NCBI RefSeq assembly: GCF_904846415.1
Contig: NZ_CAJHAR010000015.1
Location: 1-64,000, forward strand
Source of the DNA: Psychrobacter piscatorii
GTDB lineage: Bacteria; Pseudomonadota; Gammaproteobacteria; Pseudomonadales; Moraxellaceae
Direction of reading: 5' to 3'
Length of the DNA: 64,000 nt
The notes under the pieces are model-generated. The model made no database searches. It worked only from the letters and a program-made list of their open reading frames with translations, and was not told where the DNA came from. Both the position numbers and the translations under genes were made by a program. Shown here one piece after another: positions 1 to 64,000 of this stretch; position 1 is the stretch's first letter, and each line of letters opens with the position of its first letter.

Positions 1-53
1 TTTAGACTAAGACTGTGACAGTCGGGGCAATTGATCTGTATTTGTGTCTTCAT
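1..53 (-). CDS. IS1-type InsA N-terminus, truncated by the window edge
   Basis: Only 17 residues are visible, starting at an ATG (51-53) preceded by GAGG about five bases upstream. The peptide contains a CPDCH zinc-ribbon start, as in InsA proteins of IS1 elements, where InsA binds the terminal repeats and forms the transposase InsAB' by a -1 frameshift. The reading frame leaves the window, so intactness cannot be judged. Confidence 0.55.
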   Translation of the reverse strand, partial: MKTQIQINCPDCHSLSL

Positions 54-88
54 AACCTCAAATATATCATCTTGCTTTGACTGTCACC
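1..88 (-). mobile_element. End of an IS1-family insertion sequence (partial)
   Basis: Read on the minus strand, position 88 begins with GGTGAC. This is followed about 30 bases later by a TTTGAGGT ribosome-binding region and an ATG opening a zinc-ribbon protein. The same arrangement (a GGTGA terminus, then a TTTGAGGT motif, then insA) is known at the left end of E. coli IS1. The rest of the element lies outside the window, so neither the other terminal repeat nor a target duplication can be seen. Assignment to the IS1 family is inference from layout and the first 17 residues. Confidence 0.6.
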
Positions 89-515
89 CTTCCTTTATTA
101 CCCCAGCATACTTTTTGATACACCACCAAATATCTTAAAAGGGTGGGGTGTTTGCCGGACAATCATGGTTTTTCCTAGCGATGGGGTCTATGAGCACAGT
201 ATTGAAGGTGCGGTATGATTTTAATATAGAATTGCAATCTGTAAAGGGTGTTTTGCAATTAGGGAGAGGGTAATATTTCTATAAAATTCAATAGAATTCT
301 TTATGATCAGGTCGTTGTATAACAGTGAAAACAAAAAATGTGGAAAACTATTAAAATCGCTTTAGCCAATTAATAGCAAAAAAGGTATTATTCTAAATGA
401 TCAAACTAATTTCGGTAGCTTTATTAATATTATTAGGTCGGATAAGTTTGCAATAAGCACATTAAGATATTTTGAGTAGCGTGTATTCAAATTAATCATA
501 TATAAGGATATAAAC
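89..515. other. A/T-rich spacer, no gene seen
   Basis: These 427 bases lie between the IS1-type end and the methyltransferase gene. No open frame with a convincing ribosome-binding site or recognisable product was found on either strand. The last 150 bases are very A/T-rich and probably hold the promoter of the downstream gene. An A/G-rich stretch shortly before the start (AAGGATATAAAC) supplies its ribosome-binding site. Confidence 0.5.
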
Positions 516-2051
516 ATGGCAAATTGGTCAGAGGGTTACATTAGCGATATCGATTATACTTACGGATATTATCCAGAACTTAGTCCCAATAATGTCAAAA
601 TACCTTTCTTGATGTCAGGGCTTGAAGTACCAAAATTCAATACGGCATGTGAGCTTGGTTTTGGTCAAGGAGTATCAATCAATACACATTCCGCTGCATC
701 TGATGTCCAGTGGTATGGCACTGATTTTAATCCTTCACAAGCCAGCTTTGCTAAAGAATTATCTGATACTTCAGGCAGTAACACACATATCTATGATCAG
801 TCTTTCAGTGATTTTTGTAATCGTGATGACTTACCGGATTTTGACTTTATCGGTTTACATGGTATCTGGTCTTGGGTTTCTAACGAAAACCGTGGCATTA
901 TTGCCGACTTTATTCGCCGCAAATTAAAAGTCGGTGGGGTGCTATATATTAGCTATAACACTTTACCAGGCTGGGCTGCAGCTTCACCTATACGCCACAT
1001 GCTAACAGAGCATGACCATATGCACGGTAGCCGTGGTAAAAGTATTAGCAGACGTGTCGAAGATTCTATCAAGTTTACGCAAGAGCTTCTTGAACTTAGT
1101 CAACCCTTGGTACAACAAGTCCCCTCTATTCCACAACGCCTAGAAAACATTAGTAAGCAAAACCCTAATTATTTGGCCCACGAATACTTTAACCGTGATT
1201 GGCAACCTATGTACTTTTCTGAGATGGCAGATTGGTTATCACCCACCAAAACCAGTTTTGCTTGTTCAGCCAGCTTTTTGGAAGATTATAGCCCTTGTAG
1301 CTATACCGATAAACAAAGCGAGTTTCTCAAAAGAGTCGATGATCCTATGTTCGAACAAAGTATCAAAGATTATATGCATAACAAACAGTTTCGCCGCGAT
1401 TACTGGGTAAAAGGAGCGCGCAAAATCTCCAGTGCTAAGTTAGAAATGACGTGGTATCAATTGCGTTTTATGCTGATTACTAATGAACAGGACATTCAAT
1501 ATGAGCTGAACGGTGCGGCTGGTAATGTCTCTCTAAACCAAGACATTTATAAGCAAATTGTCGGTCTTCTAAATGATCATAAAATACATCAAGTAGCCGA
1601 TTTGCAAAAAAAATTGCCTGATGATTTTAAGCAAAGCTGGTTATTTGAGTCTTTGGCTATCTTACACAGTCAAGGAGCAATTGTTCTTGTCCAAGATGAT
1701 GATGTGGTAAAAAAGGTCCAAGAACAGTGTAAGAAGCTTAATGCATATATTATGCAACAGAGTCTTGTCAGTCCTGAATTGACAGCGCTGGCTAGCCCAT
1801 TGACAGGGACTGCTTTAACATTTGGAAGATTCCCGCTTATTTTCTTGCATGCTTATATCCAAGGTAAAAATAAGCAGGCAGACTGGGTGGATTATGCGTG
1901 GCAAGCGCTTAAGAAAAACAACCAACTATTACTCAAAGATGGAAATACACTTCAAGAAGAAAAAGATAACATCGATGAATTGTATAAAATGGCTGATAAC
2001 TTCGAAAAATACACCCTTCCTTTGGTGAAAAGATTAAAAATCGTCGAATAA
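516..2051 (+). CDS. SAM-dependent methyltransferase with methyltransferase regulatory domain
   Basis: The 511-residue protein has an N-terminal Rossmann-type methyltransferase domain. The motif I-like stretch ACELGFGQG (about residues 45-53) should bind S-adenosylmethionine, an acidic GTDFNPSQ segment follows at about residues 69-76, and there is a conserved FIGLHGIWSWV segment near residue 112. The remaining 300 or so residues fit the helical regulatory domain found behind this class of methyltransferases. The substrate is unknown; relatives often sit near surface polysaccharide genes, but no such neighbours are visible here. The start at 516 is preceded by AAGGATA. It lies about 430 bases from the IS1-type end and is followed by a decayed TetR fragment, so this corner looks like accessory DNA. 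A cytosolic location is inferred from the absence of a signal peptide or membrane segments. Confidence 0.75.
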   Translation: MANWSEGYISDIDYTYGYYPELSPNNVKIPFLMSGLEVPKFNTACELGFGQGVSINTHSAASDVQWYGTDFNPSQASFAKELSDTSGSNTHIYDQSFSDFCNRDDLPDFDFIGLHGIWSWVSNENRGIIADFIRRKLKVGGVLYISYNTLPGWAAASPIRHMLTEHDHMHGSRGKSISRRVEDSIKFTQELLELSQPLVQQVPSIPQRLENISKQNPNYLAHEYFNRDWQPMYFSEMADWLSPTKTSFACSASFLEDYSPCSYTDKQSEFLKRVDDPMFEQSIKDYMHNKQFRRDYWVKGARKISSAKLEMTWYQLRFMLITNEQDIQYELNGAAGNVSLNQDIYKQIVGLLNDHKIHQVADLQKKLPDDFKQSWLFESLAILHSQGAIVLVQDDDVVKKVQEQCKKLNAYIMQQSLVSPELTALASPLTGTALTFGRFPLIFLHAYIQGKNKQADWVDYAWQALKKNNQLLLKDGNTLQEEKDNIDELYKMADNFEKYTLPLVKRLKIVE

Positions 2052-2202
2052 CAGGTGAAGTTATACTCTGATTTATGTGAAGAATTATGTTTTTCATTAT
2101 ATTGAGGTATGAAGCCATTCTCAACAATGTATATAAGCAAATGGTCTTATCAGAATGTCGAGCGCTCTTTAGAAGAGGGCTCGTTTCATTAGATATGCTC
2201 AA

Positions 2203-2494
2203 TCAAATCCCAAACCCAGATAACATGGTGCTAAAGGCAGCCACTGTATTGGGTAAAGCACCATCTGGATCAGTACTGGCTGCAAACCAAAGTGCAGCGT
2301 TCATAGCAGCAGCTTCCGAATAAAATAATTCTCTGAATTTCTGGGTCTAGCGCACTCTCAATGTACGTTTGTGCCTCAATGAGCAATCCTTCCCAAAGAT
2401 TCTCGCACCCTGCTGCTCTAGCTTTTACATTTAAACTCATTAAGGGGAGTGAGCTAAAGTCTACACCTACGAATGTGGTTAAATGGTCATTCTA
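2203..2494 (-). pseudogene. Decayed TetR/AcrR-family regulator, C-terminal remnant
   Basis: Minus-strand reading from about 2491 gives a segment containing CENLWEGLLIEAQTYIESAL and then DPEIQRIILF, the typical start of a TetR C-terminal ligand-binding domain (compare the common DPEVQRIVL.DGPAVLGW pattern). The frame then breaks. A second frame continues with AAAMNAALWFAAS to AFSTMLSGFGI and a stop at 2203-2205, matching the usual end of such proteins. Roughly 30-40 residues between the two parts and the whole N-terminal helix-turn-helix are missing. This is therefore a remnant with an internal deletion and frameshift. The plus-strand frame at 2087-2323 is its shadow. Confidence 0.6.
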
Positions 2495-2960
2495 AGTTCA
2501 TCAAAGTCTATTGATTTTGAACGAAATAATATTTTATGGATTAAACTCATCTATGCTAGAATAACGAAAAATCTTACTTCATAAACCCATAAAAGCTGTC
2601 CACTATAAAGATGACTACGCCACCCTAGTTGTACCCCTCCTCAGTAAACATTGCTCTCGACAGCAATGAATCTCATAAAGCGTCTGACGCTTTTTCTTGT
2701 GCATATGCACTGCTTTAACGTTTGTATCATTATTCGATGTATCGATTAGATCATTAAGATCAAGCTACTAAAGTAAGTTATGACAATAACTCGCTAACGA
2801 TGACAGTTCACATTTTTATATTTATTATTTGATGGGCAATATGCCTAGATAGAGATGTGTCAGACTTTTCATGTTAGATGTTCCTTATATATCTCCTAGA
2901 GATTTATTAGATACGTTGTGTATTGGCAGACTAAAGCAGTTCCTAAAAACTGAGTTAAAC
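2495..2960. other. Spacer upstream of the SulP transporter, with two small hairpins
   Basis: No gene is recognised here. Two neighbouring inverted repeats are visible: ATTGCT/AGCAAT (2650-2667, 6-base loop) and AAAGCG/CGCTTT (2679-2695, 5-base loop), the second followed by a short T run. The second could be a weak rightward terminator. The region 2730-2870 is A/T-rich and is the likely promoter area for the SulP gene. Confidence 0.4.
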
Positions 2961-4460
2961 ATGTTAAATACGATTAAAGAACATTGGCTATCCAATGTGA
3001 GAGGCGATGTCCTAGCTGGCATGGTCGTCGCGTTAGCGCTTATTCCTGAAGCCATTGCTTTTTCTATTATTGCCGGTGTTGATCCTCAAGTAGGCCTTTA
3101 CGCTTCGTTTTGTATCGCTGTAGTGATTGCCTTCGTCGGTGGACGTCCAGCGATGATTTCAGCGGCAACTGGCGCGATGGCGCTACTCATGGTAACACTG
3201 GTCAAAGATTACGGCTTGCAATACTTGCTGGCAGCCAGTGTACTGACGGGTGTGATACAGATTATCTTCGGCTTTTTAAAGTTGGGTAATCTGATGAAAT
3301 ATGTGTCTCAATCGGTGGTGCTAGGCTTTATCAATGCTTTGGCCATTTTGATTTTTATGTCGCAAATTCCTGAACTGATGCCACAAGCAGGCTCAAACTT
3401 AGTACACGTTTATGGTCTTGTGGCACTAGGTCTAGTGATTATCTATGGCTATCCATATATTCCAAAAATTGGCAAAATTATTCCATCGCCACTGGTCAGT
3501 ATCGTACTGGTGACGGCTATAGCTATCTTGTTAGGGGCAGAGGCGCGAACCATCAATGATATGGGTCAACTACCTGATACCTTACCGATATTTTTGATAC
3601 CTGATATCCCGTTGAACTTAGATACTTTACTGATTATTTTTCCATATTCTATCAGTCTGGCGATAGTGGGCTTGCTTGAGTCTATGATGACCATGACCAT
3701 TGTGGATGATTTGACCGATACCAAAGGTGATCGTACCCAAGAATGCAAAGGTCAAGGTATTGCCAATGTTATAAGCGGTTTTTTTGGTGGAATGGCAGGC
3801 TGTGCGATGATTGGCCAGTCGATCATCAACGTCAAATCAGGCGGCTATACGCGTCTCTCTACCTTAGTAGCAGGGGTGTTTTTATTATTAATGGTTGTGT
3901 TTTTAAGTGATTGGTTAAGGATTATCCCAATGGCTGCGCTCGTCGCTGTGATGATTATGGTATCTATTGGTACCTTTAACTGGGGTTCTTTTAGAGAGCT
4001 AAAAACCAAACCGCTACAAAGTAACGTCGTGATGCTGACGACGGTTGCTGTGGTAGTCGCAACGCATAATTTGGCATATGGGGTGTTGATAGGGGTGCTG
4101 TTGTCAGCACTGTTCTTTGCTAATAAAATTGAACGTTATATGAGTGTGCATAGTCATATGGATGAAGCAGAGCGAACACGTTATTATCACGTTGATGGTC
4201 AAGTATTTTTCTCATCAGCAGAGCGTATGATTGACTCCTTTGATATTAAAGAATCTGTCTCTAAAGTAGTTATTGACGTGTCGCGTGCACATTTTTGGGA
4301 TGTGACAGCAGTTGCCGCGATTGATAAAGTCATTATTAAGTTTCGCCGTGAAGGCACTGAGGTAGAGCTAGTCGGTCTGAATAAAGCGAGCCAAGCGATA
4401 ATAGAGAGTTTTGGTGTGCATGATAAGCCAGATGCTGAGCAAAGTTTAGGCGCGCATTGA
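2961..4460 (+). CDS. SulP/SLC26-family anion transporter with STAS domain
   Basis: Inner-membrane transporter of the SulP family, which moves sulfate, bicarbonate or other inorganic anions. The chosen ATG at 2961 gives 499 residues. The open frame extends upstream to 2871, but the SulP core begins at the later methionine with an amphipathic helix and the first membrane segment. The family signature region AGMVVALALIPEAIAFSIIA occurs near residues 19-38, about ten to twelve hydrophobic segments follow, and a cytoplasmic STAS domain occupies roughly the last 90 residues (containing VVIDVSRAHFWDVTAVAAID). Substrate specificity cannot be read from sequence. It stands alone and converges with rpoD across a shared terminator. 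Confidence 0.88.
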   Translation: MLNTIKEHWLSNVRGDVLAGMVVALALIPEAIAFSIIAGVDPQVGLYASFCIAVVIAFVGGRPAMISAATGAMALLMVTLVKDYGLQYLLAASVLTGVIQIIFGFLKLGNLMKYVSQSVVLGFINALAILIFMSQIPELMPQAGSNLVHVYGLVALGLVIIYGYPYIPKIGKIIPSPLVSIVLVTAIAILLGAEARTINDMGQLPDTLPIFLIPDIPLNLDTLLIIFPYSISLAIVGLLESMMTMTIVDDLTDTKGDRTQECKGQGIANVISGFFGGMAGCAMIGQSIINVKSGGYTRLSTLVAGVFLLLMVVFLSDWLRIIPMAALVAVMIMVSIGTFNWGSFRELKTKPLQSNVVMLTTVAVVVATHNLAYGVLIGVLLSALFFANKIERYMSVHSHMDEAERTRYYHVDGQVFFSSAERMIDSFDIKESVSKVVIDVSRAHFWDVTAVAAIDKVIIKFRREGTEVELVGLNKASQAIIESFGVHDKPDAEQSLGAH

Positions 4461-4482
4461 TAACATAGATTAACAGACACAA

Positions 4483-4510
4483 AAAAGCCGAGATAAACTC
4501 GGCTTTTTTT
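4483..4510. terminator. Bidirectional terminator between sulP and rpoD
   Basis: The inverted repeat AAAAAAGCCGAG / CTCGGCTTTTTTT with a 4-5-base loop has T runs on both strands, so it can end both the rightward SulP transcript and the leftward rpoD transcript. Confidence 0.88.
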
Positions 4511-4530
4511 ACAATTAACTAACTAAAAGC

Positions 4531-6483
4531 TTAGTCATTCTCTAAGAAAGAACGTAGATGCTCAGAACGTGATGGATGACGCAACTTACGTAGTGCTTTT
4601 GCCTCGATCTGACGAATACGCTCACGCGTGACGTCAAACTGTTTACCGACTTCTTCCAAAGTATGGTCAGTTGGCATATCGATACCAAAACGCATTTTTA
4701 GGACACGTGCTTCACGCTCAGTCAGGTTACCCAATACATCACGAGTCGCTTCTTGTAGGCCAGCCGCCGTCGCATCGTCAACAGGACTTGAGATGGTACC
4801 ATCTTCGATGAAATCACCTAGGTGTGAGTCTTCATCATCACCGATAGGGGTTTCCATAGAGATAGGCTCTTTGGCAATTTTAAGCACTTTACGGACTTTA
4901 ACTTCGTCCATTTCTAAGCGCTCACCTAATTCCTCAGGTGTTGGCTCGCGACCCATTTCCTGTAGCAATTGACGTGAGACACGGTTGATCTTGTTGATCG
5001 TCTCAATCATATGCACAGGGATACGAATGGTACGCGCTTGGTCAGCGATAGAGCGAGTAATCGCCTGACGAATCCACCATGTGGCATACGTCGAGAACTT
5101 ATAACCACGGCGATATTCAAATTTATCAACCGCTTTCATCAAGCCGATGTTACCTTCTTGGATAAGATCCAAGAACTGTAGGCCACGGTTGGTATATTTT
5201 TTGGCGATAGAGATAACCAGACGTAAGTTCGCCTCAACCATTTCTTTCTTCGCGCGGCGAGCTTTTGCTTCACCAACCGCCATACGACGCGCCACATCTT
5301 TCATGTCGTGGATTTTCATGTCGAGCTGCTGCTCATAATCACGGATACGGCGCTGAAGTAAAATAACGTCATCAGTAACTTTTTCTAGCGTGCCGGCAAA
5401 TGCAGGCTTACCTTTAATACGTTCAATCAACCAATCAACGTTGGTTTCATTACTAGGAAAGGTTTTACGGAACTCTTCACGCGGCATACGACCACGGCGA
5501 ATCACCAAACGCATGATTTGACGCTCTTGCTTACGCACGTCGTCATAGACATCATGCATAATCGCCATAACTTGGTCTGACAAGCGATTGTTTAGCTTTA
5601 GCATCATAAAGCGTTCAGCAAGTAGGGCATACGCGGTATCAGCCTGTACGCTACCACGGCCATAATCAAGCAGCGCTTGCTTGGCTTTGATAAATAGATG
5701 CTCAATCTCTTCTAGACGCAAACGTACTTCTTCTGGATCGAGACCGCTGGTTTCTTCTTCAGCTTCTTCTTCCACGTCGTCTTCGTCTTCATCTTCATCA
5801 TCGTCAAGCGCGGCTGCTTTGGCATTCACTTTAGCTTTGATGATAGGCGGGTTTTCTTTTTCTTCTTTGATGCGCTCACGCTCTTCTTTTGCCGCATCTT
5901 TGGCTTCTTGAGCAGCGATTTTGTCTTCTTCGGTTTCAGGATCTAAGAAACCCGTGATGACGTCAGATAGTTTCTTTTCGCCATCTTGTACTTTTTGGTA
6001 TTCATCAAGGACAAACTGTACGGTGCCAGGCCAATAAGACATAGCATGCTGCACATCACGAATACCTTCTTCGATACGCTTAGCAATGGAGATCTCACCT
6101 TCACGGGTAAGAAGATCAACCGTACCCATCTCACGCATATACATACGGACAGGGTCAGTGGTACGACCAGGCTCAGTCTCAACAGAGGCGAGTACCGCCG
6201 CTGCTTCATCTGCTGCCATGTCATCATCACTTGAATCATCGTTCATCAAGATGTCATCGGCATCAGGAGCTGATTCAAAGATTTTGATACCAACATCGGT
6301 TAGCATCTGCACAATATCTTCGATCTGATCGCTTTCGGTAATAGAGTCGGGCAGCTGGTCATTCACCTCAGCGTAGGTAAGATACCCTTGCTCTTTGCCC
6401 ATTTGGATTAAGGTGGCCAGTTGAGATGTGGACTTAGAAACTGACTTATCGTTCATAAATACTCGCTTACTTGCATCGGACAT
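4531..6483 (-). CDS. rpoD: RNA polymerase primary sigma factor (sigma70)
   Basis: Housekeeping sigma factor that directs RNA polymerase to -35/-10 promoters. All landmarks are present in the 650 residues: an N-terminal region 1.1; region 1.2 ([21 protein letters not shown], about residues 106-126); a non-conserved domain with a very acidic stretch near residues 225-245; region 2 with the core-binding and -10 segments [16 protein letters not shown] and [15 protein letters not shown]; region 3; and region 4 with the -35 helix-turn-helix [20 protein letters not shown] near the C-terminus. An alternative start ten residues in (MNDKS) cannot be excluded. It lies downstream of dnaG on the same strand, as in the classical macromolecular-synthesis operon, but with a 475-base gap that should hold its own promoter. 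Confidence 0.98.
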
Positions 6484-6958
6484 TTTTATATTGTGACTCG
6501 CTATCGCTCGCTCTTTGCGTTGATCTTATCAATCGATTGATCAAAATATGGCGTAGAGGTTGTCAATAATATCAAAAATGAGTTGATATGAATAAAGGCT
6601 CAAAACACTACAATAACTATGCTAAAAAAACAGCTAAAAATTAGAAAAACTAAAAAGACTTCAATACAGTACTTAAAAAATAGTATCTAAAAGCGGATAC
6701 ATAAAAATAATACCTAAAATTTGTGCTTAACGATGCATGCTCACAATCATTCACCAAGCAGTGCTGTCAATATACAGCGACACAGTTTAACACAGACCGC
6801 AGTCTTCAAGCACGAGCTAGTGATAGCTACCGACCATTTTTTGCTGATTATTTGCCATCCGCTAAATGATTTAGGAGTGACTCATGCTACTGGGTATAAT
6901 CATTAGTAGTGGGGGCAGTGGCTAGAATTTTAAAGGGGCATGATTTGATAATTAAACA
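6484..6958. other. dnaG-rpoD spacer with rpoD promoter region
   Basis: A 475-base, strongly A/T-rich gap between the end of dnaG and the start of rpoD, both leftward. No credible gene was found; a plus-strand frame at 6721-6906 has a TTG start, no ribosome-binding site and no recognisable product. A perfect 14-bp palindrome lies 45-58 bases upstream of rpoD and is listed separately. Confidence 0.5.
6528..6541. promoter_or_regulatory. Perfect palindrome upstream of rpoD
   Basis: ATCAATCGATTGAT reads identically on both strands and is flanked by further partly symmetrical TTGATC/GATCAA bases. Its place 45-58 bases before the rpoD start fits an operator near the proximal promoter. No known regulator is matched, and chance occurrence in A/T-rich DNA is possible. 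Confidence 0.3.
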
Positions 6959-9151
6959 TTAAGACTGCACAGTGACCATCTGTGCCGATTGCTCTGCCTG
7001 CTGTGCCCGCAGCCAATCGTTCAACAATTGGGTTTGTTTACGGACGATTGCGAGCTTAATATGATCAGGGTTTTTTATCAGTTCTTGTATTTTTTTCTTC
7101 ATGTTGCGCTCAAGCAGTTGGCTAACCAATTCTTCGATTAAGCCATCCAGCCCCAAGATATTGCGTGCGGTTAGTGCTTTATAAAAGCCGCCCCAATTAC
7201 GGCTCAGCATCTCTTGGGTCGCAGGCTTCACATTTGATAAGATAAAATGCGCCGCTGCGTTGGCATCTTTTGGCAGGTAATTAAGGCAGCGCTTGATAGT
7301 GCTCACTATATCAAGCAGAGCAGCATCTTGCAGATCTTCCCAAGCAAGCGGACGCAGCGTATCGGGTGAAGCTTTTTGTTTGATATGCGCAGGTAGGTGT
7401 AAGCCATTAATGCCAGACTGTTGCCAAATCGACTCAATAGGGTCGTCAATTAATGCGCGCGGCTGAAACAAAAAACAAAGCTGCAATTGCTGACTGATGG
7501 TCATATCACCATCAAAGTCTAGCAGCGCATCTTTGGCCTCGACATTCTGACTGCGCCTGCCGCCAAGCTTTTGATAAACGTCATTGTTAAGCAAATATCG
7601 AAAGCTACTGCCTTTCGGCAAGGCGGTCGTCAATGAGCGTACTTGCGACATGAGCTTGGCTTTACCTTCAGCCAGACTCATATCGTAACGCTCACTGAGA
7701 TACGCAAAAATATATTGCGATAGCGGCATGGCATTAGCGATTTGCTCACGCATGGCATCGCTACCCTGACTCTTAATAAACGTATCAGGATCATGGTTAT
7801 TAGGCAGGGTCAAAAACCGCAACTCTTTATCATCAGCAAGCACAGGCAAGGCAACTTCAAGCGTACGCCAAGCGGCTTTTTGTCCGGCACCGTCGCCATC
7901 AAAACTCAAAGTCAGCGTTGGATTGAGTGTCAATAGCCGTGATATTTGACTTTCATTGATTGCCGTACCCATCGAGGCGACTGCCCCATAGATGCCCGCT
8001 TGATAGAGAGCAATGACATCCATATAGCCTTCGACTACTAACCAGTCGTTAGCACGCTGCTGCCGTGATTCATAATAGCCGTATAGTACATGTTGCTTGT
8101 GAAAGACGGGCGAGTCTGAGGAGTTGATATATTTAGGCTTTACTTCGTCATCGAGCGCTCGGCCACCAAAACCAATGGTGCGACCTTGGTTATCACGAAT
8201 AGGAAAAATAACCCGATCACGCAATAAATCATAGTCACGGCCAGAATCTGATTGGCGCACGAGCCCTAGGGCCTTAAGTCCCTCAATATCTTGCGGAAAC
8301 TGGTGCTCAAGATGTTGCCAGCCAAATGGCGCGTAACCTAAACCAAAAGTCTCAAAGATATCTTCTGTAATACCGCGTGACAAAAAGTATTGCTTGGCAT
8401 GAGGGTGAGTGTGTAGATTATGCTGATAGAACTGCTGGATCTGCTCTAGCAGCTCATATAGGTTGCCATCTTGATCAGCGTTCTGATCAATGCTAGCCAT
8501 ACTTGCATCGTTATCTGTCAGCCATACTGGCGGATAGCCATCATCATCCGCATGGTTCGATGAATACGGCTCTGATGGATACGAGTCCATCGAATAAGGT
8601 GCTGAATCATACGCCTCTAACGGCAGGAAATTATCGTAACCCTGAGCGTCATCATAACTTGACTGGTCTATGTAAATTTGGTCGTTTTGGGCGATATTGT
8701 TTTGATGACTGTCTTGACGGTTGTGTTGATAGTTGTCTTGGTTTGCACCGCTTTGATTTACTTTGCTGTGTTCTATCGTTGGGCTAGGTACATTGTGAAC
8801 TGGCGGCGGTGCAATAGGTTTGGGTGCGCTGCGCTGATAACTGACGTTTTGTTGCTCTTCTTTTGGTACTTCGATACCTGTCTGTTTGGAGAGCTCATTG
8901 ACCGCTTCGATAAAGGTGAGATTCTCATAATCACGCAAAAAACTGATGGCATTGCCACCGACGCTACAGCCAAAACAGTGATAGATGTTTTTTTGTGGAT
9001 TGACATAAAAGGAAGGCGATTTTTCACCGTGAAAGGGGCAACAGCCCTTAAACTCACTACCAGCGCGTTTGAGCGTGGTATGTCGACCAATGATGCTGAT
9101 TAGGTCAGCTTGGCTATTGAGTTGTTCAAGAATATGGTTAGGAATGCTCAT
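6959..9151 (-). CDS. dnaG: DNA primase
   Basis: Synthesises RNA primers for replication together with DnaB. The 730-residue protein has the N-terminal CHC2 zinc-binding domain with ligands C38, H41, C59 and C62; the RNA polymerase core starting near residue 235; the TOPRIM segment (VVEGYMDVIALYQAG and the metal-binding LSFDGDGAGQKA); and a C-terminal helicase-interaction domain. It is about 150 residues longer than the E. coli enzyme. Much of the excess is a Q/N/S/D-rich linker at roughly residues 101-230 between the zinc and polymerase domains, a region that is short in most primases. It is oriented with rpoD, but no rpsU lies upstream; bamD does instead. Confidence 0.97.
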   Translation of the reverse strand: MSIPNHILEQLNSQADLISIIGRHTTLKRAGSEFKGCCPFHGEKSPSFYVNPQKNIYHCFGCSVGGNAISFLRDYENLTFIEAVNELSKQTGIEVPKEEQQNVSYQRSAPKPIAPPPVHNVPSPTIEHSKVNQSGANQDNYQHNRQDSHQNNIAQNDQIYIDQSSYDDAQGYDNFLPLEAYDSAPYSMDSYPSEPYSSNHADDDGYPPVWLTDNDASMASIDQNADQDGNLYELLEQIQQFYQHNLHTHPHAKQYFLSRGITEDIFETFGLGYAPFGWQHLEHQFPQDIEGLKALGLVRQSDSGRDYDLLRDRVIFPIRDNQGRTIGFGGRALDDEVKPKYINSSDSPVFHKQHVLYGYYESRQQRANDWLVVEGYMDVIALYQAGIYGAVASMGTAINESQISRLLTLNPTLTLSFDGDGAGQKAAWRTLEVALPVLADDKELRFLTLPNNHDPDTFIKSQGSDAMREQIANAMPLSQYIFAYLSERYDMSLAEGKAKLMSQVRSLTTALPKGSSFRYLLNNDVYQKLGGRRSQNVEAKDALLDFDGDMTISQQLQLCFLFQPRALIDDPIESIWQQSGINGLHLPAHIKQKASPDTLRPLAWEDLQDAALLDIVSTIKRCLNYLPKDANAAAHFILSNVKPATQEMLSRNWGGFYKALTARNILGLDGLIEELVSQLLERNMKKKIQELIKNPDHIKLAIVRKQTQLLNDWLRAQQAEQSAQMVTVQS

Positions 9152-9214
9152 ACAAAAAACAGTTTACCATAGGTCAATTATATTGGGGCAGGGCGAATAG
9201 CATACCACTAGAAA

Positions 9215-9245
9215 AATAAGGCCAACATAGTGTTGGCCTTATTAT
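9215..9245 (-). terminator. Terminator of bamD
   Basis: AATAAGGCCAACA / TGTTGGCCTTATT with a 3-base loop. On the minus strand it is followed by TTTTTC, giving a good intrinsic terminator just after bamD and before dnaG. Confidence 0.85.
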
Positions 9246-9289
9246 TAATCATATAAACGGTGTTGACTCAATCAAGTCACTGAACGTGC

Positions 9290-10507
9290 TTATTCGTCGT
9301 CCATATCTGATGGCGCTAGTAGGATACTATTGCTGTCGTTGTCTATCGTAGTGCGGCGTGTTGGATTGATATTTTGTGGATCAACATTGGCTTCTCTCGC
9401 TGTCGAGCCAGTGCTTGATTGACTGGTCACTCGCTCAGCTGATGCTTCCGGTAGACCCAAACCAATATTGATGCCGTTACTATTATTACTGCTAAAAGCT
9501 GCAGAGGTGTTGGCAGTGGTTGCACGAGCAGCACTAGCAGTATTATCACTTGGCAATCTTAGTTGATTTGCGTTGCGAATCATTTGGGTTTTGGTCGCGC
9601 CGTTATATTCGCCAGCTGCCACTGATGTATCCGTCGTATTTGAGCGACCAAGCTGTCCAAAGGTAATCTTATTGAGCCAAGTGCGATCACGTTTGGTGCT
9701 CAGTTTGACTTTGCCGTTGTTAGTCAGCATGTTTGGATAGTTGATTTGCAATAAGGTCTTGTACTCATTTGCCAAATCTGTCAAACCAAGTTTTTCGTGG
9801 CTATAGGCTAGGACTGCGATGGCATCTGGTACTGACTCACTCAGTGGATAGTACTGGAAGACCCATTTGGCGCGATTGACAGCTGCCACATAAGCTTCAC
9901 GCTCGATATACCAATTGGCTGCGCTCATCTCGCTTTCAGCAAACTGGTTATAGATAAATGTCATACGCTGGGCGGCATCTGGTGCATAGGGGCTGTTTGG
10001 GTATTTGCTAATAAGCTCTTGGAAATTGGCAAAGGCAATACGTAGATACGCAGTGTCACGCTCCGCTTGGTTTAGTTTAAACAGCTTCAAACTCTCAGAC
10101 GAGCCTTCCATATTGGCAACGCCGCGTACATAGTAAGCATAGCTGACTTGCGGATTAGAAGGATATAGACGGATGAATTGCTCAGCACTCGCTGCTGCCA
10201 TCTCGTATTTATCGCCTTGATACTGTGCGTACATCATATCAAGTAATGCTTGTTCGGCATATTGTCCAGTTGGGTAGAAGGTACGCAGATTGGTCAGCTC
10301 CTCAACACCTTGAACATAGCGACCTTTATCGATTTGAGCGATGGCATCGTTATAGTAACCTTGTTCTGACTTTTCCGCTGTTTCTACCGCGTCGACATCT
10401 TTGGCGCCAGTCAAGTTTTTGAATGTTTGGCAACCTACTAGATTGATGCTAAGCGCAAGTAAGGTTATTGAGGACAGTTTGATAAACGTATTGCCAACAG
10501 CTTGCAT
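9290..10507 (-). CDS. bamD: Outer-membrane assembly lipoprotein BamD (ComL)
   Basis: Lipoprotein subunit of the BAM complex that inserts beta-barrel proteins into the outer membrane. The ATG at 10507 is chosen because GGAGA stands just upstream and it puts a signal peptide with lipobox LVGC at the start, with C26 the lipidated residue; the open frame upstream to 10606 lacks these. Tetratricopeptide-like repeats follow, including YNDAIAQIDKGRYVQGVEEL, the FYPTGQYAEQALLDMMYAQY helix pair and SKYPNSPYAPDAAQRM. At 405 residues it is far longer than E. coli BamD (about 245). The excess is a C-terminal tail of roughly 130 residues rich in S, T, N and A with no recognisable domain. It is divergent from rluD. 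Confidence 0.93.
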   Translation of the reverse strand: MQAVGNTFIKLSSITLLALSINLVGCQTFKNLTGAKDVDAVETAEKSEQGYYNDAIAQIDKGRYVQGVEELTNLRTFYPTGQYAEQALLDMMYAQYQGDKYEMAAASAEQFIRLYPSNPQVSYAYYVRGVANMEGSSESLKLFKLNQAERDTAYLRIAFANFQELISKYPNSPYAPDAAQRMTFIYNQFAESEMSAANWYIEREAYVAAVNRAKWVFQYYPLSESVPDAIAVLAYSHEKLGLTDLANEYKTLLQINYPNMLTNNGKVKLSTKRDRTWLNKITFGQLGRSNTTDTSVAAGEYNGATKTQMIRNANQLRLPSDNTASAARATTANTSAAFSSNNSNGINIGLGLPEASAERVTSQSSTGSTAREANVDPQNINPTRRTTIDNDSNSILLAPSDMDDE

Positions 10508-11215
10508 ACTTCTTCTCCGACACAAGACGCATAATAGCAGCAGTGCTATCATGCTATATAAAAGGTTAGTGATAAAAAACGATGCTGAGTATTCAGCGAT
10601 GCACAAGCAACACGTTTTTCATCGAATGCAGTTTTTGTTATGACGTATTGTACTGGTAGATTGGGTCTGATACATAGAGCTTTTATAGTAAGCCTGTAAT
10701 AGATCAAATGCATTTAATCATATTCAAACGGTATAAATGGCAAACACTGTCAATAAAACCCAATGGTATTTTCATACTGTATTTGAATATGGCATAGGAA
10801 TACAGTGCCATAGCATACAGCAAAACATGGCTATACTTTATAGAATAACGTTTGCTTCGTCTATTTTTTCGCTATCTATATTTTACAGGCAGTTTAACAT
10901 GAGCGGCTATCACGAGCGATATCGAATATCGCTGGCAGGAACAAATATACAGTAAATTACAGCAATGTTATGTTCTAGAGAGCTAAGCAGCAAGGCTTGG
11001 CACCTCAGAAGCGCTCAAAAATTCACAGATAGTATGCACTTTTATAGGGCTTGAGCGCGTGACATGATACACTAGGACGGTATTGTCTCCGCTTTTTTGA
11101 CCTGTATTGCTTTCTATTATCGGCTAGAGGTCAAAAAACGACAATTTTTTATCATTTTATCTTTGAAGTCACCTGACAAAATATAGTTAGTAACTTTGCT
11201 AGGTATCAATCCGCT
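10508..11215. other. Divergent bamD-rluD promoter region
   Basis: 708 bases without a convincing gene. Both flanking genes are transcribed away from it, so it should hold the promoters of bamD and rluD. A possible extended -10 element TGATACACT lies at 11065-11073 facing rluD, but no good -35 is paired with it. Short plus-strand frames (10401-10643, 10737-10955) have no ribosome-binding site or recognisable product. Confidence 0.45.
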
Positions 11216-12457
11216 ATGAATAATGATGCCATGACTACCCATTTATCACCGAATCAATCGCTAGAGACTGATTCATCAGCACAAGAGTCACCAATGCCAA
11301 ATAACGTTTTAAATAATGACGAGCCTGACAATCAAGAAATGATGGATGAGCAGGGAATAATGGACGAGCACACTGATGCTCTTGATAACGACGACTTGCT
11401 CGAAGCAGATAGCGATATTGATGAAGAACTTGACGATGGCGATATGGATGAAGGCGACGACGATGAAGCGCCAGTAGCTGGCCAAGCGGTGCCAGTAGTG
11501 GTGGATATGACGCATGTCGTCACAGAAGATCAGTCTGGCCTACGCATCGATAAAGTCGCTTCACAGGTGTTTGCAGACTTTTCGCGCGTGCAATTACAAG
11601 GTTGGATCACGGACGGTAGCTTACTCTATAACGGCAGTGTGCAAAAACCAAAAGTCCGTGTCAAAGCAGATGATGTGCTATATCTATCAACAACGTTGCA
11701 GCAGCATAGTGAAGACCAGCCAGAAGACATCGATATCGATGTGGTCTATGAAGATGATGACGTACTGGTGATCAACAAACCTGTCGGTATGGTGGTTCAT
11801 CCGGGCGCTGGCAATCAGACAGGCACTTTGGTCAATGCCTTGCTATACCATTATCCGCAGCAGCATCACTTGCCGCGTGCAGGTCTGGTACACCGTATTG
11901 ACAAAGACACCTCTGGATTACTACTCATTGGTAAAACCAAGCCGGCTCAGATGGCGTTGATGGAGCAGCTAAAAGACAAATCTGTTTATCGTCATTATCA
12001 GTGTGTGGTAGCAGGCGATCAAGCAAGCTTGCTGCGTCATCGCCGTATTGATGCGCCGATTGGGCGACATCGTACTCAGCGTACCAAAATGACAGTCATG
12101 ACTGCCGGCCGTGAAGCGGTAACCCATCTATTAAACGTCACACCACTGAATGACAACTACTGCCTGTTAGATGTCGGACTTGAGACCGGTCGTACGCACC
12201 AGATTCGCGTGCATTTGAGCCATGTTACCTATCCGCTCGTAGGGGATCGCATCTACGGTGGTCGTCGTCAACTGCGTGCAGGATTGACAGAAGCACAGCG
12301 TCAAGCTATTAACAATTTTCCGCGCCAAGCGTTGCATGCTTATACCCTTGGGTTTGTGCATCCAACGACTGGTGAGGATATGGAAGTGACGACGCCACTG
12401 CCAGAAGACATGCAAAAGCTAATAGCCGTATTAAGCGACGGTTATGATGACGAGTAA
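11216..12457 (+). CDS. rluD: 23S rRNA pseudouridine synthase RluD
   Basis: Converts uridines of helix 69 of 23S rRNA (1911/1915/1917 in E. coli) to pseudouridine. The 413-residue protein has an S4 RNA-binding domain at about residues 105-160 (GLRIDKVASQVF start) and a catalytic RluA-type domain. The catalytic motif HRIDKDTSGLLL carries the nucleophilic Asp (D229), and RTHQIRVHLSH follows near residue 325. The N-terminal 95 residues are very acidic, with runs of D and E, and precede the usual start of the family; an internal start cannot be fully excluded. Divergence from bamD is the usual arrangement in this and other gammaproteobacteria. Confidence 0.95.
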   Translation: MNNDAMTTHLSPNQSLETDSSAQESPMPNNVLNNDEPDNQEMMDEQGIMDEHTDALDNDDLLEADSDIDEELDDGDMDEGDDDEAPVAGQAVPVVVDMTHVVTEDQSGLRIDKVASQVFADFSRVQLQGWITDGSLLYNGSVQKPKVRVKADDVLYLSTTLQQHSEDQPEDIDIDVVYEDDDVLVINKPVGMVVHPGAGNQTGTLVNALLYHYPQQHHLPRAGLVHRIDKDTSGLLLIGKTKPAQMALMEQLKDKSVYRHYQCVVAGDQASLLRHRRIDAPIGRHRTQRTKMTVMTAGREAVTHLLNVTPLNDNYCLLDVGLETGRTHQIRVHLSHVTYPLVGDRIYGGRRQLRAGLTEAQRQAINNFPRQALHAYTLGFVHPTTGEDMEVTTPLPEDMQKLIAVLSDGYDDE

Positions 12458-12474
12458 ACGCTATTGAGAAAAGC

Positions 12475-12547
12475 GGCTGTCTAAAAGTGTTTACGACACT
12501 TGCCAAGTTTATAGTAGTGATTTAGTGATGCTAATTTTTAGACAGTC
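12475..12547. repeat. 73-bp inverted-repeat element between rluD and pgeF
   Basis: The ends are 12-bp inverted repeats with one mismatch: GGCTGTCTAAAA on the left, and GACTGTCTAAAA read from the right on the opposite strand. Inside lies a second perfect hairpin, AAGTGT/ACACTT with a 5-base loop (12485-12501). No target duplication is evident. It may be a miniature transposable element or a folded RNA in the rluD-pgeF transcript. Confidence 0.55.
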
Positions 12548-12570
12548 AGAGATAAAAGGATGAGGCAGTC

Positions 12571-13566
12571 GTGACAAACAAATTTGCGATAACAAATAAT
12601 TTTCCAATGACCATGCTCGCGCAAATAGATGATGTGGCTGTTTTTCAAACGGCTGCTTTTGCGCTGAATAATACTGACGAACCTGCTGCCGCAAGCCAGC
12701 AAAGAGGGATTGACAGTCAAGCAAAACATCAAGCAAATTATGGCGCGCTAAATCTAGGTCTGCATGTCAACGATGACGCGGCAAAGGTATTAGATAATCG
12801 TATGAGTCTGTTGGCTGCGATTAATATACAGATGGTAAATGAGTCATCACAAACTGAGCAACATACTGCTATTCACAGCTTACATTGGGTCAGTCAGGTT
12901 CATGGTAAACAGATCCATGATATTGATACGACGCCTTTGAGCATGGCACCAATGGCGGCTGACGCCATAATTAGCAAGCAAAATGGTCGTGGACTGGCGA
13001 TCATGACGGCAGATTGTGTGCCGATTGTTTTATACCAGCCCGCCAGCGGTAAAATCGCTGCCATTCATGCAGGCTGGCAAGGATTGGCGTGCGGCGTGAT
13101 TCGAGAGACTGTTGAGCGCTTTACCGATTCAGGGTCTGTACAGGCTTGGATAGGGGTATGTATCAGTCAGGCCAATTATGAAGTGGGTCATCAAGTCCGT
13201 GACCAATTACTGGCTGGTTGCTTAGATAATCAATTACTAACGGCGTCAGATAGTGATAATTTTGACAGTCTATATGTGATGCGCTCAGATAGTGGTCTTG
13301 AAAATCATAGCGATACTCAGCATTTACATAAGACAGTTGATAAACTATCGAATTGCGCTACAGTACACACGGATAAAGTTAAGCTAAACTTACCAAAACT
13401 GGCCGCTGATCAATTAACAGCCGCTAGCGTGTCGATAGATAATAAAGAAGCTATCAGCTGTAGCTATGCAGATAGGCACTACTATTCTTATCGTCGTCAA
13501 ACGCATATGCAGCAGCCTGCAACGGGAAGAATGGCGCTTGTGATTGTGCGCCGCGCCGCTACGTAG
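12571..13566 (+). CDS. pgeF: Peptidoglycan editing factor PgeF (YfiH/polyphenol oxidase family)
   Basis: Cytosolic multicopper-oxidase-like fold protein. E. coli YfiH corrects peptidoglycan precursors that carry L-Ser instead of L-Ala, and relatives act on purine nucleosides. The metal/active-site residues of the family are visible: SLHWVSQVHG, MTADCVPIVLY and AAIHAGWQGL. The start is GTG at 12571, preceded by AAAGGATGAGG. The 331 residues exceed the usual 240-270, mainly through a long N-terminal lead and an insertion around residues 215-275. It follows rluD in the same direction, as in E. coli (rluD-yfiH), with a 113-base gap holding the inverted-repeat element. Confidence 0.9.
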   Translation: MTNKFAITNNFPMTMLAQIDDVAVFQTAAFALNNTDEPAAASQQRGIDSQAKHQANYGALNLGLHVNDDAAKVLDNRMSLLAAINIQMVNESSQTEQHTAIHSLHWVSQVHGKQIHDIDTTPLSMAPMAADAIISKQNGRGLAIMTADCVPIVLYQPASGKIAAIHAGWQGLACGVIRETVERFTDSGSVQAWIGVCISQANYEVGHQVRDQLLAGCLDNQLLTASDSDNFDSLYVMRSDSGLENHSDTQHLHKTVDKLSNCATVHTDKVKLNLPKLAADQLTAASVSIDNKEAISCSYADRHYYSYRRQTHMQQPATGRMALVIVRRAAT

Positions 13567-13669
13567 ATGTCAGCTCACAACTAACAAACCTATTGAGTGC
13601 GCTGAGTCGTTGTGCACTCGTACACTATATTATTTTTATTTAACCATTATTGTCATTATTAGAGTCTGT

Positions 13670-14281
13670 ATGAATACAACTAGCGAATCCTCGAAAATAT
13701 CTCCTGATAGTACGCCTAACGTATCGATTGCCGTTATTTTCCATAGCAATTATGGTCATACCAAGCGTGTCGCTGAAGCGATTGTACAAGGCGCGCATCA
13801 GCAATTACCAGAGGCGCAAGCAAAAGCTGTCGATATTTATGATATTGACTGGGATTACTTAGATCAGGCAGATCTATTGGTTTTTGGTAGCGCGGTATAT
13901 ATGGGTAGCGTGACCGCTGAATTCAAAACCTTTATGGATGAAACCTCAAAGCGTTGGTACAACCGCAAGTGGGAAGGCAAATGGGCCGCGGCTTTTGCCA
14001 ACTCGGGCGGCCTAAGCGGTGATAAACTTGCCGTACTACAGCAGATTTCTCTATATGCGATGCAGCATGGTATGAATTGGATTGGTCTACCACTCATGCC
14101 GACAGGTCATGAGGCGCACGATCTTAACCGTCTATCTAGCTTTTTGGGTTTGATGACGCAGTCGCTTGACGGTCCGCCTGAAGAAACGCCAGGGAAAGGA
14201 GATATTGATACGGCTATTTGGTTTGGTGATCATCTGGCTAAAACCATTATTAAACATCAGCCAGCGGACAGTAAGCGTTAG
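13670..14281 (+). CDS. Flavodoxin-like / WrbA-type NAD(P)H-dependent oxidoreductase
   Basis: 203 residues with a flavodoxin fold. FHSNYGHTKRVAEAI near residue 22 is the phosphate-binding loop for FMN, followed by LLVFGSAVYMGSV and a KWAAAFANSGGLSGDK segment that recalls the FxS.....GG pattern of the WrbA/NQO family. It probably reduces quinones or related substrates with NAD(P)H. The ATG at 13670 was chosen because homology starts just after it; the open frame reaches back to 13544 inside pgeF without family similarity. No signal peptide is seen, so it is cytosolic. It ends at a strong terminator. Confidence 0.82.
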   Translation: MNTTSESSKISPDSTPNVSIAVIFHSNYGHTKRVAEAIVQGAHQQLPEAQAKAVDIYDIDWDYLDQADLLVFGSAVYMGSVTAEFKTFMDETSKRWYNRKWEGKWAAAFANSGGLSGDKLAVLQQISLYAMQHGMNWIGLPLMPTGHEAHDLNRLSSFLGLMTQSLDGPPEETPGKGDIDTAIWFGDHLAKTIIKHQPADSKR

Positions 14282-14311
14282 ATAACACAGTAGGTGACAG
14301 GCTAATCCAGT

Positions 14312-14346
14312 AAAAAAGCAGACACGATTGATGTCTGCTTTTTTTT
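14312..14346. terminator. Bidirectional terminator
   Basis: AAAAAAGCAGACA / TGTCTGCTTTTTTTT with a short loop. T runs on both strands allow it to serve the flavodoxin gene and the convergent small lipoprotein gene. Confidence 0.88.
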
Positions 14347-14371
14347 ATGTCAATGTTATGGCGTGACCAGT

Positions 14372-14497
14372 TTATGGAGTAACCAGGTTAGTCGGTACAG
14401 GCTTAACAGGAATAGGGTTGTCAACAAATTGGAAGTATTGGCAACCGGTCAGCATCAGCGTCGCTATCAGCATATAAATAGAGGTAAGTGACTTCAT
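14372..14497 (-). CDS. Tiny lipoprotein, 41 residues
   Basis: A short frame on the minus strand, ATG at 14497 and TAA at 14372-14374. It encodes a lysine near the start, a hydrophobic stretch and a lipobox LTGC followed by QYFQFVDNPIPVKPVP, so a mature lipopeptide of about 25 residues, rich in P and V. It resembles other very small lipoproteins of Moraxellaceae, but the function is unknown. Residue +2 after the Cys is Gln, not Asp, so by the enterobacterial rule it would go to the outer membrane. The upstream ribosome-binding site is weak. Its 3' end faces a strong terminator, which supports a real transcript. Confidence 0.62.
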   Translation of the reverse strand: MKSLTSIYMLIATLMLTGCQYFQFVDNPIPVKPVPTNLVTP

Positions 14498-15177
14498 AAT
14501 AGTATCTCAGAGACGATATATTACCCAATAATATATCTTGTCTGTCTATCGTCAGAAGCGATGACAGTTAAAAGTAAGGTTTGTTTTTAGCTATTATATA
14601 TAAAAACAGCTCGGTTATATAAATTTAAAAACGGTGCATGTGCTTATCTTTGTTTTTAAAGAGATTATTTATTCAATCATAACGTAACTTGTCTATTGTG
14701 CGTTTGCATTAGCTATATCAATGACTAACATGACGAGTCTTATAAACTATCTCTGCTGTTAGGATTGATAGCGTTTATCAGATAGCGGCTTAAGGGTCAA
14801 TTATTTGGCAGTATCGGCAGATATTTGAATGGGTTGTGTTGTAAATAAGAATAGTGATAATATGTTGAAAGCTGACCAAATAGTCAGGTATATTCTAGTG
14901 CTAATTTTTGGCAAAAGCTCCTGACAATTACTGCTACTTATGGTCGATTTATTTGCTATAAAAGAGTGTGCGATATCAGACTCATCGACATCCTGCAAAT
15001 GCGACATAGAATAAAATAGCAAATATATCAAAAACTAAAAAATCCATAAACGTACTGGCCGATCAACTTACTTGAGCGGTTGCAGCAAAATATGGATTAA
15101 GCGTTTACCTTTCGTACTCAAGCCACTAATGCTTCTCAGTCTTATACTCACTTTCATTATTTTAGCCGAGCCTTGCT
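14498..15177. other. Regulatory spacer upstream of xdhA
   Basis: 680 bases with no convincing gene. The minus-strand frame at 14801-15031 lacks a ribosome-binding site and overlaps the promoter/operator described separately at 14865-14894. The transcript from that promoter would have an untranslated leader of about 275 bases before xdhA. I recognise no riboswitch in it. Confidence 0.5.
14865..14894 (+). promoter_or_regulatory. xdhA promoter with RutR-like operator in its spacer
   Basis: A -35 element TTGAAA (14865-14870) and a -10 element TATATT (14889-14894) are separated by 18 bases. The spacer contains the palindrome CTGACCAAATAGTCAG (14872-14887). Its reverse complement differs at only two positions from the site at 27763-27778 next to the tetR gene, and both resemble the published E. 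coli RutR operator TTGACCAnnTGGTCAA. A protein bound here would block RNA polymerase directly. Confidence 0.68.
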
Positions 15178-16884
15178 ATGATTAGTTTTTATCTCAATGG
15201 AAAATACCATGAGCTAACCCAGCTTAACCCCAATACGACAGTGCTTGAGTATTTACGATTGTATGAAGGCCAAACGGATGCTAAGGAAGGCTGCGGCAGT
15301 GGCGATTGCGGTGCTTGTACCGTAATGGTTCAGCGCCTGCCTAGCACTAGTCAGCAAACGCTTAATGATGAAAATGGCGACGAAAAAAATGCTACGCCAC
15401 CGTTCTATACGATTAATTCCTGCATTACGCTAGTGTCGCTGATGGACGGTCATCACCTGATGACGGCTTCTTATTTGGCAGACAATCCAGAGCATCATCC
15501 AGAGCGTGCCCTGTTGCATCCGGCACAGCAAGCCATGGTTGAATGTCATGGGTCGCAGTGCGGCTTTTGTACGCCTGGGTTTGTGATGTCGCTTGCTTGT
15601 GTTTACGAAAACAACCGTATGCGGATAAGTCAAAATGCAGCTGACCAGAATGATGCTAAGCAGTTGAGCTATGATGAAGTGGTTGCGTCAATATCGGGCA
15701 ACCTATGTCGCTGCACAGGCTACAGGCCGATTATTGAGGCAGGCCTGTTGATGAGTGATATCGGTCAGCAGAGAGAAGCAGAGCAGTCAGCAGTGAAAAA
15801 CCTGACGATCAGTCTAGCCACAGATGCAATGTGCAATACAAAGGAATCAGCAGTCTCTAAAAATGTGCCAGATGAAACTAAATTAAACAATACAGATCTG
15901 AAAACGATTGCACCTGCACTTAGTGATGCTGGGCGACAGTTATATATGCCCAAAACACTAGATGAGCTTAATCAGATATTGGCAGACAATCCACAGGCTA
16001 CGATTTGGGCAGGTGGTACGGACTTGGGATTGAGTGTAACCCAGCATCTAATCGATCACGAGGTCATTATTCAGCTCTCAGGTATTGAGGCACTAAAATC
16101 ATGGTCTCTATCAGATGCAACTAGTGACACATCGACTGACGAACAAACTAAAAGTCAGTCGCTAGTGCTAGGTGCTGGTATGAGCTATCAACAGATGCTC
16201 CCTGTGCTTGAGCAATACTTCCCAAGCTTTGCGCAAGTATTCGAGCGTATTGCCTCTCCGCAAATCCGTAATATGGGCACCATCGGCGGCAATATAGCCA
16301 ACGCTTCTCCAATTGGCGATTTACCACCGATTCTCTTGGCACTAGATGCATCAATTCATCTGCGTCATTGCGCGCCTAATCGTGAAGAGTCAGGTAAAGA
16401 TTTAGATAGTAGTGATTCGGTTTATACGGATGAGATCATACCGTTATCAGCATTTTTCTTGGATTATAAAAAGACCAAGCTGCAAGCAGGCAGTTATATT
16501 GTCGCCATTCATATTCCTTTGATACATGACAATCAGCACTTATTTATTCATAAAATTAGCAAACGCTACGAAGATGATATTTCAGCGTGTCTATTGACTG
16601 CGCGAATCGATGTATCAGCAGATGGCATGACGATAGAGAATGCAAAACTTGGGCTTGGTGGCATGGCTGCCATACCATTATTAGCCACAACCTGTCAGCA
16701 CGCATTGATCGGACAATCGGCTAAAATTGTGAGTTTTGAGAAGGCAGCACAAGTCTTGTCTAAAGATGTCACGCCGATGACGGATGTCAGAGCCAGCCGT
16801 GAATACCGCATGCATGTGGTACAGCGTCTACTGGTAAAGTGCGGTAAACAGTTAGTAACAGAGTTGCAGGCTGAGAACGTTTGA
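15178..16884 (+). CDS. xdhA: Xanthine dehydrogenase small subunit (2Fe-2S, FAD)
   Basis: Oxidises hypoxanthine to xanthine and urate together with XdhB; this subunit passes electrons to NAD+. In the 568 residues: a plant-type ferredoxin domain with ligands C39, C44 and C47 in EGCGSGDCGACTV; a second 2Fe-2S helical domain (CHGSQCGFCTPGF and GNLCRCTGYRPI); a linker of about 60 polar residues; then an FAD domain from about residue 255 (TIWAGGTDLGLSV, IGGNIANASPIGDLPP) and the CO-dehydrogenase-type C-terminal domain. First gene of a rightward operon, 98 bases ahead of xdhB. Control by the operator in its promoter is inferred. Confidence 0.95.
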   Translation: MISFYLNGKYHELTQLNPNTTVLEYLRLYEGQTDAKEGCGSGDCGACTVMVQRLPSTSQQTLNDENGDEKNATPPFYTINSCITLVSLMDGHHLMTASYLADNPEHHPERALLHPAQQAMVECHGSQCGFCTPGFVMSLACVYENNRMRISQNAADQNDAKQLSYDEVVASISGNLCRCTGYRPIIEAGLLMSDIGQQREAEQSAVKNLTISLATDAMCNTKESAVSKNVPDETKLNNTDLKTIAPALSDAGRQLYMPKTLDELNQILADNPQATIWAGGTDLGLSVTQHLIDHEVIIQLSGIEALKSWSLSDATSDTSTDEQTKSQSLVLGAGMSYQQMLPVLEQYFPSFAQVFERIASPQIRNMGTIGGNIANASPIGDLPPILLALDASIHLRHCAPNREESGKDLDSSDSVYTDEIIPLSAFFLDYKKTKLQAGSYIVAIHIPLIHDNQHLFIHKISKRYEDDISACLLTARIDVSADGMTIENAKLGLGGMAAIPLLATTCQHALIGQSAKIVSFEKAAQVLSKDVTPMTDVRASREYRMHVVQRLLVKCGKQLVTELQAENV

Positions 16885-16981
16885 TTGTTAGCGTGATTAA
16901 ATATCAATATTGCTTCATGAGTGTATTTGTCAGAAATAAAAAAGCGCATCGATAAGTGCGTACTAATAGAAGAGATTTGCT

Positions 16982-19555
16982 ATGAGCCATCATTCGTCTT
17001 TATTTGACAGTTATAGTATCCGCCGCGTGCGTCCACCAAAAAATAAGATCGGCACGTCAGCCAAACACGACAGTGCGATCACCCATGTGATGGGGACGGC
17101 AACTTATGTAGATGATATTGCAAAACCACAAGGCACGCTACATCTGGCAGTAGGTAAAAGCAGCCACGCTCATGCACGTGTATTAAGTATGGATCTGAGC
17201 GCTGTCAGAGAGGCTGATGGGGTGGTAGATGTTTTAAGTTTTAAAGATTTACCTGCGCAGACTGATATCGGTGCGGTGTTCGACGGTGAGCCACTGATGG
17301 TAGATGACATCACAGAGTATGTGGGTCAGACGCTATTTGTGGTAGTGGCGAGCAGTCATCGCGCCGCCAAAAAAGCCGCTACCAAGGCAGTGGTTGAATA
17401 TGAGCCATTGCCAGCGGTATTGAGTATTGATAAAGCGTTAGAGCAAGAGTTGTTTGTGCGTCCCAGTCATTTTATGAAGCGCGGCGATGCGACGACGGCG
17501 CTTGATAACGCGCCGATTCGCATTGAAGGTCATATTCATATGCGCGGGCAAGAGCACTTTTATCTTGAAGGGCAAGTGTCTTATGTGGTGCCGTGTGATG
17601 ATGGTGGGCTGGAAGTATACACGTCGTCACAGCATCCAAGCGAAGTTCAGCAACTGGTCGCCGAAGTGACGGATTTGCCCTTTCATGCGGTCAATACCGT
17701 GGTGCGCCGTATGGGCGGCGGCTTTGGTGGTAAAGAAACGCAAGCGGCGGCATGGGCCTGTCTGTGCGGCATCGTCGCCAAGCGCCATAACGTTCCTGTC
17801 AGTATGCGTCTAGACCGTCAAGATGACATGGTGGTGACCGGTAAACGCCATGAGTTTGCCAATCGTTATGAGGTTGGCTTGGATGAATCTGGGCGTATAT
17901 TGGGCGTCGATATGCAATTGGCTGGTCTGTGCGGTTATGCGCCAGATTTGTCTGATGCCATCGTCGATAGAGCGATGTTCCATTGTGATAATGCCTATTA
18001 CTATCCAGCGGCTCATGTGGCAGGTCATCGCTGCAAGACGCATACCGTATCCAATACGGCCTATCGCGGGTTTGGTGGTCCGCAAGGTCTGATGACGGCT
18101 GAATATATGATGGATCACATTGCCTATACCTTAGGTCAAGATCCTTTGCAGGTGCGCCTAGCAAACTTGTATCAAGATGGTCAAAGCACCCATTACGGTC
18201 AGACGATTGAGCACTTTGATTTGGCGACCATCATGACCAAACTGGCAGCGGATTGCGATTACGACAAGCGCCGTCAGCAAATCATAGAAGCCAATCAAAA
18301 AGCTGCCGCTGAAGGCAGTGACAAGCGTTTAGGCATCGCTCTAACACCAGTGAAATTTGGTATTTCATTTACCGTGCAGACGCTCAATCAGGCAGGCGCG
18401 CTGGTACACATTTATACCGATGGCAGTATCCATCTCAATCACGGTGGTACGGAGATGGGGCAAGGGCTATATATCAAAATTGCCCAGATTGTCGCCAATG
18501 AATTTGACGTTGATCTAGATACAGTAAAAGTGTCAGCGACTCGTACGGATAAAGTACCTAATACTTCACCAACTGCCGCGTCATCAGGTACCGATATCAA
18601 TGGTAAAGCAGCACAAAATGCTTGCTTGAGCATCAAAGCGCGCATCGTTGAATTTGCGGTTGAGCATTTTGAGGTGGCACAAGAAGACATACGCTTTGAA
18701 AAAAACCACGTCTATATCGGTGATAAAAAGACACTAACCTTTGCCGAAATGATTCAACTGTCGTATCAAAACCGTATCAGCCTATCGTCTACTGGCTACT
18801 ATAAAACGCCGAAAATATTTTATGATCGCTCCAAAGCATGGGGACGTCCGTTCTTCTACTTTGCCTTGGGTGCAGCTTGTGCTGAGGTTGAGATTGATAC
18901 GCTGACAGGTGAGTACAAAGTGCTACGCTGTGATGTGCTGCATGATGCGGGACAATCGATTAACCCTGCCATTGACATCGGTCAGATTGAAGGCGGTTTT
19001 GTGCAAGGCATGGGCTGGCTCACAGCAGAAGAGCTGATCTGGAATGATAAAGGAAAGCTCGCATCCGACAGTCCTGCCAACTATAAAATCCCAACCGCGC
19101 ATGACTTGCCTAAGCAGTGGAATGTCAAACTGTACAACCGTAAAAACGAAGAACAAACGATTTATAACTCTAAAGCCGTCGGTGAGCCGCCGTTTATGTT
19201 GGCTGCCAGCGTCTGGTGCGCGCTTAATAACGCGGTGGCTAGCCTTGGTGATTATCAAAAGAATCCAGAGCTGACCATGCCTGCGACGCCAGAAGCCGTA
19301 TTAAAGGCGGTCATGCGTATGGAAGGTTCGTCTTGGGATCTAGAGACCAAGGAGGACAAGGATACGATGGATAGCCTTGCCAAAGGCGTAGAAGAAAAGG
19401 GCGATCTCTATAACGACAAAGTCATGCCGCAAGATGTGCGCCATGCCAAAGACATCGATCCAAAAGAGGTGGCAGGCAAGCAGACCGATGAGCAGCCAGA
19501 AGCGATAGAGCACCCAAATGTCGCAGGGGCAAGAGGTCCTGCGCACAGTGAGTGA
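16982..19555 (+). CDS. xdhB: Xanthine dehydrogenase molybdenum-binding subunit
   Basis: Catalytic subunit binding the molybdopterin cofactor. The 857 residues show the aldehyde oxidase/xanthine dehydrogenase a/b hammerhead domain at the N-terminus (THVMGTATYVDDI), the cofactor-binding loop MGGGFGGKE near residue 244, AYRGFGGPQG, the GGTEMGQGL loop, and the active-site glutamate in KAVGEPPF (E735). The C-terminal 65 or so residues are a charged, low-complexity tail beyond the usual family end. The stop overlaps the start region of xdhC, suggesting translational coupling. Confidence 0.96.
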   Translation: MSHHSSLFDSYSIRRVRPPKNKIGTSAKHDSAITHVMGTATYVDDIAKPQGTLHLAVGKSSHAHARVLSMDLSAVREADGVVDVLSFKDLPAQTDIGAVFDGEPLMVDDITEYVGQTLFVVVASSHRAAKKAATKAVVEYEPLPAVLSIDKALEQELFVRPSHFMKRGDATTALDNAPIRIEGHIHMRGQEHFYLEGQVSYVVPCDDGGLEVYTSSQHPSEVQQLVAEVTDLPFHAVNTVVRRMGGGFGGKETQAAAWACLCGIVAKRHNVPVSMRLDRQDDMVVTGKRHEFANRYEVGLDESGRILGVDMQLAGLCGYAPDLSDAIVDRAMFHCDNAYYYPAAHVAGHRCKTHTVSNTAYRGFGGPQGLMTAEYMMDHIAYTLGQDPLQVRLANLYQDGQSTHYGQTIEHFDLATIMTKLAADCDYDKRRQQIIEANQKAAAEGSDKRLGIALTPVKFGISFTVQTLNQAGALVHIYTDGSIHLNHGGTEMGQGLYIKIAQIVANEFDVDLDTVKVSATRTDKVPNTSPTAASSGTDINGKAAQNACLSIKARIVEFAVEHFEVAQEDIRFEKNHVYIGDKKTLTFAEMIQLSYQNRISLSSTGYYKTPKIFYDRSKAWGRPFFYFALGAACAEVEIDTLTGEYKVLRCDVLHDAGQSINPAIDIGQIEGGFVQGMGWLTAEELIWNDKGKLASDSPANYKIPTAHDLPKQWNVKLYNRKNEEQTIYNSKAVGEPPFMLAASVWCALNNAVASLGDYQKNPELTMPATPEAVLKAVMRMEGSSWDLETKEDKDTMDSLAKGVEEKGDLYNDKVMPQDVRHAKDIDPKEVAGKQTDEQPEAIEHPNVAGARGPAHSE

Positions 19556-20519
19556 GTCATTAGCACCTCCAGTTATCTGGTATGAAGGTCTGGCGCGATA
19601 TCAGCAGCAAGGCACCGCTCATGTGTTGGCAACGGTTGTGGCTGTGAATGGCTCAGCCCCGCGTGCGCTACAGGCAAAGATGATTGTCACTCAGGATGGC
19701 ATCGTAGATACGCTGGGTGGCGGTGGTCTTGAGCACGATGTGATTACCACTGCACGGCAACTGCTAAACGGTGAAATAGCAGCGATAATATCAAAAGAAG
19801 TCAAACCAAAAGTGTCTGAAGTTGACGATACAAGCGCGTCAGCTCCTTCTAAAGCGATACGCCGTGACGCGGTCTATACCAAGCATTATCCACTGGGTGC
19901 AAAATTAGCACAGTGCTGCGGCGGTAGCGTCACTGTTATGTTTGAATGCTTTAATGTAACGCCGCCGATGTCAGTACTGGTATTCGGGGCAGGGCATGTG
20001 GCATCAGCACTCATGACCATCCTTGCTGAATTGCCTTGTCAGGTAGATTGGGTGGACAGTCGCCCAGAGATGTTTAAGCGGTATTTAGTTGATGAATCTA
20101 CTACTAATCAATCCAAACTTTATAACTTACCAGCGCATATTCGTCCGCATATCGATGATGAGCCTGTAGATTTTGTGCGTCCATTTATCGAGCAGGGTGG
20201 TCAGCGTTTTATTTTGATTATGACGCATGATCATAGTGTGGATTTTGAGCTAGTGCGAGCAACATTAGATACTATTTCTGATACCAGCTCATTTGATAAT
20301 AAATACTCAAATATCTCATTACCCTATATAGGCTGTATTGCCTCATCCACCAAAGCCAAGCGTTTTAGAGATCGTTTGATTCAGCGTGGCTACAGTGAGC
20401 AACTGGTTAATCAGCTCATCATGCCAATCGGATTACCAATTGGTGGTAAAGAGCCGATGGCAGTAGCCGTGTCTATCGTGGCGCAGCTCTTACAGCAATA
20501 TCATCAGGCTGAACGCTGA
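19518..20519 (+). CDS. xdhC: Xanthine dehydrogenase accessory protein XdhC
   Basis: Binds the molybdenum cofactor, has it sulfurated and hands it to XdhB. The N-terminal XdhC/CoxI domain is seen (VVAVNGSAPRALQAKMIV, LGGGGLEHDVI, and CCGGSVTV near residue 135), then a C-terminal Rossmann-like domain (VLVFGAGHVASAL, MTHDHSVDFEL, IGCIASSTKAKRF, GLPIGGKEPMAVAVSI). The ATG at 19518 overlaps xdhB by 38 bases. A GTG at 19548 in the same frame, with GAGG upstream and only an 8-base overlap, is an equally plausible start. It would remove ten residues that carry no family similarity. Confidence 0.93.
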   Translation: MSQGQEVLRTVSESLAPPVIWYEGLARYQQQGTAHVLATVVAVNGSAPRALQAKMIVTQDGIVDTLGGGGLEHDVITTARQLLNGEIAAIISKEVKPKVSEVDDTSASAPSKAIRRDAVYTKHYPLGAKLAQCCGGSVTVMFECFNVTPPMSVLVFGAGHVASALMTILAELPCQVDWVDSRPEMFKRYLVDESTTNQSKLYNLPAHIRPHIDDEPVDFVRPFIEQGGQRFILIMTHDHSVDFELVRATLDTISDTSSFDNKYSNISLPYIGCIASSTKAKRFRDRLIQRGYSEQLVNQLIMPIGLPIGGKEPMAVAVSIVAQLLQQYHQAER

Positions 20520-20635
20520 GTTTCTATGTGCTCAATATAGCCCCGTTTTAGCATCGTTATTTTCCGTCGAATTATTAAACGCTCAGCACGATTTATTAAA
20601 ATGTTCAGCATTATCAAGCCATGTGAGACCACCCA

Positions 20636-22066
20636 ATGACCCTACATATTTATCAAGCTCATTTATTACATTATATTAGCGAAGATGACCTTGCTAAGCG
20701 TACGGCTGCTGAATTATCCGATACTAGAATTCCTGACTTTCTCGTAAATCTGACCGTTGATAAAGATACAACGTTGCTTCCAGTAATTGCAGGCGTGCGT
20801 GTTTACCCTGAGTATATTACTGACGGCGCACTTGTTATTGATGATAAGACTGGACTGATTATTAATTATGGTAGTCGAGAGGCGATGTTAGCAAATTATG
20901 TGCTGACCGCTACTAATGACAGTCAAGAACCAGTCCAGATTCATGACCATCGGCACAAACTCATCATGCCAGGTTTTATCGATACTCATGTTCACTATCC
21001 GCAGATAGATATGATCGCCGCTTACGGTGAGCAACTGCTCGACTGGCTCAATAATTATACCTTTGTGACGGAAGCCAATTTCGGTGATCCAAAAGTAGCG
21101 CACGATACGGCTAATTTCTTTTTAAGGCAACTACTTGCTAATGGTACGACCAGTGCCATGGTTTTTGCGACCAGTCACCCGCTATCCGCCGAGGCGTTTT
21201 TTACTGAAAGTCATAGGCTTAATACGCGCATGATTACGGGCAATGTCTTGATGGATCAAAATGCACCTGAGCAGCTATGCGTGCCTGTTGAGCAAAGTAT
21301 CCGCGATACTCAAGATATCATTGATAATTGGCATGAGCGTGGGCGTCAGCATGTGGCGATTACGCCAAGATTTGCCATTACATCAACACCGCAACAGTTG
21401 CGCATGGCAGGTGAGTTATATGCCAGCTATGACAGTGTGTATTTACAGACGCATCTGGCAGAAAACCGTGATGAGGTGGCTTTTGTACAACAGCTTTATC
21501 CCCATCATAAAGGTTACCTCGACGTCTATGACGATATGGGTCTGTTAGGCCGCCGTACCACCTTGGCACATGGTATCTATCTTGAGACACCAGAGTATGA
21601 GCGTCTACGCGCGACTGGTACGCAAATATCACATTGTCCAACGTCCAATCTGTTTTTGGGTAGTGGGCTGTTCGATTTACCCAAGACGTTAAGTTATACC
21701 GGTGTCAGTATCGCCACCGACGTTGGAGCAGGGACGAGCTTATCGATGCTGACGACGTTATCAGAGGCGTACAAAGTCCAGCAGCTACAAGGTAATCAGC
21801 TATCCGCGCATCAAGGGTTATATCAGATCACCTTAGGCAATGCGCAGTCGCTACTATTGGGCCATAAAATCGGTAACTTTATGCCCAATAAAGAAGCAGA
21901 TTTTGTTGTAATTGACATGGGTGCAACCGAATTGCTTGAGCGGCGTATGGCGCAGACCAAAACCGTTGAAGAGCAACTATTTGTGCTGATGACGCTGGGT
22001 GATGATAGAGTGATCGAGCAGACGATCATTGCAGGTCAGAGCCGCTATCGAAAATCTGCAGCCTGA
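20636..22066 (+). CDS. guaD: Guanine deaminase
   Basis: Hydrolyses guanine to xanthine and ammonia, feeding XdhAB. An amidohydrolase of 476 residues with the zinc motif DTHVHYPQID near residue 120, the guanine-binding GEQLLDWLNNYTF, HLAENRDEV, LAHGIYL, SHCPTSNLFLGSG and the metal-binding DVGAGTSLSM. It is the last gene of the rightward xdh operon (116-base gap with no terminator after xdhC) and ends at a terminator shared with the convergent allA operon. The N-terminal 85 residues form the small beta domain typical of the family. Confidence 0.95.
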   Translation: MTLHIYQAHLLHYISEDDLAKRTAAELSDTRIPDFLVNLTVDKDTTLLPVIAGVRVYPEYITDGALVIDDKTGLIINYGSREAMLANYVLTATNDSQEPVQIHDHRHKLIMPGFIDTHVHYPQIDMIAAYGEQLLDWLNNYTFVTEANFGDPKVAHDTANFFLRQLLANGTTSAMVFATSHPLSAEAFFTESHRLNTRMITGNVLMDQNAPEQLCVPVEQSIRDTQDIIDNWHERGRQHVAITPRFAITSTPQQLRMAGELYASYDSVYLQTHLAENRDEVAFVQQLYPHHKGYLDVYDDMGLLGRRTTLAHGIYLETPEYERLRATGTQISHCPTSNLFLGSGLFDLPKTLSYTGVSIATDVGAGTSLSMLTTLSEAYKVQQLQGNQLSAHQGLYQITLGNAQSLLLGHKIGNFMPNKEADFVVIDMGATELLERRMAQTKTVEEQLFVLMTLGDDRVIEQTIIAGQSRYRKSAA

Positions 22067-22094
22067 TAAACTAGCGAAAATATGAGTCATAAGA

Positions 22095-22129
22095 AAGCCT
22101 CGTTTATATATCATAAACGGGGCTTTTAT
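22095..22129. terminator. Terminator between convergent guaD and allA
   Basis: AAGCCTCGTTTAT / ATAAACGGGGCTT with a 5-base loop and one G-T pair, followed by TTATT on the plus strand and CTTTCTT on the minus strand. It separates the two convergent purine operons. Confidence 0.78.
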
Positions 22130-22181
22130 TGGTTTGGTCTGTGTCTTTTGTTCTGTACTTATGGGATAGCTTAGCGGCTTT

Positions 22182-22223
22182 TTTTCTAATTGATATTTTC
22201 TAACTGACGTTTTCTAATTCAAT
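22182..22223. repeat. Three imperfect 14-bp tandem copies at the allA 3' end
   Basis: Units TTTTCTAATTGATA, TTTTCTAACTGACG and TTTTCTAATTCAAT follow each other directly. The last two encode the final residues and stop of allA; the first lies downstream. Probably a small slippage duplication. Confidence 0.5.
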
Positions 22224-22727
22224 AGACACATTCCAGTCCGTAATATCTATCTCATGGCAGTTGTTACCTTCGCCATTGATACGATCAATCACCAAAAAAT
22301 CACTGTCACGCCCAAGAGCGAGTAGAGGGTGATGCCAGACATTAGCATCGTACTGTACACCTTGGTGAGCTTTTGCATAAAACACTGCTAGATCGTCAGG
22401 CGATTGTGGTGGCGTACCTGCTTTGGCAACGACGACAATATAGTCCTGACCTTCCATCGAGACAAATGCTTGTGTCCCAAACGGATGATACTCCATGACG
22501 GAGAGCGCAATCGGATTCTCACGTTTTTTGGCTCGAAAGATACTTATGCCAACAGCGCCACCCTCAAGCTGACTCTCAGCAAGTGCATGATGGCGAACCG
22601 CATAGCCATTATTGATCTCATAAGTATTGTCAGCCGTTTGCTCCTCCTCACTATAGCGCTCAATAACCGAGCCGTAAGGGGCAAAGTTGGCTTTGGTTAA
22701 AGGCTGAGCGGTTAGCATGATACTCAT
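22200..22727 (-). CDS. allA: Ureidoglycolate lyase
   Basis: Splits ureidoglycolate into glyoxylate and urea, the last step of this purine route. The 175 residues form a cupin-like AllA/DAL3 protein: [14 protein letters not shown] at the start, [15 protein letters not shown] in the middle and [20 protein letters not shown] towards the end, with the conserved histidines of the active site. Its ATG overlaps the alc stop by one base (TAATG), a sign of translational coupling. The C-terminal codons run into a short tandem repeat. Confidence 0.93.
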
Positions 22728-23845
22728 TATTTAACCTCTATATCATCAGTAGTACTAACATGATCTGCCACTTTACCAAACACGCGCACGCGGCTGATAC
22801 CACCATCTGGGAAGATATTGACCCGAATATGGGTGATAGGCTGATCTATCTGGAGCTTATCGTTACCAAAGGTATGGATATCATCGGCATTGGTTTTTTG
22901 CGGCTCAAGCAACGTGTCCCAAAACATACTTTGCGTGACTAAGGTTTGCTCTGGTGTATTTGGCGAATAGACGGCTTGGATCGAGATTTTATCAGGGTAG
23001 TTGCCTTTGAAGTGAGCGGTATCGATTTCGATAGAATCGACAATACCTGCTTGACCTAAGGCAATAATGCACCAGTCATTACCTGGCTCACGGCGACGAC
23101 GTGTCTCCCAACCATCACCCATATTAGGGGCTTTGGTCGGTAACAGTAAGTTGCTGGCTTCCCCAAAATGCGCGTCATTACTGGCAATCGCGCGACCGCC
23201 GTTTAACGCGCCTGCCAAGTCAATCGTCTCGCCTTGTTTGCTCAGGCTCGCATCAAGTTGGATATCGCCATAGACACGTAATCGAGCCACGCCGCCATCT
23301 GGATAAATATTCAAACGGATATGGGTGACCGTTTGCTCATCATCAATCTCAACAAACTCATGGTGATTGCCCTGTAGTGGGGTCATTCCGACAAGGGAGT
23401 GCCAGTTTTTACTGTCCCAGTCTTCTTTATTGAGGCTAGTAAGCTCAGTTTCATTTTGTTGTAGCAGCTCTGGCGCGTATAAGGCATCGACACTGGCTGA
23501 AGAGGGGAAGTTACCGGTAAAGTGACTGGTATCGATATCAAGCCCTGCAATTTTGGTTGGGCGGGCAAGTTGAACGATTAAATAATCATAACCTAAATGA
23601 CGCTTGCGGCGTGTCTCCCAACCGTCCATCCATTTACCATTATCGTCAAATTTGCCTACGATAAAGATAGGCGCATCAGGATTTAAAATGCGGCTTTTAT
23701 CTGCAAAAAAGTCATCCGTCGCAAATAGCGCTTTGGCGCCCAAGCGACTATCAGCCACGTTTGATTTTTTAGTAAAAGCTGGCAGGCTCTCAGGTAGGTT
23801 GTTTGCTGAGATAATTTGTCCCACTTCTGAAGTATTTTGACTCAT
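22727..23845 (-). CDS. alc: Allantoicase
   Basis: Hydrolyses allantoate to ureidoglycolate and urea. 372 residues made of two similar allantoicase domains. Each has the sequence pattern DGWETRR(R/K)R followed by a D/N-W-C/Y-I-type core and an HFTGN/HFKGNYP motif, and each ends in H.R.NI.PDGG..R.RV.G (about residues 180-200 and 335-355). There is no signal peptide. It lies between puuE and allA in the leftward operon. A six-copy TTGA repeat stands 27-50 bases upstream of the start and could change promoter or leader spacing. Confidence 0.95.
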
Positions 23846-23871
23846 AATGATTCCTTTATTCTATATTAGGT

Positions 23872-23895
23872 TTGATTGATTGATTGATTGATTGA
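23872..23895. repeat. Tetranucleotide repeat (TTGA)6 upstream of alc
   Basis: Six perfect TTGA copies (TCAA on the transcribed strand) in the 114-base puuE-alc gap, 27-50 bases before the alc start. Adjacent to it is an inverted repeat GTGTCG/CGACAC (23896-23922). Such tracts are prone to slipped-strand changes in copy number. Confidence 0.8.
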
Positions 23896-23959
23896 GTGTC
23901 GCTTGTTTTATTTATTCGACACACTGCGACGTGCTCAATGAGCGAGGCAATGGCAAAAG

Positions 23960-24940
23960 CTACATCCAGTTGGCTGTATTGTCTGGTGTTGCAGGGTGGT
24001 TCTCATACCAGTGTTTGGCGATCTCATCACGGCGGCATATCCACACGTCAGGCTTATTGGTGATATAGTGCAAAAATTGCTTCAACGCTTTGATACGTCC
24101 TGCCCGTCCGATAATGCGGCAATGCAAACCGATGGTTAGCATTTTGGGGGTGTGCTCACCTTCTTCGTACAGGGTATCAAAGCTGTCTTTGAGGTATTGA
24201 TAAAATGGCTCGGCGTGAGTAAACCCTGGGCTAGAAGAAAAGCGCATGTCGTTGGTCTCTAAACTATAAGGGATGACCAAATGCGGCTTGCGCGTAATCA
24301 AATTGCCTTCTTGAGCTTTGACATTGAGCCAGTAGGGCAGCTCATCGCCGTATGAGTCAGAGTCATAATGATAGCCACCTTGTTCAACGACCAGCTCGCG
24401 CGTGTTTGGACTATCGCGCCCCGTGTACCAACCGAGCGGCTGTTTGCCTAGCATGCGCTCAAATATATTGGTTGCACGGCGAATGTGCTCACGTTCCGTC
24501 TCGCGATACATATACTGATAAGTGATCCAGCGCAGGCCGTGACTGGCAATCTCATGACCGTCTTCTAATACGCGCTCAATAATGTGCGGCGTTTTTTCAG
24601 CAGCGGCAGCACAGGTAAAGGTGGTGATTGGAACACCATACCCTTTGAATACATCTAACACCCGCCATACGCCGACACGGCTCCCGTATTCAAATGCTGA
24701 TTCGATAGACTGGTGACGGTTGTTAAATTCGGGCGTACCTAAAATATCAGACAAAAAACGCTCTGATTGTCCATCGCCATGAATGACGCTATTTTCTGCC
24801 CCTTCTTCGATATTCAAGACAAACTGTACGGCGATTTTTGCGCCGCCCGGCCAGTTGGCTTTTGGTGGGTTGCCAGCATAGCCTTTTAGATCGCGAGGAT
24901 ATGTGCTCAGATCAAAATCACTGGTAATTTTTTTGCTCAT
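23960..24940 (-). CDS. puuE: Allantoinase PuuE (polysaccharide-deacetylase fold)
   Basis: Opens the allantoin ring to give allantoate. 326 residues of the NodB-like PuuE family, unrelated to amidohydrolase allantoinases such as AllB. Visible marks: STYPRDLKGYAGNPPKANWPGGAKIAV at the N-terminus (positions 12-38), FVLNIEEGAENSVIHGD, the HEIASHGLRW metal/active-site region near residue 130, GWYTGRDSPNTRELV and LHCRIIGRAGR. Part of the leftward operon, 82 bases after puuD. This family typically co-occurs with PuuD, HiuH and UraD, as it does here. Confidence 0.95.
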   Translation of the reverse strand: MSKKITSDFDLSTYPRDLKGYAGNPPKANWPGGAKIAVQFVLNIEEGAENSVIHGDGQSERFLSDILGTPEFNNRHQSIESAFEYGSRVGVWRVLDVFKGYGVPITTFTCAAAAEKTPHIIERVLEDGHEIASHGLRWITYQYMYRETEREHIRRATNIFERMLGKQPLGWYTGRDSPNTRELVVEQGGYHYDSDSYGDELPYWLNVKAQEGNLITRKPHLVIPYSLETNDMRFSSSPGFTHAEPFYQYLKDSFDTLYEEGEHTPKMLTIGLHCRIIGRAGRIKALKQFLHYITNKPDVWICRRDEIAKHWYENHPATPDNTANWM

Positions 24941-25022
24941 TACTTATGTTCCTATATCTCGTGGAGCCTTAGATATTTATTTGAATATTGCTCGTAAAGG
25001 GAAGTTATTTTTTGATAACAAA

Positions 25023-26315
25023 CTAAAGCGACGACGCGTACGCTACAAGCTGTTGGCGCTCTGTATCCGTCAACTGAGTAATATTACCCAGTGGCATATA
25101 GCCCGTTTGTACGGCAGTAATGATTTTTGCTTTATGTATCTTTAGGTCTTCTGGTGTTTGCAAAATGATACCTGCTGGCGGCGCGGCAAACCCTTGCTGT
25201 GTTGGCTGCACCGCATGACAGGTGCTACAGCGCGTATGCACAACATCCATCATAGCGTCATCTGCTGATGCGCTCACGGGTATGGCTTCAGCAGTGGCTG
25301 CATCATTGCTAACACTGTTATTATTAACGCTATCAGTATTTGTATTAGTAGTCGTAGGTGCTACTGCGGCGGTAGCAGGTATTGCAGGCACTGGCTCAAT
25401 CGGCTCAGGTCGCATCCAAATAATCAACAATACTGTCAATATGGCTGGAATGACTAAGTAGCGTGGTTTTTTATGACCTAAATGTTTTTGATTAAAATAA
25501 TGACGTGCCGTTGCGGTGATAACGCCAACGAAGACCAAGACCAACCAACCTTTTTCATGAGCGTACATCATCGGATAGTGGTTACTAATCATGGTAAAGA
25601 TGAGCGGTAGAGTAAAGTAGTTATTCATCAGTGAGCGGTTTTTGGCTTGCAATGCCAATTCAGCGACTTCTTTACCCGGTTTTTCACCGCGCCGCACACA
25701 ATCAACGAGTGCGCGCTGAGCTGGCATAATACCAAAGAATACGTTACCCACCATCACCGTGCCCAAGATGGCACCGATATGAATGAACGAGGCGCGATCA
25801 CTAAACAGTTGATAAGAGCCCCAGCTCGCGATGACCAATAAAATAAAAATCAGAGTGCTAAAAATAAAGGCATTTTTACCCAAATGACTGCGCACGATAA
25901 CTTCGTAAATAAAGTAACTACCGAACAAAAACAGCAAGCTTGTCGCAATGGCACCGATACTGGTAAAAGGTACCTTACTTGGGTCAATCAGGTAGGCAGT
26001 TGCATTGGCATAATAGACAATCGACATCATCGCCGCACCGGTCAGCCACGTGGTATACGCTTCCCACTTAAACCAATGTAGCGTCTTTGGCATTTCCTCT
26101 GGTTCGAGTTTATATTTGGCAATTTCATAAAACCCACCGCCATGCACCGCCCATAGATCACCCGAGATACCTTTATCGGCTTTCCACTGCGGCGGCTTGC
26201 GTAGGCTTAGATCTAGCCACACAAAATAGAACGATGCACCAATCCATGCCACCCCAGCGATAACATGAAACCAGCGGAAAAATAAACTCAACCATTCAAG
26301 AAGGTAGGCGCCCAT
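25023..26315 (-). CDS. puuD: Membrane urate hydroxylase PuuD with C-terminal cytochrome c
   Basis: Oxidises urate to 5-hydroxyisourate at the inner membrane, replacing soluble uricase. The 430 residues have about eight hydrophobic segments (starting with LFFRWFHVIAGVAWIGASFY and including NVFFGIMPAQRALVDCVRRG). A linker of about 50 residues rich in A, T, N and P follows. Then comes a cytochrome c domain with haem site CSTCH near residue 360 and a probable axial Met in GYMPLGN. Electrons probably pass from the haem to the respiratory chain. It lies between hiuH and puuE; a strong inverted repeat sits in the 93-base gap to hiuH. Confidence 0.95.
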   Translation of the reverse strand: MGAYLLEWLSLFFRWFHVIAGVAWIGASFYFVWLDLSLRKPPQWKADKGISGDLWAVHGGGFYEIAKYKLEPEEMPKTLHWFKWEAYTTWLTGAAMMSIVYYANATAYLIDPSKVPFTSIGAIATSLLFLFGSYFIYEVIVRSHLGKNAFIFSTLIFILLVIASWGSYQLFSDRASFIHIGAILGTVMVGNVFFGIMPAQRALVDCVRRGEKPGKEVAELALQAKNRSLMNNYFTLPLIFTMISNHYPMMYAHEKGWLVLVFVGVITATARHYFNQKHLGHKKPRYLVIPAILTVLLIIWMRPEPIEPVPAIPATAAVAPTTTNTNTDSVNNNSVSNDAATAEAIPVSASADDAMMDVVHTRCSTCHAVQPTQQGFAAPPAGIILQTPEDLKIHKAKIITAVQTGYMPLGNITQLTDTERQQLVAYASSL

Positions 26316-26358
26316 GTGGTAAGTGTCCTTTAATATGACAGTGTCTTGATAAAATATT

Positions 26359-26386
26359 TGTGAGCGGATAACGATTTTCGCTCACA
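26359..26386. repeat. Inverted repeat with lac-operator-like half sites between hiuH and puuD
   Basis: TGTGAGCG (26359-26366) and CGCTCACA (26379-26386) form a perfect 8-bp inverted repeat with a 12-base spacer. The left arm plus spacer matches 19 of 21 positions of the E. coli lacO1 core. It lies 44-71 bases upstream of the puuD start on the transcribed strand. It may act as an intercistronic RNA hairpin or as an operator for a LacI-type protein. No T run follows on the minus strand, so it is not a standard terminator. Confidence 0.55.
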
Positions 26387-26408
26387 GTTTTTCGATAATA
26401 AAGTTAGA

Positions 26409-26777
26409 TCATGATCCACGATAGGTACTATAACCATGCGCACTCAGAAGTAGTGGCACGTGATAGTGGCTGGCGTCTTTTACCACAAAGTCGATAACCA
26501 CTTGCGGATAAAATGCCGTCAGCTGCTGGGCGTCAAAATAAGACTGGGTATCGAACGTTATGGTATAGCGCCCGATAGCGAGATTACCTTCATTGTCATC
26601 AATAGCTGCATCAAATTGCCAAGCATCTGGTGTCACGCGGCCATCGGTATTGGTCGTCCCATGTGCAAGTAGTATCGTGTCACCACTGTCTTGTATGCGA
26701 TGTAAGGTGACAGCGATATCAGCGGCAGGCGTGCCCAAATGAGTATCTAAGATATGTGATGATAGGGTGGCAGACAT
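26409..26777 (-). CDS. hiuH: 5-Hydroxyisourate hydrolase (transthyretin-like)
   Basis: Hydrolyses 5-hydroxyisourate to OHCU after PuuD. 122 residues with the three family marks: LSSHILDTHLGTPAADI at the N-terminus (active-site His), RYTITFDTQSYF in the middle, and the C-terminal tetrapeptide YRGS in HGYSTYRGS. It is cytosolic, with no signal peptide. Flanked by uraD and puuD in the leftward operon; this trio converts urate to S-allantoin without spontaneous racemisation. Confidence 0.96.
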   Translation of the reverse strand: MSATLSSHILDTHLGTPAADIAVTLHRIQDSGDTILLAHGTTNTDGRVTPDAWQFDAAIDDNEGNLAIGRYTITFDTQSYFDAQQLTAFYPQVVIDFVVKDASHYHVPLLLSAHGYSTYRGS

Positions 26778-26915
26778 AATGCTTCCTTTGTATTCAGTAA
26801 AAACGTAAATAGGGTGGTAAAGCTAGCGCAGCTTATAATTAGGGTGTTATATGAGCATCAATAATACGGTGTATTGTTGATTGGCTGTCAAATCGCTAAT
26901 TAACAACTGGTTTAA

Positions 26916-27437
26916 CTAAGCATTGCCTAATAGTTTGCTTAGACGTAAACGTGTGATTTTATTTTGTTCTGCGGCGGCATTAGCGAGTTCTGTTGCGTGA
27001 TCATTTGGCAGGCGCGCCAAGAGCAAATCGAGCATTTGCGCCGCGCTTTTGCCGGTTGCAAAGACAATAAAAATAAACCCAAATTTATCAAGATAATCTT
27101 GATTGCCTTTAGCGAGCGCTTCGAGTACATCGTCTGCCGCATCGTTAGCGCCAGACTGCTCATGTGCAGCGCTATCTTGTGTATTGCGATATTTCTCTTT
27201 TAAAGAAGCCACATTACCGATTTGTGGATGTCCATCAAACGCTTCTAGCAAGTTGGTCTCATTGGTTTGCACGTCATGCCAGATAGCATCGCTATTCGCT
27301 AAGAGCGCATCGAAATCTGCAAAAGGACGCGCATTGGCAAGCTTATTTGCCCAAACGCTACTGGTACAGCAGGTTAAAAGCTGAGCAATAGCTACTTCCT
27401 GAGACAAATCATTAAATTGCGCTAAGGTTAAGCTCAT
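26916..27437 (-). CDS. uraD: OHCU decarboxylase
   Basis: Decarboxylates OHCU to S-allantoin. 173 residues from the ATG at 27437, which has AAGGAT eight bases upstream; the frame continues to 27512 but without similarity or a ribosome-binding site. Conserved marks are the catalytic-histidine motif FDGHPQIGN, YLDKFGFIFIVFATGKSA near residue 125 and the C-terminal NKITRLRLSKLL. First gene of the leftward operon, about 325 bases from the RutR-like operator at 27763-27778, which overlaps a possible leftward -35 element. Confidence 0.94.
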   Translation of the reverse strand: MSLTLAQFNDLSQEVAIAQLLTCCTSSVWANKLANARPFADFDALLANSDAIWHDVQTNETNLLEAFDGHPQIGNVASLKEKYRNTQDSAAHEQSGANDAADDVLEALAKGNQDYLDKFGFIFIVFATGKSAAQMLDLLLARLPNDHATELANAAAEQNKITRLRLSKLLGNA

Positions 27438-27904
27438 GATGATATCCTTTTTGTTGGTATGACAGCCCATTATGTGGACTGGATAACTATTGTTTAATAA
27501 AGGTTTATACATGGTGGTTTTTTGCTTAGACTTAGCGATAGCAATCGATGTTTTTATGGTTTGTTTTTTAGTTTTTCGACGTTTGCATTTTTAGTTAGGC
27601 AAGCCCGCAGGCCATGTTTAAGTTGCTAGCTTTCTAATCATGATAAATTGACGATACAGAACGTATTTTTTGAGGAAATACTAATAGTTGAGCCGCAAAA
27701 TGACATGGCAGTATAGTTTTGGTCGTAATACGTGTGATTTATAATTACCATTCTGCTAAAACCTGACTAATTGGTCAACTGTTTTATGAGAATTTTTTGT
27801 TTAGTGGCTCATGCTGCGAAAATCTGTGTATTGATATATAAAAACATTCAAAAATATAGCGACTATTTTGTCGAACCAGCCACTTGGAGTGAGATACCAT
27901 TGTT
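27438..27904. other. Divergent uraD-tetR regulatory region
   Basis: 467 A/T-rich bases between divergent uraD and the regulator gene. The notable content is the operator at 27763-27778 and a TATAAT at 27740-27745 facing the regulator. The leftward transcript would carry an untranslated leader of about 300 bases. I recognise no riboswitch or small gene. Confidence 0.5.
27763..27778. promoter_or_regulatory. RutR-like operator next to the regulator gene
   Basis: CTGACTAATTGGTCAA matches 14 of 16 positions of the reverse complement of the site inside the xdhA promoter. It carries one full RutR half site (TGGTCAA). Its right arm, read leftward, is TTGACC, which with CAGAAT 17 bases further on forms a possible promoter towards uraD. 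It also lies just downstream of a possible rightward -10 (27740-27745) for the regulator, which would fit autoregulation. Confidence 0.66.
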
Positions 27905-28570
27905 ATGACTCAAGATAATCAGAAAGAGGATATCCTGACTACTGATGCGCCATCGCATCGTAGTCAACAAGTTACGCGCGCGCACAATCAAGCGTTGATA
28001 CTGGCAGCCGCTGAAGAGGAGTTCGTGCTCCAAAGCTATCGCGGCGCTACAATGCAAGGCATCGCTGATCGAGCAGGACTGCCTAAAGCCAACGTTCACT
28101 ATTATTTTAAAAACAAAAAAAACCTATATATGGCGGTGCTACGCTCGATTATTGAAGAATGGAATGACGGCTTGGTGACCATGACAGTGGACAGCGATCC
28201 AAAAACCGTCATTGAAAAGTTTGTCCGTACCAAGCTGCATCAAGCTTTTGTCAATCCGAGTCGTCATAAGTTGTTTGCCATTGAGGTTATCGGCGGTGCG
28301 CCTCACTTGCACGAATTTATGTCCACAACGATGAAAGAGTGGGTAAATGATAAAGCGCAAGTCATGAAAGAATGGCATGAGCAAGGCAAGATTGGGATTA
28401 CAGACCCCTTGCAGCTACTAATTTTGATATGGGCGACGACCCAGCGTTACGCTGAATTTGAGATTGAAATTGTCGGCTTAATGGACAAAACAGCTTATGA
28501 CGCAGAAGATGAAGCACGCGCAGCAGAGTTTTTAGTACCCTTTATCTTACGAGGTTGCGGGCTTGAGTGA
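27905..28570 (+). CDS. TetR-family regulator, RutR-like, probable purine-catabolism repressor
   Basis: 221 residues. An N-terminal TetR DNA-binding domain has its helix-turn-helix at about residues 48-79 (MQGIADRAGLPKANVHYYF, then the typical KKNLYMAVL). A RutR-type ligand-binding domain follows, with HKLFAIEVIGGAPHLHEFM and a C-terminal ATTQRYAEFE helix. E. coli RutR senses uracil or thymine and controls pyrimidine and purine degradation genes. Here the neighbours are all purine catabolic genes, so a purine-derived ligand is plausible but unproven. Two RutR-like palindromes bracket the region. The start has GGAG rather far upstream (about 16 bases), so an unusual nearby start is possible. 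Confidence 0.85.
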   Translation: MTQDNQKEDILTTDAPSHRSQQVTRAHNQALILAAAEEEFVLQSYRGATMQGIADRAGLPKANVHYYFKNKKNLYMAVLRSIIEEWNDGLVTMTVDSDPKTVIEKFVRTKLHQAFVNPSRHKLFAIEVIGGAPHLHEFMSTTMKEWVNDKAQVMKEWHEQGKIGITDPLQLLILIWATTQRYAEFEIEIVGLMDKTAYDAEDEARAAEFLVPFILRGCGLE

Positions 28571-28620
28571 CTGTGCTAAAAGCAGACTTGAAACTTGTCT
28601 TTGTCTATTGTCGCCAACAA

Positions 28621-28659
28621 AGAAGCCTTAACCATAATGAATATGGTTGAGGCTTTCTT
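28621..28659. terminator. Bidirectional terminator between the tetR gene and tolB
   Basis: AGAAGCCTTAACCATA / TATGGTTGAGGCTTTCT with a short loop. It lies between convergent genes, with T-rich bases on the plus side and a TTCTTTGTTGG stretch on the minus side. Confidence 0.8.
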
Positions 28660-28698
28660 GTGTGAGTAAATTCTAACGTTATGAATCAGTTGCCTAAA

Positions 28699-29991
28699 TT
28701 ACTTTGGACTTGATGACCATACGGGTGAGCGGATGATGCCTTGTCCTGATTTACCGAACGCTTCGCCACCATTCAATGATTTAATCGTTAGTACGCCTTT
28801 GCCACCTTGAGTTGACGCATAGACCACGCGCTTGCCATTGGGAGAGAAGCTTGGGGCTTCATCGATGCCCGTATTGCCAAGGTTGGTCGTTACCGCACCA
28901 TTACTATTCATAATAGCGGCTGAGCGTCCACTTAAAAAGGCGATTTGTGTCCCGTCACTACTGAACTGCGGGCTAGTCGCATAGCCACTATTTGATACTT
29001 TGGTCGTGCGTCCTGAGCCAAACTCATAACGATAGACTTGTGGTTTGTTAAAGCCAGTTTTGTCACTGACAAATACAAATGATTTGCCATCAGGGGCGTA
29101 GCTTGGTTGCACTTCACTGCTTGGCAAATTAGTGAGTCGTCTAGGAGTGCCGCCGCTGGCGCTCATCTCATAGATATCGGCACTGCCCTCAAAGCTACTA
29201 GAGAATAGTATCTTGCTACCATCAGGAGAGAATGACGGACTCATGTTGCTACCGGCAAAAGGCGTAAGCGCACTTGCGCCACCACCACTGACGTTTTGAA
29301 TGTAGATGACGGGATATGATTTTTCGCGTTGCACTGAGTAGGCAATGCGATTGCCATCAGGTGACCATGCTGGTGAGAAGATAGACCCTGCCACCTCAGT
29401 GATGGTTTTGGCATTTTCGCCATCAGCATCCATCACTTTTAGACGAGAGACTTTTTGTTTGCCAGTGCCTGTTTCTTCGATATAAGCAATACGCCCTGAG
29501 AAATCTCCTGGAATACCCGTAATCAGCTCATAGACTTTATCTGCGATGACGTGACCGGCGTAGCGCATGCTTTCTCTATTATTGTCAGCGGTTAGGCTTT
29601 GCTTGCCTTCTATCACGCGACCAGATTTGACATCGATGACTTCATAATCGGTGACGATTTTGCCGCGATTGGTACGAGTGCTGCCGACGACCAAATAAGG
29701 TATGCCCATGCTTTGCCATACTGGCAGTGTGCCTGCCAGCTCGCTACTGCTGCGTGGCTGCTGCGGTAGGTTTTGGCTGGTGACTTTTAGTTCTGTATTG
29801 CTCAAATCATTTAAGATAATAGGGGACAAAACAGAGTCACCTGCGAATGGTACAAACGCGACTTGGTTTTGTTGGACAGGAATCTCGTAGTCCAATTCTA
29901 ATACGACAGGGGCTGCGAGCCCGCTTTGCGAGATCAGCAGTGTTGAAGTGCTCGCAAGTAAAGAGGCTAGTAGCTTTTTATGAGTATGCAT
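28699..29991 (-). CDS. tolB: Periplasmic Tol-Pal translocation protein TolB
   Basis: Periplasmic beta-propeller of the Tol-Pal system, which maintains outer-membrane integrity and constriction during division. 430 residues: a Sec signal peptide (KKLLASLLASTSTLLISQ, probable cleavage after GLA near residue 26), an N-terminal TolB_N domain, and about five propeller repeats with the pattern SPSFSPDG / SPAWSPDGNRIAY / QPSYAPDGK. Last gene of the leftward tolQRAB cluster, 133 bases after tolA. No pal gene follows; the next gene is the convergent regulator. Confidence 0.96.
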   Translation of the reverse strand: MHTHKKLLASLLASTSTLLISQSGLAAPVVLELDYEIPVQQNQVAFVPFAGDSVLSPIILNDLSNTELKVTSQNLPQQPRSSSELAGTLPVWQSMGIPYLVVGSTRTNRGKIVTDYEVIDVKSGRVIEGKQSLTADNNRESMRYAGHVIADKVYELITGIPGDFSGRIAYIEETGTGKQKVSRLKVMDADGENAKTITEVAGSIFSPAWSPDGNRIAYSVQREKSYPVIYIQNVSGGGASALTPFAGSNMSPSFSPDGSKILFSSSFEGSADIYEMSASGGTPRRLTNLPSSEVQPSYAPDGKSFVFVSDKTGFNKPQVYRYEFGSGRTTKVSNSGYATSPQFSSDGTQIAFLSGRSAAIMNSNGAVTTNLGNTGIDEAPSFSPNGKRVVYASTQGGKGVLTIKSLNGGEAFGKSGQGIIRSPVWSSSPK

Positions 29992-30124
29992 GGGTCAATG
30001 GCGCTCCTAAAATTAATATGATAGTCATTTTTATAGTCGATGAGGCAAGCATTTAGATGAAAAAATAATGGGATAAAAGCCGCTTAACATCACGTTATCA
30101 ATAATACAAGACGCTAGCAACTGG

Positions 30125-31150
30125 TTAATTGCTACCTTTAAACTTTATGGTAAAGGTAGGGTATTTGGGGTCATCAGCATCGATTGGTAGGCTACCTGTG
30201 TTGAGCACTGCTTGTTTGGCAGCTTCATTGACGACGCTATCAGGACCAGATGCGCTAACATTGACCACGTCACCATTCGCATTGACGGTGATGGTTAAGG
30301 TGGCACGCTGGGTAGAGCCTTTCGCTGCGGTAGGCGGCGTATAGTTGCGCTTGATTAGATTGATGATCTCACTATTGCTGGCTCCGCGGCTACCACTTGA
30401 GGCAGAGCGACTACTACCTTTAGAGGTGCTAGAGGTGGATGTGTCCCCAGAGATGGTGGATTGACCATCTGAGAGACTAAAGGTTCGGCCTGCATTGCCA
30501 GAACCCTCTGTATCAATCTGTATATTACGATCGTTAGCCGTGGGGCGTCTGATCTTGGGCGGGTTGTTTTGCTTTTGACGAAAATCTCCGAGCCGTTTTT
30601 GCTCTTCGATCATCTGCTCTCTTTTGTCTTGCTCTACTTGATCAAGCTCTTCTATCGCAGATTCGTCTAGCTGCGCTGCCCACTCAGCCATTCTGCGCTC
30701 ATACTCTTGGTTTTGTTCACGCAAGCGTTGATGTTGCTCTTCACTCATCAGCATAGGCTGACTGGCAGGCTCATCAGATCGCGTAAATACAGGGACACGC
30801 TGAGAGTTCGGCTGGCTTGGATTTTGAGCACTTGTGCTACTACTGCTTGATGCTTCTTGTTGAGCGCTACTGGCTGATTCGCTGGTGCTGCTATCCATTT
30901 GCATGGCGCTAGCTGCTGCACGATTGGCCAATATCTGTCCTTGCATTTCAGCGAGCTGCTCAGGAGATACCATGACCGTCTCGATGCTACCAGCAGTCTC
31001 AACCTCAGTGGTTTGATAGTTATAAACCAGTATGCCGATTATAAGACCATGTGCTAGCAAACTGAGCAACGTAGGCAGTGTTAGCCCGTTGCCTTCAGGT
31101 TCGGTGGGGACATAGACGGCAGGCGCATTATGCATGGTATGGATACTCAT
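30125..31150 (-). CDS. tolA: TolA, Tol-Pal inner-membrane linker
   Basis: Bridges TolQR in the inner membrane with TolB/Pal. 341 residues: a short cytoplasmic N-terminus, one membrane segment (LLSLLAHGLIIGILVYNY, about residues 27-44), an S/Q/A-rich then E/R/Q-rich helical middle (residues 90-200), a serine-rich linker, and a C-terminal TonB/TolA-like domain from about residue 255 with KGSTQRATLTITVNANGDV and DPKYPTFTIKFK. It is shorter than E. coli TolA (421) because domain II is compact. 76 bases after tolR. Confidence 0.9.
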   Translation of the reverse strand: MSIHTMHNAPAVYVPTEPEGNGLTLPTLLSLLAHGLIIGILVYNYQTTEVETAGSIETVMVSPEQLAEMQGQILANRAAASAMQMDSSTSESASSAQQEASSSSSTSAQNPSQPNSQRVPVFTRSDEPASQPMLMSEEQHQRLREQNQEYERRMAEWAAQLDESAIEELDQVEQDKREQMIEEQKRLGDFRQKQNNPPKIRRPTANDRNIQIDTEGSGNAGRTFSLSDGQSTISGDTSTSSTSKGSSRSASSGSRGASNSEIINLIKRNYTPPTAAKGSTQRATLTITVNANGDVVNVSASGPDSVVNEAAKQAVLNTGSLPIDADDPKYPTFTIKFKGSN

Positions 31151-31226
31151 GAACGTGGTTTATCGGATTGGCTGCTATGATGTGACATGCCTATTATGAT
31201 GTAACAAACCTATATAGAAGGTATAG

Positions 31227-31688
31227 CTATTGGAGTGATGGCGTCGGTAGAGGCGCACCAGTCAATAACCCTACTTTTTCTATACCTGCCTGCTGCAAAG
31301 TTGCCATGAGCGTCATGATAGCGCCATATTGGTTATTTTGATCAGCATTAATCATCACTTGCAATGGCTCGGTGTTGGTATTACCGCTCTGAGATTGTAA
31401 GTTCGATAAAGTATTGATTAGCTCAGGCTCACTGATAGGCAAATCGATATTGTTTTCATAACTGATAAAAATCTCACCACTGTCAGTCAATGAGACAATG
31501 ACAGGCAATTGGCTCTGACTCATGGTATTGGTTTGTTCTTTTGGCAAATCAACATCGACACCCGTAATGAGCATGGGTGCGGTCACCATAAATATCACCA
31601 ATAGCACCAGCATAACGTCGATGTAAGGAACGACGTTCATCTCTGCATTCAGCGCTTTTTTCTCACGGCGATAGGGATTTGGTTTCAT
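31227..31688 (-). CDS. tolR: TolR, ExbD-family subunit
   Basis: Proton-channel partner of TolQ. 153 residues with one N-terminal membrane helix containing the essential aspartate in VVPYIDVMLVLLVIFMVTAP (about residues 20-39) and a periplasmic domain. The N-terminal lead EKKALNAEMN is typical. Its start overlaps the tolQ stop by four bases (ATGA), indicating coupled translation. Confidence 0.95.
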   Translation of the reverse strand: MKPNPYRREKKALNAEMNVVPYIDVMLVLLVIFMVTAPMLITGVDVDLPKEQTNTMSQSQLPVIVSLTDSGEIFISYENNIDLPISEPELINTLSNLQSQSGNTNTEPLQVMINADQNNQYGAIMTLMATLQQAGIEKVGLLTGAPLPTPSLQ

Positions 31689-32407
31689 AGCCCATTCACC
31701 TGAGTGGCACTCACTTGAGTCTCTCTAGCAACGGGGCTTTGCACACTGGTCTCGCGCTGTAGCATGCCTGTCATCTCGTCACAGAACAATGCTCGTGAAT
31801 CATAAAGACGGCTAGATTTTGCCGTAAAATGATTGTATGCCAATACAGCAGGAATAGCGGCAAATAAACCCATTGCCGTCGCAATCAGCGCCTCAGCAAT
31901 ACCAGGTGCGACAGAGGCTAGTGTGGCTTGCTCCGTTTGCGACAGTCCCAAAAACGCATTCATGATGCCCCAAACGGTTCCGAACAGTCCGATGTAAGGA
32001 GCTACCGAGCCGACACTCGCTAGCGTCGTCAGTCCTGACTCGAGTAATTGCTGCTGACGGCCCAAGCCGACGCGCAGTTTACGCTCAACACCGTCGATGA
32101 TGTCATCTTTAGGTTGACGCTTTTTGTGCATTCTTAGATATTCTGAAAATCCCACATAAAAAATCTGCTCAAGTCCTTGGCGATCAGGTGAGCCTTGTAC
32201 GCCTTGATACAGCTTTGCTAAATCTTCGCCTGACCAAAACCAAGTCTCAAATTGTTGATCAAAGTTTTTGGCCGTACCGAGCCGTGCACTCATACGGAAA
32301 ATAATGACCCAACTGAATAAAGAGGCTAACAGCAGTAACGCCATCACAATCTGTACCAATAGACTGGCTTGGGTAATAAGATCAATAATATTTAATGATT
32401 CAGGCAT
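31685..32407 (-). CDS. tolQ: TolQ, MotA/ExbB-family proton channel
   Basis: Inner-membrane channel that energises Tol-Pal. 240 residues with three membrane helices: near residues 14-36 (ASLLVQIVMALLLLASLFSW), around residue 130 (GSVAPYIGLFGTVWGIMNAF, the channel motif) and around residue 170 (ALIATAMGLFAAIPAVLAYN). First gene of the tol cluster; no ybgC lies upstream. Confidence 0.96.
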   Translation of the reverse strand: MPESLNIIDLITQASLLVQIVMALLLLASLFSWVIIFRMSARLGTAKNFDQQFETWFWSGEDLAKLYQGVQGSPDRQGLEQIFYVGFSEYLRMHKKRQPKDDIIDGVERKLRVGLGRQQQLLESGLTTLASVGSVAPYIGLFGTVWGIMNAFLGLSQTEQATLASVAPGIAEALIATAMGLFAAIPAVLAYNHFTAKSSRLYDSRALFCDEMTGMLQRETSVQSPVARETQVSATQVNGL

Positions 32408-32962
32408 GTAATGGACTCACGGATAATTGACAACAGCTGGTTTAAATAAAGATATTCAAAACCAAACGAACCCTAAAAATAATACTCACGCTTTCTTGTT
32501 CAATCCTCAAGGTGGTACTGACATCAACAATCTTGTTTAATAAAGATCCTCTGATCATAAGTCCAACCACTGAGACATCAACATAATGACCTGTTAGTTT
32601 ACTTCTAAATGAAAGAAACGTCATTATTAATGTGTTAACCAGACAAAAAGTACGATATAGCAAATATTAAGTATCTTAGCGATATAGTGGCAGCTCATTA
32701 CTAATATACACAAAGGATTTGGTCTAGAGACTATAAGAAAATTCAAATTTGTATAGACTTTTCGTCGTTATAAAAGTGGTGTTTTTAATTGCTTTTTTAT
32801 ACGAGTTAGACATTATCAGCGATTGAGTTTGTAAGACAACTCGTCTAATATGTTACGCTTTGTTACTACATTATTCTTACTGCGGCATCGCCATTTTGCT
32901 GAGGTCATGTTTAATTTTAGGTAGTGGTGACTTTTTATTAGCCAGTCGGGGGCGACACACTT
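32408..32962. other. Divergent tolQ-permease promoter region
   Basis: 555 A/T-rich bases between divergent genes with no credible gene on either strand. The permease gene has GGGGG-rich bases (CAGTCGGGGGCG) as a ribosome-binding site. A spaced inverted repeat at 32801-32844 is listed separately. Confidence 0.45.
32801..32844 (+). repeat. Inverted repeat in the permease leader
   Basis: ACGAGTT (32801-32807) and AACTCGT (32838-32844) enclose 30 bases. It lies about 120 bases upstream of the permease start. It could close a multi-helix RNA element, but I find no match to the conserved core of the purine riboswitch, and the inner bases form no obvious stems. Confidence 0.3.
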
Positions 32963-34258
32963 ATGAATGCAATTGAACGCTATTTTGGGATTAATGGTGA
33001 CAATACCACGATCAAAACAGAAATCGTCGCTGGTATAACCACGTTTTTGACGATGGCTTATATTATCTTTGTTAACCCTAATGTCTTAGCCGATGCAGGT
33101 ATGGACAAAGGGGCCGTATTTGTCGCAACCTGTGTGGCCGCAGCGGTCGGTTGTTTCATCATGGGTATCTATGCCCGACTACCAGTGGCGTTAGCACCAG
33201 GCATGGGATTGAACGCTTTCTTCACCTATGGCGTGGTCTTAGGGATGGGGTATGCATGGCAAACCGCGCTGGGAGCAGTGTTCTTGTCAGGTTGTATCTT
33301 TGTTCTATTAAGCCTCTTTAAGATTCGTGAGGCAATCATTAATGCGATTCCAAACTCTCTCAAAAACGGCGTAGTCGCTGGTATCGGGGCATTCTTGGCT
33401 TTTATTGCTTTGCAGAGTGCAGGTATCATCGTTAATCATGATGCGACTTTGGTTGCCCTTGGTGATATGACGTCATTTGGTCCTGTATTGGCATCTCTAG
33501 GTTTTGTCGTCATTATCGGTCTGTCTTATAAAAGAGTCCCAGGCGCGGTAACCATTGGTATTTTGCTGGTTGCTCTGATTAGCTTGCTAATGGGCTATAC
33601 ACAGTTTACCGGTATCATATCGGCACCACCTTCAATCGCGCCGACACTGATGCAGCTCGATATCGCTGGCGCATTTGATGTTGGTATGATCAGTGTGATC
33701 TTCGCTTTCTTATTTGTGGATTTGTTTGATACTGCAGGTACGCTCATTGCGACCACTAGCCAAGCAAAGCTAACGGACAAAGATGGCAATATCCCGAATA
33801 TGGGCAAAGCGCTATTAGCAGACTCAACAGCGACAGTCGCAGGCTCTTTACTTGGTACGTCATCGACAACCAGTTATATTGAAAGTATCTCGGGCATTGC
33901 CTCAGGTGGCCGCACAGGATTGATGGCAGTCACTGTTGGTGTGTTATTTTTACTAAGCATTTTCTTTTCTCCATTAGCCGGTATGATCCCAGCCTATGCG
34001 ACTGCAGGTGCCATATTTTATGTTGCCGTACTGATGATGGGCACCTTAAAAGACATCGACTGGAGCGACTTAACAGAAGCAGCACCAGTGGTCGTGGTAT
34101 TGCTATTCACACCGCTTACATACTCTATCGCTGACGGCATCGCACTTGGTTTTATTACCTTTACGGCTGTAAAAGCAATTGCAGGCAAGTTTGCAGATAT
34201 CAGTATCGCTGTCTGGATTTTGACTGCTATATTGTTGTTCAAGATTATTTTCTTATAA
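32963..34258 (+). CDS. NCS2-family purine permease (AzgA/GhxP-like)
   Basis: Inner-membrane proton symporter, probably for hypoxanthine, guanine or adenine. 431 residues with 12 or more hydrophobic segments. Hallmarks of the AzgA branch are ERYFGINGDNTTIKTEIVAG at the N-terminus, GITTFLTMAYIIFVNP, APGMGLNAFFTYGVV near residue 80, FLFVDLFDTAGTLIA near residue 250 and GTSSTTSYIESISGIASGGRTGL near residue 300. Its likely job fits the purine catabolic region 5 kb away. However, the tol genes intervene, and no RutR-like palindrome was found upstream, so co-regulation is not supported. Confidence 0.92.
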   Translation: MNAIERYFGINGDNTTIKTEIVAGITTFLTMAYIIFVNPNVLADAGMDKGAVFVATCVAAAVGCFIMGIYARLPVALAPGMGLNAFFTYGVVLGMGYAWQTALGAVFLSGCIFVLLSLFKIREAIINAIPNSLKNGVVAGIGAFLAFIALQSAGIIVNHDATLVALGDMTSFGPVLASLGFVVIIGLSYKRVPGAVTIGILLVALISLLMGYTQFTGIISAPPSIAPTLMQLDIAGAFDVGMISVIFAFLFVDLFDTAGTLIATTSQAKLTDKDGNIPNMGKALLADSTATVAGSLLGTSSTTSYIESISGIASGGRTGLMAVTVGVLFLLSIFFSPLAGMIPAYATAGAIFYVAVLMMGTLKDIDWSDLTEAAPVVVVLLFTPLTYSIADGIALGFITFTAVKAIAGKFADISIAVWILTAILLFKIIFL

Positions 34259-34298
34259 TGCAAGGCGTTATAAGACATTAGATAGTGTCTTAAACAAG

Positions 34299-34336
34299 AA
34301 ACCCTCCTTATCATTTGATGACAAGGAGGGTTTTTC
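34299..34336 (+). terminator. Terminator of the NCS2 permease gene
   Basis: ACCCTCCTT / AAGGAGGGT with an inner TCAT/ATGA extension, followed by TTTTTC. Confidence 0.9.
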
Positions 34337-34998
34337 TTTGTCAGTAAATAAGCCTATCGTCTTGATCTAAGCCCTGTATGCTCGATGCTAATGTTTGGTA
34401 TTTTTGTTACTAGTGTTAAGCAGCGTGATGACAAACTATAGGCAATAGCAAACAAAAAAACGTAACCAAAGCGTCATAGTCAGTAAATTGCTTGTAAGTT
34501 ATTGTTATTTAGATAGAAATTAATTATTTGAAAATGATTAATTTCGTTAGTTTGAAAAAAAATTTCGTGATATTATAGCCGAGTTAAGCGCATCACCTCA
34601 ATCAACGCCGTAGAGGTTTTTCTTACAGTGAATTAGCATCATCAAAGATGACAGATTTGTAATTATTAGAGCGATTTTTCGGTTCAATAAGGCGATATTT
34701 GGTCATCACACTCCTTTCACTACTAACAAGAAGAAGGCACTAATGCCGCTTAGCTTTTCGTTGTTGCCTTTGTATTGTTAACGTAGCCCGTTTAACAGTC
34801 TAACGACCTACTTAACCGTCTCCAGCCTATGCTGGATTTTTAGTTTTGTGATGGCGCCGTTTGGTCTTTTGATTATTGCTGTGAATATCCGTCAGTAACC
34901 ACTATTTTTTGATAGCGGTTACGAGTAGTTATACAGGACGATCAGACTTCCTAAAGCACCATTTATTATGGTTTTTAAACGATAGTTATGGAGTTATT
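34337..34998 (+). promoter_or_regulatory. Long structured leader of putA
   Basis: 662 bases with no gene. Three symmetrical elements are visible. GAAATTAAT/ATTAATTTC (34516-34545) lies just ahead of an A/T-rich promoter-like stretch (TTGAAA at 34552, TATTATA near 34571). TCCAGC/GCTGGA with a 4-base loop and TTTTTAGTTTT behind it (34821-34846) looks like an intrinsic terminator. GTAACCACTAT/ATAGCGGTTAC with a 6-base loop and one mismatch (34895-34922) follows. If transcription starts near 34580, the terminator-like hairpin lies inside the leader and may attenuate putA. The functional reading is inference. Confidence 0.45.
34821..34846 (+). terminator. Terminator-like hairpin within the putA leader
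   Basis: A six-base-pair stem TCCAGC/GCTGGA with loop CTAT is followed directly by TTTTTAGTTTT, 153-178 bases before the putA start. It faces putA and there is no gene upstream for it to terminate after the NCS2 terminator, so an attenuator is the simplest reading. Confidence 0.5.
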
Positions 34999-37900
34999 AT
35001 GAACCCAGTAGACCAGTTTACCCCGCAAGAGCCGATCTTGTTTAATCCTGTTGATATGCTGTCGCCTGAGTATCTCGCCCAGTCAGCAGAAGAGCTAAAT
35101 AAGCGTATTTCGCCGCTATATAGCGCCGATGAAGAACGTTGGTTGTCTGAGTTATTGCCACTTGCCAAACCCAGTATAGAAGAACGCGATGCTGCTGCTG
35201 AGCAAACGCGCAAACTGGTCGAGCACGTGCGTAATGATGGTAAAGCCGTCAAGATGGTTGACTCATTATTGCTTGAGTATAGCCTTGATACCCAAGAAGG
35301 TATTTTGCTAATGAGCTTGGCAGAAGCCTTGATTCGTGTGCCAGACAACTATACGGCTGATGCGTTGATTCATGACAAAATGAGTGTGGCTGACTGGAAA
35401 AAGCACATTAAAAATGACAACGGCTTTATGGTCAATGCTTCTACTTGGGGCATGATGATGACTGGTCGCGTTGTCAGTATTGATAGCAGCACCACTGCAT
35501 CAGGTTTCTTGGATCGCATGACTAAGAAGATGGGTGAGCCTGTCATTCGCAGTGCGATGCAAAAAGCCATGCGTATCATGGGCCATCAGTTTGTATTGGG
35601 CGAGACCATCGAAGACGCCAATAAAAACAGCCAGCCATATCGTAATAGAGGCTATACCTATTCATTTGATATGTTAGGTGAAGCGGCTATCACGCACAAA
35701 GATGCGGAAAAATATTTCAATGACTATCTACATGCGATCAGAGCTACGGCGAACGTAAAAGTCAAAGAAGGCATGCCAAAGCCGTCAGTGTCTATCAAAT
35801 TATCAGCACTGCATCCTCGCTATGAAGCCACGCAAGAAGCGCAAGTAATGGGCTTATTGCGTCAGCGCTGCCTGCTATTGATTGAAGCGGCACGTGAAGT
35901 CAATGTCGATATCAGTATTGATGCTGAAGAAGCAGATCGCCTTGAGATTTCTCTAAAACTGTTTGAGTCTTTGTACCGTGATAATTTAACGGCGGACTGG
36001 GATGGTTTAGGTATCGTTGTACAAGGGTACTCTAAACGCGCAATCGCTGTATTAGCGTGGCTGGCTCGTTTGTCTACTGAAGTCGGTGATCGTATCCCAG
36101 TACGTCTAGTAAAAGGCGCTTACTGGGATACTGAGATCAAACTTGCTCAGCAAAAAGGTCTATCAGGCTATCCCGTTTGGACACGTAAAGAAGGTACGGA
36201 TACTGCATACCTTGCTTGTGCGCGCTTCTTATTGTCAGACCATCTGCGCGGGCTAATCTGGCCACAGTTTGCGACGCATAATGCGCATACACTGTCATCA
36301 ATCATGACCATGAGTGCACATAGAGACTTTGAATTCCAACGTTTGCACGGCATGGGCGATGCGCTTTATGATCATATTTTGCAAGCTTATGAGATTCCTG
36401 TACGTATCTATGCACCAGTTGGCGCGCACAAAGACTTGCTACCATATTTGGTACGTCGTTTGTTAGAGAACGGTGCCAACAGCTCGTTTGTCCATCAGTT
36501 ATTAGACAAGTCGTATCCGATTGAAAAACTAACGGTGCATCCATATGACAAGCTACTTGCCAACCCAACATTGCATAACCCGGATATCCCGCTACCACTA
36601 GAGATTTATGGTTCGCGACGTGCTAGTTTTGGCCCGAACATATTTGTAGAGTCACAGTGGTTGCCGTTTAAAGCAGCTATTGATAGCCATCTCAATAAAA
36701 AATGGTCAGCGACACCTATCATCAACGGCCAAGCAGTGAATGAATATGAAGTAGATGGCGTCACCCATCAGCTTGATACTCAGCCTGTACTTGCGCCTTG
36801 GAATCATGACGTAAGCGCTGGTGAGGTCAAATATGCCAATGCAGAGCTGGCTCGTCAAGCGATTGATGTCGCTGTCGCTGGTCAAAATACCTGGCAGAAC
36901 GTGACAGTGGCAAAACGTGCGGCAATCTTGCGTAAGACGGCTGAGCTATTTGAAGAAAACTACGCTGAGCTGATGGCACTATGCCAAGTCGAAGCTGGTA
37001 AGACCATGCAAGACAGTATCGATGAAATCAAAGAAGCCGTTGATTTCTGTCGTTTTTACGCTGATGAAGCAGAGCGCCTAGACGATGTTGTGCATGAGTT
37101 TACAGATTTGTCTGGTAAGCAATCTCGTCAAGTTTATAAACCACGTGGCACCTTTGTGTGTATTAGCCCATGGAACTTCCCATTGGCTATCTATACGGGT
37201 CAAATCGTAGCGGCACTGGCAGCAGGTAATACGGTAGTCGCTAAGCCTGCTGAACAAACCAGCTTGATTGCTCATTTTGGTGCGCAATTAATGTATCAAG
37301 CGGGTGTACCAGCAGAAGCACTACAATTGGTGACAGGTGCCGGTGATGTGGGCGGAGCGCTAACGGCTGCTGACAACATAGCAGGTGTGATATTTACTGG
37401 CTCAACGCAAACTGCTCAGCGTATCAATCAAAGCTTGAATGATCATGCACAAGCGAGTGGCGAGCTGCCTGTATTTATCGCTGAGACTGGCGGTCAGAAC
37501 GCGATGATTGTTGATTCAACAGCGCTGCCAGAGCAAGTCGTTAGAGACGCTGTTCTATCTGCATTTGGTTCAGCAGGTCAGCGTTGTTCAGCTTGCCGTA
37601 TACTATGTGTACAGGAAGAGATGGCTGATGATTTGATCGAGCTATTGCAAGGTAATATGGCTGAGCTTTCTGTTGGTAACCCGCTATATGCTGCCACAGA
37701 TGTAGGTCCAGTCATTGATGCTGATGCCAAAAATGGTCTTGAGGCGCATATCGCGCGTATGGACGCTGAGCCAACTGCGACTATCTTGGCTCAAACACCA
37801 ATGAGCTCAAGCTCGGTTGTCAGCCAAGAAAACTCTACCTTTGTATTGCCAACAGCGATTGAAGTACAAAGCATAGACGTTATTGGTGGTGAGCATTTTG

Positions 37901-38247
37901 GCCCAATCCTACATGTATTGCGCTATAAAGCACGTGATCTGAATAAGCTCATTGATTCTATCAATAACACAGGCTTTGGTTTGACTATGGGTATCCATAG
38001 CCGTATCGAAAAAACTGTTGAGCATATCGAGCGCCGTGCTTTTGTAGGTAACACTTATATCAACCGTAACCAAATCGGCGCGGTCGTAAACGTCCAGCCA
38101 TTCGGTGGTTGTGGTCTGTCTGGTACTGGTCCTAAAGCTGGTGGTCCGCACTATGTTGCGCGTCTGATGCAGCTTAGCTCAGAGTCAAATGGCAGCAACC
38201 AAGCAAATGCTAATACCCAAACAACCACTCAAACAGAACTCGCATAA
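34999..38247 (+). CDS. putA: Bifunctional proline dehydrogenase / glutamate-semialdehyde dehydrogenase, lacking its C-terminal domain
   Basis: Oxidises proline to P5C with FAD, then the semialdehyde to glutamate with NAD+. The ATG at 34999 has GGAG six bases upstream and gives 1082 residues; the frame upstream to 34909 is not credible. Domains: helical arm and alpha domain (1-200), proline dehydrogenase barrel (about 210-520; SVSIKLSALHPRYE, VKGAYWDTEIKLAQ, FATHNAHT near residue 423), then the aldehyde dehydrogenase (about 575-1055; PWNFPLAIYTGQIVAALAAG, FIAETGGQNAMI with the general-base Glu, and C863 in GQRCSACR). There is no N-terminal ribbon-helix-helix, so it is not its own repressor. 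After the ALDH domain (QPFGGCGLSGTGPKAGG) it ends in a Q/T/N-rich tail. The C-terminal domain of long PutAs is encoded by the next gene. Confidence 0.95.
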   Translation: MNPVDQFTPQEPILFNPVDMLSPEYLAQSAEELNKRISPLYSADEERWLSELLPLAKPSIEERDAAAEQTRKLVEHVRNDGKAVKMVDSLLLEYSLDTQEGILLMSLAEALIRVPDNYTADALIHDKMSVADWKKHIKNDNGFMVNASTWGMMMTGRVVSIDSSTTASGFLDRMTKKMGEPVIRSAMQKAMRIMGHQFVLGETIEDANKNSQPYRNRGYTYSFDMLGEAAITHKDAEKYFNDYLHAIRATANVKVKEGMPKPSVSIKLSALHPRYEATQEAQVMGLLRQRCLLLIEAAREVNVDISIDAEEADRLEISLKLFESLYRDNLTADWDGLGIVVQGYSKRAIAVLAWLARLSTEVGDRIPVRLVKGAYWDTEIKLAQQKGLSGYPVWTRKEGTDTAYLACARFLLSDHLRGLIWPQFATHNAHTLSSIMTMSAHRDFEFQRLHGMGDALYDHILQAYEIPVRIYAPVGAHKDLLPYLVRRLLENGANSSFVHQLLDKSYPIEKLTVHPYDKLLANPTLHNPDIPLPLEIYGSRRASFGPNIFVESQWLPFKAAIDSHLNKKWSATPIINGQAVNEYEVDGVTHQLDTQPVLAPWNHDVSAGEVKYANAELARQAIDVAVAGQNTWQNVTVAKRAAILRKTAELFEENYAELMALCQVEAGKTMQDSIDEIKEAVDFCRFYADEAERLDDVVHEFTDLSGKQSRQVYKPRGTFVCISPWNFPLAIYTGQIVAALAAGNTVVAKPAEQTSLIAHFGAQLMYQAGVPAEALQLVTGAGDVGGALTAADNIAGVIFTGSTQTAQRINQSLNDHAQASGELPVFIAETGGQNAMIVDSTALPEQVVRDAVLSAFGSAGQRCSACRILCVQEEMADDLIELLQGNMAELSVGNPLYAATDVGPVIDADAKNGLEAHIARMDAEPTATILAQTPMSSSSVVSQENSTFVLPTAIEVQSIDVIGGEHFGPILHVLRYKARDLNKLIDSINNTGFGLTMGIHSRIEKTVEHIERRAFVGNTYINRNQIGAVVNVQPFGGCGLSGTGPKAGGPHYVARLMQLSSESNGSNQANANTQTTTQTELA

Positions 38248-38258
38248 GGAGTAGCAAC

Positions 38259-38951
38259 ATGGCGACTGAATTCAAAAAAAATCATGCCCAGGTTTGTGAA
38301 TCTTGGCGACTACTTGGCGCGGTCAATCGCGCAACGTACCTAGAGGCGGCAATTCCAAAGTTGTCTCTATTGACTGGTGATGCCAACAAAGCAAAGCGTT
38401 TGTTCAATCATCTATTGAGCGCGGCTCCTAGTTTGGACGAGACGCATCGTATGACTGGCGCAACTGGTGAGTCGAATGACTTATATGTGACAGGTCGTGG
38501 TAAGACGATGGTCATTGGTGAAGAGTCTGCCAGAGCAATGGCAGTGCTAGGGCAGCTGATAGCCGCATTATTGACTGGTAATGAAGTCATATTGCATTGC
38601 CCAAGCCAAGATGAGATGTGCAATGAAGCTGCTAAGATATTGTACGATACAGGTATTAGCGAAGATGTATTGAGTGTGGCTAATGACTCTCAGACCACCA
38701 CGCTTTTGTATATCGATCGTCTTGCCCAAGTGGCCGTTTCTGGTAACCACAGTGAAGTACAAGCCATCAGTCAAGAGCTTGCTAAGACAGACGGTATTTT
38801 GACGCAAGTGATTAGCGTCACTGATATGGAAGGCTTATCAGAGATGTTAACGCCTGATTATCTGCATCGTTTTGTCACTGAGCGTGTTAAGACTATTAAC
38901 ACCACAGCAATCGGCGGTAACGCGAGCTTGCTTGAGCTTGGTACAGAGTAA
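38259..38951 (+). CDS. Stand-alone PutA C-terminal domain
   Basis: 230 residues that match the extra C-terminal domain of long (type B and trifunctional) PutA proteins, a degenerate aldehyde-dehydrogenase-like fold that packs on the ALDH module and lids the substrate tunnel. Visible marks are MTGATGESNDLYVTGRGK at about residues 65-82 (compare GPTGE.N in long PutAs), AVLGQLIAALLTGNEVIL, and the terminal INTTAIGGNASLLELG, which corresponds to the VNTAAAGGNASL ending of E. coli PutA. It starts 11 bases after the putA stop with its own AAGGAG site, so it is a real second cistron and not a frameshift. It lacks catalytic Cys and Glu. It probably associates with the upstream protein in trans. Confidence 0.82.
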   Translation: MATEFKKNHAQVCESWRLLGAVNRATYLEAAIPKLSLLTGDANKAKRLFNHLLSAAPSLDETHRMTGATGESNDLYVTGRGKTMVIGEESARAMAVLGQLIAALLTGNEVILHCPSQDEMCNEAAKILYDTGISEDVLSVANDSQTTTLLYIDRLAQVAVSGNHSEVQAISQELAKTDGILTQVISVTDMEGLSEMLTPDYLHRFVTERVKTINTTAIGGNASLLELGTE

Positions 38952-39061
38952 TAGTACTAACGACCAACCCGCTTAGTGTTTATAGTGGTTTTAATAAATA
39001 CTAAGTGGCGTTTGATACATCATCATGAGTATTGAACGAGTAATTGTATAATATGCATAAG

Positions 39062-39103
39062 AAAAAACCGCTATCTGAGTAATTATCAGATAGCGGTTTT
39101 TTT
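39062..39103. terminator. Terminator after the put operon
   Basis: AAAAAACCGCTATCTGA / TCAGATAGCGGTTTTTTT with an 8-base loop, with T runs on both strands. It serves the put operon and the convergent ribosomal oxygenase gene. Confidence 0.93.
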
Positions 39104-39138
39104 ATTTGAGTGATTTAACTGAAAATAATTACGCGGTC

Positions 39139-40323
39139 TTATTCAGCCATTTCAATCCATACCCAACCGTTCTCTAACCATTCGCTTAAATCATCTGCAT
39201 CGATATCCTTCACATCATGATGCTGTAATGGCTCTCCATCAGCCAAACGTACCAACACTGCTATTGCTGCATCATCAAGTCCATCGAGGCGCTGCCCATT
39301 GGCATACAGCACAATATCATCATTGGTTTTGTTATAGAGTAGGCGATTGCTATAATCTGCTTGTAGTGTCGCACCCTCAGACAATGCTTGCATGAGCGCT
39401 TCAGTATCCAGTGTTTCCTCTGGCATGAGTGCATCATATTGGCGTTTACTAACCACTTCAGAAACTGCTTGGCGAATCATCTCATCACCGCGCTCAGATT
39501 GTAGCATCTCTAGCAATTGCGCTTTGATCGCAGCGATGCTGTCCGCTTGCAGCTCCCCTGAGTTCTGTAGCGTTTGTGGCAGTAGCATCGGGATAAATAA
39601 CTGGCTGTCATTGGTCGCAATATCGGCCACGCTATCGATGATTTGCATTATGTTTGGACGACGGCAACCAAACGAGAAAGTCAGACAGTCGTCTTGCGCC
39701 ACCCCGAAATGCGATAATTTAGGCGGTACATAAAGCACATCACCCGCTTCTAGTATCTCATCGAAGATAAGCTCTCCCATATCATCGAACAAGCGTAAAG
39801 GCTCATCAGCGACAAACTCTGTCTGCTCATCACAAAACTTACCCAATTGCCAGCGCCTAGAACCATAGCCTTGTGCTAAAAACACATCGTAGTCGTCATA
39901 ATGTTTACCGACCGATCCAGCTGCTGGCGCATAAGAAACCATGATGTCATCGCGCTGCCACTGCGGAATAAAGTCAAACGCTTGCCACAACTGACCGAGC
40001 TCTGGCGACCACTGTTCTAGGTTTTGCACCAGTACAGTCCACTGCTCTGGTAGATTTTCAAAATCCGTTTCATTCAAAGGGCTTTTTTTGAGTTGCCACT
40101 GTGCCTGACCTTCTTTTTTATTGGCTGCTTGGGTTAGCAAGCGTGCGCTAGCATCTTCTTCAAGGGCAAGACCAATCATGTCATCTGGCTCAAACATGTC
40201 GATCAATTGTGGTAAGCCTTGCTTGATAAGTAAGGGTTTCTTTTGCCAGTATTCAGCCAAAAACTGCTCAGGCGTGATAGAGTCGGGTAGACAAAGAGGA
40301 ATAGAAGTCATGGGTAAGTCCAT
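39139..40323 (-). CDS. JmjC/cupin ribosomal oxygenase (RoxA/YcfD-like)
   Basis: Probable Fe(II)/2-oxoglutarate hydroxylase; E. coli YcfD hydroxylates an arginine of ribosomal protein L16. 394 residues: PDSITPEQFLAEYWQKKPLL at the N-terminus, the JmjC core with iron ligands in HYDDYDVFLAQGYGSRRWQLG (HxD) and the distal His in VPPKLSHFGVA, then a dimerisation and winged-helix-like C-terminal part. The start could also be the Met five residues in (40311), which drops MDLP. It stands alone, divergent from a small lipoprotein. Confidence 0.87.
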   Translation of the reverse strand: MDLPMTSIPLCLPDSITPEQFLAEYWQKKPLLIKQGLPQLIDMFEPDDMIGLALEEDASARLLTQAANKKEGQAQWQLKKSPLNETDFENLPEQWTVLVQNLEQWSPELGQLWQAFDFIPQWQRDDIMVSYAPAAGSVGKHYDDYDVFLAQGYGSRRWQLGKFCDEQTEFVADEPLRLFDDMGELIFDEILEAGDVLYVPPKLSHFGVAQDDCLTFSFGCRRPNIMQIIDSVADIATNDSQLFIPMLLPQTLQNSGELQADSIAAIKAQLLEMLQSERGDEMIRQAVSEVVSKRQYDALMPEETLDTEALMQALSEGATLQADYSNRLLYNKTNDDIVLYANGQRLDGLDDAAIAVLVRLADGEPLQHHDVKDIDADDLSEWLENGWVWIEMAE

Positions 40324-40441
40324 ATTTTAAATGCGTATGAGATTGATAGTAAGAGAGGCTTTATAGAAAGGTTTTAATCGTTTATGATGATCCTCTATCT
40401 GATGGCTATCATCAGAGCAGCCACCGAATCGTAGGAAAGTT

Positions 40442-40627
40442 ATGAAAAAATTGCACTTTATCGTCATTATCGCTAGCGTGTTTTTATTACAAGCCTGTGT
40501 CCATAAGATTGTCACCGTACCTGCCAAAATCGCTTACAAAACCACCAAAGGTGTGGTCAAAGGAACTGTTGCTGTCGGTAAAGCCATCATACCGGGTGAT
40601 AGTGACGATGATAAAAAAGACGATTAA
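40442..40627 (+). CDS. Small lipoprotein, 61 residues
   Basis: MKKLHFIVIIASVFLLQAC is a lipoprotein signal peptide with lipobox LQAC (C19). The mature 43 residues hold the KI.....KIAYKTTKGVVKGTVAVG pattern seen in small lipoproteins of Moraxellaceae and end in an acidic DSDDDKKDD tail. A good ribosome-binding site (AGGAAAG) precedes it. Residue +2 is Val, suggesting outer-membrane sorting. Function unknown. Its stop lies four bases from the stop of the convergent membrane-protein gene. Confidence 0.82.
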   Translation: MKKLHFIVIIASVFLLQACVHKIVTVPAKIAYKTTKGVVKGTVAVGKAIIPGDSDDDKKDD

Positions 40628-40631
40628 TCAC

Positions 40632-41270
40632 TTAATTAGATACCACTTGGTTTTGACGAGTTTTAAATAGCATAATACCTGCCGCAATTAGCCCACCGAG
40701 TAAGGCTAAAGCCATATCTTTGTGGGCGTCCCAAACGTCACCCTGCTGACCGTTATACGCTTCAGCAGCTTCTGGTGATAACGTCATTGCAATGCCCCAT
40801 TCGAGCAGCTCGTAGAGCAGACTTGATGACATATTAATCATGAGAGCAAGTGCGATGAGTAGTTTGACGGATTGGACTTTGAAGATAGATTTTGAGACAT
40901 CTACCATCGCATGGAACAGTAAAAGCCCGTAGCTAAAATGGACAAGACGATCGTACATATTGCGCTGCCAACCAAACAATTCGTCTAAACGTATACCGAA
41001 TAGTTGCTGTGTCCAATCATTGTAGGGCACGTAAGAGTATAGATAACGCGCCCCTATGATGTGAATGACTAAAAATAGTGATGCGAGCACATAAGAGCGT
41101 GAGCTAACATAGTTATAGCGATAAGCAACTAGCATCAATGCTAAGAAAAGTAGCGTACCGAGCTGATGTAACAGGTAGCTCGACCACTCTAGAGGCTCAA
41201 TGCTTGCCAGTACCATAACGACAAATACCGCAATCGTACTAGCAAGCACAGATTTTTTATTTTGATGCAT
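40632..41270 (-). CDS. DUF2238 (YjdF-like) membrane protein
   Basis: 212 residues with about six hydrophobic segments. It carries the family pattern VPYNDWTQQLFG / QRNMYDRLVHFSYGLLL (near residue 105), SLLYELLEWG (near residue 150) and the conserved GQQGDVWDAHKDMALALLGG segment near the C-terminus. Inner-membrane protein of unknown function, about the usual length for the family. It follows purB by 32 bases and is probably co-transcribed with it. Confidence 0.87.
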   Translation of the reverse strand: MHQNKKSVLASTIAVFVVMVLASIEPLEWSSYLLHQLGTLLFLALMLVAYRYNYVSSRSYVLASLFLVIHIIGARYLYSYVPYNDWTQQLFGIRLDELFGWQRNMYDRLVHFSYGLLLFHAMVDVSKSIFKVQSVKLLIALALMINMSSSLLYELLEWGIAMTLSPEAAEAYNGQQGDVWDAHKDMALALLGGLIAAGIMLFKTRQNQVVSN

Positions 41271-41302
41271 AGTGCTCGCTGGCTGCTATCAATAGTTAGT
41301 AG

Positions 41303-42703
<1,401 letters not shown>

Positions 42704-42906
42704 TCAGTAGTTATGAAATAAAAAACTGCAAGAGTCTAGATAAAAAATTACCATATAATAAACGACGTCGAAATCGTTGCGCGTAATATAGCAGAAATAT
42801 GATATTAAAAAAGCGGTCTATGCAAATAAAGCGATGTTGACGTCCGTTAAAATCAATCTATTCACTGCGTCAACATCTGTGCTTGAGGTTGGGTCTTAGG
42901 AATCAA

Positions 42907-44133
42907 TTAGAATCCGCAAGGTGCATCAATAGATTCAATCACGCCGCCGCCCAGACACACTTCATCAATATAAAATACCGCTGACTGTCCAGGAGTGACG
43001 GCGCGCTGTGGCTCATCAAATACCACGCGCACTTCGCTGCCATCAGCATTGGTCGCAAATACGCGACACGCTTGGTCTGGCTGGCGATAGCGAGACTTTT
43101 CCATACAGGCCAGGCCTTCATCGCTAAACACATCCGCAGGCGGTAAACCATTAGTCCAATCGAGCTTATAGGCTTTTAGCTCGTTGCTCATGAGCATGGG
43201 ATGTTCATGCCCTTGACCAACGATTAAGCGGTTTTCGTCTAAGTCTTTTGCCAATACAAACCACGGCGCCTCTACACGGTCTTTAACACCGCCAATGCCG
43301 ATGCCACCACGTTGACCCAGTGTGTAATACATCAGGCCGTCATGAGTACCGATGACTTTATTATCATCAGTAAGTATCTCGCCTTTTTGGGCAGGCAGAT
43401 ATTGCTGTAAGAAGTCTTTAAAACGGCGCTCACCAATAAAGCAAATGCCTGTAGAGTCTTTCTTTTTAGCCGTCGCTAGGTCATGCTCTTCAGCAATCTG
43501 ACGTACCACTGGCTTTTCGAGCTCACCAACGGGGAATAGCGTTTTGGCGATTTTGTCACCGCCAACCGCATGCAAGAAATAGCTTTGGTCTTTATTGTTA
43601 TCAAGTCCGCGTAAGAGCTGCGCAACCTCGTCACCGTCGGCATTGGTATAGTTCACACTGCGGCGCGTATAGTGACCTGTAGCAATATAATCTGCACCAA
43701 GGGTCAACGCATAGTCCAAAAACGCCTTAAACTTAATTTCTTTATTGCACAAGATATCAGGGTTTGGGGTGCGTCCTGCTTTATATTCTGCCAAAAAGTG
43801 CTCGAATACGCGATCCCAGTATTCCATAGCAAAGTTAGCCGTGTGCAGTTTCATACCGATTTTGTCACACACGGCCTGCGCGTCTGCTAAATCATCCATC
43901 GCCGTACAGTATTCGGTGCCGTCATCTTCTTCCCAGTTCTTCATAAACAGGCCTTCGACCTTGAAGCCTGCCTGCTGAAGTAATACGGCTGATACAGAAG
44001 AATCGACCCCGCCTGACATACCGACGATCACATGCTTGGTGCTAGGATTTTCGACATCAGCAAGTGTTAAAGGGCGATGAGCATTAAAAGACTCAGAAAC
44101 GGTTGTGCTTGAGGTACTTTGTATGGCTGACAT
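42907..44133 (-). CDS. mnmA: tRNA-specific 2-thiouridylase MnmA
   Basis: Thiolates U34 of tRNA Lys, Glu and Gln. The ATG at 44133 gives 408 residues; the frame begins at a TTG four codons upstream. PP-loop [16 protein letters not shown] near residue 37, then [10 protein letters not shown], the catalytic cysteine pair in [14 protein letters not shown] and [26 protein letters not shown], and the C-terminal beta-barrel. The N-terminal 30 residues precede the usual family start. mnmG, which acts on the same wobble base, is also in this window but not adjacent. Confidence 0.96.
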
Positions 44134-44393
44134 AAAACGGCTCAACTATTTATACGTTATCCAAAGTACATTTCGACGCCAAGCGTTATGCAATCACTAC
44201 AATACATAGTCTCAGCACAACAACGTCAGCTTGTCTTTTGGATCTGGTATTATGATAAAATAAACATCATATTATACCAGTTAATTGAAACTGGTGGCGA
44301 CCGATGGTGTCCGGCTGCTCGTAAAACCGCTTTGAAAATTCAGATAGCGGTTTTGAATTATTTTAATCACCTTTAACTCATCTTGGAATAATA

Positions 44394-44897
44394 ATGATAA
44401 AAATTGGTCAAGGTATCGATGTTCATGCTTTTCATAATAATGGTCAGCAGCAACAATATGTCATCCTAGCGGGCGTGCCGATTGAGCATACTCACAGTTT
44501 GCTTGCACACTCTGATGGGGATGTGGTCTTGCACGCACTTGCTGATGCGCTACTTGGTGCATTGGCGCTTGGTGATATCGGACAGCATTTTCCCGATACC
44601 GATGCGGCACATGCTGGATTGGATTCAAGGATTTTGCTGCGTTATGTTTATAGTAAAGTGCAAGAGGCTGGTTATAGCCTAGGCAATGCTGATATTACCG
44701 TGATGTGTGAGCGTCCGAAGTTGGCGCCGCATAATCTAGCCATGCGTGCCAATATCGCCAGTGACTTGCAAACAGATATTAGCAATATCAGTGTGAAAGC
44801 CACCACGACTGAAAAATTGGGATTTACGGGTCGTCAAGAGGGCATCATGGCCAATGCCGTGGTATTATTAGTCCCTAATGCTATCGAACCTATATAG
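44394..44897 (+). CDS. ispF: 2-C-methyl-D-erythritol 2,4-cyclodiphosphate synthase
   Basis: Fifth step of the MEP isoprenoid route. 167 residues: the N-terminal metal-binding [10 protein letters not shown] (D, H ligands), [20 protein letters not shown] with the third His, [11 protein letters not shown], and the C-terminal [21 protein letters not shown]. Full length for the family. It has AATAATAATG bases at the start but only a weak ribosome-binding site (GGAATAATA). Divergent from mnmA; ispD is not next to it. Confidence 0.96.
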
Positions 44898-45013
44898 ATA
44901 GAAATTCGTGCTTGTAATACGGCGGCAGTCGCCCCATGTATCAGCCACGTCTTTATACAATTATTTTATATAAATAATCATTTTAATGAACCGCTTTATC
45001 AATAGGAGCTTTT

Positions 45014-45364
45014 ATGAGTGAGCAAACCCCAAACACTGCTGCAAACGACGTTGAACAATTGATCCGTGATCAAATCCGTGACAATAAAGTTATTATCTAC
45101 ATGAAAGGCACACCGCAATTTCCGCAGTGTGGCTTTTCTGCGCGCTCTATCGAAGTGTTGACTCAGATTGGTCGTCCATTTGCGTTTGTAAACATTTTAG
45201 AAAACCCAGAAATTCGTGCAACGTTACCAAAGGTTGCTAATTGGCCAACGTTCCCACAATTATGGATTGATGGCGAGTTAATGGGTGGATCAGACATCAT
45301 CCTACAAATGTATCAATCAGGTGAGCTAAAGCCATTGATCGAAGCAAACAGTCCAGCTGCTTAA
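45014..45364 (+). CDS. grxD: Monothiol glutaredoxin Grx4
   Basis: Iron-sulfur cluster carrier or transfer protein. 116 residues with the monothiol CGFS motif in GTPQFPQCGFSARS, preceded by the conserved Lys (IYMKGTP), then WPTFPQLWIDGELMGGSDII, which binds glutathione. AGGAG lies a few bases upstream of the ATG. Cytosolic. It ends with a terminator about 65 bases on. Confidence 0.96.
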   Translation: MSEQTPNTAANDVEQLIRDQIRDNKVIIYMKGTPQFPQCGFSARSIEVLTQIGRPFAFVNILENPEIRATLPKVANWPTFPQLWIDGELMGGSDIILQMYQSGELKPLIEANSPAA

Positions 45365-45427
45365 TACTTGAAAATGTGAATTGGATGTATTTAATGTCCA
45401 ATTAGCCTTTATAAGGTACAAGCACAG

Positions 45428-45467
45428 CAAACCCAAATGGTCATTAATGGCTGTTTGGGTTTTTTTA
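45428..45467 (+). terminator. Terminator after grxD
   Basis: AAACCCAAA / TTTGGGTTT stem followed by a TTTT run. It lies inside a plus-strand frame at 45381-45599, which is one reason to reject that frame. Confidence 0.85.
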
Positions 45468-45630
45468 TTGTTGCTATTAGTGTCACTAATACCCTATCTA
45501 TTCTTGTCCCTATTATTATTTCCACGCGCCTATGTCATTAGGCTTCGTTGTTTTTATGGGATTTACCCCCATATAGTGTCCAAGATACAAGCTATATAAA
45601 TAATAATTATCAGATGAGTAAGAGGGTTTT

Positions 45631-46170
45631 ATGAATAACCAAAACAGTGAACAGTTAAACGAGCAAAGAGAAGCGGCTGAGCAGGCAGCGATTGAAAAGC
45701 GCCGTGAGCGTCTAAAAAATGAATCTACACGCATTATTGAAATTGCTAACAACGAGTCATATTCAGCACTCAAGTGTATTCATCAGCTTAGTGTGGCGGG
45801 CGGTGCAACTGAAGCGACCTATATCGCTATCGAGCAGCGCATTGTTGTGGACCAAGATCCAGCAGGTGCTTATCATTTGGCACTGTTGGCACAGAACACG
45901 CCAGATTTGCCTATCGATGCCCGTCAGCTTATCGAACTGGTAGTCAACAAGGGTGACAACCATCAGCGTTTGGCACTGCTTAAAAACTTACCATTACCGC
46001 CAGTTGAGCTCATCAAAGCGCAGATTTTGGCGAGTGATGATGGTGAGGCGATTGGTCAAATGAATGCCTATTTACAGATTAATCCAGAAGGGTATGGTAG
46101 TCATCATATGTTGTCTAGTGGTCAATCGGATCAGATCGTACCCTTGAGCCGTGGTAACGGTAATGGCTAA
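45631..46170 (+). CDS. Uncharacterised helical protein
   Basis: 179 residues, not recognised. The first 45 residues are strongly charged and rich in E, Q, R and K (probable coiled coil). The rest is helix-forming with A, L and E, and the C-terminal tail is G/S/N-rich. There is no signal peptide, membrane segment or metal motif. AAGAGGG upstream is a good ribosome-binding site, and codon use looks like that of the neighbours, so it is a real gene. It stands between grxD and mnmG, separated from both by terminators or promoters. Confidence 0.7.
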   Translation: MNNQNSEQLNEQREAAEQAAIEKRRERLKNESTRIIEIANNESYSALKCIHQLSVAGGATEATYIAIEQRIVVDQDPAGAYHLALLAQNTPDLPIDARQLIELVVNKGDNHQRLALLKNLPLPPVELIKAQILASDDGEAIGQMNAYLQINPEGYGSHHMLSSGQSDQIVPLSRGNGNG

Positions 46171-46278
46171 GACATTATTACAAACTCAAAAGCTAACCAC
46201 TAAAGTGATGTTGGCATAAATATCTTTGCGTCTAATTATAATAGTTTTTATCCTAGCGTTTTTTAAGCGTGAAAAAAT

Positions 46279-46336
46279 TGTTATAATGACAGGTTATCTA
46301 ACCAATTATGAACGACTTATCTGAGTCGTTATCTTT
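46279..46336 (+). promoter_or_regulatory. mnmG promoter with hairpin in the early leader
   Basis: An extended -10 element TGTTATAAT (46279-46287) is followed, 17 or so bases past the expected start of transcription, by AACGACT/AGTCGTT (46311-46330, 6-base loop) and then ATCTTTTTT. The hairpin with its T run resembles an intrinsic terminator between promoter and mnmG start (46431), which would allow attenuation. It may otherwise terminate transcription from the upstream gene. Confidence 0.5.
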
Positions 46337-46430
46337 TTTATAAATACGACTGACGTTTATTTGTCGATTGCCGTGTTCTTTATCAATAGAATATGACCAT
46401 CGGCAGCGTTATGAGTCAAGTGAGGCACAC

Positions 46431-48326
46431 ATGCAATACCCAAAACATTACGACGTGATAGTGATCGGCGGTGGTCATGCTGGTACAGAAGCTGCTCTGG
46501 CGGCTGCACGCATGGGCGCACAGACCTTATTGTTGACGCATAATATTGAGACGCTCGGGCAGATGAGCTGTAACCCTGCGATTGGCGGTATCGGTAAATC
46601 GCATTTGGTGCGTGAGATTGATGCGTTGGGCGGTGCAATGGCGCTGGCAACGGATAAAGCAGGTATTCAGTTTCGCGTACTAAACAGTCGTAAAGGGGCT
46701 GCCGTTCGTGCCACGCGTGCGCAAGCAGACCGTATTCTATACAAAGCGGCGATCCGTCATACGCTAGAGAACCAACCAAACCTAGATTTATTCCAGCAAG
46801 CCGCTGATGATATTTTGGTCGAAAACGGCCGTGCGACGGCTGTTGTGACATCAACTGGTATTGTCTTTAAAACAGAAACGGTCGTATTAACCTCAGGGAC
46901 TTTCTTGGGGGGTGTCATTCATATTGGTATGGAAAACTCAAATGGTGGACGTGCAGGGGATCAGCCGTCTATTAAGCTTGCGGATCGTTTACGTGAGCTT
47001 AAGCTACCAGTCGGTCGTCTAAAGACAGGTACGCCAGCGCGTATCGATGCGCGTAGTGTGGACTTCAGTGTGATGACGGTACAGCCAGGTGATACGCCAT
47101 TGCCAGTGATGAGCTATATGGGTGACGTCTCTATGCATCCTGAGCAGGTCAATTGCTATATAACCCATACCAATGCGCGTACTCATGACATCATCCGCGA
47201 AAACCTTGACCGTTCACCAATGTTCTCTGGCAAAATTGAAGGCGTAGGCCCGCGTTATTGTCCGTCTATCGAAGATAAAATTCATCGTTTTGCGGATAAG
47301 GACAGCCATCAGATCTTTATTGAGCCAGAAGGTTTGACCACGCATGAGCTATATCCGAACGGTATCTCAACGAGCTTGCCATTTGATGTGCAGTTAGACT
47401 TCATTCACAGTATGAAAGGGCTAGAGAACGCGCATATTACTCGCCCAGGTTATGCGATTGAATATGATTATTTTGATCCACAGAATCTTAAGCCAACGCT
47501 TGAGACCAAATCGATTGATCGTCTGTACTTTGCCGGTCAGATTAATGGTACGACGGGTTATGAAGAAGCGGGCGTGCAGGGCTTGCTAGCAGGAACCAAT
47601 GCGGCATTGGTGACGACCAATAACAGTGAGTTTGAAACGTGGACACCGCGCCGTGATGAAGCGTATCTTGGTGTACTTGTGGATGACTTGATTACTCACG
47701 GTACTACCGAGCCATACCGCATGTTTACGAGCCGCGCAGAGTATCGTTTGCTCTTACGTGAAGACAATGCAGATCAGCGCTTAACTGAGACGGGTCGTAA
47801 ATTAGGACTGGTAGATGACGTGCGCTGGCAGGCCTATCAAGAAAAGATGGAAGCGATCTCGACAGAAACGTCACGCCTAAAAGATATGTGGGCCACGCCT
47901 ACCAACGCGTTAGGTAAGCAAGTGACTGAGCAGACGGGTGAGGTACTGTCTAAAGAATCGACTGCCTTTGATTTGCTCAAGCGTCCGCAAATACATTTTG
48001 CTGATATCGCGGCTATCACTGACTCAACCGTTGATGCACAAGTGGGCGAGCAGATCGAGATTTCTGTTAAATATGCCGGCTACATTGACCGTCAGCAAGA
48101 AGATATTGATCAAATGAAGCGACTAGAAAACACGGTGCTACCGTTAGATTTTGATTATAGTGTCGTATCAGGACTATCAAATGAGATCGTGCAAAAGCTT
48201 ACGAAAGTAAGACCTGCGACGCTTGCTCAAGCTGGGCGAGTCAGCGGTGTCACACCTGCTGCTATACAGTTACTGGCAATGACGGTCAAAAAACACAAAA
48301 AAGCAAAAGCTGCGCTTGACTCATAA
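46431..48326 (+). CDS. mnmG: tRNA uridine-5-carboxymethylaminomethyl modification enzyme MnmG
   Basis: With MnmE, modifies U34 at carbon 5 in several tRNAs, using FAD and tetrahydrofolate. The ATG at 46431 (GAGG upstream) gives 631 residues, the usual length; the open frame from 46368 adds 21 unrelated residues. FAD-binding [21 protein letters not shown] at the start, then [25 protein letters not shown]-like [13 protein letters not shown], the [17 protein letters not shown] region, [12 protein letters not shown] and [45 protein letters not shown], and the helical C-terminal domain that binds MnmE. Confidence 0.97.
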
Positions 48327-48370
48327 CGGTAGTATGCTAAAGCCTTTTATAACAAAGCATCCATGATATA

Positions 48371-48404
48371 AAAAGCCCGTAATAAAATATTATTACGGGC
48401 TTTT
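48371..48404 (+). terminator. Terminator of mnmG
   Basis: AAAAGCCCGTAATAA / TTATTACGGGCTTTT with a short A/T loop. Confidence 0.9.
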
Positions 48405-48566
48405 GTTTATTAGAAATCTACCTCATTATCGAAATAAAGTTTCATTCAAACTTGTCTTACTTGCTGCTTTGTCTCTATACTAGGTCATAAAATCTGATTA
48501 TTACTTATTAAATTTTCTTGTTTATGCTCATATCATGATGGGCTTGTCACCGAATTGAGCCTATTT

Positions 48567-49526
48567 ATGATTGATGCTATTGTTTTTGCTATTACTATTG
48601 TATTCCCCAACCTTGCTTTAATGTGGTTGGGTTTTTTTATGCAAAGACGTGGCGAAGCAAGCCAAAGTTTCATCGATCAGGCATCCAGCTTTGTTTTTAA
48701 CTACTGTCTGCCTTGCTTGTTGTTTTTTAGCGTGGTTGATAGCGATGTTGATTATGGTCAGCAAGTTAAGCTAATCTTTGTTGGTATTTTGGTGACATTT
48801 GTCCTGTTCTTTGGGGCGGAGCTGTATGCCAAGCGTTTTGTCAAACGTCCTGCCGACCAAGGCGTGTTCGTACAAGGTATTTTCCGTAGCAACATGGCTA
48901 TTATTGGCCTCGCAACCGTTGCTAATGCTTATGGTGAGCGCGGGTTGAGTATCGGTGCCGTCTATATGGGCGTAGTCACCATATTGTTCAATATTTTAGC
49001 AGTCATTACATTAAGTCGTGTTTCTAAAAGTGTGGATGATACTTTGATCAGTCGCAGTATTATGATTATCAAAAAGGTATTTACTAATCCACTGATATTG
49101 GCATTGCTATCAGCATTTGCTTATAAGGCGCTGCCATTGCCACCACTTACGGGTGTGATTCACAAGACTGGTGATTTGTTGGCAGCGGTCGCATTGCCAT
49201 TGGCACTGATTTGCGCTGGCGCCAGTATTGATTTGAAGTCGATGCTGAATGCTTCAGGGTTGTCTATGCAAGCCAGTATTGGTCGTATTGTCATTGCACC
49301 AATCGTCGCCATTGCGATTGGATTAGCATTCGGTTTATCAGGTGTACATATGGGCGTGCTATTCTTGATGGTGGCATCACCAGCTGCTGCAGCCAGTTAC
49401 GTGATGGCAAAGGCTATGGGTGGCAATGATGTGCTCGCGGCAAATATTTTGGCATTTACGACAGTGGTGGGTATGTTCGGAATGGCATTCGGTGCGGCAG
49501 CATTACGTGCGCTTGGTTTAATGTAG
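48567..49526 (+). CDS. AEC-family (auxin efflux carrier-like) transporter
   Basis: Inner-membrane permease. 319 residues from the ATG at 48567; the frame opens at a TTG at 48555. Ten hydrophobic segments with the two-fold repeat of the family. FRSNMAIIGLATVANAYGERG near residues 110-130 and ASPAAAASYVMAKAMGGND near the C-terminus are the two conserved crossover regions. Bacterial relatives move malate, malonate or other small acids; the substrate is not readable here. Single gene between two terminators. Confidence 0.87.
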   Translation: MIDAIVFAITIVFPNLALMWLGFFMQRRGEASQSFIDQASSFVFNYCLPCLLFFSVVDSDVDYGQQVKLIFVGILVTFVLFFGAELYAKRFVKRPADQGVFVQGIFRSNMAIIGLATVANAYGERGLSIGAVYMGVVTILFNILAVITLSRVSKSVDDTLISRSIMIIKKVFTNPLILALLSAFAYKALPLPPLTGVIHKTGDLLAAVALPLALICAGASIDLKSMLNASGLSMQASIGRIVIAPIVAIAIGLAFGLSGVHMGVLFLMVASPAAAASYVMAKAMGGNDVLAANILAFTTVVGMFGMAFGAAALRALGLM

Positions 49527-49615
49527 TAAAGAATCTAGGAAAAAGGTTTGCTGCATTCACTTTAACAGACCCTATAATTTTTAATATATTAAGCTTTAAT
49601 GCGTTTTACTATACT

Positions 49616-49651
49616 AAAAAAGCCCCTTTTTCAGAAAAAAAGGGGCTTTTT
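49616..49651. terminator. Bidirectional terminator
   Basis: AAAAAAGCCCCTTTTT / AAAAAGGGGCTTTTTT, with T runs on both strands. It lies between the AEC gene and the small membrane protein gene. Confidence 0.92.
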
Positions 49652-49655
49652 TATA

Positions 49656-49826
49656 TTAATTCAGATTGTCTTGATTGCGCTTATCTTCTCGGCGTTGCTT
49701 TTGCTTTGGACTAGTACGATAGGTCAGATACCCACCGATAGCCATGACTGCAAGAAATGCCAAGATATACATAAATATCGACGAGCCAATCATCAATGAT
49801 GCACCAACAATAGCAGTTGCTTCCAT
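49656..49826 (-). CDS. Small single-span membrane protein, 56 residues
   Basis: From the ATG at 49826: MEATAIVGASLMIGSS, then one hydrophobic helix (IFMYILAFLAVMAIGGYL) and a basic polar tail (YRTSPKQKQRREDKRNQDN), which by the positive-inside rule should face the cytoplasm. An upstream Met at 49853 is possible but has no better ribosome-binding site. Directly before a strong terminator, which supports expression. No family recognised. Confidence 0.65.
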   Translation of the reverse strand: MEATAIVGASLMIGSSIFMYILAFLAVMAIGGYLTYRTSPKQKQRREDKRNQDNLN

Positions 49827-49856
49827 GTCAAAAATCCAGTTAAGGTTTAGCAATAA

Positions 49857-50876
49857 TTATGCAAGTGTCTCATTTGATTGTAAAGTAAATAAGTTTAGCT
49901 CCGGTGTAAGTTCAAGTGAACGAATACGCGCTGCTTGATTATGCACATTAGCAGTTACAATCAATTCATCTGGTTGATGGGTTGCCAAAAACGCAGCCAG
50001 TCTTGGTTTGACCGTTTCGACAGATCCAATGAATGAAACTGACAGCGCATTATCTACCATCATTTTTTCTGCTTGGCTCCAGATGCTATCCATATCGTGC
50101 GTAGGCTTTGGCATTTGACCTGTCTCACCACGGCGCAAGCGTACAAAACTCTGCTGTGCTGAAGTAAAGTGATACTGAGCAGTCTCATCGTCGTCAGCCA
50201 GTAACAAGTTTGCAGCCAGCATGACATAAGGCTTATCTAAATAGGCAGACGGCTTGAACTGCTCACGATAGGCTTTAATGGCTTGTCCTAGCATTTGCGG
50301 TGCAAAATGTGAGGCAAACACATAGGGCAGTCCTAAATGCGCGGCTAAGGTTGCGCCAAAAAGGGACGAGCCTAATATCCAAATAGGGATGCCTGATCTA
50401 GCGCCAGGGAACGCTTGCACAGGGCTGCCATCTGTATCATTACCCAAGAAGTACATCAGTTCTTGTACATCTTGTGGAAAACGCTCAGCGTCTTTCATTT
50501 GGCGTCGCAGTGCCTGAAACGTTGCCCCATCAGTGCCAGGTGCGCGTCCTAAACCCAAGTCAACACGGTCGCCATATAACGCCTGCAATGTACCGAATTG
50601 CTCAGCAATCACCAAAGGCGCATGATTGGGTAGCATGACACCGCCTGCCCCAATACGGATACGCTCAGTTTGGCTACCGATATGCGATAGCAATACCGAG
50701 GTTGCTGCACTAGCGATACCTGGCATATTATGATGCTCTGCCATCCAATAACGGTTTAAGCCAGATCTTTCTGCTTGCTGTGCGGTTTCGACCGTTTGGG
50801 CGATACCTTCAGAGATTGTTTTGCCTTCAGGTACAGGTGCTAGATCTAAAAAAGATAAAGGGATTTTGTTACTCAT
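49857..50876 (-). CDS. LLM-class flavin-dependent oxidoreductase
   Basis: 339 residues of the bacterial luciferase-like family, which use reduced FMN or F420-like flavin. Marks: [31 protein letters not shown] near residue 40, [26 protein letters not shown] near residue 72, [28 protein letters not shown] and [13 protein letters not shown]. The pattern is that of the MsnO8/YhbW subgroup; substrate unknown. Cytosolic. 31 bases upstream of the small membrane protein gene and probably co-transcribed with it. Confidence 0.9.
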
Positions 50877-51076
50877 AAATCATCCAGTAGAGTTATTAAT
50901 TATTTTCTCTTGATATGCTTGTCACCGCTATCGATTTCAAGCTATGTTACTGAGTAGCAATAAATCATAACAAAGATTGGTTATCGATGACTGAGGCGCT
51001 TGGAGAGCAACAGTATCCGTTGATAGATAAGCTTATCATCAGGAAAAGAATCTTATAATAAAAGTATCAGCACATA

Positions 51077-51107
51077 AAAAAGCAGGTAACCGAAGTTACC
51101 TGCTTTC
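51077..51107 (-). terminator. Terminator of the PQQ dehydrogenase gene
   Basis: AAAGCAGGTAAC / GTTACCTGCTTT with a CGAA loop. On the minus strand a TTTTTTATG run follows. Confidence 0.88.
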
Positions 51108-51160
51108 TAAAAATGACGTTATTTAACTGAGTGATTATTGCAGTCGATCACTTAGACCAA

Positions 51161-53701
51161 TTATTTAGCTTGGTCGCCAAGCTTATAAGCCACGACATAA
51201 TCACCAATCTTCGTACCTACTGAACCATGTCCACCAGCCACCAATACCACCATCTGCTCACCTTTAGAGTTCAAGTAAGTCATCGGTGTAGCCTGACCAC
51301 CTGCTGGAATACGGACATTCCATAGCACATCGCCATTTTTTAGATCATAAGCTCGGAAGTTGTTTTCGGTTGCAGCAGACAAGAAGGCCACACCACCTTT
51401 GGTGATGATAGGGCCACCGATACCAGGGACTCCTAACTCAAACTTCAATGGAATAGGAGATAAATCCTGCACAGTACCATTTTTGCGCTGATAAGCAATC
51501 TCGCCTGTGGCCAGATCAGCACCTGCGATTGTACCCCACGGTGGCTGCTGACAAGGTACGCCGAGTGGTGATAAAAATGGTCCCATTTCTACCGCATAGT
51601 CTGCACCTTCATTGGCATTCACACCTTGTTCACCTTTATTGGTTTCAACATCGCCAAGTGTGTCTTTAGGGATGAGTTTTGAGGTGAAGGCAAGGTAAGT
51701 GGGCATACCGAACATCACGCCGTTTTCAGGATCAACAGCAAGTCCGCCCCAGTTAAAGGTACCAAAGTTACCAGGATAGACTAAAGTACCATTGGTTGAT
51801 GGCGGCGTGTAACGACCGTCGTAGTTGAGTTGGTTAAACTCAATACGGCACATCATCTGATCGATGAGACTTGCGCCCCACATATCTTTTTCAGTCAGTT
51901 TCTCAGGCGCAAAGCTCAAGCCAGAGTAAGGCTGTGTTGGCGATGCATGTTCACCAGCAATGAGATAGCCTTGCGGTGCATCACGCTCTTTGATAGGTAC
52001 AATAGGCTCGCCTGTTGCACGGTTCAAGACGTAGACATCGCCTTGTTTGGTCGGTATAACCAACGCAGGTTGGACACCATCAACGGTATCTAAGTCAAGC
52101 AATGTTGGCTGAGCAGGCGTATCCATATCCCAAAGATCATGATGGACAAACTGCTGTACCCAGCGCGCTTCACCTGTTTTAAGATCTAGTGCAACCACAG
52201 AAGTGGCATATTTTTCTTCAGCAGCGTTACGATAGCTACCTAGCTGATCGGGTGTGCGGTTACCCATTGGGAAATATGCTAATCCAAGCTCTTCATCAGC
52301 ACTGGCTGTCGACCATGAATTTGGTGAGCTGGTGCGATAGACTTGGGTTGGATCGTTGACATCAAAAGGTGCTGTGTTGTCAGGATCGCCTGAATCCCAG
52401 TTCCACATGAGTTCGCCAGTATTAACATCATAAGCACGGATCACACCAGAAGGTGAGTTCACATCATAGTTGTCGTTGACAGCACCAGCGACAATAATAA
52501 CCCCACCTGCGACGACGGGTGCAGATGTTGAATAGTAGTAGCCTGCTTGTTGGAACGGCATGTTGTGCATGAGGTCTAATGCGCCATCTTCACCAAAGTC
52601 TTGACAGCGTTGCCCAGTTTTTGGATCCAGTGCATATAGCTTGGCATCAGAGGTTGGGATAAATATCTTGGCATCACATTGCTTAGATGCGTTTTCAAAG
52701 GTATTTCCCGCGATTTTTTGTACCATTGTATCGCTAGCAGCAGCAGATGTGCTGGCGGCGACGGACGTATCGTCAGTGGCACTATTGTCAGCTGCCTCAA
52801 CAGTAGTAACTGGAGCAGTATTATCCGTGCCAGCTTGACCAGCATAGTAAGATACACCGCGACAGGTTTGATGCTGACGTTGGAGGTTTTCGCCAACCTT
52901 AGGATCAAACTTCCACAATGTCTCACCAGAGTCGGCATCTAATGCCAATACCCAGTTGTGAGGCGTACACATATACAAGGCGTTGCCGATTTTCAATGGT
53001 GTTGCTTGATAAGTGGTTTCACCAACGTCATTAGGACCTTTGACATCTCCAGTTTGGATTTGCCAAGCGAGCTCTAAATCTTTGACATTATCAGTGTTGA
53101 TCTGAGTCAGAGGAGAGTAGCGTTGTCCATAGTCAGTACGGCCATACGCGCTCCATTCGCCATCTGGTGTTTGCTGACCATTTGATAGTGGATCGCCAAG
53201 ATTTGCAGAATTGGCGTTTTGATCGCCGTCATCGTTGGCAGTCAAATCGAGCTCGCCCAATTTGTCGGTGGCATTATTGGCCATACTACCGAAAGAGAGC
53301 AGTGCACCCACAACCACACTGGCCATTAGTCCCCAATAATAAAGAGGACTTTTCTTAGCGTTGCTTGTGTTTGTTACTTGAGTGTGTTGCCCGTGCATCT
53401 TCTTAGAGACCCACGGTAAAAGCATCAATAAACCAAATATTAGCGGGAAGCCTAAGCGAGTTGCCAGCGCCCACCAATAAAATCCAGATTCCCAAAGCGA
53501 CCATACTAGTGTCACAACGATAAATATCGCGTACACCCCGTAAGCACTCCAGTGTTTTTTGAACAATAAAAATGCTGTCGTTAACATCATAACGCCAGCA
53601 AAAAGATAGTAAGGACTACCGCCTAAAGAGAGCAGATAAGCGCCGCCAATAAGCAAGGGGGCGGCAAAAACTGCCATAATGATCGCTACGAGTTTTTCCA
53701 T
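51161..53701 (-). CDS. Membrane-bound PQQ-dependent dehydrogenase (glucose/quinate/shikimate family)
   Basis: Oxidises a sugar or cyclic polyol in the periplasm and reduces ubiquinone. The ATG at 53701 (AGGTG upstream) gives 846 residues; a GTG at 53713 is the other option. Five N-terminal membrane helices (residues 1-105), then the eight-bladed PQQ propeller: GEWSAYGRTDYGQRYSPLTQ, CRGVSYY, SSPNSWSTAS, FPMGNRTPDQLG with the probable catalytic Asp, HHDLWDMDTPAQPTLLDLD, PGNFGTFNWGGLAVDP and PAGGQATPMTY at the C-terminus. An S/T/A/D-rich insertion of about 40 residues follows CRGVSYY. Whether glucose (Gcd) or quinate/shikimate (QuiA) is the substrate cannot be decided. No pqq synthesis genes are in the window. 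Confidence 0.92.
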   Translation of the reverse strand: MEKLVAIIMAVFAAPLLIGGAYLLSLGGSPYYLFAGVMMLTTAFLLFKKHWSAYGVYAIFIVVTLVWSLWESGFYWWALATRLGFPLIFGLLMLLPWVSKKMHGQHTQVTNTSNAKKSPLYYWGLMASVVVGALLSFGSMANNATDKLGELDLTANDDGDQNANSANLGDPLSNGQQTPDGEWSAYGRTDYGQRYSPLTQINTDNVKDLELAWQIQTGDVKGPNDVGETTYQATPLKIGNALYMCTPHNWVLALDADSGETLWKFDPKVGENLQRQHQTCRGVSYYAGQAGTDNTAPVTTVEAADNSATDDTSVAASTSAAASDTMVQKIAGNTFENASKQCDAKIFIPTSDAKLYALDPKTGQRCQDFGEDGALDLMHNMPFQQAGYYYSTSAPVVAGGVIIVAGAVNDNYDVNSPSGVIRAYDVNTGELMWNWDSGDPDNTAPFDVNDPTQVYRTSSPNSWSTASADEELGLAYFPMGNRTPDQLGSYRNAAEEKYATSVVALDLKTGEARWVQQFVHHDLWDMDTPAQPTLLDLDTVDGVQPALVIPTKQGDVYVLNRATGEPIVPIKERDAPQGYLIAGEHASPTQPYSGLSFAPEKLTEKDMWGASLIDQMMCRIEFNQLNYDGRYTPPSTNGTLVYPGNFGTFNWGGLAVDPENGVMFGMPTYLAFTSKLIPKDTLGDVETNKGEQGVNANEGADYAVEMGPFLSPLGVPCQQPPWGTIAGADLATGEIAYQRKNGTVQDLSPIPLKFELGVPGIGGPIITKGGVAFLSAATENNFRAYDLKNGDVLWNVRIPAGGQATPMTYLNSKGEQMVVLVAGGHGSVGTKIGDYVVAYKLGDQAK

Positions 53702-53904
53702 GAGCGGTATCACCTGTTACATAGAAGCAAATGGACATGCAGTGATCGACACCCAGTACAATTAAATGTCTAGGCGTCCAGCAATACATGCAGAAATAAA
53801 AACGAAATAAAACGTTGAATAACGTTCTAGACTGTATTTTATCACTTATACATAAGCTCGGTAAAGGTGGGGTAAGGTAAGACCAGCGGTTTAGCCCCTT
53901 TGTT

Positions 53905-54837
53905 TTAGTTGTCGAATTGTTTCTGACACAGCTCCATAAAGGCACGACCGTATTGGCGGATTTCCGCATCATCACGCACCGCCATCCAACTGGTGAAGCG
54001 CCCGAAGTGATCGACTGGTATGGCAGTTAGGTTCTGATAATGACTCGGTTCAAATGCCATTTCGGCAATAATACCAATGCCTAAGCCAAGTCCAACATAG
54101 GTGCTAATGACGTCAGCATCGAGCGCGGCGAGTACGATATCTGGCTCTAGACCTGCTGCTTCAAAGGTTTTATCAATCGCGCCGCGTCCAGTAAAGCCGC
54201 CGTGATAGGTCACGATGGGATAGCTGGCAAGAGTCGGCAAATCGATAGAGTCTTGCTTGGCAAGTTCGTGATCGCTTGGCACGATGACACGATGCGTCCA
54301 GTCGTAATAGCGGTAGCATCTGAGATAGTTATTATGAAGTAAGGACTCAGTTGCGATACCGATATCAGCCTGACCACGAATCACCATCTGTGCGATGGTC
54401 TCAGGATCTGCTTGTTGCAAGATCAAGTTGACTTTGGGAAAGCGATCTTTAAATTCTTTCACTACTTTCGGCAAGACATATCGTGCCTGCGTGTGAGTCG
54501 TTGCAATCGTTAGTGTACCGATATTAGGATTGTTGAAATCTAGGCTTAAATTTTCAATCGTACGGATTTCAGCAAAGATGGACTCGATATGTGGCATAAG
54601 CGCCGTACCCATGGTGGTCAGCCCTGTCAGACGCTTTCCTTGACGAATAAATACTTCGGTCTTCAGTTGGTTTTCAAGTGCCGCGATATGCTTTGACAAA
54701 CTTGATTGGCTGGTGTGTAGCACAGTCGCTGCTTGACTTAAGTTATAGCCATTAATCACCGTATGCCAGACTGTTTCCAACTGCTTGAGCTGAATTTGCA
54801 AATGTCGCTGATTGACTACTACATCGATTGCCATCAC
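53905..54837 (-). CDS. LysR-family regulator, CysB/Cbl-like
   Basis: 310 residues. Winged helix-turn-helix near residues 30-60 (LSQAATVLHTSQSSLSKHIAALE, positions 33-55), then a CysB-type effector domain with IATTHTQARYVLP near residue 113, ADIGIATESL, YPIVTYHGGFTGR near residue 208 and ALDADVISTYVGLGLGIGIIA near residue 237. These are the segments that bind sulfate, thiosulfate or O-acetylserine in CysB and Cbl, so a sulfur-responsive role is likely. The first 15 residues precede the usual CysB start. It lies between katG and the PQQ dehydrogenase, all leftward, with a 203-base gap to the latter; no cys gene is adjacent. Confidence 0.88.
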   Translation of the reverse strand: MMAIDVVVNQRHLQIQLKQLETVWHTVINGYNLSQAATVLHTSQSSLSKHIAALENQLKTEVFIRQGKRLTGLTTMGTALMPHIESIFAEIRTIENLSLDFNNPNIGTLTIATTHTQARYVLPKVVKEFKDRFPKVNLILQQADPETIAQMVIRGQADIGIATESLLHNNYLRCYRYYDWTHRVIVPSDHELAKQDSIDLPTLASYPIVTYHGGFTGRGAIDKTFEAAGLEPDIVLAALDADVISTYVGLGLGIGIIAEMAFEPSHYQNLTAIPVDHFGRFTSWMAVRDDAEIRQYGRAFMELCQKQFDN

Positions 54838-55201
54838 TGAATCCTATTGTGTAACAATACAAACCTTATCTATATCTGAAAGATTTGTATATGAAAGTAA
54901 AAACGTACAAATGTGCCATAAGAGCGTAGTGTAAAACAAAGCTATTATTCTTGTATATAATAAATAGCTATCAATTTATGATAATTATGAATATAGGTTT
55001 TTATAGTCCTCTTGCTTTTACAGTATTTCTTACAGTCATTTAATTTTAGTCATTTGATTTATTTGACTAGGATATGCGACTCAGAGTATTTAAGACTGTT
55101 GAATATCTAAATTTTAGGCATAAAAAAACAGCTACCTTATAAAAGATAGCTGTTCATGATTGATAGACTTACTCACTGTTCATTAATCTAATCAGTAATG
55201 C
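54838..55201. other. katG-cysB-like spacer
   Basis: 364 A/T-rich bases. They hold the katG terminator (55122-55154) and presumably the promoter of the LysR gene. No gene seen. Confidence 0.5.
55122..55154 (-). terminator. Terminator of katG
   Basis: AACAGCTACCTT / AAGATAGCTGTT with a 5-base loop and one mismatch. On the minus strand it is followed by TTTTTTT. Confidence 0.88.
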
Positions 55202-58148
<2,947 letters not shown>

Positions 58149-59777
58149 ATGTCTGCTGTCAAATCTGTACCACCCAAACCTCCCATTGCCAAAAAATCAT
58201 GGGGCGAGGCGGCGAAAGCCTATCTTGATCGGCGTGCTATGATCATGCTGTTTTTGGGTTTTGCAGCTGGTATTCCTATTTTGCTTATTTTCTCCAGCTT
58301 GTCGTTATGGCTTCGTGAGGCGGGATTTGATCGCAGTGTAGTGACGACCTTTAGTTGGGCGGCATTGGGATATTCGTTCAAGTTCATTTGGGCGCCCCTA
58401 GTAGATGCGGTGCCGCTACCGATATTGACTAGATTACTGGGCCGCCGTCGTAGCTGGATTTTGATTGCACAGCTCTTAATTATTTTGGCGATTTATATGA
58501 TGGCCAGCATCAATCCGACCGATGAGAGCAGTTTGCACTATATGGCCATGGCAGCCGTGCTATTGGGCTTTTCATCCGCCACGCAAGATATTGTGGTCGA
58601 TGCCTATCGTATTGAGCTTGCCCCTGCGAGTTTTCAGTCAGTATTGTCGGCAATGTATACCGCAGGCTACCGTTTAGGGATGATTTTTGCAGGCGCAGGT
58701 GCGCTCTATTTGGCAGATTATTTCGGTTCGACTGAAGAGTTATATAGTTACGAAGCATGGCGCAATACTTATTGGATCATGGCAGCAGTGATGGGCGTAG
58801 GTGTGGTGACCACGCTGATAATTCGGGAGCCTGTGAGTGAGCAGATACGCATTGATCGTCCCGCCTCTGACTATGCCCGTTTGGTACTGGTGTTTGTATT
58901 GTCGGTCGCCGCTTTTATCATCGCTTTTGTCAATGTTGGTGCGTTACTGCCAGAGACAGACAGTGTGATGTTTGCTTTTTTACTTGAAGTGGTTCATCTC
59001 TTAGCAAGTCTATTGGTGGCATCGGTTGTGGGTTATCTGTCTGTTAAAGTGGGCGTGGTCAAACAAGAAATGGCTTATACCACTTGGGTTGAACCAGTCG
59101 TTGATTTTTTCCGTCGTTATGGCAAAAAAGCATTATTGCTACTGGCCTTGATTGGGTTATATCGCATTTCTGACATCGTCGCAGGGGTAATTTCGAACGT
59201 CTTTTACCAAGACATGGGTTTTAGTAAGACAGACATTGCCAATGCTGTGAAGTTAGTCGGTGTCATCATGGTTATTGCGGGTGGTTTTTTGGGCGGGATT
59301 TTGGCTCAAAAGATGCGCATGATGCAGGCGATGATGATTGGTGCCATACTGGCTTGTGTGACGAATTTATTATTTGTCCTGCTCACTTACAACCCTGGTA
59401 GCTTACCGCATATGTATGTGGCCGTGATTTTCGATAATCTGGCAGCAGGTCTTGCCAGTGCGGTATTCATCGCGTTCTTATCTGCCTTGACATCGATTCA
59501 TTTTACTGCGGTACAGTATGCTATCTTTTCATCGCTAATGACGCTGATACCGAAAGTGATGGGTGGTTACTCTGGTGCTGTTGTCGACAATATGGGCTAT
59601 CCGTTTTTCTTTATTTTTACCTTTGCGATTGGCGTGCCAATTTTGATATTGATTTACTTGGTCGATAAACATATTGTCATTGGTGATAATGACGATATAT
59701 ACGGTGATAATGACAAATTAACAAAGGCAAATCCAAACCTGACCGATACCAATGAGCCGCCACGCGCGTCAGAGTAG
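58149..59777 (+). CDS. AmpG-like MFS permease
   Basis: 542-residue inner-membrane transporter with 12-14 hydrophobic segments. The AmpG/PAT-family pattern is seen at the start (FLGFAAGIPILLIFSSLSLWL, REAGFDRSVVTTFSW, YSFKFIWAPLVDAVPLP, LGRRRSWILI) and in SATQDIVVDAYRIE near residue 150, which is typical of muropeptide permeases. It probably imports anhydro-muropeptides for cell-wall recycling. The C-terminal 30 residues are polar and D/N-rich. GGTGAG precedes the ATG. Followed by prmC after 52 bases. Confidence 0.87.
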   Translation: MSAVKSVPPKPPIAKKSWGEAAKAYLDRRAMIMLFLGFAAGIPILLIFSSLSLWLREAGFDRSVVTTFSWAALGYSFKFIWAPLVDAVPLPILTRLLGRRRSWILIAQLLIILAIYMMASINPTDESSLHYMAMAAVLLGFSSATQDIVVDAYRIELAPASFQSVLSAMYTAGYRLGMIFAGAGALYLADYFGSTEELYSYEAWRNTYWIMAAVMGVGVVTTLIIREPVSEQIRIDRPASDYARLVLVFVLSVAAFIIAFVNVGALLPETDSVMFAFLLEVVHLLASLLVASVVGYLSVKVGVVKQEMAYTTWVEPVVDFFRRYGKKALLLLALIGLYRISDIVAGVISNVFYQDMGFSKTDIANAVKLVGVIMVIAGGFLGGILAQKMRMMQAMMIGAILACVTNLLFVLLTYNPGSLPHMYVAVIFDNLAAGLASAVFIAFLSALTSIHFTAVQYAIFSSLMTLIPKVMGGYSGAVVDNMGYPFFFIFTFAIGVPILILIYLVDKHIVIGDNDDIYGDNDKLTKANPNLTDTNEPPRASE

Positions 59778-59829
59778 CGTCGGCAGTACTTTCGCATTTA
59801 TACATTCACAATATCTTTAAGAGTCACTT

Positions 59830-60702
59830 ATGACAGCATTGACCATTCGTCAAATCAAGCAGCAAATTGGACAACTGATAAATGGTGATACGAGTAGTCA
59901 GATACCATCATTTTGGCTAACGGACTGGTTGTTGCATGCCATTGATAAACCGAAACTGTTTTTGATGACGGATGACGACTATCAACTAACCGATAGTGAG
60001 CTTGCACAGTTCAATTCTGGTGTAGTAAGGATGCAGCAAGGAATACCGCTTGCTTATCTGACTGGACAGCAGGATTTTTGGTCGCTGAATTTTAGCGTCG
60101 ATGAGCACACCTTGATCCCTAGGCCTGATACCGAAGTGTTGGTCGAGCAAGTATTGAATTGGATAAATGCTCAGCCAGTATCAAGCAACCATAAGCACTT
60201 GCTGGATTTAGGTACGGGGTCAGGTTGTATCGCGATTAGTCTGGCTCATGAATTAAAGCACGCTGATTGGCAAGTGGTGGCGGTTGATCTATCGCTTGAG
60301 GCGCTCAAGGTTGCTCAGCATAACGCTGTGAGTAATGATGTTACCCATGTTGAATTTATCCAAAGTAGCTGGTATCAAGCGCTACCCACTGGTGATGAGC
60401 ATTGGTTTGATGTGATTGTCTCAAACCCGCCTTATATAGATGAAGAAGATGTGCATTTGGCGGGACTAACCGCTGAACCGATTAGTGCGCTCAGTGCACC
60501 CAATCATGGCTTGGCTGATATCGAGCATATCGTTGTGCAGGCACCGAATTATTTGCGTACAGATGGACTATTGGCTATCGAGCATGGCTTTGACCAAGGT
60601 GCTGCGGTTCGACAGCTATTTTTAGACAGCGGCTTTGGATCAGTACACACGGTGCAAGATTATGGTGGTAATGATCGCGTCACGCTAGGGCAATGTGCAT
60701 AG
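59830..60702 (+). CDS. prmC: Peptide chain release factor N5-glutamine methyltransferase
   Basis: Methylates the glutamine of the GGQ motif in RF1 and RF2. 290 residues: a helical N-terminal domain, the linker GIPLAYLTGQQDFWSLNFSV, TLIPRPDTEVLVEQVL, the SAM-binding LLDLGTGSGCIAISLA near residue 122, and the catalytic NPPY in VIVSNPPYIDEED. Normal length. It is not next to prfA in this window. In a likely operon with the genes before and after (46-base gap). Confidence 0.95.
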   Translation: MTALTIRQIKQQIGQLINGDTSSQIPSFWLTDWLLHAIDKPKLFLMTDDDYQLTDSELAQFNSGVVRMQQGIPLAYLTGQQDFWSLNFSVDEHTLIPRPDTEVLVEQVLNWINAQPVSSNHKHLLDLGTGSGCIAISLAHELKHADWQVVAVDLSLEALKVAQHNAVSNDVTHVEFIQSSWYQALPTGDEHWFDVIVSNPPYIDEEDVHLAGLTAEPISALSAPNHGLADIEHIVVQAPNYLRTDGLLAIEHGFDQGAAVRQLFLDSGFGSVHTVQDYGGNDRVTLGQCA

Positions 60703-60748
60703 ATAGGTTTTATGTGTCAGCTTCTTTAATGATAGGTTGTGAATAAAT

Positions 60749-61540
60749 ATGGCAAAAGAGTTAGTACAGCTATCAGATGATGAGCTGCTCCGTTATGCAC
60801 GGCAAATACTACTAGACGGTTGGGATATGGATGCTCAGCTGCGATTAAAATCAGCACACGTGGTGATGATAGGGGCAGGCGGCCTTGGTTGTCCAGCGTC
60901 TGAGACACTGGTGCGTGCAGGGGTAGGATCTGTTCATCTGATCGATGATGATGCGATCGAGGCAAGTAACCTACAGCGCCAAACACTGTTCTTGCCTGAA
61001 GATATGGGTAAGCCAAAAGCGCTGACAGCGGCTGCTATGCTGGCTCGCATCAATCCTTTGATAGTAGCTTGCGGCACAGTGGCGCGGTTAAATGAAGACA
61101 ACGCTTATGAGTTGCTCGATATGGCTTCGGGTAAGCCAGACTTATTACTAGATTGTACGGATAACTTTGCGACTCGTGACGTCATTAATCGCATTAGCGT
61201 ACGCTATGAAATTCCATTACTCTCTGCCTCGGCAATTGCGATGCAAGGGCAGCTGGCACTGTTTGAGCCACATCTGGACACAGGTTGCTATCATTGTGTG
61301 TTTGGCTCAGTCGAGCTTGATGAAGCCGCTGATGAGCGGACTTGTGCCAATTCGGGCGTGCTTGCGAGTACCACTGCTGTCATGGGTAACCTGCAAGCCA
61401 ATACCGCCTTGCAGTATCTGGGATTAACCAAAAATCCACTGACAAACAAGCTGCTCATATGGGATGGTAGTCAGATGCAGCAACGGCTGATGGGTTATAG
61501 AAAAGATCCAGAGTGTCATATCTGTAGCAGTCCCAATTGA
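60749..61540 (+). CDS. moeB: E1-like adenylyltransferase, MoeB/ThiF family
   Basis: Adenylates the C-terminal Gly-Gly of a ubiquitin-like sulfur carrier, most likely MoaD for molybdopterin. 263 residues: RYARQILLDGWDMDAQLRLK at the start, nucleotide-binding MIGAGGLGCPASE, DDAIEASNLQRQTLF, LLDCTDNFATRDVINR, and zinc ligands CYHC near residue 182 and CHIC at the end. A conserved cysteine is in ERTCANSGVL. MoeB and ThiF cannot be told apart firmly; the xanthine dehydrogenase in this window does need molybdopterin. The length lacks the rhodanese tail of MoeBR proteins. Confidence 0.88.
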   Translation: MAKELVQLSDDELLRYARQILLDGWDMDAQLRLKSAHVVMIGAGGLGCPASETLVRAGVGSVHLIDDDAIEASNLQRQTLFLPEDMGKPKALTAAAMLARINPLIVACGTVARLNEDNAYELLDMASGKPDLLLDCTDNFATRDVINRISVRYEIPLLSASAIAMQGQLALFEPHLDTGCYHCVFGSVELDEAADERTCANSGVLASTTAVMGNLQANTALQYLGLTKNPLTNKLLIWDGSQMQQRLMGYRKDPECHICSSPN

Positions 61541-61614
61541 ATAATGTGCCTTTGATGTATCTTTAAATTATATTGTCTATTTTCAAATCCTTTCTATTAC
61601 CATAGTTGTTTTTT

Positions 61615-62958
61615 ATGAAAATTCATCGTCCGCATTTGTTAAAGCATACCTTTAATGTCGTCAACCGTGTTCGCCAAACCGCGAGTGTGGCAGGTCTTTC
61701 TGCGCTGAGAGTCGCAAAAGGGGAAAAACCTGATGCAATGCTACTCAAAGAAACCTTTGAGCAGTTAGGCACGACTTATATCAAAATCGGTCAGTTTATC
61801 GCTAGTACACCCTCGCTGTTTCCACGTGATTATGTCACCGCTTTTCAAAGTTGTTTGGATCAAACCACGCCATTATCTTATGCTTATATCGAGCAAGTGC
61901 TAAAAGAAGAACTAGCGACTGAGGGTATAACGATTGATGATAAATTTGCTTATATCGATTCAGAGCCGCTAGCATCCGCCTCTATCGCTCAAGTCCATGC
62001 AGCCCGTTTGCATAATGGTGATGAAGTGGTGCTAAAGGTACAAAAGCCTGGTGTTGAGACGATCATGCAGACCGACTTGGGTGTATTACACGGCGTGACC
62101 AAGCTACTTGAAATAGTGATGCCATCGATGAAGTTCGCTAGTATCGCGCCGATTATCGATGAGATTCGCCTGCGTATGCTTGCTGAGACTGACTTTATTG
62201 CTGAAGCTCAAAATATCCGCGATTTTCAACAGTTCTTAGCGGTATCAGGCAACACTCGGGTAGTGGCACCAACCGTATATGAAGATCTGACCACCAAGCG
62301 TGTATTGACGATGAGCCGTCTATATGGGGTTTCTATGGTTGATGAATCGCTCATGCGTCAGTACTGCAGCGACCCTGCACAAGTCATGGCAGATACGTTA
62401 AATACATGGTTTGCCAGCCTTATGCTGTGCAATAGTTTCCATGCTGACCTGCATGCTGGTAATTTAATGCTATTGACCGATGGGCGTATTGGTTTCTTAG
62501 ACTTTGGTATTGTCGGTAAATTAAAAGCGGAGAGCTGGCGTGCGTGCATGGGTATGATGCAAGCGATGCAAGATAGTGATTATCAAGCGATGGCCCGTCA
62601 TATGATTGATATGGAAATGACGCATGGCGGCAATAAAGTCGATGTGGTCGCCTTAGGTAACGATCTAGAGCGCATGATGATAACGATCATGGCAGAAGAT
62701 AAGACCTTTACCAGCGGCGTACCGTTTAATAGTAAAGAGCAAGCCGACGAGCTCAATAAAATGATGCTTGAGATTGTCGAAGTTGGCAAGCGTCACGGTA
62801 TTCATTTTCCACGCGACTTTGCTTTATTGACCAAGCAAATGTTATATTTTGATCGGTTTATGCGTACGCTAGCTCCTGATATGGATATGTTTAGTGATCA
62901 GCGTGTACAAATGCTAGGACAGGATACGACAGAAACAATGACGTTGAACGTGTCGTAG
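61615..62958 (+). CDS. ABC1/AarF/UbiB-family kinase-like protein
   Basis: 447 residues from the ATG at 61615 (the frame opens at a TTG three codons earlier). Family marks: the KxGQ motif in TYIKIGQFIASTPSLFPRDYV, the alanine-rich loop in EPLASASIAQVHAARL, VVLKVQKPGVE with the ATP-site Lys, ETDFIAEAQNI, HADLHAGNLMLL and the DFG in IGFLDFGIVGKL. UbiB itself supports ubiquinone synthesis. This one lacks the two C-terminal membrane helices of UbiB and is not near ubi genes, so it is a paralogue of unknown target. Follows moeB by 74 bases. Confidence 0.87.
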   Translation: MKIHRPHLLKHTFNVVNRVRQTASVAGLSALRVAKGEKPDAMLLKETFEQLGTTYIKIGQFIASTPSLFPRDYVTAFQSCLDQTTPLSYAYIEQVLKEELATEGITIDDKFAYIDSEPLASASIAQVHAARLHNGDEVVLKVQKPGVETIMQTDLGVLHGVTKLLEIVMPSMKFASIAPIIDEIRLRMLAETDFIAEAQNIRDFQQFLAVSGNTRVVAPTVYEDLTTKRVLTMSRLYGVSMVDESLMRQYCSDPAQVMADTLNTWFASLMLCNSFHADLHAGNLMLLTDGRIGFLDFGIVGKLKAESWRACMGMMQAMQDSDYQAMARHMIDMEMTHGGNKVDVVALGNDLERMMITIMAEDKTFTSGVPFNSKEQADELNKMMLEIVEVGKRHGIHFPRDFALLTKQMLYFDRFMRTLAPDMDMFSDQRVQMLGQDTTETMTLNVS

Positions 62959-63085
62959 TTCTTGCTGATATTTCATCTCGACCTAATATATCTAATAACT
63001 TCTCTATTTCTGCGTTTATTTATTATTGCTTTTAATTATCTAACACAAAGGATTGTGTGCTAATTGCCACAAAAATGGCGCTGTC

Positions 63086-64000
63086 ATGATGACTGCTATT
63101 AAAAGCCGTATCGCTCCTACCATCACCAATGAAGCTGCTATCGCCTGTATCGGTATGTACTGCATGGCAGTTGTCATGGGCTATGGACGCTTCCTCTTTA
63201 CCGCCACCTTACCTGATATTATGGTGCAATTGTCATTATCAACGACGATTGCAGGCTGGCTAGCATCAATCAATTATATCGGTTACTTTATCGGTGCCCT
63301 CATTGCTATGTTTGTGCCTCAGCGCTCGACATGGCAAGCGATGACGCTTTGGGTAATTATAAGTGTTGTCACAACGATGCTACTCGTCGTACCAAATATG
63401 TCGTTAACTTTATGGTATATCATTCGTCTAATTGCGGGGATTGCAAGCGGGGTCGCGATGATTCTGAGCTCATCGTTTGTAATCCAAAACCTCAGTCCCG
63501 AGCGCCGTTCTATATTATCGGCCGTACATTACGCAGGTATTGGCGTCGGTATTAGTGCCTCTGCCATCGTGACGTGGTGGCTGTTAAAATTAGGCTATCA
63601 TTTTGATGTGATTTGGTTGGTCGCAGGCTGCACCAGTTTACCGCTGATATGGCTCCTTTATGCGATAAAACCCAAACCAATAAATAGCTCAGAGTTACAG
63701 CAGAACGATTCGAAACAGCACGTATCAGTGCATCAGAGCTATTTAAACTTCAAATGCTCTTTATATGAAGCCATTTCTGGACACCATAAAGCGCTTGCGT
63801 TACTTTTTGTGAGTTATATATTGGCAGGATTTGGCTATATCAGCTCAGCAACTTTCCTCCCCGTTATGGCAGCGCAGCGCTTAACGACGCAGACCTATGC
63901 TGGATTGATGATTTGGCTAGTCGTCGGTATTTGTGCGATGTTGTCAAACCCGTTGTGGGGCGCGCTTGCCAAACGTATCGGTGAGATAAAAACCCTAATG
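63086..64000 (+). CDS. MFS transporter, YbfB/YjiJ-like, truncated by the window end
   Basis: 305 codons are visible from ATGATG at 63086, open to the last base of the window. About eight hydrophobic segments are seen. The N-terminal pattern CIGMYCMAVVMGYGRFLFTA, then TLPDIMVQL, AGWLASINYIGYFIGALIA, RLIAGIASGVAMILSSSFV and HYAGIGVGISASAIV, is that of the YbfB/YjiJ MFS branch. A polar loop follows near residue 200, then a second membrane bundle. Substrate unknown. A weak ribosome-binding site (GGCGCTGTC) precedes it. The missing C-terminus lies to the right. Confidence 0.85.
   Translation, partial: MMTAIKSRIAPTITNEAAIACIGMYCMAVVMGYGRFLFTATLPDIMVQLSLSTTIAGWLASINYIGYFIGALIAMFVPQRSTWQAMTLWVIISVVTTMLLVVPNMSLTLWYIIRLIAGIASGVAMILSSSFVIQNLSPERRSILSAVHYAGIGVGISASAIVTWWLLKLGYHFDVIWLVAGCTSLPLIWLLYAIKPKPINSSELQQNDSKQHVSVHQSYLNFKCSLYEAISGHHKALALLFVSYILAGFGYISSATFLPVMAAQRLTTQTYAGLMIWLVVGICAMLSNPLWGALAKRIGEIKTLM

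Follow-up and report, generated by a model that had tools for sequence, protein, structure and literature searches.

A RutR-like TetR regulator in the window analysed here, a 64,000-nucleotide stretch of a Psychrobacter piscatorii contig, adjoins a purine-degradation cluster bracketed by two matching palindromes, which are very probably the regulator's predicted binding sites. As a whole, the data favor, at a probability of about 0.83, a RutR-type dimeric repressor devoted to purine breakdown, with a purine base or urate as inducer. This reading draws on site identity, site conservation, coupling of site to regulator, regulon content, predicted fold, pocket changes and a rut-linked paralog, all computed directly.

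The probable operator pair and the purine gene cluster

The features of the locus, with the profile matches or sequence evidence behind them, are as follows (window coordinates):
14834..14863, + strand: probable xdhA promoter, TTGTGT-N18-TAATAT; kept across diverged lineages (by eye), absent from the tool's consensus matches
14865..14894, + strand: alternative xdhA promoter, TTGAAA-N18-TATATT; 10/12 to consensus
14872..14887, no strand: operator 1, CTGACCAAATAGTCAG, 5' of xdhA; sequence and conserved core
15178..16884, + strand: xdhA, xanthine dehydrogenase small subunit; TIGR02963 447.5 bits, below the cut-off of 467; Pfam domains above cut-off
16982..19555, + strand: xdhB, molybdopterin-binding subunit; TIGR02965 1174 bits (cut-off 849.5)
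19518..20519, + strand: xdhC accessory protein; TIGR02964 193.2 bits (cut-off 161.6)
20636..22066, + strand: guaD, guanine deaminase; TIGR02967 524.2 bits (cut-off 375.4)
22200..22727, - strand: ureidoglycolate lyase (allA-like); PF04115 170.2 bits, passing Pfam, below NCBIfam cut-offs
22727..23845, - strand: allantoicase; TIGR02961
23960..24940, - strand: allantoinase PuuE; TIGR03212
25023..26315, - strand: urate oxidase, PuuD type; PF06181 (Urate_ox_N)
26409..26777, - strand: hydroxyisourate hydrolase; TIGR02962
26916..27512, - strand: uraD, OHCU decarboxylase; TIGR03180
27750..27778, - strand: probable uraD promoter, TTGACC-N17-CAGAAT; 9/12; overlaps operator 2; flank conserved in 24 aligned rows
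27763..27778, no strand: operator 2, CTGACTAATTGGTCAA, between uraD and tetR; sequence and conserved core
27905..28570, + strand: RutR-like TetR regulator, 221 aa; PF00440 and PF08362

The preliminary description had paired the two palindromes; both lie where it placed them, and the reverse complement of operator 1 agrees with operator 2 at 14 of 16 positions, each operator being self-palindromic at 12/16. The resemblance that it noted to the RutR operator is also real, with 11/14 (operator 1) and 12/14 (operator 2) defined positions matching TTGACCANNTGGTCAA, which we take to be the E. coli RutR box, and the gene names behind its placing of operator 2 between uraD and a RutR-like tetR gene are upheld by profile matches. 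The regulator gene is flanked by purine genes on the uraD side and by tol genes on the other. The true start of uraD is likely at 27437, an in-frame ATG preceded by AGGA, and the product from there begins as in a relative.

Operator 1 had been described as filling the spacer of the TTGAAA/TATATT promoter. That promoter is present, but it is hardly kept beyond close relatives: close-clade members keep TTGAAA, as does a single one-mismatch site on the permease side (G148), and the other lineages shown do not have it. More widely conserved is TTGTGT-N18-TAATAT, with operator 1 beginning 8 bp after its -10; the general pattern TTGTnn-N17/18-TAnTAT with an operator just after is kept, by eye, in diverged lineages, also where a permease precedes xdhA. 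The operators lie 291 bases from xdhA and 251-326 bases from uraD, and leaders of such length would have room for a riboswitch RNA as the main control of the operons. We regard this as highly improbable, because no Rfam family reached threshold in the window and positions 14200-15300 gave only four weak Rfam matches, to sRNA and microRNA families, with E from 0.14 to 0.85 and scores well short of the thresholds.

Motif counts, site conservation and regulon content

The genome contains about as many sites as expected by chance, whereas placement and conservation depart from chance. Within the window, the consensus CTGACYANNTRGTCAR at ≤2 mismatches occurs only at the two operators, and this count (4 strand-matches versus a shuffle mean of 2.31) was reached by 26 of 100 shuffles and is not above chance; at ≤3 mismatches, 89 window matches were found versus a mean of 70.2, with 1 of 100 shuffles reaching 89, and this count was left out of the argument. 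A genome scan, proposed in the preliminary description with the caution that the motif might prove common and randomly placed, did not bear the caution out, as the exact core TGACYANNTRGTCA occurs at three places only in the 3,514,701 bases of the whole genome (reversed control, 4; expectation of 0.73 under a first-order model fitted to the window). Two of these are operators 1 and 2, and the third lies just 5' of the hypoxanthine phosphoribosyltransferase gene (hpt), 58-72 bases 5' of the HGPRT start. Places with one mismatch number 44 genome-wide versus 64 for the reversed control, and therefore no further targets are claimed from them.

The exact site stands 5' of tetR in 73 of the 78 Psychrobacter genomes examined (28/29, 2/2 and 43/47), and the exact core is found at 22/23 close-clade xdhA loci, the sole exception (G066) having foreign sequence at a contig end. 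Around xdhA or the permease that precedes it, the site is exact at 35 loci, has one mismatch at 4 and is missing from 20 (59 loci examined of 61); at the siteless loci the stretch examined ran from 1.5 kb to ~3.3 kb, with three cut by contig ends and one carrying foreign sequence. Given these 20 siteless loci, and a one-mismatch site in G023 that is ~2.4 kb from xdhA, control of xdhA does not extend to the whole genus. The exact motif occurs 4.03 times per genome where the regulator is present (n=79, none zero) versus 0.85 where it is not (n=26, 13 zero), the reversed control shows no difference (2.01 versus 1.88, respectively), and xdhA is confined to regulator-bearing genomes (61/61), although the genomes compared share ancestry and the statistics overstate their independence.

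A PbuX-type permease on the tetR side has the site 5' of it in 30/30 loci examined (of 70 genomes matching), versus 0/30 for the reversed pattern and 2/30 for the site 5' of hpt. Twenty further exact sites in relatives were fetched, with recurring ones preferred: seven are flanked by a PbuX-like permease on one side and a DUF2868 gene on the other (L322-L327, L338), nine lie near a DUF5020 gene (L328-L334, L339, L341) and four inside unrelated ORFs (L335, L336, L337, L340). Family tests were run on L322 and L338 from the permease set and on L329 and L330 from the DUF5020 set, the others being assigned by eye from similarity. DUF5020 and DUF2868 are families of unknown function. Judged by site position, the predicted regulon of the relatives extends beyond the locus, to PbuX-type permeases and probably to the DUF5020 gene elsewhere. 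A search of the source genome found no close relative of the site-bearing PbuX-type permeases, and one search of it for the DUF5020 gene, run without a positive control, was empty. The local regulon of the preliminary description thus stands as regards operators at both outer ends and 5' of the regulator's own gene, on the strength of conservation, coupling and recurrence; in relatives it is not local, as permeases and probably the DUF5020 gene are included. The predicted content, namely xdhABC, guaD, uraD to allA and the PbuX-type permeases, is one of purine catabolism and transport.

Of 70 named loci from outside the genus, 37 have an xdhA or xdhB match no more than 8 kb away, and none has a match to rutA/B/C/E/F in that range. 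The exact site is present in 20/70 of these loci versus 1 for the control, the other 50 being without it, and 11 of the 20 sites lie 45-138 bp 5' of an xdhA match. By these matches, the regulator-site arrangement recurs in many related bacteria, including at xdhA in other families. A chance origin of the two palindromes, or their use by another factor, would be in keeping with the three genome places, which fall within the control range, and with the hpt site and the four sites inside unrelated ORFs, which show that chance or drifting sites exist; it is nonetheless a very unlikely explanation of the 73/78 conservation, the coupling to regulator presence and the recurrence at xdhA in other families.

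The hpt gene was considered as a regulon member and dropped, since its site is exact in 2/30, has one mismatch in 2/30 and at least three mismatches in 26/30 of the loci examined (of 105 matching), which points to a chance or recent site.

The regulator, its pocket and a rut-linked paralog

The window regulator exceeds the gathering thresholds for TetR_N (PF00440, 45.5 bits, threshold 24) and TetR_C_3 (PF08362, 126.3 bits, threshold 25) and falls short of the RutR equivalog cut-offs (TIGR03613, 134.6 of 368 bits; PRK15008, 123.4 of 230 bits); the rut-operon linkage expected of a RutR is lacking. When its predicted structure (mean pLDDT 87.4) is compared with known folds, the top places go to RutR entries (Z 22.3-25.1, against 17.4 for the next entry), the best being uracil-bound RutR (Z 25 across 198 residues, 30% identity). 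As the best named family matches are RutR models, the protein is easily mistaken for a pyrimidine regulator.

Uracil in E. coli RutR is contacted by W77, Y97, W167, Q171 and Q179', of which W77, W167 and Q171 stack on and bond it, according to PMC10891134. At positions 77/97/167/171/179 the window protein has W, F, W, Q and E, so that three of five are kept and Y97F and Q179E differ. Y97F is common, yet Y is retained in several of the xdh-linked proteins, and Psychrobacter is the only genus in which Q179E was seen, Q179 being kept outside it in the rows compared. With so uneven a change, the pocket is no proof of a new ligand.

A paralog is encoded in the same genome:
contig C6, L106:9397-10047: RutR paralog, divergent from rutA-rutB-rutC-rutF and a RutG-like permease

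Its RutR-equivalog scores are also below the cut-offs (218.2 and 203.8 bits), and it keeps all five uracil-contact residues (W, Y, W, Q, Q). At 14/14 paralog loci examined (of 16), a box ACCATATGGT with A/T-rich flanks (mostly TTTAGACCATATGGTTTAAA or TTAAACCATATGGTCTAAA) lies 5' of the gene, and TGACYANNTRGTCA at ≤1 mismatch is found at none of those examined. The two boxes, both of RutR-type TetR proteins, have the core ACCANNTGGT in common. The rut-linked RutRs form a separate clade (support 100/99) in a midpoint-rooted tree with long branches. The rut role is presumably held by the paralog in this genome. Because the paralog stands beside the rut operon and has a different box, the window regulator has the look of a RutR sister dedicated to purines, and the idea of a separate ligand is strengthened.

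A uracil sensor like RutR, set over purine genes and tying purine nitrogen use to pyrimidine status, would account for the retention of W77, W167 and Q171 and, outside Psychrobacter in the rows compared, of Q179. We consider it unlikely: the rut-linked paralog combines the complete set of five contact residues with a different box, positions 97 and 179 of the window protein are F and E, and those targets that could be identified in the genus are purine genes and PbuX-type permeases. A purine ligand, urate or xanthine, is instead inferred from the regulon content and the altered uracil pocket.

Proposed repression and related systems

Urate and xanthine both contain a uracil-like ring. In the purine-dedicated reading, the ligand-free tetR product would bind as a dimer to palindromes with the core TGACYANNTRGTCA. 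At operator 1 it would cover the xdhA promoter or start region and block xdhABC-guaD; at operator 2, in the uraD-tetR gap and overlapping the probable promoter of uraD, it would control a predicted uraD-hiuH-puuD-puuE-alc-allA operon and tetR itself. A purine base or urate may fit in between the pair of tryptophans whose stacking grips the ring of uracil in RutR, and its entry would release the repressor from DNA and induce both operons.

Activation, or some other logic than steric repression, has a precedent, in that RutR is reported in PMC6245113 and PMC10891134 to activate carAB while repressing rut. It is improbable at the present sites, which lie close after the putative -10 at xdhA and the permease and over the putative -35 at uraD; these are repressor positions, at promoters that are themselves predicted.

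The regulator resembles E. coli RutR (YcdC; TIGR03613, PRK15008; PDB 4JYK, 6Z1B) in its TetR N-terminal and TetR_C_3 domains, its fold, its predicted palindromic box of roughly 16 bp and a gene divergent from a putative target operon. Unlike RutR, it adjoins purine genes rather than rut, has Y97F and Q179E and belongs to a separate clade. Purine-responsive control of xanthine or urate catabolism is exerted elsewhere by PucR (Bacillus), HucR and PecS (MarR type), XdhR (Streptomyces, TetR type) and the Hpx regulators (Klebsiella), which are of other families or other TetR subfamilies. In a partial survey of the openly licensed literature, no report of a RutR-type purine regulator was found. RutR is classed under pyrimidine catabolism in PMC5343134, in the main text of which the words Psychrobacter, xdh and xanthine are absent; purine genes may be among the targets in its supplementary lists.

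The evidence points to a separate, widespread purine regulon with a defined operator, predicted targets and a natural control in the rut-linked paralog, and offers a system for studying the joint divergence of ligand pocket and operator after duplication. We would give even odds to a broader proposal, in which a sister subfamily of RutR in many Gammaproteobacteria is a purine-catabolism repressor that keeps the two-tryptophan clamp and Gln171, re-tooled to read the pyrimidine-dione ring within xanthine or urate; its half-sites (TTGACCA) would have parted from those of the paralog (TTTARACCA-like), allowing both to coexist in one cell, and the regulator still missing for the allantoin-induced cluster of Pseudomonas may belong to this group. 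The window protein represents a candidate regulator type for the control of purine and allantoin use in that genus. PA1504 of Pseudomonas aeruginosa, compared here by description, is listed as a motility regulator in a ChIP-seq paper (PMC13086498).

Putative operators and genes of the purine locus

The two palindromes are present as first described, with 14/16 positions identical, and the convergent purine gene sets said to lie between them are borne out by the gene content on both strands. The neighboring tetR gene is RutR-like as proposed, encoding TetR_N and TetR_C_3 domains and a protein whose predicted fold is that of RutR (mean pLDDT 87.4; Z 25 for RutR vs 17.4 for the next entry).

Features of the window and of the paralog locus
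14834, TTGTGT, and 14858, TAATAT: predicted xdhA promoter element, operator 8 bases further on
14872-14887: operator, xdhA side
Between the palindromes, + strand: xdhA, xdhB, xdhC, guaD
Between the palindromes, - strand: uraD, hydroxyisourate hydrolase, PuuD-type urate oxidase, PuuE allantoinase, allantoicase, ureidoglycolate lyase
27763-27778: operator between uraD and tetR
27905-28570: TetR gene, next after the purine genes
32963-34258: Xan_ur_permease-family gene
L106:9397-10047 and L106:10048-10502 (contig C6 of the same genome): locus of the rut-linked paralog

The start of uraD is most likely 27437, not 27512. The product of xdhA (15178-16884) has 568 aa vs 468 in the family model, with the surplus in the stretch that joins the iron-sulfur domain to the FAD domain; its family score of 447.5 bits is slightly short of the cut-off of 467. 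The gene at 32963-34258, which we take to resemble AzgA/PbuG purine permeases, has relatives near purine genes in other families, and the sole match to the operator core upstream of it has three mismatches (32587).

Site number, position and conservation

The motif count within the window is not significant. A genome scan for the motif, whose placement the preliminary description had taken to be meaningful, gave a number near that of the control (TGACYANNTRGTCA, the operator core, at three exact places; the same pattern reversed, at four), whereas position and conservation proved non-random; these, not site number, are beyond chance. The third exact site (C6:101755-101768, L001) lies 58-72 bases upstream of the hypoxanthine-guanine phosphoribosyltransferase gene (hpt) and is unconserved, being exact in two and having one mismatch in another two of the 30 hpt loci examined.

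The regulator was detected in 79/105 Psychrobacter genomes (E up to 1e-20; one, in G192, is broken) and xdhA in 61/105, all 61 among the 79. Exact sites average 4.03 per genome with the regulator (n=79, none with zero) vs 0.85 per genome without it (zero in 13/26), and the reversed control averages 2.01 vs 1.88, respectively. The Mann-Whitney test on site counts (P = 8e-13) ignores relatedness and is read descriptively only.

An exact site lies upstream of tetR in 73/78 cases (28/29, 2/2 [L128, L129] and 43/47 loci; G192 is outside the count). G210 has a single-mismatch site there, in G138 an exact site precedes uraD and none adjoins tetR, a 771-residue, TonB-receptor-like (by eye) ORF lying between, and the tetR-upstream site is absent in G193, G200 and G190. 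In 24 rows chosen from these loci and aligned at the site, mean identity over the 14-base site window is 0.94; non-overlapping windows have a median of 0.60 and reach 0.89 at most. The near flanks are also conserved. The consensus scan predicts a uraD promoter, TTGACC-17-CAGAAT, with its -35 element inside the operator.

At xdhA, the site is exact in 35, has one mismatch in four and is missing in 20 of 59 of the 61 xdhA genomes (G199 and G190 were left out), with sites ahead of a permease gene located before xdhA included in the count; the one-mismatch site of G023 is ~2.4 kb from xdhA. Three of the 20 site-less loci are cut by contig ends and one, G066, carries foreign sequence: its operator-bearing xdhA upstream region is swapped for transposase-like (by eye) sequence at a contig end (L108:1-300).

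The xdhA promoter originally proposed, TTGAAA/TATATT with the operator in its 18-base spacer, was returned by the consensus scan, which omits TTGTGT/TAATAT, and recurs in the close clade as TTGAAA-gC-TGACCAAATAGTCA-rG-TATnnT (TATATA in one row); TTGAAA is seen again at the one-mismatch site of G148. The arrangement TTGTnn, 17-18 bases, TAATAT/TACTAT/TATTAT, then operator is, however, more widely conserved, including in lineages lacking TTGAAA (18 rows, by eye). Whichever of the two predicted promoters is used, the operator overlaps either it or the xdhA start region.

Predicted regulon in relatives

In relatives such as G062, a PbuX-type permease gene (L126:4277-5683) lies between tetR and tolB, and 70/105 genus genomes have a match. 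This permease has its own exact site in 30/30 loci examined among these 70 genomes. It was not found in the window's own genome, where tolB directly follows tetR (28570-28702).

Twenty further exact sites in relatives were fetched, favoring recurring ones. Seven are flanked by another PbuX-like permease on one side and a DUF2868 gene on the other (L322-L327, L338), nine are near a DUF5020 gene (L328-L334, L339, L341), and four are inside unrelated ORFs; families were tested in four of the 16 permease/DUF2868 and DUF5020 sets and assigned by eye in the others. The DUF2868 gene may be a member of the purine regulon. The DUF5020 product begins like a signal peptide and may form a channel through which nucleosides or bases cross the outer membrane. 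The own genome's exact set consists of the two window sites and the unconserved hpt site because no close relative of either PbuX-like permease, nor, in a search without a positive control, of DUF5020, was found there.

Ligand pocket and relation to RutR

In E. coli RutR, uracil is stacked between W77 and W167, bonded by Q171 and by the Q179 that the partner chain contributes, and linked through water to Y97 (PMC10891134). The window regulator keeps W, W and Q and has F97 and E179; all 31 Psychrobacter proteins aligned, out of 79 genomes, share this set. Among xdh-linked proteins elsewhere F97 is common, with some Y and two L, and the compared rows outside Psychrobacter retain Q179. Since xanthine and urate contain a uracil-like ring, retention of the clamp together with changes at its edges is the pattern expected of a purine ligand; the pocket fits such a ligand without proving one.

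The paralog (L106:9397-10047), a second RutR-type TetR, keeps all five uracil-contacting residues and is divergent from rutA, rutB, rutC, rutF and a RutG-like permease. In 14/14 paralog loci (own genome and 13 related, out of 16 genomes with a paralog; rut linkage was read in the own genome only) the upstream region has ACCATATGGT flanked by A/T-rich sequence, in most cases TTTAGACCATATGGTTTAAA or TTAAACCATATGGTCTAAA, and TGACYANNTRGTCA is absent there, up to one mismatch. Paralog box and operator have ACCANNTGGT in common and differ outside it, as expected if the two paralogs keep apart.

The window regulator is not filed as RutR because it fails the RutR equivalog cut-offs, as the rut-linked paralog also does, and has no rut linkage; it is predicted to work like RutR. 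Among the matches listed from the openly licensed literature, none was seen to describe a purine regulator of the RutR type. The nearest statement, from 2025, is that PA1504, a RutR-type TetR, possibly controls the allantoin-induced cluster of P. aeruginosa and is under study (PMC12694930).

Across the order, 98/293 genomes have a regulator match at 1e-25 or better, and 18 best-match neighborhoods that were examined include an xdhA or xdhB match in nine and an exact site in four. Conserved peptide patterns yielded 80 named loci (10 Psychrobacter, 70 other), which are therefore not a random sample. At the 70 others, an xdhA or xdhB match lies within 8 kb in 37, a few of which may be other molybdenum enzymes because no identity floor was set; two or more purine genes are found in 35, and rutA, B, C, E and F have no match at any. 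Exact sites occur at 20/70 vs one for the control: 11 precede an xdhA match by 45-138 bases and one precedes the tetR match by 33 bases (distances to tblastn match ends, not mapped starts), and the remaining eight, mostly in Colwellia and relatives, are near other genes. In a 51-row tree, E. coli RutR groups with the rut-linked paralog of this genome and with a regulator of a different genus in the family (clade support 100/99). Every xdh-linked row and every other Psychrobacter row is on the opposite side, a result limited by the long branches and midpoint rooting of the tree.
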